Positions 1 through 36,992 of a stretch of DNA of 36,992 bases are shown one piece after another. Made by a program: the position numbers and the translations under genes. The DNA lies in NCBI GenBank assembly GCA_016764475.1, contig JAESRV010000038.1:11885-48876 (forward strand), read 5' to 3'. Numbering within the stretch: the first letter of the stretch is position 1; each line of letters opens with the position of its first letter. The notes beneath the pieces are model-generated. The model was not told the origin of the DNA. It did no database searches and saw only the letters and a program-made list of their open reading frames with translations. The DNA comes from Amylibacter sp. (GTDB lineage Bacteria > Pseudomonadota > Alphaproteobacteria > Rhodobacterales > Rhodobacteraceae).

Positions 1-2
1 TC

Positions 3-1841
3 AGTGCACTCGGCACAGAGATCAGTACCGAGTGGCAAAATGAGTTGTTAGCACAGTTGCGCAAGCAAAACGGACCGGTTTTACTGCTGCTTGTCGCCCT
101 CGGGATGATACTTATGGTGCCTGCAACCCGCTGGGCCACAAACCGTTTGCAATATGAACGTGATAAAGAACCAACGCCGCTTGGTAATGTTAAAAGTTTA
201 CTGGCGTCTCTGGCGGTGTTTATCCTGCCCGCAACTGGCTTGATTTGCATCTTCAGCGCGGTTTACATCGCGGATATTGTCTCACAACGGGGTGACCTGT
301 TCATGAATGCTGTCCCGTCTGCTGGTCTGGCGTTATTGGGTGCAAACTGGTTGGCACGCAACCTACCTCAATACAGGGATACTAGCGGCGAGCACGCGGA
401 TGAAAAGATAAAGCTGATTTTTGCAGGCCAGCGTCTGACCTGGGCTATAGGCGGTATTCTTGCCGTTGGTTATTTGGTTGGCGGATTGGATGACGGGGCA
501 GAATGGTCAGCCGACATCTTATCGACAATCATGTTTCCCTTGATTGTTCTGCTTGGGTATTGTCTGTTTCAATGTGGTCGCAAAATTAGTGCGTATCGTC
601 ATTTACTGCATGTTGAAGATGATGTGGTTAGCATCCCCGAACGCATCGCTGCAATTTATATGTGGGCTTGCTATATAACTGGGTTAGGCGGGCCTTTGTT
701 AGCCGCATTTGGCTATGCCAATGCAGGCGAAATGCTGGTTTTTTCAATGTCTTTGACATTGGCATTGTCCGCTACGGTTTTTTTCACCTACACTATTTTG
801 GTGGGCTTTCTTGTTCCTGCGGTTAAAGCGGGCGAGAATGACATAAGCGAACGGCCATCGGGCGGCTTGTTAAAGGTGGCATTGGGTTTTAGCTTAATTT
901 CCCTTTCGATCCCGGTTTTAGCGTTGATCTGGGGGGCTCGTACCAGTGATATCAGCGGCTTGTGGTTTACTTTGAATGAAGGCGTTTCATTTGGGGACGC
1001 CCGAATTTCAATATCCGACTTTCTAATCTTCGGCCTGATTTTCTTTATCGGTTACACAATCACACGGCTGTTGCAAACCACGTTACGCACAATCGTTTTC
1101 CCCAGTACAAATATTGAAAGCGGGGCGCAAAACGCGCTTGTGACCGGCTTTGGCTATGTCGGTATCTTCTTGGCGGCTCTTGTGGCCATAACCACTACTG
1201 GATTAGATCTTTCCAGCCTTGCGATTGTTGCCGGTGCTTTGTCGGTTGGTATCGGGTTTGGCTTGCAAGCGATTGTTTCAAACTTCGTATCGGGCATCAT
1301 TTTACTGATTGAACGCCCGGTGAAAATCGGCGACTGGGTTGAGATCGGGGCTTATTCTGGTACCATACGCAAAGTTTCTGTGCGTTCCACAAGTATTGAA
1401 ACTTTTGACGGGGCCACGGTGATTATCCCAAACGCTGATCTTGTGGCAGGCACAGTGACAAACTGGACACATGGCAATGTGCGTGGTCGGGTTAAAATAC
1501 CGGTCGGAGTGGCATACGGCACAGACCCCGAATTGGTCAAAGACGTATTACTATCGATTATTGATAAGCACCCGATGGTGCTGAAACTGCCCAAGCCGGC
1601 TGTGATTTTCATGGGCTTTGGTGCTGACTCGATGGATTTTCAGCTACGCGGTATTTTGCGCGATATAAATTATGTGTTGAGCACCGCATCTGATATAAAT
1701 TTTGAGATCGTCAAACGCTTTGAAGAAAACAACATTGTCATTCCGTTTGCGCAACGTGAAGTCACCATTAAAAACGCCCATGACTTTTTACCACAAGCGG
1801 CCAAGCCTGCACGTAAACCGCGGGCCAAAGCAAAGACGTAA
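3..1841 (+). CDS. MscS-family mechanosensitive channel, 5' end outside window
   Basis: The reading frame is open to the left edge, so the gene starts upstream; an internal TTG at 45 is not its true start. The first ~360 residues contain many hydrophobic helices separated by short charged loops. The last ~230 form an MscS pore and cytoplasmic domain, seen in the glycine/alanine-rich pore helix (LSVGIGFGLQAIVSNFVSGI) followed by ERPVKIGDWVEIG and a beta-domain with VIIPNADLVAGTVTNWTHG. The tail is lysine/arginine-rich. Large multi-helix MscS proteins of this kind sit in the inner membrane and release solutes on hypo-osmotic shock. An N-terminal DUF3772-type periplasmic region probably lies upstream, but that is inference. 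The gene runs towards the tRNA without a clear terminator. Confidence 0.9.
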   Translation, partial: SALGTEISTEWQNELLAQLRKQNGPVLLLLVALGMILMVPATRWATNRLQYERDKEPTPLGNVKSLLASLAVFILPATGLICIFSAVYIADIVSQRGDLFMNAVPSAGLALLGANWLARNLPQYRDTSGEHADEKIKLIFAGQRLTWAIGGILAVGYLVGGLDDGAEWSADILSTIMFPLIVLLGYCLFQCGRKISAYRHLLHVEDDVVSIPERIAAIYMWACYITGLGGPLLAAFGYANAGEMLVFSMSLTLALSATVFFTYTILVGFLVPAVKAGENDISERPSGGLLKVALGFSLISLSIPVLALIWGARTSDISGLWFTLNEGVSFGDARISISDFLIFGLIFFIGYTITRLLQTTLRTIVFPSTNIESGAQNALVTGFGYVGIFLAALVAITTTGLDLSSLAIVAGALSVGIGFGLQAIVSNFVSGIILLIERPVKIGDWVEIGAYSGTIRKVSVRSTSIETFDGATVIIPNADLVAGTVTNWTHGNVRGRVKIPVGVAYGTDPELVKDVLLSIIDKHPMVLKLPKPAVIFMGFGADSMDFQLRGILRDINYVLSTASDINFEIVKRFEENNIVIPFAQREVTIKNAHDFLPQAAKPARKPRAKAKT

Positions 1842-1927
1842 GGCTAGAGGTGCAGGATTTATAGGTCTACGCCCTAGCACTTTTAAGCTTGCCTGCCCAA
1901 ATATCCTTGTGTAAACCCGCGCCTAAC

Positions 1928-2017
1928 GGACAGGTGGCCGAGTGGTCGAAGGCGCACGCCTGGAAAGTGTGTAGGCGGGTGACCGTCTCCAGGGTTCGAA
2001 TCCCTGTCTGTCCGCCA
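1928..2017 (+). tRNA. tRNA-Ser (anticodon GGA), CCA encoded
   Basis: Folds as a class II tRNA. The acceptor stem is GGACAGG against TCTGTCC (one G-T pair), with discriminator G and an encoded CCA. The anticodon stem is CACGC/GTGTG with loop CTGGAAA, giving anticodon GGA at 1962-1964. A long variable arm follows, and the T arm is CAGGG-TTCGAAT-CCCTG. The long variable arm and GGA anticodon identify serine. Its 3' end is the left attachment site of an integrative element. Confidence 0.97.
2004..2017 (+). repeat. attL: left 14-bp direct repeat in the tRNA-Ser 3' end
   Basis: CTGTCTGTCCGCCA, the last 14 bases of the tRNA, is repeated exactly at 7757-7770. With one mismatch the match extends to 17 bases. 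Location in a tRNA 3' end, 149 bp upstream of a same-orientation tyrosine integrase gene, is the classical arrangement of an att site. Confidence 0.85.
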
Positions 2018-2165
2018 ATTCCCCTTTTTATACAATGCTGTTGAGTTACTCTAAGTGGCTTTAAGCCTTTATTTTATGGGAATAATGCCATTTATCTTTT
2101 CACTCGCTTTCTTTCGATTATACCTGTATTCTTTCACTGTGTGGTATGGAACGTGGTATTTTTGA

Positions 2166-3371
2166 ATGACCCATCTATCAGGAAAGCTGACAAAGAAGCT
2201 GGTCGAGAACCTAGGGCCGGGGAGGCATGGGGACGGCAATGGGCTTTATCTGGTTGTAGACCCGTCCGGGGCGCGGCGTTGGATTGTGCGTGTTGTGGTC
2301 AAGGGCCAGAAAAACAAGAAGGGCGCACCGCTTAGAACCGACTTTGGATTAGGTGGCGCGGATATTGTCACATTACCCCAAGCGCGTGACAGGGCGTTGG
2401 AATATCGCCGCATGGCAAAGCAGGGGCTTAACCCGCGCTTTAATGCCAGACAGGAAATCCCGACCTTTGAAGAAATCGCGCAACAGGTGCATATAGACCG
2501 TATGCCCACTTGGAAGAACGCCAAGCATGGGCAGCAATGGATTAACACACTTAGGGATTATGCCTTTCCCAAAATCGGACGGATGCCTGTGGATGCGATA
2601 GGCCAGCCCGAAGCTTTGATGTGTCTTTCCCCGATTTGGACAGAAAAGCACGAAACCGCCAAACGGGTTGCCCAGCGCATTAAGACGGTTTTGGACGTGG
2701 CGAAATCCAAAGGCTTTAGGTCAGGTGAAAACCCGATAACCGAGATTAAGGACGCCAGAGTATTACCCAAAGTAAAAACCAAGCCCAAACACCACGCGGC
2801 TATGCGCTGGCAAGATGTACCAGCCTTCTACACCGAACTGAAAACCCGCGATGCTATGGCGGCAAGGGCCTTGATGTTCACTTGCCTAACAGGGTCGCGC
2901 ACGTCCGAGGTGTTGGGGATGCAATGGGATGAGGTCGATTTTAACGCCCGTCTGTGGACGTGTCCAGCCCAGCGCATGAAAACGGACGCAGACCACCGTG
3001 TGCCGCTAACGGATGAGATGCTGGCGATACTTCTTTCACTGAAAGCAGTGATAAGTGACTATGTTTTTGAAGGCCAGAAACGCAACAGACCGATGTCCAA
3101 TATGGCTATGTTGATGCTGTTACGCCGTATGAAGGTGGAAGGTGTCACCGTTCACGGGTTCCGCTCTACATTCCGTGATTGGGCATCCGAGGTTGCCAAT
3201 GCATCGCGTGAAGTGGCAGAAATGAGCTTGTCGCATAAGGTCGGGTCGGATGTTGAACGGGCTTATGCGCGGTCTGACCTGCTGGAACGGCGGCGCGTGT
3301 TGATGGAACGCTGGTCGGGGTTTGTGGCGGGTGATGTTGGGAAGATGAAATCGGGTAGGGTAGGTGGGTAA
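2166..3371 (+). CDS. int: Tyrosine integrase of the tRNA-Ser element
   Basis: A site-specific tyrosine recombinase of the P4/DUF4102 type, 401 residues, normal for the family. The N-terminal ~90 residues form the arm-binding domain (DGNGLYLVVDPSGARRWIVR); a SAM-like core-binding domain follows. The catalytic domain shows the first arginine in TGSRTSEVLG, HGFRSTFRDWA carrying the H-x-x-R box, the SLSHKVGSDVERAYARSD segment with the second histidine, and the nucleophilic tyrosine. It should catalyse integration at, and with an excisionase excision from, the tRNA-Ser site 150 bp upstream. ATG at 2166 follows an AT-rich leader without an obvious strong ribosome binding site. It is transcribed inward into the element. 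Confidence 0.95.
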   Translation: MTHLSGKLTKKLVENLGPGRHGDGNGLYLVVDPSGARRWIVRVVVKGQKNKKGAPLRTDFGLGGADIVTLPQARDRALEYRRMAKQGLNPRFNARQEIPTFEEIAQQVHIDRMPTWKNAKHGQQWINTLRDYAFPKIGRMPVDAIGQPEALMCLSPIWTEKHETAKRVAQRIKTVLDVAKSKGFRSGENPITEIKDARVLPKVKTKPKHHAAMRWQDVPAFYTELKTRDAMAARALMFTCLTGSRTSEVLGMQWDEVDFNARLWTCPAQRMKTDADHRVPLTDEMLAILLSLKAVISDYVFEGQKRNRPMSNMAMLMLLRRMKVEGVTVHGFRSTFRDWASEVANASREVAEMSLSHKVGSDVERAYARSDLLERRRVLMERWSGFVAGDVGKMKSGRVGG

Positions 3372-3680
3372 AGATGTGAAAATAAAGCTAATTTTGAAGC
3401 TGATTCATAATTTATGGTTCACATTAGTCATTGATTATAAACAGAATAAATAATTTATTATTAAAAATAAAAACAATTTTTCAATGAGATGTTGACCCCG
3501 CGCGTCTCAGTAAACCATAATATCACATGGAGCTTAAACGGATACCATGACCTACTTCAATGACAACCACTTAGGTATTGTCAGACGTTAAAGCAGTATG
3601 GTATTGAATGCGTGACGATGGAACGGAAGGGGAACAAACAAGATGTTGTGTCGTCAGTAAGTTGTGAAATATAAGATGAA
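3372..3680. other. AT-rich non-coding gap after the integrase
   Basis: No convincing gene is seen. The first 110 bp are very AT-rich and contain the palindrome AATAAATAATTTATT at 3445-3459. TGAGA (3484-3488) and TCTCA (about 3504-3508) could form a small hairpin. Short reading fragments at 3540-3670 (for example KQYGIECVTMERKGNKQ) sit in two frames and may be the remains of a small gene, but I cannot name it. Confidence 0.4.
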
Positions 3681-3718
3681 CAGGGGCGGCTTCTGCGTGG
3701 AAACTTAGGCCGCCCCTG
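3681..3718. repeat. Perfect 10-bp GC-rich hairpin
   Basis: CAGGGGCGGC at 3681-3690 and its exact reverse complement at 3709-3718 enclose an 18-nt loop. It stands in AT-rich sequence between the integrase and the regulator operon. No T-run follows on the plus strand, so it is not a standard intrinsic terminator in that direction. Confidence 0.75.
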
Positions 3719-3744
3719 AAAATATAAAACCCGCAAGGGCCTAT

Positions 3745-3761
3745 GTAGTATTTATTACTAC
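3745..3761. promoter_or_regulatory. Operator-like palindrome before the regulator operon
   Basis: GTAGTA-TTTAT-TACTAC is a perfect 6-bp inverted repeat with a 5-nt spacer, ending 89 bp before the first gene of the operon. Its size and position suit binding by a small dimeric HTH protein such as the products of the genes that follow. This is inference from symmetry and location only. Confidence 0.4.
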
Positions 3762-3850
3762 ACCATGAATTTTAAATGGCAAATTGTTTTTCAACAAATG
3801 CCAAAGTTTCATGGCAGGCCCTTTGCTTTCAACAGGCAGAGGAGCATAAA

Positions 3851-4036
3851 ATGCCCAAACAAAAAGAACCAAAACGGTCAATCCGTATTAGAAACGCATG
3901 TGATGTTTATGATGTAAGTCGTAGTACGATTTATCGTGCAATTTACGATGGTAGAATTACCCCCGTAAAAGTGGGTGGTTGTACCATTCTAAGCGTATCC
4001 CAATTAGACAAATTGTTTTTGGGGGTTCAAGAATGA
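3851..4036 (+). CDS. Small helix-turn-helix protein, AlpA/excisionase type
   Basis: A 61-residue basic protein with a MerR/AlpA-like winged helix: VYDVSRSTIYRAIYDGRITP followed by VKVGGCTILSVSQLD, the standard shape of excisionase-family DNA-binding domains. Such proteins bend DNA at att sites or regulate the integrase. The start at 3851 is chosen because GAGGAG sits seven bases upstream; an in-frame ATG at 3776 lacks one and would add a non-conserved extension. The stop overlaps the start of the next gene by four bases (ATGA), so the two are probably translationally coupled. Confidence 0.75.
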   Translation: MPKQKEPKRSIRIRNACDVYDVSRSTIYRAIYDGRITPVKVGGCTILSVSQLDKLFLGVQE

Positions 4037-4245
4037 TAAATTTATTTAAACCCGAACAAGCCTATGTTCTAGGTGACCCAGAGCTTGACGTTATTGGAAG
4101 CCGTGAAAAGCTGGCACAATGGCGGTTCCGAAAGGTCGGGCCTGCATGGGTGAAAATTGGACGTAAGGTGACATATTTAGGTGTAGATTTAAATACCTAT
4201 ATTTCAGCGAACAGAACTGACCCAAATAAAGAGGCTGCAAAATGA
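4033..4245 (+). CDS. AlpA-like DNA-binding protein, paralogue of the gene at 9886
   Basis: A 70-residue protein with the pattern GSREKLAQWR, GPAWVKIGRKVTYLGVDL and a closing NRTDPN. This is the beta-hairpin wing of the AlpA/helix-turn-helix 'MerR-type' group, usually found as small regulators or excisionases of integrative elements. It starts in the ATGA overlap with the preceding HTH gene and ends in another with the next gene. A clearly related copy lies at 9886-10101, sharing GSREK-AQ, GPA, GRK, DL and the DPN ending. Two consecutive AlpA-like genes in one operon could divide the roles of excisionase and transcriptional control; this is inference. Confidence 0.7.
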   Translation: MINLFKPEQAYVLGDPELDVIGSREKLAQWRFRKVGPAWVKIGRKVTYLGVDLNTYISANRTDPNKEAAK

Positions 4246-4427
4246 GAAACCCCAACTCTCGCGAAGTCGGGGCTTTTCCAGTGTCATTTACTAACACCGT
4301 TAACATAACAGTGAATGCCACAGATACCCCATCCCAATCAACTGAAATCGTAAGGCGGTTTGTTTGGTGTGCTAGGTCACATTCAGTTCAACCATTTATA
4401 ATCAAGAATGGGGGGATTTGTTTATGA
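4242..4427 (+). CDS. Unknown 61-aa protein in the regulator operon
   Basis: Not recognised. The product is threonine/asparagine/valine-rich in the middle (FTNTVNITVNATDTPSQS) with a cysteine in RFVWCARSH. No signal peptide or membrane segment is evident. Its case rests on arrangement: it begins in an ATGA overlap with the gene before it and ends in an ATGA overlap with the gene after it, which would be unlikely for a chance frame. Low compositional distinctiveness keeps confidence moderate. Confidence 0.5.
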   Translation: MRNPNSREVGAFPVSFTNTVNITVNATDTPSQSTEIVRRFVWCARSHSVQPFIIKNGGICL

Positions 4428-4786
4428 GTGATTTTCACCGCATTAAGAAGCACCCCGATGTTAAGTGGGTTATGAGCCGTAAAGACCTGCCAAGGAAACG
4501 GATGCCAGCACGGTATAAAGTAACGCGACCAGATGGAACTGTGGTTGAAAAAACCTTTAGCAAGCGCAAACGTCAAACGATTGAACTTTTGTGCCAAAGT
4601 AAGGTTTTTTGCGCTAGCCCTGTTCGTATTTCCCAACATGTTTGTCTTTTGAAACACGAAGACAATATCGATATTTTTACCGAAAGCCATAAAGATAAAA
4701 ATCACGATGAACATGGCAAGTATGGGATTTACCGTTTGGAAGATAAAATCGAATATCTTGGCGAAGTTGGGCCTATTGATGGGTAA
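4424..4786 (+). CDS. Unknown 120-aa basic protein
   Basis: Not recognised. The first half is strongly basic (MSRKDLPRKRMPARYKVTRPDG, shown in part, then KTFSKRKRQT). The second half is acidic/histidine-rich (SHKDKNHDEHGKYGIYRLEDK). It contains three cysteines, two of them in LLCQSKVFCASP. The start at 4424 is preferred because GGGGGA lies seven bases upstream; an in-frame TTG at 4418 sits inside that region. It overlaps the previous gene by four bases and the following winged-helix gene by eight. A nucleic-acid-binding role would fit the basic half but is only a guess. Confidence 0.55.
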   Translation: MSDFHRIKKHPDVKWVMSRKDLPRKRMPARYKVTRPDGTVVEKTFSKRKRQTIELLCQSKVFCASPVRISQHVCLLKHEDNIDIFTESHKDKNHDEHGKYGIYRLEDKIEYLGEVGPIDG

Positions 4787-5294
4787 GTCCAGACGGCCAA
4801 AAGAGGGGCAATACATCCCCCTTTCCTATGCCCAATTAAAAAGCAAAGCATGGCGGTCTCTTTCAGGGGCCGCCGTAAAGGTCTGGCTTGAACTCCACAC
4901 GCGGTTCAATGGCGGTAATAACGGGTCACTGACGTTGTCTATGGCAGAGGCGGCGGATGCGCTGGGTATGGGTAAGGCAACCGTTCAGCGGGCGTTTAAA
5001 GAGCTTCAGGCTAAAGGCTTTCTTGTATTGGTCAAAGAAGGTGACTGGTATCACCGCCGGGCGCATGAGTGGTGTCTGACCACCAAGCCCGTGCAAGGCG
5101 TGAAAGGTAAAGTACCACCAACAAACGACTGGCGAAGCTGGCAACCGCCCAAAAAAACAAAACGCGGTTCTAAAATGGAACCGTCAGGGGCGAACGTGGT
5201 TCCAATACAGAACCCTAAGGGTGTTCATGGTTCCAAACCAGAACCCGTCAGGGGCAATTCCGGGCCGTCCTTCGGTTCTGGAATGGAACACTAA
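4779..5294 (+). CDS. Winged-helix DNA-binding protein, possible replication or partner initiator
   Basis: A 171-residue protein. Residues ~1-95 form a winged helix: a conserved-looking SGAAVKVWLELHTRFNGGNN, then LTLSMAEAADALGMGKATVQ with RAFKELQAKGFLVLVKEG as recognition helix and wing. The C-terminal ~60 residues are low-complexity, with repeated units GSKMEP, GSKPEP and GSGMEH plus VVPIQNP. At DNA level these units are four 17-bp palindromes (5166-5290). The ATG at 4779 overlaps the previous stop by eight bases; an in-frame upstream ATG at 4707 lies inside the preceding gene and is less likely. An N-terminal DNA-binding domain encoded next to its own repeat array is typical of iteron-binding initiators. 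That function is inferred, not shown. Confidence 0.7.
   Translation: MGKSRRPKEGQYIPLSYAQLKSKAWRSLSGAAVKVWLELHTRFNGGNNGSLTLSMAEAADALGMGKATVQRAFKELQAKGFLVLVKEGDWYHRRAHEWCLTTKPVQGVKGKVPPTNDWRSWQPPKKTKRGSKMEPSGANVVPIQNPKGVHGSKPEPVRGNSGPSFGSGMEH
5166..5290. repeat. Four 17-bp palindromes GGTTC-N7-GAACC
   Basis: The sites are 5166-5182, 5198-5214, 5229-5245 and 5274-5290 (the last ends GAACA). Their centres are 32, 31 and 45 bp apart. The spacer differs each time (TAAAATG, CAATACA, CAAACCA, TGGAATG), so the arms are conserved while the middle is not. All lie inside the coding end of the winged-helix gene. Confidence 0.85.
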
Positions 5295-5326
5295 TAGTAT
5301 ACCACTCACCTATGCAGGGAAGGGGC

Positions 5327-5416
5327 AAGGTTACAGCAAGGTGACAACCCCAAGGTTTCCACAATGACGGAAAGGTTACGGTAAGGGTGTCTACACAAAG
5401 GTTGCACCAAGGTTTT
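5327..5416 (+). repeat. Seven iteron-like direct repeats, AAGGTTNC core
   Basis: Copies start at 5327, 5338, 5352, 5372, 5383, 5398 and 5409: AAGGTTAC, AAGGTGAC, AAGGTTTC, AAGGTTAC, AAGGGTGTC, AAGGTTGC, AAGGTTTT. Spacings are 11, 14, 20, 11, 15 and 11 bp, with the 11-bp step recurring. They fill the non-coding stretch between the winged-helix gene and the HTH/HGGxSTG gene. The pattern resembles iterons of a replication origin or a multi-site operator. Confidence 0.7.
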
Positions 5417-5493
5417 GCCGTTCTTTGCATTAAGATGGTTTTGTATAGACTGGTAAAGCAAAAGATGTTGCAGCATGAAAACACGGGTATAAA

Positions 5494-5994
5494 ATGGGAC
5501 TGACAGGGGCGGAATTGAAAGCGGCGCGTAAAGCCAAAAGGCTTAACCAGACGGAACTGGGTGCACTGGCAGGGGTCGCACGGTGTACCGTTTCCTATTG
5601 GGAAAACAAGCAGGGCCAGCTTCCAAACAGCGGCGGGCTTAATCTGATGCTGGATGCGCTGGGTTTAGAGCATTTGAAGTATTTCCATGCCAATAACGCG
5701 CCCGCGCGGGGATGGGGTATTATTGATACTCAGCAAGAGTGGGTTAATCGACAGGCCCAGCGCGAGCTGCAACGCCTGAAAGAGCGCGAACAAGACCGGG
5801 TTGCCAACATGCGTGTGCAATGCCGTGCAAAGACCCGCAAGGGCCGCCCCTGTAAACTTATGAGTGAAGCGGGGCGCAAGCGGTGCAAATTTCATGGCGG
5901 CATGTCTACAGGGCCTAAAACGGCTCAGGGCAAGGCGCGAATTGCAGAGGCGCAGCGCATGAGGTGGCAGAGGTATAGGGATAACCAGTTATAG
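5494..5994 (+). CDS. HTH (XRE) protein with C-terminal HGGxSTG motif
   Basis: A 166-residue protein. Residues ~1-60 are a Cro/C1-type helix-turn-helix (LTGAELKAARKAKRLNQTEL with VARCTVSYWENKQG). A helical, arginine/glutamine-rich linker follows. The end is a compact cysteine/histidine region, CRAKTRKGRPCKL, then RCKFHGGMSTGPKT, then KARIAEAQRMRW. This is the HGGxSTG domain, a common but functionally uncharacterised module of phage and island proteins; its cysteines and histidine suggest a small metal-binding fold. Fusion of that module to an XRE domain points to a DNA-binding regulator of the element. It lies 77 bp beyond the direct-repeat array, which may contain its operator. Confidence 0.75.
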   Translation: MGLTGAELKAARKAKRLNQTELGALAGVARCTVSYWENKQGQLPNSGGLNLMLDALGLEHLKYFHANNAPARGWGIIDTQQEWVNRQAQRELQRLKEREQDRVANMRVQCRAKTRKGRPCKLMSEAGRKRCKFHGGMSTGPKTAQGKARIAEAQRMRWQRYRDNQL

Positions 5995-6028
5995 TCGCTA
6001 TTTTTCACAAATTGAAAAAACGAGGGTT

Positions 6029-6295
6029 TTATACCAGTGATATTTGTACTTCACGGCCCACGGCTTTTGCATATGCGCGTAAGCGGCTCATGCTGATATT
6101 GCGCCCCGCTTCAATTTGGGAAACCGCGCTTTGCTTTGTTCCCATACGTTTGGCAACTTGCGCCTGAGTAAGCCCTGCACTGGCCCTTGCCCCAATCAGC
6201 GCACGGGCAATAGAAAATTCTTCCTCAAGAGAACCATAGGCTTCCTTGTATTCGGGGTCTTTCATGGATTGTTCGTGTAGTTTTTTAATACCCAT
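6029..6295 (-). CDS. HigA-type antitoxin (XRE family)
   Basis: 88 residues with an XRE helix-turn-helix in the second half: GARASAGLTQAQVAKRMGTK then SAVSQIEAGRNISMSRLRAY, ending in a short beta strand (REVQISLV). The N-terminal part is helical and acidic, as expected for toxin neutralisation. It starts one base after the stop of the upstream toxin gene, in the toxin-first order characteristic of higBA. It should bind and silence the toxin and repress the shared promoter. Confidence 0.88.
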   Translation of the reverse strand: MGIKKLHEQSMKDPEYKEAYGSLEEEFSIARALIGARASAGLTQAQVAKRMGTKQSAVSQIEAGRNISMSRLRAYAKAVGREVQISLV

Positions 6296-6296
6296 G

Positions 6297-6617
6297 TCAC
6301 ACTTCCTTTGCTCTTTTCCGTGCCAAGTCCAAAGCGGATTTTGGCGTTTTTTGCGTCTTCTTTACAAAGGCGTGAAGAACAACAATTTCTTGTTCCCCGG
6401 CCTTGATATAGATACCGCGCCCGATACCTTCTTTACCTCTTGCCCGAATTTCCCATAGACCCGACCCAAGAGGGCGGACATAGGGCATTCCAACCATTTC
6501 AGGGCCGAACTCTATCAAGAGGTCAATTATCCTGAAAAAACTGGCTCGAACCTGAACAGGCAAGGCTAGAATTTCTTTTTCAACTCTATGGTCGAGAGTT
6601 CTAACCGTCCAATTCAT
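6297..6617 (-). CDS. HigB-type toxin (RelE superfamily, Gp49-like)
   Basis: 106 residues. The Gp49-like RelE fold is recognisable from PYVRPLGSGLWEIRARGKEG, the strands GIYIKAGEQEIVVLHAFVKK and the C-terminal basic helix TQKTPKSALDLARKR. Family members cleave mRNA on the ribosome. It is the first gene of a two-gene operon with the antitoxin. Upstream of the start, the CCTATACGTTATACTTG stretch is AT-rich and partly symmetrical and could hold the operator. Confidence 0.88.
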   Translation of the reverse strand: MNWTVRTLDHRVEKEILALPVQVRASFFRIIDLLIEFGPEMVGMPYVRPLGSGLWEIRARGKEGIGRGIYIKAGEQEIVVLHAFVKKTQKTPKSALDLARKRAKEV

Positions 6618-6935
6618 ATATTACCTATACGTTATACTTGTTAAGATTGCAATAAGCCTGTTTCTAGACTTAATTCACCTGCCCGCCCTCTTTAGTATCA
6701 TGCCGTTGCCTAGTCGCAATAAATTTGAAAATACACAATTACTTTCATTGAGTGAACGAAATGCCTGCAATCCGATCAAACTGGATTTTCTTTGCGGTGG
6801 CGCGTTACCCTTGGGGGCCTTTTCGTTCCAGAAGTACCTTTTTCATTTATTATTTCAATATTACTGCGAAAAGCAATATTGACTAAGTACCCCATTGGGG
6901 TTGCATTAAGTACCCCATCGGGTTATATACCCATA
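6618..6935. promoter_or_regulatory. Gap between two divergent toxin-antitoxin operons; operator repeats 6884-6934
   Basis: Carries the promoters of both modules. On the right, TAAGTACCCCAT occurs at 6884-6895 and 6907-6918, with a partial third copy (TATACCCAT, 6926-6934) abutting the toxin ATG. The first copy extends into the perfect palindrome CCCCATTGGGG. These look like operators for the downstream XRE antitoxin. GAACGAAA (6754-6761) and TTTCGTTC (6821-6828) are also inverted repeats. A 40-codon frame from 6761 is not convincing as a gene. Confidence 0.55.
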
Positions 6936-7268
6936 ATGCAAACTGTAGCTGAAATGCCGACCTTTACCAAGCAGGCCGAAAAACTTTTAAGTGCGGATGA
7001 GCGCAAGCATGTAATCGACTTTTTATCGCAAAACCCGTTATCTGGCGATGTGATACAAGGTACGGGCGGTGTCCGAAAGGTTCGTATTGCCGCTTCAGGT
7101 CGCGGGAAACGTGGCGGGGCGCGGGTGATTTACTACTTTCTGGATGAAAGTATTCCGCTTTATGCTTTGGCAATTTATGCAAAGAACGCAAAGACCGACC
7201 TGACCCATGATGAAAAGAACGCGGCAAAGTTACTTGTTGAAGAATTGAAAAAGCTATCGAAAGGATAA
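6936..7268 (+). CDS. RelE/ParE-family toxin (HigB2-like)
   Basis: 110 residues with the RelE-type pattern: TFTKQAEKLLSADERKHVID, a basic core GGVRKVRIAASGRGKRGGAR, the strand VIYYFLDESIPLYALAIYAK and the C-terminal NAKTDLTHDEKNAAKLLVEE. Members are ribosome-dependent ribonucleases. ATG at 6936 is chosen because the family begins close to this point and the operator repeats lie directly upstream; longer in-frame starts would run through those repeats. The antitoxin gene follows after three bases. Confidence 0.88.
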   Translation: MQTVAEMPTFTKQAEKLLSADERKHVIDFLSQNPLSGDVIQGTGGVRKVRIAASGRGKRGGARVIYYFLDESIPLYALAIYAKNAKTDLTHDEKNAAKLLVEELKKLSKG

Positions 7269-7271
7269 GAC

Positions 7272-7547
7272 ATGACCACCTTTGGAACCGACCTGATCCA
7301 GTCTCTGAATGAAGCCATTGCCCATGCGAAGGGCCAAGGCCCGGCGATTGTACACTATGCCCTAGAGGTCAAGAAAGTGCGTGAAAAATCCAACCTGACC
7401 CAAAAGGATATGGCGGCCCTTATGGGTGTCAGCCTGTCTGGGTATCGAAAATGGGAACAGGATGTGCGCAAACCAAGAGGCCCCGCCCTGACGCTTTTGC
7501 GCGTCATGGATAAAAACCCGCAAGCTGTTATCGAGGCTCTTGGATAA
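7272..7547 (+). CDS. NadS/HigA-like antitoxin (XRE family)
   Basis: 91 residues. The N-terminal half is helical (TDLIQSLNEAIAHAKGQG). The C-terminal half is an XRE domain: EVKKVREKSNLTQKDMAALM, then GVSLSGYRKWEQDVRKPRGP, ending with ALTLLRVMDKNPQAVIEAL. This matches the NadS type that accompanies HigB2/RelE toxins. It starts three bases after the toxin stop, again toxin first. It probably binds the TAAGTACCCCAT repeats upstream of the operon. Confidence 0.88.
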   Translation: MTTFGTDLIQSLNEAIAHAKGQGPAIVHYALEVKKVREKSNLTQKDMAALMGVSLSGYRKWEQDVRKPRGPALTLLRVMDKNPQAVIEALG

Positions 7548-7696
7548 TAAGTTAGGCATAGGGCGGATAAGGGAGTGCGGTGAAATAAACTTTTTCCTGC
7601 TATGTGAAAGGCATGGAAGCTTTCCTAATGAGGGAAATAATACAGCAAAAAAAGTAGCGTTAAATTGAGCGCGGTGTGGTATTAAATGTGGTACTA

Positions 7697-8459
7697 TTAT
7701 CTTGGTAAGATATATAATCCATAATTAACAATGTAATAGCGAATTAGTTCGGCGGACTGTCTGTCCGCCATTTCACACTTGCCTATGTGAAGACCCTCTA
7801 ACACCTTGAATGGTAAGGTAGTTTTTGGGGTTCGAAGTCCTTGATTCCAGCAGTATGCGATACGCTCGTAAAAGGCCAATTTTAGCACAGTTCTCTTGAG
7901 GGTAAGTTGACCTGATTCCCATAGTTTCCAAGGGTTTGCGAGGAAACTGGTGGCGAGTTCGAACAAATCGTCGAAGCTATGCGCTGGCTTCACCCCATTT
8001 TGCTGTTTTTCGGCTAAAACCAGCTTATCAGTCTCCAGTTTTGACAGACGTTTTTCGTATGCTGCAATGACGCGCGGGTTTTCAGTTTCCACGAGACGAT
8101 CAAGCAGGCTTTCAATTTTCTTATCTACTTGCACCGCTTCACGCTTAAGGCCGTGCAGCATGCTCTCTGCCTGTGCCATGCGTTGCGCCCAGACATCTTT
8201 GAACATTGCCTTCACCAAAGCATACAAGCCCTCAGAGGGCTGTAGAGCGCGCACGACCTCGGCAAAATCACCTTCCAGCACATCACGGCGGATAGACTTG
8301 CGATAGCTAACGCAGCCTTTGGTTGGGCAGAGATAATACGGATGTTTCTTTTTGGTCTTACTGGTGGACCAGCAAGCCGTCAGCGGTTTTTCGCAGTCGT
8401 TACACAGGACGAACCCACGCAGTGGAAAATCGGCACTGATATCTTTGCGCGCAGGAACG
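7697..8459 (-). pseudogene. Large serine recombinase, C-terminal fragment
   Basis: Reading leftward from 8459 the frame gives VPARKDISADFPLRGFVLC, then the recombinase zinc ribbon (CNDCEKPLTACWS and YYLCPTKGC). A long coiled-coil region follows (about 8170-7960, including KLETDKLVLAEKQQNG), with the usual end LATSFLANPWKLWESGQLTL. The catalytic serine domain and most of the recombinase domain are missing. The segment that should precede it is found inverted on the other strand from 8461. The last ~20 codons run through the right att repeat of the adjoining element, so its natural end may have been replaced. Confidence 0.85.
7757..7770 (+). repeat. attR: right 14-bp direct repeat
   Basis: CTGTCTGTCCGCCA is identical to the tRNA-Ser 3' end at 2004-2017. 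Here it also forms half of a perfect hairpin, GGCGGAC-TGTCT-GTCCGCC (7751-7769). It marks the right border of the integrative element. Confidence 0.82.
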
Positions 8460-8460
8460 C

Positions 8461-8580
8461 GTGCGGCTTACGTCGAAGCCCCTGATTGGGATGTGTCTTT
8501 GCGCAAAGGTCATCATGAAGGGTTGATCTCTCTGGAAACCTTCCAAACCGTTCAACGGCGCATGAAGGAAACGCCGCCCG
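8461..8580 (+). pseudogene. Inverted fragment of the serine recombinase
   Basis: The plus strand reads AYVEAPDWDVSLRKGHHEGL, ISLETFQTVQRRMKET. In large serine recombinases this piece directly precedes the PARKD...FPLRGFVLC segment, which here lies on the minus strand from 8459. The two pieces therefore belong to one gene and have been separated by an inversion with a breakpoint near 8460. Beyond about 8580 the similarity stops. There is no start codon or catalytic domain, so it is not functional. Confidence 0.8.
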
Positions 8581-8612
8581 ATCACGCCTTGGGTGCAGTT
8601 GGTGGAATAGCA

Positions 8613-8870
8613 TTAGCGCCCGCCTTCCTTAAAGAAGGCGACATAGCCGCAGCGACCGTTTGATGCAGAAATCGTGAACATTCCAAACGGCCCCCAAAAC
8701 GTGCAAGATGTATAAAAACGCGGGCGAAATGGATCATATGCGTTGCCATTATTTACAAATTCATACGACCAAATTGTGTGAGGAAGCCCGACAGTGACGA
8801 AGCCGCTGTAAAGGGCTATGGGTATCAAAACCCAATAGAAGAAGCTCAGGCGAAAGAAACGAGGTTTCAT
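8613..8870 (-). CDS. Small membrane protein downstream of traG remnant
   Basis: 85 residues with one N-terminal hydrophobic segment (FFYWVLIPIALYSGFVTVGL) followed by an aromatic-rich, probably periplasmic tail with two cysteines (SCTFWGPFGMFTISASNGRC). Function unknown. It starts in an ATGA-type overlap with the TraG-type gene fragment and so belonged to the same conjugation operon. Small membrane proteins after coupling-protein genes are common in alphaproteobacterial transfer regions. The frame looks intact, but its operon partner is broken, so it is probably no longer expressed usefully. Confidence 0.55.
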   Translation of the reverse strand: MKPRFFRLSFFYWVLIPIALYSGFVTVGLPHTIWSYEFVNNGNAYDPFRPRFYTSCTFWGPFGMFTISASNGRCGYVAFFKEGGR

Positions 8871-9413
8871 TTGCGGCCTCCTTTTTTGATATCAAGGGTT
8901 ACGCGTGGATCAGCAGGACGTTGCAGACCCTCCAACGGATTATCTGCCAACTCGCCATGACAAAACGGCGCAATCTGGTGTTGCTGAATTTTGCGACAAT
9001 GGAAAAATCCAACATCTTTGATGTGTAGGATTTGTTCATCAGGTTTCAGACGCATCAACCGTTCGGCAGAAAACATCCGGTCTTTGCTGGTGCCGATATT
9101 GCCGGTGTAATCCAGTTGCCCTGAATTGAATCCAAGGCTTTTATTGATAACCAGAGCCTCGCCCATGGCGCGGCTCACCCGCTCCGCTTCCTCAAAAGAA
9201 GAAAAACCGAACCACTGTTTAATCACAGCGTTTTCTTCAATCGTGGCGGTTTCTTTTTCACCGTAGGCGCGTTGAAGTTCCGAACGGCTTTGGACAATAA
9301 AGTGGCAGTTGCCACCAAATCCGCGCATGACAGTTAGGGCTGACACAATGGCTTTTAATGGCGCATTTGTTGCTTCATCTAGGATAAAATCGACTTGGCC
9401 TTCACATATTTGG
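8867..9413 (-). pseudogene. traG: TraG/VirD4-type coupling protein, C-terminal fragment
   Basis: From about 9410 leftward: VDFILDEATNAPLKAIVSAL, then TVMRGFGGNCHFIVQSRSEL and NAVIKQWFGFSSFEEAERVS. The DEATNAP stretch is the Walker B region, and the rest is the TraM-recognition/ATPase C-terminal domain of type IV coupling proteins. These pump DNA into a conjugation channel. The N-terminal membrane region and Walker A are absent; upstream codons in this frame have no coupling-protein character, and an unrelated plus-strand frame begins at 9414. It is a relic of a lost conjugative element. Confidence 0.85.
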
Positions 9414-9758
9414 ATTTCGGATACGGAGGTTAAGCGAATTGTTGAAAGAACTGTGAAGCCGTTTATCGGATGGGCTTTGATTTGGGATAAAAATGATTTT
9501 CCCGATGATTTATTCAAAATTTTTGAGCAATTAGGCATAGGTGAGGATTCTTGGCATACATCACCGATTGCTATCCCTAAAGTAAAAATTGGCCGCCCTA
9601 AATTTGAAAAAGCATTTGAATGTTTTAAAAGTATGAATTTTGATAGAGGCTCTTTGTCGTGGAAGGAGCTTATTAATTTGATTGCAGAGAAAACAGGCGA
9701 AATTCCAAATGAATCAACTTATCGCTCTTGGGTAAGAAAAAACAAAGGTAATGGGTGA
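9414..9758 (+). other. Unknown reading frame, probably a 5'-truncated gene
   Basis: The frame is open further left, but that part is only the complement of the traG remnant. From 9414 it reads EVKRIVERTVKPFIGWALIW, later IPKVKIGRPKFEKAFECFKS, and ends with TYRSWVRKNKGNG. Composition is AT-rich, unlike the flanking core genes. The basic C-terminus with SLSWKELINLIAEKTGEIPN could be a small helix-turn-helix. No family is recognised. The start appears lost at the junction with traG. Confidence 0.4.
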
Positions 9759-9885
9759 ACAGGAAAAACACATAACGTAGAAAATAGCGCAGAAACTCAT
9801 TTTCCTTTTTACGTTTATACGGTGTTCACAACTCAATAAACATGCCCATAAAATGATGTCATTGAAACTATGCAGGAGCATTCCA

Positions 9886-10101
9886 ATGACAGAACCAACC
9901 CAACTATTCGACCAACAACGCACATACCAACCAACCGACCCGGAAATTATTGCATTGCTTGGCAGTAGGGAAAAACAAGCCCAAATGCGCCACTATGGCA
10001 GAGGGCCAGCCTTCTTTCGCTTGGGCCGCAAGATTATCTACCACGGCAAAGATTTATGCGAATGGGCTAATGCCAGCCGCATAGACCCAAATGCTACTTA
10101 A
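9886..10101 (+). CDS. AlpA-like DNA-binding protein, second copy
   Basis: 71 residues with the same plan as the product at 4033: PEIIALLGSREKQAQMR, GPAFFRLGRKIIYHGKDL and a closing SRIDPN. It is predicted to be a winged HTH regulator or excisionase of an integrative element. AGGAG lies eight bases upstream of the ATG at 9886, which decides the start over an ATG at 9853. There is no companion integrase, so it is likely a survivor of an older element of the same kind. The sequence has diverged well beyond a recent duplication. Confidence 0.65.
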   Translation: MTEPTQLFDQQRTYQPTDPEIIALLGSREKQAQMRHYGRGPAFFRLGRKIIYHGKDLCEWANASRIDPNAT

Positions 10102-10201
10102 ACTAACACCCACGACCATCGAAATAGGCGCGGGTGTCAGAAATAGTCTAAGCAACTCTTCTTTACAGCTCGCGTCCTTCAAATTCAAGGACAACAATAA
10201 A

Positions 10202-10684
10202 ATGAAAAATGAAACAATCACCCATTGGGGTAAAGCTACCTATGTAATCCAAAATGAAGGTTCCGCACCTTTTAAAATAACAGTGTCGGGGCGCGACAGG
10301 TGGGCATTGGTTGCGGCCACGGTATTGATTGAAATGCCCGAGATAGGAACCATGACGCGAAAACAGGCTGCAAGCTTGACGGGAGTAGCACCAATGACGC
10401 GCCAATCTGCTTCTTGGCGATTGCAAGCAATCACCTGTCAGCCAGTGGAAAAATGGCAGGGGAAATCCTTTATTCAAGGCGGGCGAAAAACCGTGCGCGA
10501 GGCCCTCTACATGCCAGCCCTTGTTGCCGCGCGGTTTAATCCAGATCTCAAGGCAAAGTATGTTAAAATGGTTGCAGCAGGAAACCCCCCAAAGATCGCC
10601 CTGACGGCCCTCATGCGTAAGCTTATAGAAGCTGCAAACGCGCTTATCAAAGCAGACAGATTATGGATTGAAAAATGTGCCTGA
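10202..10684 (+). pseudogene. IS110-family transposase C-terminal fragment fused to foreign N-terminus
   Basis: From about residue 34 the frame is the C-terminal (transposase_20) half of an IS110-type DEDD transposase: MPEIGTMTRKQAASLTGVAP, later KSFIQGGRKTVREALYMPAL, VAARFNPDLKAKYVKMVAAG and LTALMRKLIEAANALIKADR. The catalytic N-terminal half is missing. The first ~33 residues (MKNETITHWGKATYVIQNEG) do not resemble IS110 and appear to come from a disrupted resident gene. About 14 extra residues (RLQAITCQPVEKWQ) interrupt the conserved stretch between SASW and GKSFI. It is not functional as a transposase. Confidence 0.8.
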
Positions 10685-11009
10685 TTAAGACGGATACTCC
10701 CAGAAAGAAAACCGAAGCTGCCATCGCCGTGAACTGCCTCAATAGGTTCACCGGGCTCGGCATGCCGGTGAGCGCCAAAATTATCTGAAACGTGCGGGGA
10801 TAGGAGGTGTCTGTTTGATCGACATTCTATGCAAGAACGCCGGCTATTGTTGAAGGATAATTGTTCAAAACCCACTTCATTCACGCCTCGAAAATCCTGA
10901 TCTAGGATACATTATTTTTTACCCAGATTTCAGAGTGTAGATAACGCCATTTCAGCAAGTTTTACTGGTACCGCTTGCGGCACTCAAAACTTTACCCTAA
11001 GCCCGTGTC
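10685..11009. other. Non-coding gap before the MATE gene
   Basis: The left part (10690-10790) still reads AAIAVNCLNRFTGLGMPVSA on the plus strand to a stop at about 10789. It may be another gene remnant, but I do not recognise it. The remainder holds the MATE promoter region; no clear operator or terminator was found. Confidence 0.35.
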
Positions 11010-12356
11010 ATGACTCAAACAATGACATATAACGGCCACGCAAAAGCGGTGCTGGTGCTGGGGCTGCCGTTGGTTGGCAGCAACATTGCACAGATGGCGA
11101 TCGGTATGACCGATACGGTGATGATGGGGTGGTACGGGGTGCCTGATCTGGCGGCAATGGTTTTGGCCAGTTCAATGTATTTTCTGTTTTTCATTGTCGG
11201 CGCAGGTTTTGCTTTTGCGGTAATGCCGCTGGTGGCAAACGCGGCCAGTGCAGGCGATGATACCCAAGTGCGCCGGGTGACGCGGATGGGTTTTTGGGCC
11301 TCTACTGCCTACGTCATCATTATGCTCCCTATTCTGTGGTGGGCCGAAACCTGGCTGGTGGCGGTGGGGCAAGACCCCGTTGTCGCAGGTCTGGCGCAGG
11401 ATTACCTGCGCATTGCCAGCTTCGGCTTGTTGCCCGGCTTGTTTATCATGGTGATGCAAAGCTATCTGTCTGCCCAGGAACATACCACGATTGTGTTGTG
11501 GGTAACGCTTGTAGGTGCGGTTTTGAACGGCCTCTTGAACTACGCACTGATTTTCGGGCATTGGGGCGCACCCGAGCTGGGCATACGCGGGGCGGCTATT
11601 TCGTCTGTGCTGATGCTGACGCTCAGCGTGCCAATACTGGCCCTATATGCCGCGCGAAACTTGCCGCAACACGCACTTTTCCAACGCATTTGGCGCATTG
11701 ATACACAGGCCTTGGGCCAGGTGTTCCGGTTGGGCTGGCCCATCGGGCTTACCAGCCTGTCGGAAACCTCGCTTTTTACGGCCACAGCCCTGATGATGGG
11801 TTGGATCGGTACGTTGCAACTGGCCGCCCACGGTATAGCACTGCAATGGACTGCTGTTGCATTCATGGTGCATGTCGGCTTAGCGAACGCTGCCACCGTG
11901 CGGGCAGGGCGCGCAGTGGGGCGTGATGACAGTGCAGGCTTGCGCCGTGGCGGGATTGCTGTACTTGCGATGGCTGTGATATTCTCTTGCGCGGTGGTTA
12001 TCGTATTTATAACCCTGCCCGAATTGATGGTGGGTATATTTCTTGACAACGCAGAACCTGCACGTGATGAGATCATGATTATCGGCGTCAGCTTGCTTGC
12101 GATGGCTGCCCTTTTCCATGTGGCAGACAGCACCCAAGTCATTGCCCTTGGGCTGCTGCGGGGCGTGCAAGATGCACGCATTCCACTGCTACTGGCCGTG
12201 ATCAGCTATTGGTTGGTTGGCATACCTGCGGGCTATCTGTTTGGGTTCACATGGGGGTATGGCGCGGTTGGTATCTGGATGGGGCTGGTATGCGGGCTAA
12301 CGTTATCCGCCGTACTGCTGAATTACCGGTTTTGGACAAGAAGCTGGGTGAAATAA
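11010..12356 (+). CDS. MATE-family multidrug/cation exporter
   Basis: 448 residues, the normal size, with about twelve hydrophobic helices in two homologous halves. The first MatE repeat begins LGLPLVGSNIAQMAIGMTDT, typical of NorM-type proteins; the second begins RLGWPIGLTSLSETSLFTAT. It would act in the inner membrane as a Na+- or H+-coupled antiporter that expels cationic compounds. Substrates cannot be told from sequence. It ends in a TAATG overlap with the decayed proline-racemase-family gene, so the two formed an operon. Composition is that of core genes, and it marks the return to chromosomal backbone. Confidence 0.92.
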   Translation: MTQTMTYNGHAKAVLVLGLPLVGSNIAQMAIGMTDTVMMGWYGVPDLAAMVLASSMYFLFFIVGAGFAFAVMPLVANAASAGDDTQVRRVTRMGFWASTAYVIIMLPILWWAETWLVAVGQDPVVAGLAQDYLRIASFGLLPGLFIMVMQSYLSAQEHTTIVLWVTLVGAVLNGLLNYALIFGHWGAPELGIRGAAISSVLMLTLSVPILALYAARNLPQHALFQRIWRIDTQALGQVFRLGWPIGLTSLSETSLFTATALMMGWIGTLQLAAHGIALQWTAVAFMVHVGLANAATVRAGRAVGRDDSAGLRRGGIAVLAMAVIFSCAVVIVFITLPELMVGIFLDNAEPARDEIMIIGVSLLAMAALFHVADSTQVIALGLLRGVQDARIPLLLAVISYWLVGIPAGYLFGFTWGYGAVGIWMGLVCGLTLSAVLLNYRFWTRSWVK

Positions 12357-12837
12357 TGATAATTTCCATCGTAAACGCCCATGCTGAAGGTGAGGTTGGC
12401 AATGTGGTCGTGGCAGGCGTCACACCGCCCCCGGCGACACACTTTGGCAGCAAATGGTATGGCGGCACAAAGACCGGCACCTTCGCAACCTGTTGCTGAA
12501 TGAACCGCGCGGCGGGGTGCATAACCACTTCAACCTGCTGGTACCTGCAAAAGACCCTCGGGCTGCATTCGGGTTCCTGACGATGGAACCTGAACACACC
12601 CCGCCGATGACGGAACCCCTGACCGAGTTTTATCTCGAAGCCGCTGCAGGCCTCGTGCATGTACGCGCCAAGTGCAAGGGCGGCAAAGCTACATCTGTGC
12701 GGATCACCAACGTGGCATCTTTCGCATCACGCCTTGATGCGCCTTTAGAGGTGGCAGGGCTGGGCACGCTAACCGTCGATATTGCCTTTGGCGGCGACAG
12801 TTTTGTGATCGTGCCCGCCCGCGATCTAGGGTCCTGA
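12356..12837 (+). pseudogene. Proline racemase / hydroxyproline epimerase family, degraded
   Basis: Starts MIISIVNAHAEGEVGNVVVA, typical of trans-3-hydroxyproline dehydratase/4-hydroxyproline epimerase proteins. It loses frame near 12430 and reaches a stop at 12499. The family sequence resumes in another frame as LLNEPRGGVHNHFNLLVPAK, EPEHTPPM. It then jumps straight to TEPLTEFYLEAAAGLVHVRA, omitting the segment that contains the catalytic cysteine. It stops at 12837 after VDIAFGGDSFVIVPARDL, about half the usual length. The end coincides with a 14-bp repeat that may be an IS terminus. It has at least one frameshift, one deletion and one truncation. Confidence 0.88.
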
Positions 12838-12843
12838 CCCTAA
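12830..12843. repeat. 14-bp repeat GGTCCTGACCCTAA, copy 1
   Basis: Identical to 17550-17563, beside the IS481 remnant. Here it sits exactly where the racemase-family gene is cut off and supplies the truA stop codon on the other strand. With its left neighbours it makes the palindrome AGGGTC-CT-GACCCT. Confidence 0.65.
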
Positions 12844-13619
12844 ATCCCTGACACTAAAAACGGATCATCGTTGTAACTTACCTTGGCCAGATACAACCCG
12901 TGCGGCGGGCAAACGGGCCCGCATTGGGCGCGATTTTCTGCTTCCAGCGCATGTTTGACATCCACGGGTTCCCAACGACCAGAACCGACGCGTTCCAATG
13001 TGCCAACAAAGCTGCGTACCTGATTGTGCAAAAAACTGCGGGCGCGGATAGTGAAACGGTATTCTGTGCCACCCATGGCCGGTTGCTCTTGGATGTTTAA
13101 CACGTCCAAAGTTTTAACTGGAGACTGAGCCTGACAGAAGGTGGAACGGAAGGTGGTGAAATCGTGTTTGCCGATCAGATGCGCGGCGGCCTCTTGCATG
13201 GCAGGCACATCCAGCGGGTGCTTAACCTGCCAGACCAGCCCCGCTTCATGGGCCGCAGGTGCGCGGCGTGACAACAGGCGGAAGGTGTATTCACGCTCGA
13301 CGGCGTCAAAGCGCGCATGAAAGTCATCATGCACTTTGGCCGCTTCCAAGATTGCAATGGGATGGGGTTTCAGGTGGTAATTCAGGGCCTCTGACAACCG
13401 GTACGCCTGCCAGTCACCTGCCAAATCAACATGGGCCACCTGCGCATAAGCGTGAACGCCCGCGTCCGTACGACCCGCACCCTGAATGCCTGCGCATTCA
13501 GGTTCCAGTTTTTGCAATGCTTCTTCTATGGCTTGCTGAACAGACGGCACATTCCGCTGTTTTTGCCAGCCTGCAAAGGGCTTGCCGTGGTATTCTATTT
13601 TTAACGCATATCTGGGCAT
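12840..13619 (-). CDS. truA: tRNA pseudouridine(38-40) synthase TruA
   Basis: 259 residues, normal length. It begins [20 protein letters not shown] and carries the catalytic aspartate in [20 protein letters not shown]. The C-terminal half has [15 protein letters not shown] and [20 protein letters not shown], both family signatures. It converts uridines 38-40 of tRNA anticodon arms to pseudouridine. The start at 13619 is chosen because the family begins at this methionine; a longer frame to 13754 has no matching extension. The stop falls within the shared 14-bp repeat, so the last few residues (LVSGI) may have been altered by an insertion event. Confidence 0.95.
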
Positions 13620-13720
13620 GGGTGCTGCGTTACCCCGTAAGGTTGATTTTGCCAAGCCCCCCCCTGTAAATTGGCGCGATTTGTGCTTATGTGATGGGGT
13701 GAACAATAAGGGCAGCAGAT

Positions 13721-15139
13721 TTGGTACTTGCAACGGTAATTGACGGTATAGCACGCAATGCGGAACGCATGGCAGACAGTGTTTCTGAAAGCCTGTTTGA
13801 ACCTGTGATCCGTCTGGGTGTGACGGGCTTGTCGCGGTCCGGAAAGACGGTTTTTATTACCTCTTTAGTAGCAAACCTGCTGGATCGTGGGCGGATGGTG
13901 CAATTTTCAGCCACCGCCGACGGGCGGATTGCTTCGGTGTTTTTACAACCACAACCCGATGATACGGTACCGCGTTTTGATTATGAAACCCACCTGCAAG
14001 CGATGACAGGGCCAAAGCCGCACTGGCCGCAATCGACGCGTGCTATCAGTCAGTTGCGGCTGTCGTTTCGGGTGCAGCCCAAAGGTATTTTGGGTGGGCT
14101 TCGCGGGCCGCGTACGGTGCATCTGGATATTGTGGATTACCCCGGTGAATGGCTGCTGGACTTGCCCTTGATGGATCTAAGCTTTGCGCAATGGTCAACG
14201 CAAGCCTTGGCCTTGGCCAAGGGGCGCGAAGTTCAGGCAAAAGGGTTTTTGAAACTGCTGGCGGGTGTGGATGCCACGCAAAAACTGGATGAAAGTCTGG
14301 CGCAAAAACTGGCGCAAAGCTTCACAGGCTATCTGTCTGATAGTCGTGAGGCAGGCTATTCAGCCTGTGCGCCCGGGCGTTTTTTGATGCCGGGCGATTT
14401 AGCAGGGTCACCTGCGCTGACATTTTGTCCTTTGCCAGAGGGTGCATCCCCGCGTGGTTCACTAACCCGAGAGTTTTCGCGCCGGTACGCGGCCTATAAA
14501 TCCAAAGTCATCAAACCATTTTTCCGCGATCATTTCGCGCGTATTGATCGCCAGATCGTTCTGATTGACGCGCTGGGGGCAGTGCATCACGGCCCACAGG
14601 CAGTTGCAGATTTGAAATTGGCGATGGTCGATGTGTTGAAAGCCTTTCGACCCGGGCGCAGATCATGGCTGTGGTCTTTGCTGGGGCAACGCCGGGTTGA
14701 GAAAATTCTATTTGCAGCCACAAAGGCGGATCATTTGCACCATGAACAACATGCTAATTTGGAAGCGTTGATGCAGGCTTTGGTCAGAGACGCCAAAGAT
14801 CGGGCAGAATTTTCAGGGGCGCAAACGGGCTCGATTGCACTGGCTAGTTTGCGCACAACGGTGGAAGAAACCCATGACCACGACGGGCAATCGCTGAATT
14901 GTGTGCGTGGCACGTTGCTGGACACGGGCAAAGAGGCCGCGATGTATGCGGGTGAGTTGCCTGATGACCCTGCGTTGATTGTGAACGCGGCTGCGGGTGG
15001 CGCACGCGAATGGTTGGACGCGGATTATGCAGTGATGAATTTCGCGCCTGCAAAGATTGCATTAAAGCAGGGCATGGGGCCGCCGCATATTCGCTTGGAT
15101 AAAGCGGCAGAGTTTTTGATCGGGGATAAGGTATCATGA
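13721..15139 (+). CDS. ycjX: YcjX-family P-loop protein (DUF463)
   Basis: 472 residues. Walker A is GLSRSGKT at residues 36-43, Walker B-like sequence is [15 protein letters not shown], and a G4-like motif is ATKADH. YcjX proteins are GTPase-like stress proteins of unknown exact role, nearly always next to YcjF. The frame opens only after a stop at 13700, so the candidates are TTG at 13721 or ATG at 13771; the longer one is kept because the family usually has ~30 residues before the P-loop, but the start is uncertain. The gene is divergent from truA and overlaps ycjF by four bases. Confidence 0.9.
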
Positions 15140-16125
15140 AGAAACCTGTGGTGATTGATCTGAGTGCGCCAAAGACCAAGACAAAAGCGCAAAAACAACC
15201 CACGCCTGCGGATGTGCCTGCGGTGCCTGAAACGGTTGTGATGCAGGCAGTCACCCATGTGGCGGCACAAAACCCGTCACGTTTGGGGCGGTTTTTTATC
15301 TGGCTTGTGGTGACGCTGATCGGCTTTGTCGCCTCTATCGCTTTTTGGGATTTTGTAACAGGAATGATGGCGCGAAACCTGTGGCTGGGCCGTGTCGCCC
15401 TAGGGCTGACAGGGCTAATTATCCTTTGCCTGCTGATCTTTGCACTGCGTGAACTGGCAGCCTTTGCACGGTTGCGAAAAATGGATGGCCTGCGAGAATT
15501 GGCAGATTTGGCCCACAGCCAAAGGGATTTGAAAAAGGCGCAGGATTATTCTGTGCGCCTGGAACGGCTTTACGCAGGACGACAGGACTTGCGTTGGGGC
15601 TTTACCAAATTGGCCGAACAGGATGGTGATGTTTTGGATGCAGATGCCCATCTGGCCCTGTTGGAAACCACAGTTGTGGCTGTACTGGATAAACAGGCAG
15701 CGTATGAGGTAGAGGCGGCCGCGCGACAAGTGGCAACCGTGACCGCAATTATACCACTGGCCTTGGCCGATGTGGCGGTGGCACTGACATCCAACATGCG
15801 CATGATTAGACGGATTGCGCAGATTTATGGCGGGCGTTCAGGGCTGTTCGGGTCATGGCGTTTGTTCCGTGCCGTGGCGGCCCATTTGGTAGCAACGGGG
15901 GCGGTGGCCATTGGCGATGATCTGATCGGTTCGATTGTGGGGGGCGGTGTTTTATCAAAACTGTCGCGCCGTTTCGGGGAAGGCATTATCAATGGTGCCT
16001 TGACTGCGCGTGTCGGTGTCGCCGCGATGGAGGTTTGCCGACCCATGCAGTTTCGTGCCAGACAAAAACCATCTGTGACGGGGATGATGAAACGGGCTTT
16101 GACGGGATTTATCGGTAAAACCTAA
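15136..16125 (+). CDS. ycjF: YcjF-family inner membrane protein (TIGR01620/DUF697)
   Basis: 329 residues. The N-terminus is lysine/proline-rich and cytoplasmic (KTKTKAQKQPTPADVPAVPE). Two strong membrane helices follow (FFIWLVVTLIGFVASIAFWD and LTGLIILCLLIFALRELAAF), then the helical DUF697 domain with IPLALADVAVALTSNMRMIR and RIAQIYGGRSGLFGSWRLFR. The ATG overlaps the ycjX stop (ATGA), indicating translational coupling of the pair. Its stop overlaps the convergent haemoglobin gene by four bases. Its role is unknown; it is presumed to anchor YcjX at the membrane. Confidence 0.9.
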   Translation: MKKPVVIDLSAPKTKTKAQKQPTPADVPAVPETVVMQAVTHVAAQNPSRLGRFFIWLVVTLIGFVASIAFWDFVTGMMARNLWLGRVALGLTGLIILCLLIFALRELAAFARLRKMDGLRELADLAHSQRDLKKAQDYSVRLERLYAGRQDLRWGFTKLAEQDGDVLDADAHLALLETTVVAVLDKQAAYEVEAAARQVATVTAIIPLALADVAVALTSNMRMIRRIAQIYGGRSGLFGSWRLFRAVAAHLVATGAVAIGDDLIGSIVGGGVLSKLSRRFGEGIINGALTARVGVAAMEVCRPMQFRARQKPSVTGMMKRALTGFIGKT

Positions 16126-16544
16126 AGCAGGTTTGGCGGCTGATCAGGATCGGCATTGCGATACATCATGCCCATTTGCAAACCACGCCCGATGCGCCGT
16201 GCAAAGGCGTTGAAACTGTCGGCCTGATCGGGGCGCAATGTCTCGCGCAAGGTTGTCTCGAACAGGTTCAGCCATATGGGAAAATGATCCGCGTGAACAT
16301 GCGGCGTGGCCATGTGAACTGCCATTGGATTGCCCGAATAGCTGCGCTCATGCAAGATTGCATTGGCCCAAAAACGGGCGATTTTTGCCTCATGCGGATC
16401 CCATGCATCTGTTGTGCCCGGAATGCTTTGGGCAAAGACGGGGCCAAGGGTGGGGTGGCTACGAATGCGTTTGTAAAATGCAGTCACAACGCGCTCTATA
16501 TCGCTGCGCGAGACATTGAACCGTGGGGGCAGTGTGTCAGACAA
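16122..16544 (-). CDS. Group III truncated haemoglobin
   Basis: 140 residues. Recognised by DIERVVTAFYKRIRSHPTLG, FAQSIPGTTDAWDPHEAKIA, RFWANAILHERSYSGNPMAV and the proximal-histidine region HMATPHVHADHFPIWLNLFE. Group III trHbs bind haem and are linked to oxygen or nitric oxide chemistry. The start is a TTG at 16544 that overlaps the end of the small membrane-protein gene by eight bases; no ATG fits. It lies opposite an NsrR-type regulator, which supports an NO-related role, though the family function is not settled. Confidence 0.9.
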   Translation of the reverse strand: MSDTLPPRFNVSRSDIERVVTAFYKRIRSHPTLGPVFAQSIPGTTDAWDPHEAKIARFWANAILHERSYSGNPMAVHMATPHVHADHFPIWLNLFETTLRETLRPDQADSFNAFARRIGRGLQMGMMYRNADPDQPPNLL

Positions 16545-16695
16545 AAGCCAGCACCACGATCAGGCCAAGGGGCAGCCATATCATAAAGTTGAAGAAAGAC
16601 CGCATCAGGCCCATGTCTGCTTTGGGATCAACACCGAAACGCTTACACAGGAATGTACCCGGCCATAAAATAGCATCTGCGATTTTGATCAACAT
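16537..16695 (-). CDS. Small membrane protein (52 aa) upstream of the haemoglobin
   Basis: Reads MLIKIADAILWPGTFLCKRF, GVDPKADMGLMRSFF, then a hydrophobic helix NFMIWLPLGLIVVLAFV at the C-terminus. It is a single-span protein with a cysteine in the amphipathic N-terminal part. It starts at an ATG with GGA eight bases upstream and overlaps the haemoglobin start, so the two are co-transcribed and probably coupled. No known family is recognised. Its position directly at the palindromic control region, as first gene of the haemoglobin operon, suggests a role in the same NO or oxygen response. Confidence 0.7.
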   Translation of the reverse strand: MLIKIADAILWPGTFLCKRFGVDPKADMGLMRSFFNFMIWLPLGLIVVLAFV

Positions 16696-16707
16696 GGGTG
16701 ATTCCTT

Positions 16708-16766
16708 AATTGGTATTTAATTTACGCAATTTATAGGGTTTTAATTGCGCATTGTAAATGCTAATT
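16708..16766. promoter_or_regulatory. 59-bp imperfect palindrome between haemoglobin operon and nsrR-like gene
   Basis: The outer arms AATTGGTATTTA (16708-16719) and TAAATGCTAATT (16755-16766) pair at 10 of 12 positions. The inner arms CGCAATT (16725-16731) and AATTGCG (16743-16749) pair perfectly. Both share the centre at 16737. It fills nearly all of the 78-bp divergent promoter region, so it is a probable operator for the Rrf2-type regulator. Confidence 0.65.
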
Positions 16767-16773
16767 AAAAAAG

Positions 16774-17208
16774 ATGCAGTTAAGCAAGTTCACAGATTAC
16801 GGCTTACGGGTGTTGATGCAGGTGATGGTATCGGCCCCTGATCGCGTGTCGGTGCATACCATCGCCAAAACCTATGCGATATCTGAACACCATGTGGCCA
16901 AAGTGGCATCACATTTGGCCCGTGGCGGGTTTATTTTATCGGGCCGTGGGCGTGCCGGTGGTCTGGTTCTGGCCAGAGAGCCGCAAGATATATCCATAGG
17001 GGATGCCGTGCGTTATCTGTCAGGGGATGTGCCTGTTGTAGAGTGTTTCAAAGCGGATAATTGTGATTGCCGCGCGCTGGCGCAATGCGGCCTGCGCGGG
17101 CCGCTTTATGAAGCACAACAGGCGTTTTATTCGGTACTGGATCGCTATACGCTGGACGATGTTGTGGCACGGCGTGATTTGATGAAAGAGCTGCTGGATT
17201 TCGCTTAA
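16774..17208 (+). CDS. nsrR: Rrf2-family regulator, NsrR-like
   Basis: 144 residues. The N-terminal winged helix begins MQLSKFTDYGLRVLMQVMVS, the hallmark of NsrR-type Rrf2 proteins, with recognition region ISEHHVAKVASHLARGGFIL. Iron-sulfur ligands are expected at C91, C97 and/or C99, and C105 (ECFKADNCDCRALAQCGL), close to the C91-C96-C102 pattern of studied NsrR proteins. Such regulators lose DNA binding when NO attacks the cluster. It is divergent from the small membrane-protein/haemoglobin operon, which it probably represses through the palindrome between them. The ribosome binding site is weak. Confidence 0.88.
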   Translation: MQLSKFTDYGLRVLMQVMVSAPDRVSVHTIAKTYAISEHHVAKVASHLARGGFILSGRGRAGGLVLAREPQDISIGDAVRYLSGDVPVVECFKADNCDCRALAQCGLRGPLYEAQQAFYSVLDRYTLDDVVARRDLMKELLDFA

Positions 17209-17216
17209 TCCAGCCC

Positions 17217-17481
17217 GCGATAGCGGCAACAAAGTGTGCCACCGAAACGCCACGATCACAGCTTCCTCCTCGATGCTCAGAACTGTGGAGTGGGCTTGCT
17301 TGGGGCCCTTCTGGGTGTCTTCAACACGGCTCCGCTTGCGCCATTTGGAAACCGTCTTGACGTTGATCCCCAGTTCCTGGCTCAACGCCGCGTTCGAAGC
17401 GTGCGCTTCTCAGCGATTGTTACACAATCACCTGACAGACAGGGAACGGTACGTGGTGCTGCCGTGTAAGGCTTGTCCCAT
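17217..17481 (-). pseudogene. IS481-family transposase, N-terminal remnant
   Basis: In one frame LSQELGINVKTVSKWRKRSR, VEDTQKGPKQAHST, VLSIEEEAVIVAFRWHTLLP matches the HTH and linker of IS481 transposases. The preceding codons lie in another frame from an ATG at 17481 (MGQALHGSTT), so there is a frameshift. Everything after LLPL, including the DDE catalytic core, is lost at the junction with the nsrR-like gene, nine bases after that gene's stop. Confidence 0.8.
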
Positions 17482-17549
17482 AGTTCTTCCTTGCTGATGA
17501 TAAATATCAATGAACCATCACAAGATGGGACTAAACACCTAATTAGTTT

Positions 17550-17563
17550 GGTCCTGACCCTAA
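17550..17563. repeat. 14-bp repeat GGTCCTGACCCTAA, copy 2 (possible IS481 end)
   Basis: Lies about 70 bp upstream of the transposase remnant start, where an IS end is expected. It is identical to 12830-12843. Its left side also joins an imperfect inverted repeat, GGACTAAAC against GTTTGGTCC (17528-17553). The rest of the 17482-17756 gap holds the ctaD leader; nothing else was recognised. Confidence 0.55.
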
Positions 17564-17756
17564 GGTTTATTTCGCATATAAATAACTGTTTTTTAAGCAC
17601 AAATGCACAGTTTCGCATGCGACATGCCGCCCCTATTAGTGAAATACAAACACTGGGTGGTTGTCTGACATAGCCCAACGCGTTATCAGAGCCCTTAGGG
17701 GATTGCGTGCCCGCTTTTTGGGATTCGCAACGATAAAAAGAATTAGGAGAGAACCC

Positions 17757-19418
17757 ATGGCAGACGCAGCCGCTTACGACCACGCAAGGCCAGGATTTTT
17801 CACACGTTGGTTTATGTCAACAAACCACAAAGATATTGGTATCCTTTATCTTTTCACCGCAGGGGCCTTAGGCTTCGTATCAGTACTGTTTACCGTTTAC
17901 ATGCGCTTGGAATTGATGAACCCGGGCGTTCAATACATGTGTATGGAAGGTGCCAGCCTGGTAGCCGCTGCCGTTGAAGACTGTACACCGAACGGCCATC
18001 TTTGGAACGTTCTGATCACCGGCCACGGCATCTTGATGATGTTCTTTGTGGTTATTCCTGCCATGTTCGGCGGTTTCGGCAACTATTTTATGCCCTTGAT
18101 GATCGGTGCACCCGATATGGCGTTCCCACGGATGAACAACCTGTCTTACTGGATGTATGTCGCAGGCTCTTCATTGGCAGTTGCGTCTTTGCTGGCCCCT
18201 GGTGGCAATGGTCAGGCCGGTGCAGGCGTGGGCTGGGTGCTATATGCGCCGCTTTCCACCAAAGAAGCCGGTATTTCTATGGACTTCGCAATCTTTGCGG
18301 TTCACATGTCCGGTGCCTCATCCATTTTGGGCGCGATCAACATGATCACGACCTTCCTGAATATGCGTGCCCCCGGCATGACATTGCACAAGACACCTCT
18401 GTTTGCATGGTCGATCTTCGTCACCGCATTCCTGATCCTGTTATCCTTGCCAGTTTTGGCCGGTGCGATCACAATGCTGCTGACAGACCGTAACTTTGGC
18501 ACAACCTTCTTTGACGCCTCAGGCGGCGGCGACCCGATCTTGTACCAACACCTACTATGGTTCTTTGGACACCCTGAGGTGTACATGATCATTTTGCCGG
18601 GCTTTGGTATCGTTTCCCACGTGATTTCAACCTTCTCGAAAAAACCGATCTTCGGTTATTTACCGATGGTTTACGCGATGGTTGCCATTGGCGCCTTGGG
18701 CTTCGTTGTTTGGGCGCACCACATGTACACGGTTGGCCTGTCCCTGACACAGCAAAGCTACTTTATGCTGGCAACAATGGTTATTGCGGTACCAACAGGT
18801 ATCAAAATCTTCTCATGGATTGCTACAATGTGGGGCGGCTCGATCAGCTTTAAAACACCGATGCTGTTTGCAATGGGCTTCTTGTTTCTGTTCACCGTTG
18901 GTGGTGTAACCGGTATCGTTCTGTCACAGGCAGGCGTTGACCGTGCATATCACGATACATACTACGTGGTTGCCCACTTCCACTATGTGATGTCTTTAGG
19001 TGCGGTTTTCTGTATCTTCGCGGGCATCTATTACTGGATCGGCAAAATGTCCGGACGGCAATATCCTGAATGGGCTGGCAAACTGCACTTCTGGATGATG
19101 TTCATCGGGGCCAACATTACCTTCTTCCCGCAACACTTCTTGGGTCGCCAAGGCATGCCGCGCCGCTACATCGACTATCCTGACCAGTTCGCATACTGGA
19201 ACCAGATCAGCTCTTATGGCGCATTCCTGACATTTACTTCTTTCGTATTCTTCATCGGCATCGTGTTCTACACACTGAAGTTCGGCAAGAAGATCACAGA
19301 AAATGCTTATTGGGGTGAACATGCGGAAACGCTGGAGTGGACACTACCAAACCCACCACCAGAGCACACGTTTGAAACCCTGCCTACACAAGATATGTGG
19401 GACAAAAGTACGCATTAA
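17757..19418 (+). CDS. ctaD: Cytochrome c oxidase subunit I (aa3 type)
   Basis: 553 residues, about twelve helices. Classical signatures are [17 protein letters not shown] at the start, the haem/CuB region [20 protein letters not shown] with the cross-linked His-Tyr pair, [10 protein letters not shown], and [20 protein letters not shown] with the haem ligands. It is the catalytic core of the proton-pumping terminal oxidase that reduces O2 to water. The ATG at 17757 is preferred because AGGAGA lies six bases upstream; a longer frame from 17661 lacks similarity. No other oxidase subunit gene is adjacent. The leader contains IS481 debris, but the gene itself is intact. Confidence 0.98.
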
Positions 19419-19448
19419 GCCAAATGGCTAATATGACAAAAATAGAAC

Positions 19449-19476
19449 AGGCCGGGGCAGATGCTTCGGCCTTTTT
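19449..19476 (+). terminator. Probable rho-independent terminator of ctaD
   Basis: AGGCCG (19449-19454) and CGGCCT (19467-19472) form a 6-bp stem with a 12-nt loop, running into TTTTT. It is 31 bases after the ctaD stop. Confidence 0.65.
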
Positions 19477-19533
19477 CGTCGCCACAGACCGCGACGACCC
19501 ACCGCTGTTGGATTATAAGGTTCATCCGCCGCA

Positions 19534-19768
19534 ATGATCGCGACATATATGAACACACCCCGTATCTGGCCCGATCTGCTGGCCGTGCATCGCCATAACC
19601 CGCGCAAAGCCGATCAATACTGGCGCGGCAACCCTTACTGGGCGAAGCTGAAACTGCGTGATGCGCGTACCATAAAACACTAGCTGACCATGACGGGTCG
19701 TGCGCGTGAAATAGAGCTGGGCGCGTTTTTTACCCCCCAAGAACGTATCGACCTAAGGAAACTCTGAA
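19534..19768 (+). pseudogene. DUF2244 family protein, remnant with nonsense codon
   Basis: The frame gives LLAVHRHNPRKADQYWRGNP, YWAKLKLRD, then a TAG at 19681, then in the same frame LTMTGRAREIELGAFFTPQE. This is the C-terminal half of DUF2244 membrane proteins. The family has tyrosine where the stop stands (YLT), so a single TAC/TAT to TAG change is likely. The N-terminal half with two membrane helices is absent. After about 19750 the family sequence ends abruptly, consistent with a further break. DUF2244 genes are often found near aa3 oxidase genes in Rhodobacterales, so this is probably the original ctaD neighbour. Confidence 0.75.
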
Positions 19769-20009
19769 CAACGTCTTTTCTGGTTGTGGTATTGGTGGCT
19801 CGGCCCTTTGAATTAGTAGTTTTTGCCAGTTTTGCTGGTTGGGCCTGAATAGTATCCGTCTTAACCAAGTTTTAATTTGTGTCCAGATACGACCCGAATG
19901 AGTCGTTAAAACGGCCCCGGTTTTGGCATATAATTCATCCACTGTGGGAACCCAGCCCGTGATAGAGCTACAAAATCAAGGTAAGTTTTTTCAAAAGTTG
20001 TGTGATTAT
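19769..20009. other. Gap between DUF2244 remnant and nos promoter
   Basis: The minus strand from 19960 to 19750 reads WVPTVDELYAKTGAVLTTHS, later PNQQNWQKLLIQRAEPPI, without a recognisable family. It may be another relic, possibly of an insertion sequence. AT content rises sharply after 19970. I see no RNA gene. Confidence 0.3.
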
Positions 20010-20023
20010 TTGTTCTATGTCAA
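20010..20023 (+). promoter_or_regulatory. FNR/Dnr/NnrR-like box upstream of nosR
   Basis: TTGTT-CTAT-GTCAA matches the TTGAT-N4-ATCAA layout of CRP/FNR-family sites at eight of ten defined positions. It is ~150 bp upstream of the nosR start and just before a good -10 (TATAAT, 20032-20037). nos operons are normally switched on by such factors under low oxygen and NO. The spacing to that -10 is not the classical -41.5, so the transcript start is uncertain. Confidence 0.45.
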
Positions 20024-20168
20024 AGTTGATATATAATAAGCGTAGTAATCCATGAAAAACTTTAACTGTGCGGGATGATTCACTTTGTTTATGCCAAAGA
20101 ATAAATTTATCAAAAATTGGGCATATGTTTTTAATATAATATCGGCATTTCAAAAAGACTGTATAGGT

Positions 20169-22340
20169 ATGATTTTTCATAGATGCGCGTGCCTGAAGAT
20201 TACAATTTCCATTATATTATTCTCTTTTATGCTGGGGGTTGGCGTCGCAGGGGCACAAGGCCAGCCGGTTATTTCCAGATTTCTGGCAGAGGTTCCCGCC
20301 GATACATTGGTGCCAGGGGCGACCAGCTACGGGGCTTTGCGTGACGATGTTCCTGTAGCGCCGATATTGGGGCCGGATGGTTTGATGGGCTATGCATATC
20401 TGACATCGGATTTTGTTGGCACGACCGGTTATTCGGGCAAACCGATCCATGTGATGGTCGCGATTACCCCTGATGCAGTTTTAAATGGCGTGAAGCTGGT
20501 TGAACATTCCGAACCCATTGTTTTGGTCGGCATCCCCAATTCTAAAATGCTGGCATTGACCGAAGGCTATATCGGCCTTGATCTGAAAGCAGAGATAGAT
20601 GCAGCTGGCTCGACCCATGATTTGGATATTATTTCGGGTGCGACTGTTTCCATCATGGTAATTGACGATAGTATCGTGCGCTCAGGCATCAGGGTTGCCC
20701 GTGCATTGGGGCTGGGCGGCTTGTCGCCCAAGCTTGCTGAAGGCCCGCGCCGAAAAATGGATATGGGGAAAAATGAATTACGTGACTGGGCCTCGCTGTC
20801 TGGTGACGGGTCTATTCGCCGACTGACACTTGATGTCGGCCAGATCAATGCAGCCTTTGAAGAAGCGGGTAACGCACGCGCCATTGCCCGCCCGGAAAAG
20901 GGTGATGAAAGTGATACATATATAGATATGCATGTAGCCTTGGTCAGCCAGCCCTCGATCGGGCGTAGCCTGTTGGGTGATGCGGAATATCAAAATCTGG
21001 TAGAATGGCTGGAAGAGGGTGAAGAAGCCATTCTGGTGCTGGGGCGCGGGCGGTTTTCATTCAAGGGGTCGGGCTATGTACGCGGCGGTATTTTTGATCG
21101 CATCCAGCTGATCCAGGCTGACCGCTCTGTTCGGTTTATTGACAAGCAACATAAGCGGTTAGGGGGGCTTGCTTTGGCGGGTGCGCCAAGTTTCACTGAG
21201 CTTGATTTGTTCAAAATCAAGGCCGATGCAGAGTTTGATCCAACCGCTCCGTTTAGATTGCAGCTACTGACAAACCGCGCCATCGGCGCGATTGAGAAAA
21301 GCTTTCTGACTTTTGATCTTGGCTACAAACTGCCGCATAATTACCTGGTTGCTTTGCCCGCAACGGCTTCTGTTGATTTAAGTGCTGAAGAAGCTGCCGC
21401 TAAAGCGGCCCTTTGGAAGCGTATATGGCGTGATCGGCAGGTGGAAATCGCTGTATTAGGTGTGATGCTTTTCGTGTTGACCGCAGCATTTTTCTTTCAG
21501 TTCCAACTGACTGCCAATGCGCGATTGTTCTACTGGTTCAGAATTGGATTTTTAACCACCTCACTGGTTTTTTTGGGCTGGTACGCCAATGCGCAACTTT
21601 CCGTTGTAAACTTGATGGCTTTGGCAGGCTCCCTTTATCACGGGTTCACATGGGATGCATTTCTGCTTGATCCATTAGTGTTTATCCAGTGGTTTGCAGT
21701 TGCCGCATCTCTACTATTCTGGGGCCGTGGGGCCTATTGTGGCTGGCTGTGCCCGTTTGGCGCGTTGCAAGAGCTGACCAACAAAGTTGCGCGCGCGCTG
21801 AAAATACCGCAATGGACGTTGCCTTGGGGCCTGCATGAACGGCTTTGGCCTGTTAAATACATGATTTTTCTGGGGCTGTTTGGCCTGTCGATGGTTTCGA
21901 TACCATTGGCGGAAACCTATGCTGAGGTGGAGCCTTTTAAAACCGCGATTATCTTGAAGTTTGTCCGCGAGTGGCCGTTTGTTGTCTATGCCGTGGCCCT
22001 GTTGGTGGCGGGCCTGTTTGTGGAACGGTTTTATTGCCGGTATTTGTGCCCGCTGGGGGCGGCCCTGGCTATTCCCGCACGGATGCGGATGTTTGACTGG
22101 CTGAAACGCTACAAGGAATGCGGCAGCCCTTGTCAGTCTTGTGCTATTGAATGTCCGGTTCAGGCGATCCACCCGACGGGTGAGATTAATCCCAATGAAT
22201 GTGTGAACTGCCTGCATTGTCAGGTGCTTTATCAATCCGAGGCAAAATGCCCGGTCGTTATACGCCAACTGAAGCGTCGTGCTGCTGTTGGCAAAATACC
22301 ATCGGAAGGTCTGAAAATGCCTTCACAACCCAAGACATAA
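20169..22340 (+). CDS. nosR: NosR, electron donor/regulatory flavoprotein of N2O reduction
   Basis: 723 residues from ATG 20169. A signal peptide (ISIILFSFMLGVGVAGAQG) leads to a periplasmic FMN-binding domain, with LTSDFVGTTGYSGKPIHVMV and flavinylation motif SGATVSIMV near residue 155. Five to six membrane helices follow, carrying the cytoplasmic CGWLCP and CRYLCP motifs and a C-terminal ferredoxin-like region (CGSPCQSCAIECPVQAIHP and NECVNCLHCQ). NosR passes quinol electrons to NosZ and is needed for its expression. A longer frame from TTG 20085 is open but would put a charged extension before the signal peptide. It is first gene of the nos operon. Confidence 0.95.
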   Translation: MIFHRCACLKITISIILFSFMLGVGVAGAQGQPVISRFLAEVPADTLVPGATSYGALRDDVPVAPILGPDGLMGYAYLTSDFVGTTGYSGKPIHVMVAITPDAVLNGVKLVEHSEPIVLVGIPNSKMLALTEGYIGLDLKAEIDAAGSTHDLDIISGATVSIMVIDDSIVRSGIRVARALGLGGLSPKLAEGPRRKMDMGKNELRDWASLSGDGSIRRLTLDVGQINAAFEEAGNARAIARPEKGDESDTYIDMHVALVSQPSIGRSLLGDAEYQNLVEWLEEGEEAILVLGRGRFSFKGSGYVRGGIFDRIQLIQADRSVRFIDKQHKRLGGLALAGAPSFTELDLFKIKADAEFDPTAPFRLQLLTNRAIGAIEKSFLTFDLGYKLPHNYLVALPATASVDLSAEEAAAKAALWKRIWRDRQVEIAVLGVMLFVLTAAFFFQFQLTANARLFYWFRIGFLTTSLVFLGWYANAQLSVVNLMALAGSLYHGFTWDAFLLDPLVFIQWFAVAASLLFWGRGAYCGWLCPFGALQELTNKVARALKIPQWTLPWGLHERLWPVKYMIFLGLFGLSMVSIPLAETYAEVEPFKTAIILKFVREWPFVVYAVALLVAGLFVERFYCRYLCPLGAALAIPARMRMFDWLKRYKECGSPCQSCAIECPVQAIHPTGEINPNECVNCLHCQVLYQSEAKCPVVIRQLKRRAAVGKIPSEGLKMPSQPKT

Positions 22341-22352
22341 AGGAGAACTGAA

Positions 22353-24260
22353 ATGTCTGACGAAACTAAGAAAAAAGGCGTTACAAGGCGTGGTGTACTG
22401 GGGGCTACTGCAACTGGTGCTGTGCTGGCAAGCACAGGTGCCGGGGCTGCATTACTGGGCGCAAAACCTGCACAAGCAGCAACTGGCAGAAAATTTGAAC
22501 TGGCACCGGGTGAACTGGACGAATATTATGGTTTCTGGTCTTCGGGCCAAGCGGGTGAATTGCGTATTTTAGGCTTTCCATCCATGCGCGAACTGATGCG
22601 CGTGCCTGTGTTTAACCGCTGCTCTGCTACTGGTTGGGGCCAAACCAACGAGTCGTTGAAAATCCTGACCGAAGGCCTGTTGCCGGAAACCAAAGAGTTC
22701 TTGGCAAAACGTGGCATGAAAACCTATGATAACGGCGATTTGCACCATCCGCATATGTCGTTCACAGACGGTACATATGACGGTCGCTATCTGTTCATGA
22801 ACGACAAGGCCAACACCCGTGTTGCCCGTGTGCGTTGTGACGTGATGAAATGCGACAAGATGATTGAAGTCCCTAACGCTAATGACATCCACGGGTTGCG
22901 TCCGCAAAAATTTCCGCGCACCGGGTATGTTTTTGCCAATAGTGAACACGAAGCACCCCTGGTCAATGATGGTAAAATTCTGGATGAGCCGGAAAAATAT
23001 GTGAACATCTTTACCGCGATTGACGGCGACGAGATGAAAGTAGCATGGCAGGTGATTGTATCAGGCAACCTTGATAACACCGACTGTGACTATCAGGGAA
23101 AATATGCTTTCTCGACCAGCTACAACTCTGAAATGGGTATGAACCTGGCTGAAATGACTGAAAGCGAAATGGATCATGTGGTTGTCTTTAATCTAAAACG
23201 TATTGAAGAAGGTGTTGCTGCGGGCGATGTTCAAATCCTGAATGGCGTGCCTGTGATTGATGGGCGTAAAGGGTCTAAATACACCCGTTATATTCCGATC
23301 CCGAACAGCCCGCACGGTTGCAACACGGCCCCTGACAAACGCCACATCATGATCTCGGGCAAACTATCCCCGACAGTGTCAGTGATAGATGTGACTTTGG
23401 TGGATGCGCTGTTTGAAGACGATGCTGACCCACGGTCATGCATTGTGGCAGAACCACAGTTGGGTCTTGGCCCGCTTCACACGGCTTTTGACGGACAAGG
23501 CAACTGTTTTACGACGTTGTTCCTGGACAGCCAGGTGGTCAAATGGAATATCGACAAAGCGTTGCGTGCCTATAAAGGCGAAGACGTGGATCCGATTATT
23601 TCCAAGGTCGATGTGCATTATCAACCGGGTCACAACCATACCAGCATGGGTGAGACATTAGAGGCCGATGGCAAATGGCTTATTTCGATGAACAAGTTTT
23701 CAAAAGACCGCTTCATCAATACCGGCCCGTTGAAACCGGAAAATGAGCAATTGATCGACATATCTTCTGATGACATGAAAGTCGTCCATGATGGCCCGAC
23801 ATTTGCCGAACCACATGATGCGATCATCGTGAAAAGTTCGATAGTTAACCCGGTGAACGTCTGGGATCGTAATGATCCGATGTGGGCGGATGCGGCGGCA
23901 CAAGCCAAGGCGGATGGTGTTGATCTGGAAGAAGGCTCTGAAACTGTCATTCGTGACGGCAACAAGGTACGGGTCTACATGTACTCTATCGCGCCTACGT
24001 TCAGTCTGGAAAAATTCACTGTTAAAGAGGGTGATGAGGTAACAGTTTATGTCACCAACCTTGATGATGTGGATGATGTGACCCACGGCTTTACGATTTC
24101 AAACTATGGCATTGCAATGGAAGTAGCTCCACAAGCAACGGCTTCAATCACGTTTACAGCGGATCGTCCGGGTGTACACTGGTTCTATTGCCAATGGTTC
24201 TGTCACGCACTTCACATGGAAATGCGCGGCCGGATGCTAGTAGAGCCGAAAGAAAGCTAA
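22353..24260 (+). CDS. nosZ: Nitrous oxide reductase, clade I (Tat-exported)
   Basis: 635 residues. A twin-arginine signal ([20 protein letters not shown]) defines clade I NosZ. The seven-bladed propeller holds the CuZ histidines, visible in [75 protein letters not shown] and FAEPHDAI. The C-terminal cupredoxin has the complete CuA motif [15 protein letters not shown]. It reduces N2O to N2 in the periplasm as a homodimer. A strong AAGGAGA lies eight bases before the ATG, and the gene follows nosR by 12 bp. No key residue is missing. Confidence 0.98.
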
Positions 24261-24263
24261 ACC

Positions 24264-25529
24264 ATGCATCGCCTTGTGGCCCTGATAATTGCACTGATCC
24301 TGCCTGCGTTTACCTACGCGGCTGATCTGGACGTGCGCCCGGGCCCCAAGGCAATTACAACAACATTATCCTTGGCTGCAGATGGTGATCGTTTGATCCT
24401 GCGGCCGGGGATATATACTGAAAATATTATACTAGATCGCCCTATCACCCTGATAGCAGATGGTGATGTAACGATTGACGGCAACGGACAAGGCAGCACA
24501 ATTACGGTAACAGGGCCGGATATTATCATTCAAGGCCTGACAATTATCGGGTCAGGGTCTTTGCATGAAAACATTGATGCCGGGATCAAACTGACCAAAA
24601 CCGCGCTGCGGCCTGTGATTGAAAACAATATATTGCTGGGTAATCTTTATGGTATCGACATCCACGGGGCAAAAGACGCCCGTGTGATCGGCAACCGGAT
24701 TGAGGGGCGTCAGGATTTCCGGATGAATGACCGGGGCAATGGCATTTATGTCTGGAATGCACCCGGCGCGATTGTGGACGGGAATTTTGTGCGTTGGGGG
24801 CGCGATGGTATTTTTGTAAACACATCGCGCAACAACAAGTTCACAAATAACGAATTTCGTGATCTGCGGTTCGGTATGCATTACATGTATGCCAACAACT
24901 CTGAAATCTCGGGCAATCTGTCTGTTGGCAATCATCTGGGCTATGCTTTGATGTTCTCGAAAAAAATTCTGGTGCGTAATAATATATCCGTAGATGATCG
25001 TGATCACGGGTTGATGTTTAATTTCACGACCCAGTCCGAAATCACCGGCAATTATGTGCTGCGCGGGGCTGGAAAATGCGCGTTCTTCTATAATTCGCAC
25101 AAGAATACCATCACGGGAAACAGGTTTGAAAGCTGCAATATCGGCATTCACTTTACAGCAGGCTCAAAACGCAATCAAATTAGTGGCAACGCTTTTGTCG
25201 GCAATCGAACACAGGTGAAATATATTTCCACCCAATGGGAGGAATGGTCAGTGGACGGACAAGGTAATTACTGGAGCGATTTTGCCGCTTATGATGTGGA
25301 TGGTAACGGTGTGGCTGACACAGCCTATCGCCCCAATGACAGTATGGATCATGTGCTTTGGACACAACCTGCAGCAAAGCTGCTGTTGGGGTCACCTGCT
25401 GTGCAGCTTGTACGCTGGTCACAAGCGGCGTTTCCTGCGTTGTTGCCGGGCGGCGTGATCGACAGCGCACCAATGATGCGGCCTGTGGAAATAGCCTTGC
25501 CAAAAGGGGTGCAAAACCGTGGTGGATAA
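24264..25529 (+). CDS. nosD: NosD, periplasmic copper-site maturation protein
   Basis: 421 residues. Sec signal peptide MHRLVALIIALILPAFTYAA; the remainder is a right-handed parallel beta-helix with repeated turns such as NRIEGRQDF, NGIYVWNAPGAIVDGNFVRW, NNKFTNNEF and GLMFNFTTQSEITGNYVLRG (carbohydrate-binding/CASH type). NosD works with the NosFY ABC transporter and NosL to build the CuZ centre of NosZ. It begins three bases after the nosZ stop and overlaps nosF by 11 bases, so it is in the same transcript. Confidence 0.95.
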   Translation: MHRLVALIIALILPAFTYAADLDVRPGPKAITTTLSLAADGDRLILRPGIYTENIILDRPITLIADGDVTIDGNGQGSTITVTGPDIIIQGLTIIGSGSLHENIDAGIKLTKTALRPVIENNILLGNLYGIDIHGAKDARVIGNRIEGRQDFRMNDRGNGIYVWNAPGAIVDGNFVRWGRDGIFVNTSRNNKFTNNEFRDLRFGMHYMYANNSEISGNLSVGNHLGYALMFSKKILVRNNISVDDRDHGLMFNFTTQSEITGNYVLRGAGKCAFFYNSHKNTITGNRFESCNIGIHFTAGSKRNQISGNAFVGNRTQVKYISTQWEEWSVDGQGNYWSDFAAYDVDGNGVADTAYRPNDSMDHVLWTQPAAKLLLGSPAVQLVRWSQAAFPALLPGGVIDSAPMMRPVEIALPKGVQNRGG

Positions 25530-26418
25530 TGTTCTGACAATCAAAGGTGCTGGCAAAAAGCGTGGCGCTATGGATGTGTTATGCGATGTTTCGCTCACTT
25601 TGCGTGCCGGTGAACGCGTGGCTTTGCTGGGCCATAATGGTGCGGGTAAAACCACGTTGATGAAATCCGTTTTAGGCCTGACGGGTTTGGATAAAGGTGC
25701 GATCATGGTTGCCGGTTACGCGCCTGGATCAAACCTTGCACGGAAAGCCACAGCCTATCTGCCTGAAGCTGTATCGTTTCACAAAGCCCTGACCGGGCGC
25801 GACCAACTGACATTGTTTGCCCGCCTGTCCGGTGTTGAAAAGTCCAAAATTGGCCCCCTGTTGGATCGTGTTGGATTAGGTGAAGCCGCTGATCGGCGTA
25901 TCGGGACGTGGTCCAAAGGTATGCGCCAAAGGCTGGGCATGGCGCAAGTGTTGCTGGGGCAACCCAAGCTGGCCCTGCTGGATGAACCGACAAGCGGATT
26001 AGACCCTGTTTCACGCTATGAATTATATACCATCATTGATGAAATGGCCGCCAACGGAACCGCTGTGCTGATTGCTTCGCATACATTAAGTGAGGTAGAG
26101 GCGCGCACGGACCGCATAGCGATACTGCGCAAAGGCGTGCTGGTGGCCGATGATACGCTACAGGCGTTAACTGCACAGGCAGGCCTGCCCATACGTTTGC
26201 GGGTGCGTGCGCGTGATGGCAATACCGACCGGATTATGCAGGCGTTGGGCGGCAAGCGCGTGAATGGTGCCTCGGTTGAATTGACCTGTGACGCGCATAT
26301 GAAAATGCAACAGTTGCGCCGGATCACGGAACTGGGTGATCTGGTAGATGATCTGGAAATGACAACCCCAAGGCTGGAAGACCTATATCGCTATTACTCA
26401 GGGGATAAATTGCAATGA
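25519..26418 (+). CDS. nosF: NosF, ABC transporter ATP-binding subunit
   Basis: 299 residues with Walker A LLGHNGAGKTTLMK, ABC signature TWSKGMRQRLGMAQVLLG (the usual SGG replaced by SKG, normal for this subgroup), Walker B LALLDEPTSGLDP and the switch histidine IASHTLSEVE. It powers NosY in the NosDFY complex required for CuZ assembly. A GTG start at 25519 overlaps nosD by 11 bases. The C-terminal ~80 residues form a regulatory extension ending with RLEDLYRYYSGDK. Confidence 0.95.
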   Translation: MVDNVLTIKGAGKKRGAMDVLCDVSLTLRAGERVALLGHNGAGKTTLMKSVLGLTGLDKGAIMVAGYAPGSNLARKATAYLPEAVSFHKALTGRDQLTLFARLSGVEKSKIGPLLDRVGLGEAADRRIGTWSKGMRQRLGMAQVLLGQPKLALLDEPTSGLDPVSRYELYTIIDEMAANGTAVLIASHTLSEVEARTDRIAILRKGVLVADDTLQALTAQAGLPIRLRVRARDGNTDRIMQALGGKRVNGASVELTCDAHMKMQQLRRITELGDLVDDLEMTTPRLEDLYRYYSGDKLQ

Positions 26419-27239
26419 TTGGCCGCGTTCTTGCCATTGCCTTGGTGGAAACCCTGATTGCCATGCGCAACCGCTGGGTGCTGATGGCGACCCTGATTAT
26501 GTTGCTGTTCTCATTAGCCCTGACATTTGCAGGTAGCGCGCCAACCGGGGTGCTTGGGGTTGATATGCTGACGATCTCGGTTGCCTCTATGACCACATTG
26601 TCGGTCTACCTTGCACCGCTTTTGGCCCTGATGATGTCATTTGATGCCATTGCAGGGGATGCGGAACGCGGTGGGCTGGCCCTGTTGCTATCCTACCCTG
26701 TGACTCGCGGCGAGGTGTTGCTGGGCAAGTTTATCGCACATACAGGCACCCTTGCTTTTGCCATGACCATAGGCTTTGGCACAGCAGGTGCGATTGCCGT
26801 GTGGATGGGCGGGGCTGATGCTGATAGCCTGCTGGCGTTGTTGCGTCTGGTGTTGACCTCTATCCTGCTGGGGGCTGTGTTTTTGGCATTGGGTTATGCC
26901 CTGTCGGCACTGGCAAACAGTGTAGCGGCAGCGGCCGGCATGGTTGCCGTGTTGTGGCTGGTTCTGGTGGTTCTGTTTGATCTGGGTCTATTGGGTGCAG
27001 TGGTGATGGATGGCAGCGGTACGTTTACACAAAAGGTTTTCCCGTGGCTGATGATTGCCAATCCGGCGGATGCGTTCCGTGTGTGGAACATCGCGGCAGG
27101 TGATGGTGTTGCCCTGGTAACGGGCATGACCGGGGCTGCAGACAGTTTGCCACAATGGGTGGCACCCTTGTCCCTTTTGGCATGGCCCATACTGGCCCTA
27201 CTGGCGGCACGTTTTAGTTTTTCAAAGGTTGAACCATGA
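26415..27239 (+). CDS. nosY: NosY, ABC transporter membrane subunit
   Basis: 274 residues with six predicted membrane helices. Family features are the N-terminal IALVETLIAMRNRWVLMATL, the FDAIAGDAERGGLALLLSYP segment that contacts the ATPase, and the long hydrophobic block with AAAAGMVAVLWLVLVVLFDL. It is the permease partner of NosF. Coupled to nosF and to nosL by 4-bp ATGA overlaps. Confidence 0.95.
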   Translation: MIGRVLAIALVETLIAMRNRWVLMATLIMLLFSLALTFAGSAPTGVLGVDMLTISVASMTTLSVYLAPLLALMMSFDAIAGDAERGGLALLLSYPVTRGEVLLGKFIAHTGTLAFAMTIGFGTAGAIAVWMGGADADSLLALLRLVLTSILLGAVFLALGYALSALANSVAAAAGMVAVLWLVLVVLFDLGLLGAVVMDGSGTFTQKVFPWLMIANPADAFRVWNIAAGDGVALVTGMTGAADSLPQWVAPLSLLAWPILALLAARFSFSKVEP

Positions 27240-27754
27240 AATATTTACTATTGACCGCTTTCTTTGCAGTGACCGCTTGCAAGCACGAACAGGAGGTGAA
27301 AATTCCTGATCCGGTGCTGATTACTGAATACGATGTAAGTTATTGTTGCCAAATGACGGTTCTGGGCCATGAAGGCCCGAAGGGGCAAATCCATCTGAAA
27401 AACCAATCCACCCCGTTATTTTTTACCCAGGTGCGCGATGTGATTGCATATCTGAAAGCCCCGGAACGCGATGCTGAAATTCTGGCTGTTTATGTCAGTG
27501 ATCTGGCTGCGGCACCAAGTTGGGCCGATATGGGGGAAGGTAACTGGATAGATGCAAATACAGCTTATTTTGTTGTTGGCGCGGAGGTACGGGGTGGTAT
27601 GGGGGCACCGGAAATAGTACCCTTTTCCAAAGCCGATGCAGCGCAGAAATTCACTGCCCAATATGGCGGCATGGTGATGTCACTTGCCGACATTCCCAAG
27701 CAGGCCGTATTGGGTGAAATTGATATGGATATGAAAATGGAGATCCCAGAATGA
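27236..27754 (+). CDS. nosL: NosL, copper chaperone lipoprotein
   Basis: 172 residues. A lipoprotein signal peptide with lipobox AVTAC (cysteine 15) tethers it to the membrane. The Cu(I)-binding motif is YCCQMTVLGHEGPKGQIHLK, where the cysteine-x-methionine pair and the following GPKGQI are conserved; here two cysteines precede QM. Further on, ANTAYFVVGAEVRGGMGAPE and the methionine-rich tail GEIDMDMKMEIPE may also bind copper. It delivers copper to NosZ. Overlaps nosY and nosX by four bases each. Confidence 0.93.
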   Translation: MKYLLLTAFFAVTACKHEQEVKIPDPVLITEYDVSYCCQMTVLGHEGPKGQIHLKNQSTPLFFTQVRDVIAYLKAPERDAEILAVYVSDLAAAPSWADMGEGNWIDANTAYFVVGAEVRGGMGAPEIVPFSKADAAQKFTAQYGGMVMSLADIPKQAVLGEIDMDMKMEIPE

Positions 27755-28686
27755 CACACGCACTGTCCCGCCGCCGTTTTCTGAGTGTAAGTGCCGCAAT
27801 AGCCATGATCCCCAGTGCTGCTGCCGCAAGTATACCTGTGGCAAGATGGCAAGGTGTTGCCTTGGGTGCGGGGGCTTCAATGCAGCTTGTCGGGCTTTCA
27901 GATACTGAAGCGGCCCCGATTTTTGCACAGATAGAACAAGAGGTTTCGCGGTTGGAAAACATCTTCAGCCTGTATCGGGAAAACTCCGTTTTGTCGCAAT
28001 TGAACAGGCTTGGGGCGATTGACAATCCACCGTCAGAGTTGCTGGAGTTGCTAAGCATTGCCAGCACAATACATTCTGCAACCGATGGCGCGTTCGACCC
28101 TACAATTCAACCGCTATGGGCACTTTATGCGGGTGCGGCAAGTGAGGGGAAAAGCCCTTCTGCCGCTGAAATTTCTGATACTCGTGCGTATGTAGGTTGG
28201 AAAAAACTTTATTTTGACAGCACGTTGGTTCGCTTTGAACAGACAGGCATGGCCCTGACTCTGAACGGAATTGCCCAAGGCTATATCACTGATCGGGTGG
28301 CTGCATTACTGCGGGCACATGGATTTGATAATGTGATGATCAATATGGGTGAGATTTCTGCCCTTGGAAATCGACTGGACGGTATGCCCTGGTTGGCAGG
28401 AATTGTAACACCTGACGGTGCTTTGGTAGGGCAGATAGAATTGAAAAACCGCGCACTTGCTACGTCTGCGACACTGGGTACAGTTCTGGATGGAACTGGA
28501 AAGCTTGGCCATATAATTGACCCCAAAAGTGGTCGGCCCGGTAACGCACACAGGCTGGTATCGGTCTCAGCTGATCGCGCCGTATTGGCTGATGGGCTTT
28601 CCACCGCGTTCAGTATGATGCCGCTCAATGTGATTAACAAAATATTGCCCGCGTTTGACAATGCCCGATTAGAGATCAATGTCTAA
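27751..28686 (+). CDS. nosX: NosX, FAD:protein FMN transferase (ApbE family)
   Basis: 311 residues with a twin-arginine signal (SRRRFLSVSAAIAMIPSAAA). ApbE-type regions are EQEVSRLENIFSLYRENSVL, GAFDPTIQPLWALY, LTLNGIAQGYITDRVA and the C-terminal GHIIDPKSGRPGN. In the periplasm it transfers FMN from FAD to the threonine of the NosR flavinylation motif. Its position as last gene of nosRZDFYLX is typical for alphaproteobacteria. The order and lack of gaps argue for a single transcript from nosR to nosX. Confidence 0.93.
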   Translation: MTHALSRRRFLSVSAAIAMIPSAAAASIPVARWQGVALGAGASMQLVGLSDTEAAPIFAQIEQEVSRLENIFSLYRENSVLSQLNRLGAIDNPPSELLELLSIASTIHSATDGAFDPTIQPLWALYAGAASEGKSPSAAEISDTRAYVGWKKLYFDSTLVRFEQTGMALTLNGIAQGYITDRVAALLRAHGFDNVMINMGEISALGNRLDGMPWLAGIVTPDGALVGQIELKNRALATSATLGTVLDGTGKLGHIIDPKSGRPGNAHRLVSVSADRAVLADGLSTAFSMMPLNVINKILPAFDNARLEINV

Positions 28687-29069
28687 CCAAAAAACGTAAT
28701 CCACCCCGTAGTTCACCGTACTGACCTGAGTCCTTGGTTTAATTTTGATGGCCTTATGCAGCCAGTTTGCCCGTCTATAGGCAGGCAGATGATTGCCCGC
28801 AATCATCGAGAGGCTTTATTTTTCTACAAATTCAGATGGTGTCAGGTTTCCTGTGGATGAATGCGGTCTGTGTTGGCTTGCCGGTCGAATATAATGCCAG
28901 TCAATGCCGTTATCCTGTACCCACTTTAGAATGGCCATGCTGGTGAACTCGGTTCTATTGTCAGAAACAATTGTCTTTCTCACAAGTCGATCCATCTTAA
29001 ACACTGATCTGAAATTCCGCGACCACCTCTAAAGGCTTGGGTTCAGGTGGGATTACAATTCAGTGCAGG
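28687..29069. other. Gap between nosX and the GST gene
   Basis: Contains the IS3-type scrap at 28816-29010. The rest (28687-28815 and 29011-29069) shows no gene, RNA or clear terminator for the nos operon. Confidence 0.4.
28816..29010 (-). pseudogene. IS3-family transposase scrap with internal deletion
   Basis: Reads VSDNRTEFTSMAILKWVQDN, GIDWHYIRPASQ, the DDE core around the second aspartate, then jumps directly to HRPHSSTGNLTPSEFVEK, the conserved C-terminus. The ~60 residues in between, including the catalytic glutamate, are missing. The aspartate motif is also altered (DNG to DNR). It is too short to be active. Confidence 0.75.
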
Positions 29070-29735
29070 TCAGGGCTTATAGCCTGGGCGTTTTTCAGCG
29101 GCAACAGCGCGGCCTTTCTGAATACCGTCGCGGGCAGCACATCGCGTCAGCCATTTCTCTATATTCGGAAAATTTGTTATATCCTGTTCTTGCTTTTCCC
29201 AAAGCGAGGCCCAGCCCCATATGGCTATGTCGGCGATGGAAAAATCACCACAGACATAATTTTTACCCTCTAACTGCCGATCCAATACGCCGTAAAGCCG
29301 CTTGGTTTCAGCGCGGTAGCGATCTTGGGCGTAGGGCAAAACTTGTGGTGGTGTCATTTTGGGGGCATAGGCCAGAAAATGATGCGCTTGTCCCGCCATC
29401 GGCCCTAAGCCACCCATTTGCCACATCAGCCATTCGTCGATTTGGATGCGGTCACGTTCGGTCTCGCCGTAAAACATACCGGTTTTGCGGGCAAGATATT
29501 GCAATATGGCACCGGACTCAAAAACAGATATCGGTTTGTTGTCTGGCCCATCAGGGTCAACGATGGCTGGCATACGGTTATTGGGGGCGATTTTCAGAAA
29601 ATCGGGTTTAAACTGGTCACCTGCACCGATGTCTATCAAGTGCACGGTGTAAGGAAGGCCCATTTCTTCCAGTGCGATGCTGATTTTCCACCCGTTAGGG
29701 GTTGGCCAGAAATACAAGTCTATTGGTGTGGTCAT
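29070..29735 (-). CDS. Glutathione S-transferase family protein (YghU/YfcG-like)
   Basis: 221 residues from ATG 29735. The thioredoxin-like N-terminal domain is IDLYFWPTPNGWKISIALEE, with the cis-proline region NNRMPAIVD and glutathione-binding SVFESGAILQYLA. The helical C-terminal domain has WLMWQMGGLGPMAGQAHHFL, typical of the disulfide-bond oxidoreductase subgroup. It probably acts in glutathione-dependent thiol or peroxide chemistry in the cytoplasm. The inner ATG is preferred over 29753 because GGAG lies seven bases upstream. It lies on the minus strand behind the alpha/beta-hydrolase-like gene. Confidence 0.9.
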   Translation of the reverse strand: MTTPIDLYFWPTPNGWKISIALEEMGLPYTVHLIDIGAGDQFKPDFLKIAPNNRMPAIVDPDGPDNKPISVFESGAILQYLARKTGMFYGETERDRIQIDEWLMWQMGGLGPMAGQAHHFLAYAPKMTPPQVLPYAQDRYRAETKRLYGVLDRQLEGKNYVCGDFSIADIAIWGWASLWEKQEQDITNFPNIEKWLTRCAARDGIQKGRAVAAEKRPGYKP

Positions 29736-29784
29736 ACCATTCTCCGATTTCATCGTAGAATGGCAGAAAACACCGGGGCGTCAA

Positions 29785-30543
29785 CTATTGGAAAGTAAGG
29801 TTTTTGAATAGGCTATGATAGGTTGATTGCAAAACCATACGTTTGCTACGGGTGGCGAATGCGATGGTGTTTGCGCCCATTTCCAACATCAGTTCGGCAG
29901 CTTCGGGGCTGTGTTCGGCGATTTCTACCCAGTTGGAATGGGGAAATTTATACCCGTAACATATTGCACGATCTAGGGGGCCGGGTTTGGGGCCGAAGCG
30001 GTCAAACAAGAACGGGGTCAGGCTATGGTTATTAGCAACAATATTATAACAGGCTAAATGCGCCCCCATAGGGCAGTCAAGGGCAGCTAGAGTGCGGGCG
30101 GAATATTCAAGCGCGTTAGATAATAACAACCGCCGCCACATTTTTGAACGGGCGATTTTGACCGCCATGATCGCCACACGCGCCCCCAAACGGTGGGCGA
30201 CCACATCAACGGGGCTGTCGGGTGATATGATACGCAGTTGATTGATCAGATAGGCCAAACCGCCCGCTTCCAGACCTGCCTTATCATAGGGGGCCTGCAT
30301 ATCGGGAAGGGCGCGCAGCCCTGTGGCATAACCTAGCCAGCGAAAATCAATGACAAGTGTGTTTTTGTCTTTCGGTTCTAGCACAAAAGGTGTGGCTTGG
30401 TGATGGGCCGGTAATTGTATTGATATTCTGGGAGGGTTGGAAAACTGCTCGATCTGTTTTGCCAAAAGGCCCATCACGTCACGCCGTGGGTATGCGGGGT
30501 TATAGATTTCCCCGTTTTTGGAATGCACCCGAAATACTGTCAT
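29785..30543 (-). CDS. Alpha/beta-hydrolase-fold protein lacking the nucleophile serine
   Basis: 252 residues. The fold is suggested by NTLVIDFRWLGYATGLRALP and the nucleophile-elbow position PVDVVAHRLGARVAIMAVKI. In related hydrolases this elbow reads HSxGAR; here residue 118 is arginine. The following helix and strand are kept (RRLLLSNALEYSARTL), and late residues include NNHSLTPFLFDRFGPKPG. It is either a non-catalytic homologue or a recently inactivated gene, since the frame is otherwise intact. The exact family is uncertain (DUF900-like esterase group). It is followed on the same strand by the GST gene. Confidence 0.65.
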   Translation of the reverse strand: MTVFRVHSKNGEIYNPAYPRRDVMGLLAKQIEQFSNPPRISIQLPAHHQATPFVLEPKDKNTLVIDFRWLGYATGLRALPDMQAPYDKAGLEAGGLAYLINQLRIISPDSPVDVVAHRLGARVAIMAVKIARSKMWRRLLLSNALEYSARTLAALDCPMGAHLACYNIVANNHSLTPFLFDRFGPKPGPLDRAICYGYKFPHSNWVEIAEHSPEAAELMLEMGANTIAFATRSKRMVLQSTYHSLFKNLTFQ

Positions 30544-30653
30544 TTATGTCTCTTTTATTCTGCTCTGGTGTCTGCATAAGGAACGTAACTTTCTAAAGCG
30601 TAAAAATTACACGGGCCATTGACGGGATTGTGCGAATTAAGTAATTAAAACTT

Positions 30654-30706
30654 GAGGCGATTTGTAACCGGATTGTGGGCCTCGTAAAATATGCCGCTAA
30701 AGAGGT
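30654..30706 (+). promoter_or_regulatory. SAM-II riboswitch
   Basis: P1 is GAGGC (30654-30658) with GCCTC (30679-30683). The loop GATTTGTAACCGGATTG corresponds to the conserved loop of SAM-II. The 3' strand is GTAAAATATGCCGCTAAAGA followed by GG, including the invariant GCTAAA that forms the pseudoknot. It lies 73 bp upstream of metZ, the classical alphaproteobacterial target. Binding of S-adenosylmethionine should reduce metZ expression. Confidence 0.88.
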
Positions 30707-30720
30707 CTGGGCGATAAGTG

Positions 30721-30750
30721 ACCCCGACTGTAACTCGGTTGGGGTTTTTT
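30721..30750 (+). terminator. Intrinsic terminator between SAM-II riboswitch and metZ
   Basis: ACCCCGAC pairs with GTTGGGGT (one G-T pair) around the loop TGTAACTCG, followed by TTTTTT. Placed 15 bases after the riboswitch and 28 before metZ, it may be the expression platform, so that control is at transcription rather than only translation. Confidence 0.75.
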
Positions 30751-30778
30751 ATTGGGCGCGGGCCCGGAAAGAAAGATT

Positions 30779-31957
30779 ATGGAAAACTGGAAACCAAAGA
30801 CCAAACTGGTGCATGCAGGTGTGAAACGCAGCCAGTATAATGAATTATCCGAAGCGATATTCCTGACACAAGGTTTTGCTTACGATAGCGCCGAACAGGC
30901 CGAGGCGCGGTTTATCAAAGCTGGCGAAGACGAGTATATATACGCCCGTTACGGCAATCCGACGGTGCGGATGTTTGAGGAACGTATAGCCGCCCTTGAA
31001 GGGGCCGAAGATGCGTTTGCCACGGCCAGCGGAATGGCAGCGGTTTCGGGCGCGTTATTTTCAATGCTGCGGGCAGGCGATCATGTGGTGTCGGCCAAGG
31101 CTTTATTCGGGTCTTGCCTGTTCGTGCTGGAAGATATTTTGCAACGTTGGGGCATTGAAGTGACCTTTGTTGAAGGTACTGATCTGGATGCATGGGCGGC
31201 TGCAATGCGCCCCAATACCAAGGTGGCTTTCCTTGAGGCATTATCCAACCCTACGTTGGAAGTAATTGATATTGCAGGTGTTTCAAAGATTGCCCATGCC
31301 GCAGGGGCAACCGTTGTGGTGGATAATGTGTTTGCTACGCCGGTGTTTCAACGCTCGCTGGAACTGGGTGCGGATGTGGTGATTTACTCGGCGACCAAAC
31401 ATATCGACGGGCAGGGGCGTTGCCTGGGTGGTGTGGTGCTGGGCACGAAGGAATACATCCGCAAAACATTCGAGCCGTTTAACAAACACACTGGCCCCGC
31501 GATGAGCCCGTTTACCGCTTGGGTGATGCTGAAAGGGCTGGAAACCATCGTGCTGCGCTGTGAAGCGCAGGCGCGGACGTGTGAGGTCTTGGTGGATGCC
31601 CTGTCTGGTCACGCCAAACTGGATCGCCTGATCTATCCGTTTGCGCCTGATCATCCGCAACTGGCTTTGGCAAAACGGCAGATGACCCAAGGTGGTACGG
31701 TGATAACCCTTGTGCTGAAAGGCGGCAAAGATGCAGCGTTTCGGTTTATCAATGCGCTGGATATTATCACGATCTCTAACAATCTGGGCGATGCGAAATC
31801 TATCATCACCCATCCGTCCACCACCACGCATCAGCGTTTGACGGACGAACAAAGGACGGCTTTGGGTATTTCAGACGGGTTGGTGCGTATTTCCATCGGG
31901 CTGGAAGACGCAGATGATTTGCTGGCGGAAATCAGCAATGCTCTGGAAAAGGCGTAA
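30779..31957 (+). CDS. metZ: O-succinylhomoserine sulfhydrylase
   Basis: 392 residues of the Cys/Met metabolism PLP-enzyme family. Features: YARYGNPTVRMFEERIAALE near the N-terminus, the cofactor region TASGMAAVSGALFSMLRAGD, VVVDNVFATPVFQRSLELGA and the PLP lysine in YSATKHIDGQGRCLGG. The ending SIGLEDADDLLAEISNAL is typical. It forms homocysteine from O-succinylhomoserine and sulfide in methionine synthesis. The ATG at 30779 is preferred because GGAAAG precedes it and an in-frame start at 30752 lies against the terminator. Expression is under the SAM-II riboswitch. Confidence 0.94.
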   Translation: MENWKPKTKLVHAGVKRSQYNELSEAIFLTQGFAYDSAEQAEARFIKAGEDEYIYARYGNPTVRMFEERIAALEGAEDAFATASGMAAVSGALFSMLRAGDHVVSAKALFGSCLFVLEDILQRWGIEVTFVEGTDLDAWAAAMRPNTKVAFLEALSNPTLEVIDIAGVSKIAHAAGATVVVDNVFATPVFQRSLELGADVVIYSATKHIDGQGRCLGGVVLGTKEYIRKTFEPFNKHTGPAMSPFTAWVMLKGLETIVLRCEAQARTCEVLVDALSGHAKLDRLIYPFAPDHPQLALAKRQMTQGGTVITLVLKGGKDAAFRFINALDIITISNNLGDAKSIITHPSTTTHQRLTDEQRTALGISDGLVRISIGLEDADDLLAEISNALEKA

Positions 31958-32056
31958 ACGTCTGATCAAGGGCAGAAACTGTCGGATTTTAACTGTAGCA
32001 TATTTGAATTGGGCCTATTATTCTAGTTCAGTACAAATAGGCTCAAGGAATGTGTC

Positions 32057-32659
32057 ATGACCGAAGCTAAAGTTAAAAAGCCATCGCGTGAAGAAGCCGA
32101 AGAGGCTGTGCGCACACTGTTACGTTGGGCAGGCGACGACCCAACACGTGAAGGTCTGATTGATACGCCTGCGCGTGTAACCAGGGCGTATGGCGAATGG
32201 TTTTGCGGCTATGATCAAGACCCCGCCGCGATTTTAGAACGTACCTTTGAAGAGGTGGATGGCTATGATGAAATGGTTGTGCTTAAAGACATCCGTTTCG
32301 AAAGCTTTTGCGAACATCATATGGCCCCCATTATAGGGCGCGCCCATGTGGGCTATATCCCCACTGACCGTGTGGTAGGTATCTCAAAACTGGTACGATT
32401 GGTGGATGCTTACGGCAAACGTCTGCAAGTGCAGGAAAAACTGACCGCGCAAATTGCCAATACATTACAAGAGGTATTGCAGCCACGCGGTGTGGCTGTG
32501 GTGATGGAAGGCGAACATCACTGTATGTCAACGCGCGGGGTGCATAAGCACGGTGTGACGATGGTGACATCGCGGATGATGGGGATATTCAAATCCAATG
32601 ATATCACCCGCCAAGAGTTTTTGAAACTGATCGGTAATCCTGTCAGCCGCAGTTCATAA
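32057..32659 (+). CDS. folE: GTP cyclohydrolase I (type IA)
   Basis: 200 residues, normal length. Zinc ligands are in [20 protein letters not shown] and [35 protein letters not shown] and the end [20 protein letters not shown] are family signatures. It converts GTP to dihydroneopterin triphosphate, the first step of folate synthesis and a source for queuosine precursors. AAGGA lies eight bases before the ATG. A short inverted repeat, GCCTATT/AATAGGC (32013-32042), is in its leader. It overlaps the convergent gene by six bases at the stop. Confidence 0.97.
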
Positions 32660-33031
32660 GGCAGTTTTAGTCCCGTAAGCGATTAACATAACGGCAATGG
32701 CAAGCAATACCCATCCAAAATGCCGCCCCTTTGTGCCCCATAGGTTGCCGATAGCACCATATATGTAAAAGCTACCGACGAAGATTGCAGTGGTTAGCCG
32801 TGCTGAGGCATCAAACCAGAACGGTGCGGCGATCAGGGCAATACCGCCTACAAACCAGCATACGGTGCTGAATTGCATTAAAACCGGTAGTAACCGCCGG
32901 GATACCTTGTTTAATGCGGCGGCCTTTAATGCGGGTTGAACCATCATGCTATTCATAAGTGTGCCATGTATTATTGACACTAAAATTCCAATACTGCCTG
33001 CGGCCATTAACGCTATGTCATACCAGTTCAT
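32654..33031 (-). CDS. Four-helix membrane protein, unknown function
   Basis: 125 residues with four predicted helices: [20 protein letters not shown], then [37 protein letters not shown] and [18 protein letters not shown]. No catalytic or transport motif is recognised. GGAG stands nine bases before the ATG. It is divergent from a TetR-type gene and shares with it two similar palindromic sites, so it is the most likely target of that regulator, perhaps a small detoxification or membrane-stress protein (inference). Confidence 0.75.
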
Positions 33032-33040
33032 GAGGGTTCT

Positions 33041-33100
33041 CCATACATATGTGTATGGTACTTGTCATTTCGAGTAGTCATTGTCAATACACAGGTGTAT
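33041..33100. promoter_or_regulatory. Two operator-like palindromes for the TetR-type regulator
   Basis: CCATACATATGTGTATGG (33041-33058) and ATACAC-AG-GTGTAT (33087-33100) share the core ATACAN-N2-GTGTAT; the second is perfectly symmetrical. One lies ten bases before the start of the membrane-protein gene and the other ten bases before the regulator start, so one protein could repress both directions. Confidence 0.7.
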
Positions 33101-33109
33101 GGTTACGAT

Positions 33110-33646
33110 ATGAAAACACGTTTAAAGAAAACCGACTGGGTCGTATTTGCCTTAAAAGAGCTTGCTAAATATGGGCACGCCAATTTAACAGCGCAAAACC
33201 TTGCACAGAAAATGGGCGTGTCACGGGGTAGTTTTTATTGGCATTTCAAGGATGTTCGGGAATTTGAAAACTGTGTCACGCGGGAATGGCAAGACATTTC
33301 GACCGAACAAATCATTCAACGGTTGCGCGGTGACAACTGTGCGCAGACAAGATTGAAAAATCTGCTAAGTCAAGCGATGAGCGCGGATATTTCGCTGGAA
33401 CGCGCAATGCGGGCGTGGGCATCTACAGATGCGCGAATTGCGATGGCAGTAGCGGATGTGGATTTGCGGCGCATCACATATGTTGAAGACCTGTTGAAAG
33501 AGCTTGGTATCGCCAAACCTGAAAGACGTGTCAGGGCTTTGGCGCTTTATTGGGCTAGCTTGGGGCGCATCATGATTGCAAACCCGAAGTTCGGTGAGTT
33601 GACGGCGGACGAGGTTGAACAGCTTAAAAGCCTGTTTGTGTCTTAA
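33110..33646 (+). CDS. TetR/AcrR-family transcriptional regulator
   Basis: 178 residues. The N-terminal HTH is KTDWVVFALKELAKYGHANL, then TAQNLAQKMGVSRGSFYWHF, the standard TetR recognition helix with FYWHF. The C-terminal helical ligand domain is not diagnostic of a specific inducer. The ATG at 33110 is chosen because the HTH starts directly there and an upstream in-frame start (33062) would run through the operator. It is divergent from the four-helix membrane protein and presumably represses it and itself through the two palindromes. Confidence 0.9.
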   Translation: MKTRLKKTDWVVFALKELAKYGHANLTAQNLAQKMGVSRGSFYWHFKDVREFENCVTREWQDISTEQIIQRLRGDNCAQTRLKNLLSQAMSADISLERAMRAWASTDARIAMAVADVDLRRITYVEDLLKELGIAKPERRVRALALYWASLGRIMIANPKFGELTADEVEQLKSLFVS

Positions 33647-33730
33647 CTGCAAAGGTTTGTGTCATGATGAAGCATATTAACCCCTTGAAAAACCTTGACG
33701 GATGGCTGCCAAACCGCCAAATCTGCGCTC

Positions 33731-35179
33731 ATGTTTGATTTTCGCCCTGCCGGATATGTTATAGGTCTGTTGGTTGTCGCTATTGGTGCCACAATGGTTT
33801 TGCCGATGCTGATGGATATCTATGACGGTAACAACCACTGGCGGGTGTTTGCCCTGTCCGGGTTTATTACCATGGTTTTTGGCGGTACAGTTGCGCTGGC
33901 TTGCGCCACACAAGGGCAAAAAGGCCTGTCAATTCAACAAACCTTTTTTCTGACCACGGGTGTTTGGGTGGTTTTGCCGATCTTCGCCGCCTTGCCGTTT
34001 TGGTTCGGGGCAACACAGGCCAGTTATACGGATGCGTTCTTTGAGGCGGTTTCAGGACTAACCACAACCGGTTCGACGGTTTTTTCGGGGCTTGATGACT
34101 TGCCGCGCGGTTTACTGCTTTGGCGCGGCTTGATGCAATGGTTCGGCGGGATTGGTATTATTGTTGTGGCAATGGTATTTTTGCCGCTATTGCGTGTGGG
34201 CGGGATGCAGATTTTTAGAACTGAAGCCTTTGATACAATGGGGAAAATTTTACCTAGAGCGGTGGAAATAGCTAAGCAAATATCGATTATTTATTTTTCA
34301 TTGACGCTGGTTTGCTTCGCATCTTATGTCCTTGTTGGTATGGAAAATTTTGATGCGGTAGTCCATGCTTTAACCACGCTATCTACAGGCGGATTTTCAA
34401 GCCGGGATGCATCTTTTGGGGCCTTTCAGGGCAATGCTGAATATATCGCTGCTGTTTTCATGGTCTTGGCTAGCCTGCCATTTGCGCGTTATGTGCAACT
34501 TGTGCGCGGTTCTGCCATGCCGTTGTGGCGTGACAGTCAGGTGCGGGCTTTCTTTTCCATTATATTTTTCTTGATAATTGTGATCACACTTTACCGTATT
34601 TATGCGAATGGTGACAATGTTAACCATTCTTTCCGTGAAGCGGTTTTCAATGTGACATCTATTATTACAGGCACAGGTTTTGCCAGCACGGATTATCAGA
34701 CTTGGGGCAGCTTTCCTGTGATGCTGTTCTTTTTGATGGGGTTAATCGGCGGCTGTGCCGGATCAACATGCTGTTCGATAAAGATCTTTAGGTTCCAGTT
34801 ACTTTATGCCTCTACCAAGGCGCAAATCCAACGTATTCACAGCCCAAACGGTGTTTTTTCGCCGAAGTATAATGGGCGCAGTGTGCCTGAGGGTGTTATT
34901 TCCTCGGTCATGGCATTTTTCATGCTGTTCATCTTATCGTTGGCGATTCTTGCGGTGGCGCTGGGCATGACAGGGCTGGATATGATCACCTCGATATCTG
35001 GTGCGGCAACGGCTTTGGCCAATATCGGGCCGGGGTTGGGGCCTGAAATCGGGCCTGCGGGCAATTTTGCCAATGTGAATGACACCGCCAAATGGTTGCT
35101 GGCGGCGGGTATGTTAATTGGACGGCTGGAATTGATGGCAGTCTATGTGCTGTTCACTCGAAACTTCTGGCGCGGATAG
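33731..35179 (+). CDS. trkH: TrkH-family potassium uptake channel subunit
   Basis: 482 residues with about ten to twelve helices and the four pore-loop selectivity regions typical of TrkH/KtrB: EAVSGLTTTGSTVFSGLDDL, HALTTLSTGGFSSRDASFGA, VTSIITGTGFASTDYQTWGS and a last loop around TALANIGPGLGPEIGPAGNF. It mediates K+ uptake with a cytoplasmic TrkA, whose gene is not in the window. The ATG at 33731 is preferred over a TTG at 33695, as the first helix begins straight after it. The decarboxylase gene follows nine bases later. Confidence 0.95.
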   Translation: MFDFRPAGYVIGLLVVAIGATMVLPMLMDIYDGNNHWRVFALSGFITMVFGGTVALACATQGQKGLSIQQTFFLTTGVWVVLPIFAALPFWFGATQASYTDAFFEAVSGLTTTGSTVFSGLDDLPRGLLLWRGLMQWFGGIGIIVVAMVFLPLLRVGGMQIFRTEAFDTMGKILPRAVEIAKQISIIYFSLTLVCFASYVLVGMENFDAVVHALTTLSTGGFSSRDASFGAFQGNAEYIAAVFMVLASLPFARYVQLVRGSAMPLWRDSQVRAFFSIIFFLIIVITLYRIYANGDNVNHSFREAVFNVTSIITGTGFASTDYQTWGSFPVMLFFLMGLIGGCAGSTCCSIKIFRFQLLYASTKAQIQRIHSPNGVFSPKYNGRSVPEGVISSVMAFFMLFILSLAILAVALGMTGLDMITSISGAATALANIGPGLGPEIGPAGNFANVNDTAKWLLAAGMLIGRLELMAVYVLFTRNFWRG

Positions 35180-35188
35180 GAATAGATT

Positions 35189-36580
35189 ATGACTTTAGAC
35201 CCAAAAGACTGGAATGCGTTCAGGGCGACTGCCCATAAAATGCTGGATGCCAGTATTGATAAGCTGGAAAATGCCTCTGAGGGGCGTGTTTGGACACCTT
35301 TGCCTGAGGCGAAAAAGGCTGCAATTCAAACGGGTCTACCTGTTTTGGGCACATCAACGGATGAAATGCAAAAGCAGTTACAAAGCCTGTTGCCATATGG
35401 TGTTGGTAACACCCATCCACGGTTTTTTGGCTGGGTGCATGGCACGGGTGCGCCCTCTGGTCTGATGGCTGATATGGCGGCGGCGGCGATGAATGTGAAC
35501 GCAGGCGGGCGCGATCATGTGGCCCCTGTGGTGGAACGCCAGGTTCTGGCGTGGTCGGCTGAAATGATGGGTATGCCTAAAGAAACCTCTGGCCTGATCG
35601 TGTCTGGCACCTCTATGGCCACGATCATTGCGCTGAAAGTAGCGCGTGATCAGGCGATGCAGACCGTTAAGGGCGCGTTGGTAGGGTATACCAGCGAGCA
35701 GACCCATAGTTGCGTGGCACAAGCCTTTGATATTCTGGGGCTGGGGCGCGATCATTTACGCAAAATTACCTGCAATGATGCGCTGGAAATGGATATTTCC
35801 GCTTTGCGGGCCGCGATTGACGCGGATAAAGCCGCAGGGCTGACACCTTTCTTGATTGTGGGCACCGCAGGGGCGGTGAATATGGGTGCGATTGATGATC
35901 TGGAGGCCTTGGCGGATATCGCTGCAAGCGATGACATGTGGTTTCACATCGACGGGGCCTTTGGGGCGACGGCTAGAATTGGGCAACATGCCAAGGACCG
36001 CTTAACAGGGGTGGCACGCGCCGACAGTCTGGCGTTTGATTTTCATAAATGGTTGCAGGTGAATTATGATGCGGGCTGTGTGTTGATCAGGGATGAGGCG
36101 GCACATCGTAAAGCGTTCTCCGACCGCCCTGAGTATCTGCGCGGATCGGAACGTGGCCTTGCGGGGGGTGCATTTTGGGCGGTGGATTACGGGCCGGAAC
36201 TGTCACGCGGGTTTCGCGCATTGAAGGTTTGGGCGCATCTGAAGGAACACGGGGTTGCTGCATTGGCAGCCGTAATTGACCGCAATATCGAACAGGCGCA
36301 GTATTTAGAAAACCTCGTAAAAATAACACCTGAACTGGAAATGCTGGCCCCCGTGCCCCTGAACATCTGCTGCTTTCGCTATAAGTTTGATGCGGATAAT
36401 GACGCAAAAAACGAAGAGATCGTCGTGCGCTTGCAAGAAAGCGGTATCGCCGTACCATCCACCACCGTGCTGGGCGGGCGTTTGGCGATACGGGTGAACC
36501 TGACCAACCACCGCACACGCGAAAGCGATCTGGATGTGCTGGTGGATGCGGTGGTTCGGGTTGGCGGGGAGTTGGGCTGA
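35189..36580 (+). CDS. PLP-dependent group II decarboxylase (aromatic amino acid type)
   Basis: 463 residues. Recognised by THPRFFGWVHGTGAPSGLMA, VVERQVLAWSAEMMGMPKET, SGLIVSGTSMATIIALKVAR, the PLP aspartate region WFHIDGAFGATARI, and the cofactor lysine in AFDFHKWLQVNYDAGCVLIR. The family decarboxylates tyrosine, DOPA, tryptophan or glutamate-like substrates; the precise substrate cannot be told. It is close to trkH (9 bp) and probably cotranscribed, although no functional link is obvious. Length and all key residues are normal. Confidence 0.92.
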   Translation: MTLDPKDWNAFRATAHKMLDASIDKLENASEGRVWTPLPEAKKAAIQTGLPVLGTSTDEMQKQLQSLLPYGVGNTHPRFFGWVHGTGAPSGLMADMAAAAMNVNAGGRDHVAPVVERQVLAWSAEMMGMPKETSGLIVSGTSMATIIALKVARDQAMQTVKGALVGYTSEQTHSCVAQAFDILGLGRDHLRKITCNDALEMDISALRAAIDADKAAGLTPFLIVGTAGAVNMGAIDDLEALADIAASDDMWFHIDGAFGATARIGQHAKDRLTGVARADSLAFDFHKWLQVNYDAGCVLIRDEAAHRKAFSDRPEYLRGSERGLAGGAFWAVDYGPELSRGFRALKVWAHLKEHGVAALAAVIDRNIEQAQYLENLVKITPELEMLAPVPLNICCFRYKFDADNDAKNEEIVVRLQESGIAVPSTTVLGGRLAIRVNLTNHRTRESDLDVLVDAVVRVGGELG

Positions 36581-36829
36581 TTTTGCTGAAATTCTCTGTA
36601 TGGAAACCGTTTTAAGCCCGCAGTTGTTATGCGTTTATTGTGATGCGCGTACCTGCAAAATCCAAATTATAACTATTAAAACAATGGGTTAAGTGTTAGA
36701 TAGGGTAGTTATTCTAGCCTGCCTAACAAACTTTACATTGTTATGATGGCTTATAGGCCTTCAAAGGTGCATATTAGAGGGTGAAACCCGTAGTATTGCG
36801 CTATGTCCCAAAGATTAAAGGTGATGACG

Positions 36830-36992
36830 ATGAAATGGAAAGAAGAATTCACAACCGGCATTGCCGAAATTGACCGACAGCATAAAACATTGTTTGAAGC
36901 TTCAGAAAGTTTCAGGGAAGTCCTGGAACGTGGATGCTCTTCCGGTACCTACGATGGCTTTCTTGAGTTTTTAGTTATGTATGTAGAGACAC
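36830..36992 (+). CDS. Bacteriohemerythrin, 3' end outside window
   Basis: Begins MKWKEEFTTGIAEIDRQHKT, then LFEASESFREVLERG, the N-terminus of a hemerythrin-like protein, where HK supplies the first di-iron histidine. The protein is cut by the window edge after 54 codons. It would bind O2 or NO at a di-iron centre. The ATG at 36830 fits the family start, with AGG eight bases upstream; an in-frame ATG at 36824 is too close to that site. The 243 bp before it are AT-rich and hold its promoter. Confidence 0.88.
   Translation, partial: MKWKEEFTTGIAEIDRQHKTLFEASESFREVLERGCSSGTYDGFLEFLVMYVET

Follow-up and report, generated by a model that had tools for sequence, protein, structure and literature searches.

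The 3′ end of a winged-helix gene of Amylibacter sp. carries an array of four palindromes with shared arms, which probably serves as the initiator-binding portion of a replication origin overlapping the gene of its own cognate initiator, in a small mobile element integrated at a tRNA gene. The window referred to here is the whole stretch of DNA analysed, with 36,992 nucleotides. The element occupies positions 2018-7770 (5,753 bp) and is integrated at a tRNA-Ser gene, whose last 14 bp are repeated, within the window, at 2004 and 7757 only. The features of the element are presented in Table 1.

Table 1. Features of the Amylibacter element and its integration site, in window coordinates.
Feature	Position	Strand	Basis or remark
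tRNA-Ser(GGA), integration target	1928..2017	+	ARAGORN, Rfam tRNA; last 14 bp (2004-2017) are attL
Tyrosine integrase (Arm-DNA-bind_3, Phage_int_M, Phage_integrase)	2166..3371	+	Pfam, above cut-offs
AlpA-like HTH_17 protein	3776..4036	+	HTH_17 (PF12728) E 2.2e-7; Phage_AlpA (PF05930) only E 0.14
Second small HTH-like gene	4036..4245	+	weak HTH_17, E 0.085
Small gene directly 5′ of the winged-helix gene	4418..4786	+	HTH_91 winged helix, only E 0.034
Winged-helix protein, 171 aa, proposed initiator	4779..5294	+	PHROG, Pfam, AlphaFold model
Conserved A-rich tract	5153..5168	+	consensus AAAAACAnAACnCnGT; seeded motif search; about two turns before site 1 centre
Palindrome site 1	5166..5182		GGTTCTAAAATGGAACC, exact
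Palindrome site 2	5198..5214		GGTTCCAATACAGAACC, exact
Palindrome site 3	5229..5245		GGTTCCAAACCAGAACC, exact
Palindrome site 4	5274..5290		GGTTCTGGAATGGAACA, one arm base off; abuts stop codon
Conserved AT box	5287..5308	+	AACACTAATAGTATACCACTCA in the window; family form roughly ACAtnnATAnnTAnCCA; seeded motif search
Cargo: XRE-type HTH protein with HGGxSTG domain	5494..5994	+	NF041373 E 5e-15; HTH_3
Cargo: toxin-antitoxin-like pair (HTH_3 and Gp49/DUF891)	6029..6617	-	Pfam
Cargo: HTH_3/MqsA-like antitoxin-type gene	7272..7547	+	Pfam
attR	7757..7770		CTGTCTGTCCGCCA, repeat of tRNA 3′ end

No primase was found among the nine element proteins scanned, the ORFs at 4242-4427 and 6792-7268 being outside that scan. 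Among relatives, the position of the small gene preceding the winged-helix gene is occupied by other small genes (upstream gene clusters 6 and 8). Past attR, between 7771 and 10700, lie remnants, namely a VirD4-like C-terminal fragment (8867-9538, NF045973 E 7e-14), a C-terminal fragment of an IS110 transposase (10091-10684, E 3e-14) and a segment, 9853-10101, similar by eye to the element gene at 4036-4245. Farther along, the ORF list for 20085-28686 reads like a nitrous-oxide reductase (nos) gene cluster, which is outside the present finding.

The array covers positions 5166-5290. Three of its sites are exact copies of GGTTC-N7-GAACC and the last has a single mismatch, so that of the four sites named in the original prediction three stand as described and the fourth is a near match. 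Their centre-to-centre distances are 32, 31 and 45 bp and all lie in the last 130 bp of the winged-helix ORF, with the TAA at 5292-5294 directly after them; both the spacing and the location in the coding end had been read correctly. The A-rich tract, the AT box and the limits of the element were not part of that prediction. Exact matches to the pattern occur nowhere else in the window, and the 3.04-Mb assembly contains five, three of them in this array. With up to two mismatches allowed, the entire window contains 15 matches against 14.1 expected by chance, which means that the signal is the clustering of exact sites with like arms. Palindromes of the 5-7-5 form with any arms are common (55 in the window); the array score of 20.0 was above all of 20 Markov shuffles, which reached at most 12.8. 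On the 3′ side of the AT box, AAGGT is present six times in about 90 bp (5327-5413); homologues diverge past the box and no counterpart was noticed in them.

Genomes encoding a relative of the winged-helix protein numbered 53 of 394 in the family of the window's organism; relatives with a name include Boseongicola, Sulfitobacter, Roseobacter and Halocynthiibacter. The counts of 28 of 385 in the class and 54 of 398 in the phylum include many weak matches (E near 1e-4) that may be other HTH proteins. A tblastn search with three query proteins recovered relatives on four large plasmids, of Mesorhizobium, Sinorhizobium, Tritonibacter and Cupriavidus, and on one phage record, a 16-kb Pseudomonas aeruginosa sequence (locus L130) in which the gene is annotated as 'replication protein O'. 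No small plasmid relying on this family was present among the plasmid and phage matches to the three queries.

In close relatives (56-72% identity) the array is mostly kept in place, and the arms are mostly GGTTC/GAACC. Variants are GGTCC/GGACC in L005, whose last site has one mismatch, and GGGTCC/GAACCC-like arms in L006-L009 and L068. The reading frame ends within the array in L005, L006 and L063, with palindromes continuing beyond it, and the L009 tail is encoded in a different frame. Distant relatives, of roughly 25-40% identity, present different palindromes, as GTCCT/AGGAC (L042), GTCAC/GTGAC (L045, L053), GTCCCT/AGGGAC (L108) and GGTACA/TGTACC (L130). Among the arrays that surpassed their shuffles, 51 in number, 26 left 5-mers were counted, some of which are register shifts. 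The arms also differ between L130 and L178, whose proteins are 81% identical. Seven genomes with two or more elements were compared for their arms. The arms differ, with both arrays above shuffles, in G342 (L046/L097) and in G332 (L083/L089, L089 being only a weak relative), and they are similar in the two elements of G047; in each of G013, G050, G141 and G349 at least one array was not above its shuffles. The differences within G342 and between L130 and L178 are those that cognate specificity predicts, unlike what is expected of host-factor sites, and the suggestion that the palindromes might instead recruit a host factor is disfavoured by them.

A search for like-armed palindromes was carried out on 81 loci, which are the 91 available minus 10 with truncated, weak or misplaced matches. 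The array exceeded all 20 shuffles in 51 of these loci and did not in the other 30, L060 among them. The expectation that homologue 3′ ends would carry shared-arm palindromes of other sequence is borne out at the same place in many relatives, although not in the 30 loci that did not beat all shuffles; this fits the proposal that the winged-helix product may bind its own gene in the manner of iteron initiators. Scores of 13 or more were obtained for 50 of 81 array regions, against 82 of 486 other regions. Four classes of gap, 21-23.5, 30.5-33.5, 43-45.5 and 52-55 bp, hold 142 of the 162 gaps in the 51 arrays; the corresponding counts are 84 of 536 for shuffles and 157 of 828 for other parts of these loci. 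These classes were picked on the 81-locus set, and loci from viral contigs, fetched later, served as the test set: 42 of 44 were above shuffles and 149 of 160 gaps fell within the four classes. The test set excludes L151 and was not de-duplicated; L161 and L163, as well as L146 and L147, have the same array text, L139, L141 and L142 are near copies, as are L144 and L145, and two loci overlap with the earlier set, L166 being a match to L073 and L139 closely resembling L132. The pairwise distances between sites gave a best helical period of 10.9 bp (R 0.67), which places the sites on one helical face.

Two conserved boxes flank the arrays, and both were searched with motif seeds taken from sequences already viewed. 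For the A-rich tract, the log-likelihood over 125 loci was 525, against 99-111 on shuffled loci. Of at most 89 arrays, 59 have the tract starting 20-22 bp ahead of the first centre; a match at 18-26 bp before the first centre, loose in some cases, was found in 64 of 89 loci, distributed over the three reading frames as 32, 18 and 14. The AT box was called, in a search run without a shuffled control, in 85 loci (6 of the 91 being left out), and 19 calls judged wrong by eye were removed. In the resulting 66 loci, the distance from the AT box to the ATG has a median of 526 bp (5-95% range 492-601), and the distance to the stop codon goes from -85 to +145. In 73 of 89 loci, chosen for the motif, AT content reaches 0.75 over the 10 bp starting at +10 past the last centre, against about 0.4-0.55 around it. 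In 57 of 89 loci the array runs across the stop codon; in 25 it ends before the codon, and in 7 it begins past it. The recurrent unit is composed of the A-rich tract, usually three to five phased palindromes whose arms are shared and element-specific, and the AT box; its distance from the start codon of the winged-helix gene falls within narrow limits. Since arrays cross stop codons and the tract is read in three frames, the unit is under selection as DNA, as had been proposed against selection on the protein alone.

The relatives are commonly found in integrated elements. In 48 of 62 family loci a tyrosine integrase gene of the same orientation is present no more than 6 kb upstream, and for 25 of these 48 exact repeats were found at the 3′ end of a tRNA. 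The 25 elements delimited in this way range from 3,751 to 12,104 bp (median 5,636), and 14 of them have 5,753 bp or less; the distance from array to attR varies among them. In the ten smallest (up to 4,642 bp), the arrays of L041, L067, L080 and L093 are above all shuffles, and those of L054, L057 and L094 did not beat theirs. L098 (4,057 bp) has an AT box and three sites with gaps of 53 and 44, and its score ties with the best shuffle; L072 (4,025 bp) has an AT box and two weak sites; and in L060, the smallest of the delimited elements, neither an array nor an AT box is clear. The remaining genes of these ten elements are the integrase, an AlpA-type gene, small upstream genes and few others. 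Recurrent downstream cargo was also observed, namely 'MGGxGSGR' proteins (13 loci) and a family whose members have about 177 residues (12 loci), at positions counted from the winged-helix start such as 590-1352 in L062 and 632-1280 in L094; the L007 member of the 177-residue family had no Pfam match.

Some relatives belong to phage-like records. In a prophage-like record of 34.5 kb, PHROGs recognised terminase, head-tail adaptor, internal virion proteins, tail spike, endolysin and integrase, and the winged-helix protein was the sole replication-family match among 22 proteins scanned of about 41 ORFs. This record is probably from Sinorhizobium, because its array is almost the same as in S. meliloti L132. 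Genes for portal, capsid or terminase are also close to L138 and L147. Exact terminal repeats were found in none of 11 whole viral contigs, and the L151 contig has a near-terminal repeat of 22 bp. The relative in the phage-like contig of L138 (3316-4317, 334 aa) extends well past the array and box, being nearer to the lambda O layout.

The window protein was matched by PHROG families of replication initiation, DnaD-like and O-like proteins (E 3e-7 to 1e-6), the O-like ones weakly, at 1e-6 at best. Pfam returned general winged-helix matches only (MarR_2 and HTH_36), that to HTH_36 (PF13730) just under the cut-off, and neither Phage_rep_O nor the RepA_N domain was matched at E up to 1. The array region encodes the part of the protein beyond about residue 125, a repetitive tail of low complexity that has low confidence in the AlphaFold model. 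This model, built with 7 sequences, is weak overall (mean pLDDT 59.8), with domain blocks reaching up to 83. Its top five PDB matches in Foldseek are plasmid RepA initiator domains (4pql, 5kbj, 4pt7; E 4.7e-4 to 3e-3), with TM-scores of about 0.4-0.5 and just one E under 1e-3; CodY comes next at 4e-3, other regulators are close, 4pta is tenth, and the TubR structures 3m8f, 3m8e and 4asn are among the lower matches. By sequence profile, regulators come first (E 0.0013) and RepA proteins follow at 0.06-0.34 (4pta at 0.059). The protein ends at 5291, just past site 4, with no C-terminal domain after the array. Before the array, at residues about 114-121, the short motif TNDWRSW is present, seen by eye as TKDFxxW in relatives, and it is a candidate partner-binding peptide.

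As a replication origin, the unit would work as follows. Dimers of the winged-helix protein would bind the palindromes on one helical face, and the complex of protein and array would strain or open the adjoining AT box. Helicase and primase of the host or of a helper phage would be recruited there, so that the excised circle would replicate. The arms may have diversified as in plasmid incompatibility groups, so that neighbouring elements would not cross-react. The PHROG matches to replication initiators and the RepA domains at the head of the fold matches argue for an origin, as do the arrays above shuffles, the gap classes with their helical period, the AT box placed by the ATG and not by the stop codon, the arrays across stop codons, the A-rich tract in three frames, the sizes of the delimited elements, the sole replication-family match in the 34.5-kb record and the 'replication protein O' annotation of L130. 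Against it are the AT-rich stretch, which at about 10 bp is small for an unwinding region, the 30 of 81 loci not above shuffles (L060 included), the 11 whole viral contigs without exact terminal repeats, the missing counterpart of the C-terminal domain of lambda O or pSK41 RepA, the weakness of the model, with regulators close in fold and first by profile, and the lack of a sole-replicon plasmid among the matches to the three tblastn queries. Also against it is the comparison of recognition helices with arms, which was not significant over 34 disjoint pairs (Spearman 0.10, p 0.59), a result weak either way, with some arm profiles mis-registered. Within 644 close, non-independent pairs, helix identity was 0.464 in 169 pairs with different arms (0.683 outside the helix) and 0.626 in 135 pairs with the same arms (0.731 outside); global helix-arm correlations were not specific to the helix.

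The main alternative, which we regard as unlikely, is that the winged-helix protein is a regulator and the palindromes are its operators, with the AT box as the -10 element of a promoter directed either forward, to the cargo, or leftward, for an antisense RNA across the array. The MarR_2 and other regulator HTH matches agree with it. On the minus strand the AT box can be read by eye as an extended -10 (TGGTATACT), at 5287-5308 of the window and in L114, and site 1 with the A-rich tract (5165-5183) forms a terminator-like hairpin followed by a T-tract, one of two such structures in the region against 1.3 expected. However, a simple consensus search revealed no sigma-70-type promoter in 4700-5700, some small elements (L098, L072) have little behind the unit, and phased sites over about 110-120 bp exceed the needs of an operator. 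The -10-like and terminator-like sequences on the minus strand point to a possible leftward RNA across the array. Such a transcript could equally belong to an origin, with the oop RNA of lambda as a parallel.

It is far less probable that the unit is a segregation or architectural site, bound by a centromere-binding adaptor of the TubR or ParR kind or by an organiser of the element for recombination. Phased arrays on one face suit such proteins, and TubR is represented in the lower fold matches; nevertheless, no ParA, ParM or TubZ gene was noticed by eye among the ORFs of the ten small elements, and the distance from array to attR varies.

Equally small is the probability we give to palindromes that serve as host-factor binding sites or RNA hairpins and not as sites of the element's own protein. 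They could fold as RNA, the helix-arm comparison was negative, and the two elements of G047 have similar arms. Host-factor sites were rejected since the arms vary by element, within G342 and G332 and between L130 and L178, with their 81% identical proteins; hairpins were rejected since all sites of one element share their arms, which hairpins do not require, and Rfam found only the tRNA in window positions 1-12000. Chance or protein-level repeats, to which the low-complexity tail and the small number of four sites could point, are refuted by the spacing in the later loci, the arrays across stop codons and the A-rich tract in three frames, and have a negligible probability.

Beyond the window, we give even chances to a broader reading of the origin, in which the family would represent an undescribed and widespread class of minimal integrated replicons (from about 4 kb up) and some temperate phages of Pseudomonadota, with a primase-less winged-helix initiator and a portable origin located in and beyond its own gene. 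The architecture would be fixed and the palindromes would switch freely; a conserved host factor would recognise the invariant box, or the box would itself be the site of opening, and the compatibility of co-resident elements would be set by arm switching. The signature, in which palindromes of whatever sequence stand at fixed, phased gaps and are enclosed by two constant boxes, would identify the origins in a large group of small mobile elements. These elements also offer a natural series of initiator-site pairs for the study of changes in binding specificity, and are small enough to ask what a mobile replicon minimally needs.

In the open-licence literature searched, no description of this winged-helix family was found. 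The elements resemble phage satellites. The PICMI and Gram-negative PICI satellites are described with integrase, AlpA and a replication module (PMC10803314, PMC6092414); PICMI115 has 6,110 bp, and the PICMI model accepts AlpA as PF05930 or PF12728 (PMC10803314). The window element likewise has an integrase, flanking att repeats and an AlpA-type PF12728 protein, but those satellites are described with a primase, which was not found here, and PICMI integrates next to fis, whereas the window-type elements are at tRNA genes. The RepA of PLE, a satellite family of Vibrio cholerae, is reported as an initiator for which neither primase nor helicase function is predicted, acting with semi-palindromic iterons in an integrated element (PMC7145576). 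A non-primase initiator, palindromic sites and integration are also seen in the window, although the PLE origin is described as non-coding, in an 18 kb element with a serine recombinase (PMC7145576).

In the RepA_N plasmid pSK41, RepA binds an origin inside its own gene; pSK41 and pTZ2162 have four Rep boxes in the rep gene, the protein encoded by the origin DNA is dispensable, and in the pPR9 variant a PF13730 HTH replaces RepA_N (PMC5703833). The window system resembles these plasmids in the sites inside the gene and in the PF13730 match just under the cut-off; RepA domains lead the fold matches of the weak model, with regulators close behind. It differs in the missing RepA_N match and C-terminal DnaG-binding domain, and in being carried by integrated elements instead of plasmids.

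The C-terminal domain of lambda O recruits the helicase loader, and the window protein has neither a Phage_rep_O match nor a C-terminal domain after its array. Other differences from lambda O are the phased gaps of 22, 32, 44 and 53 bp in the winged-helix family, the arrays that often cross the stop codon and the very diverse arms. Initiator-binding iterons and an AT-rich tract inside the initiator gene are described for the O/ori of lambdoid phages, as lambda and the Stx phages (PMC7466680). The window is similar in that its sites are all in the ORF and the AT box lies across the stop codon, the AT stretch being short. An origin inside the initiator gene is of a known kind, represented by lambda and pSK41, and the family, the geometry of the sites and their setting appear to be new.
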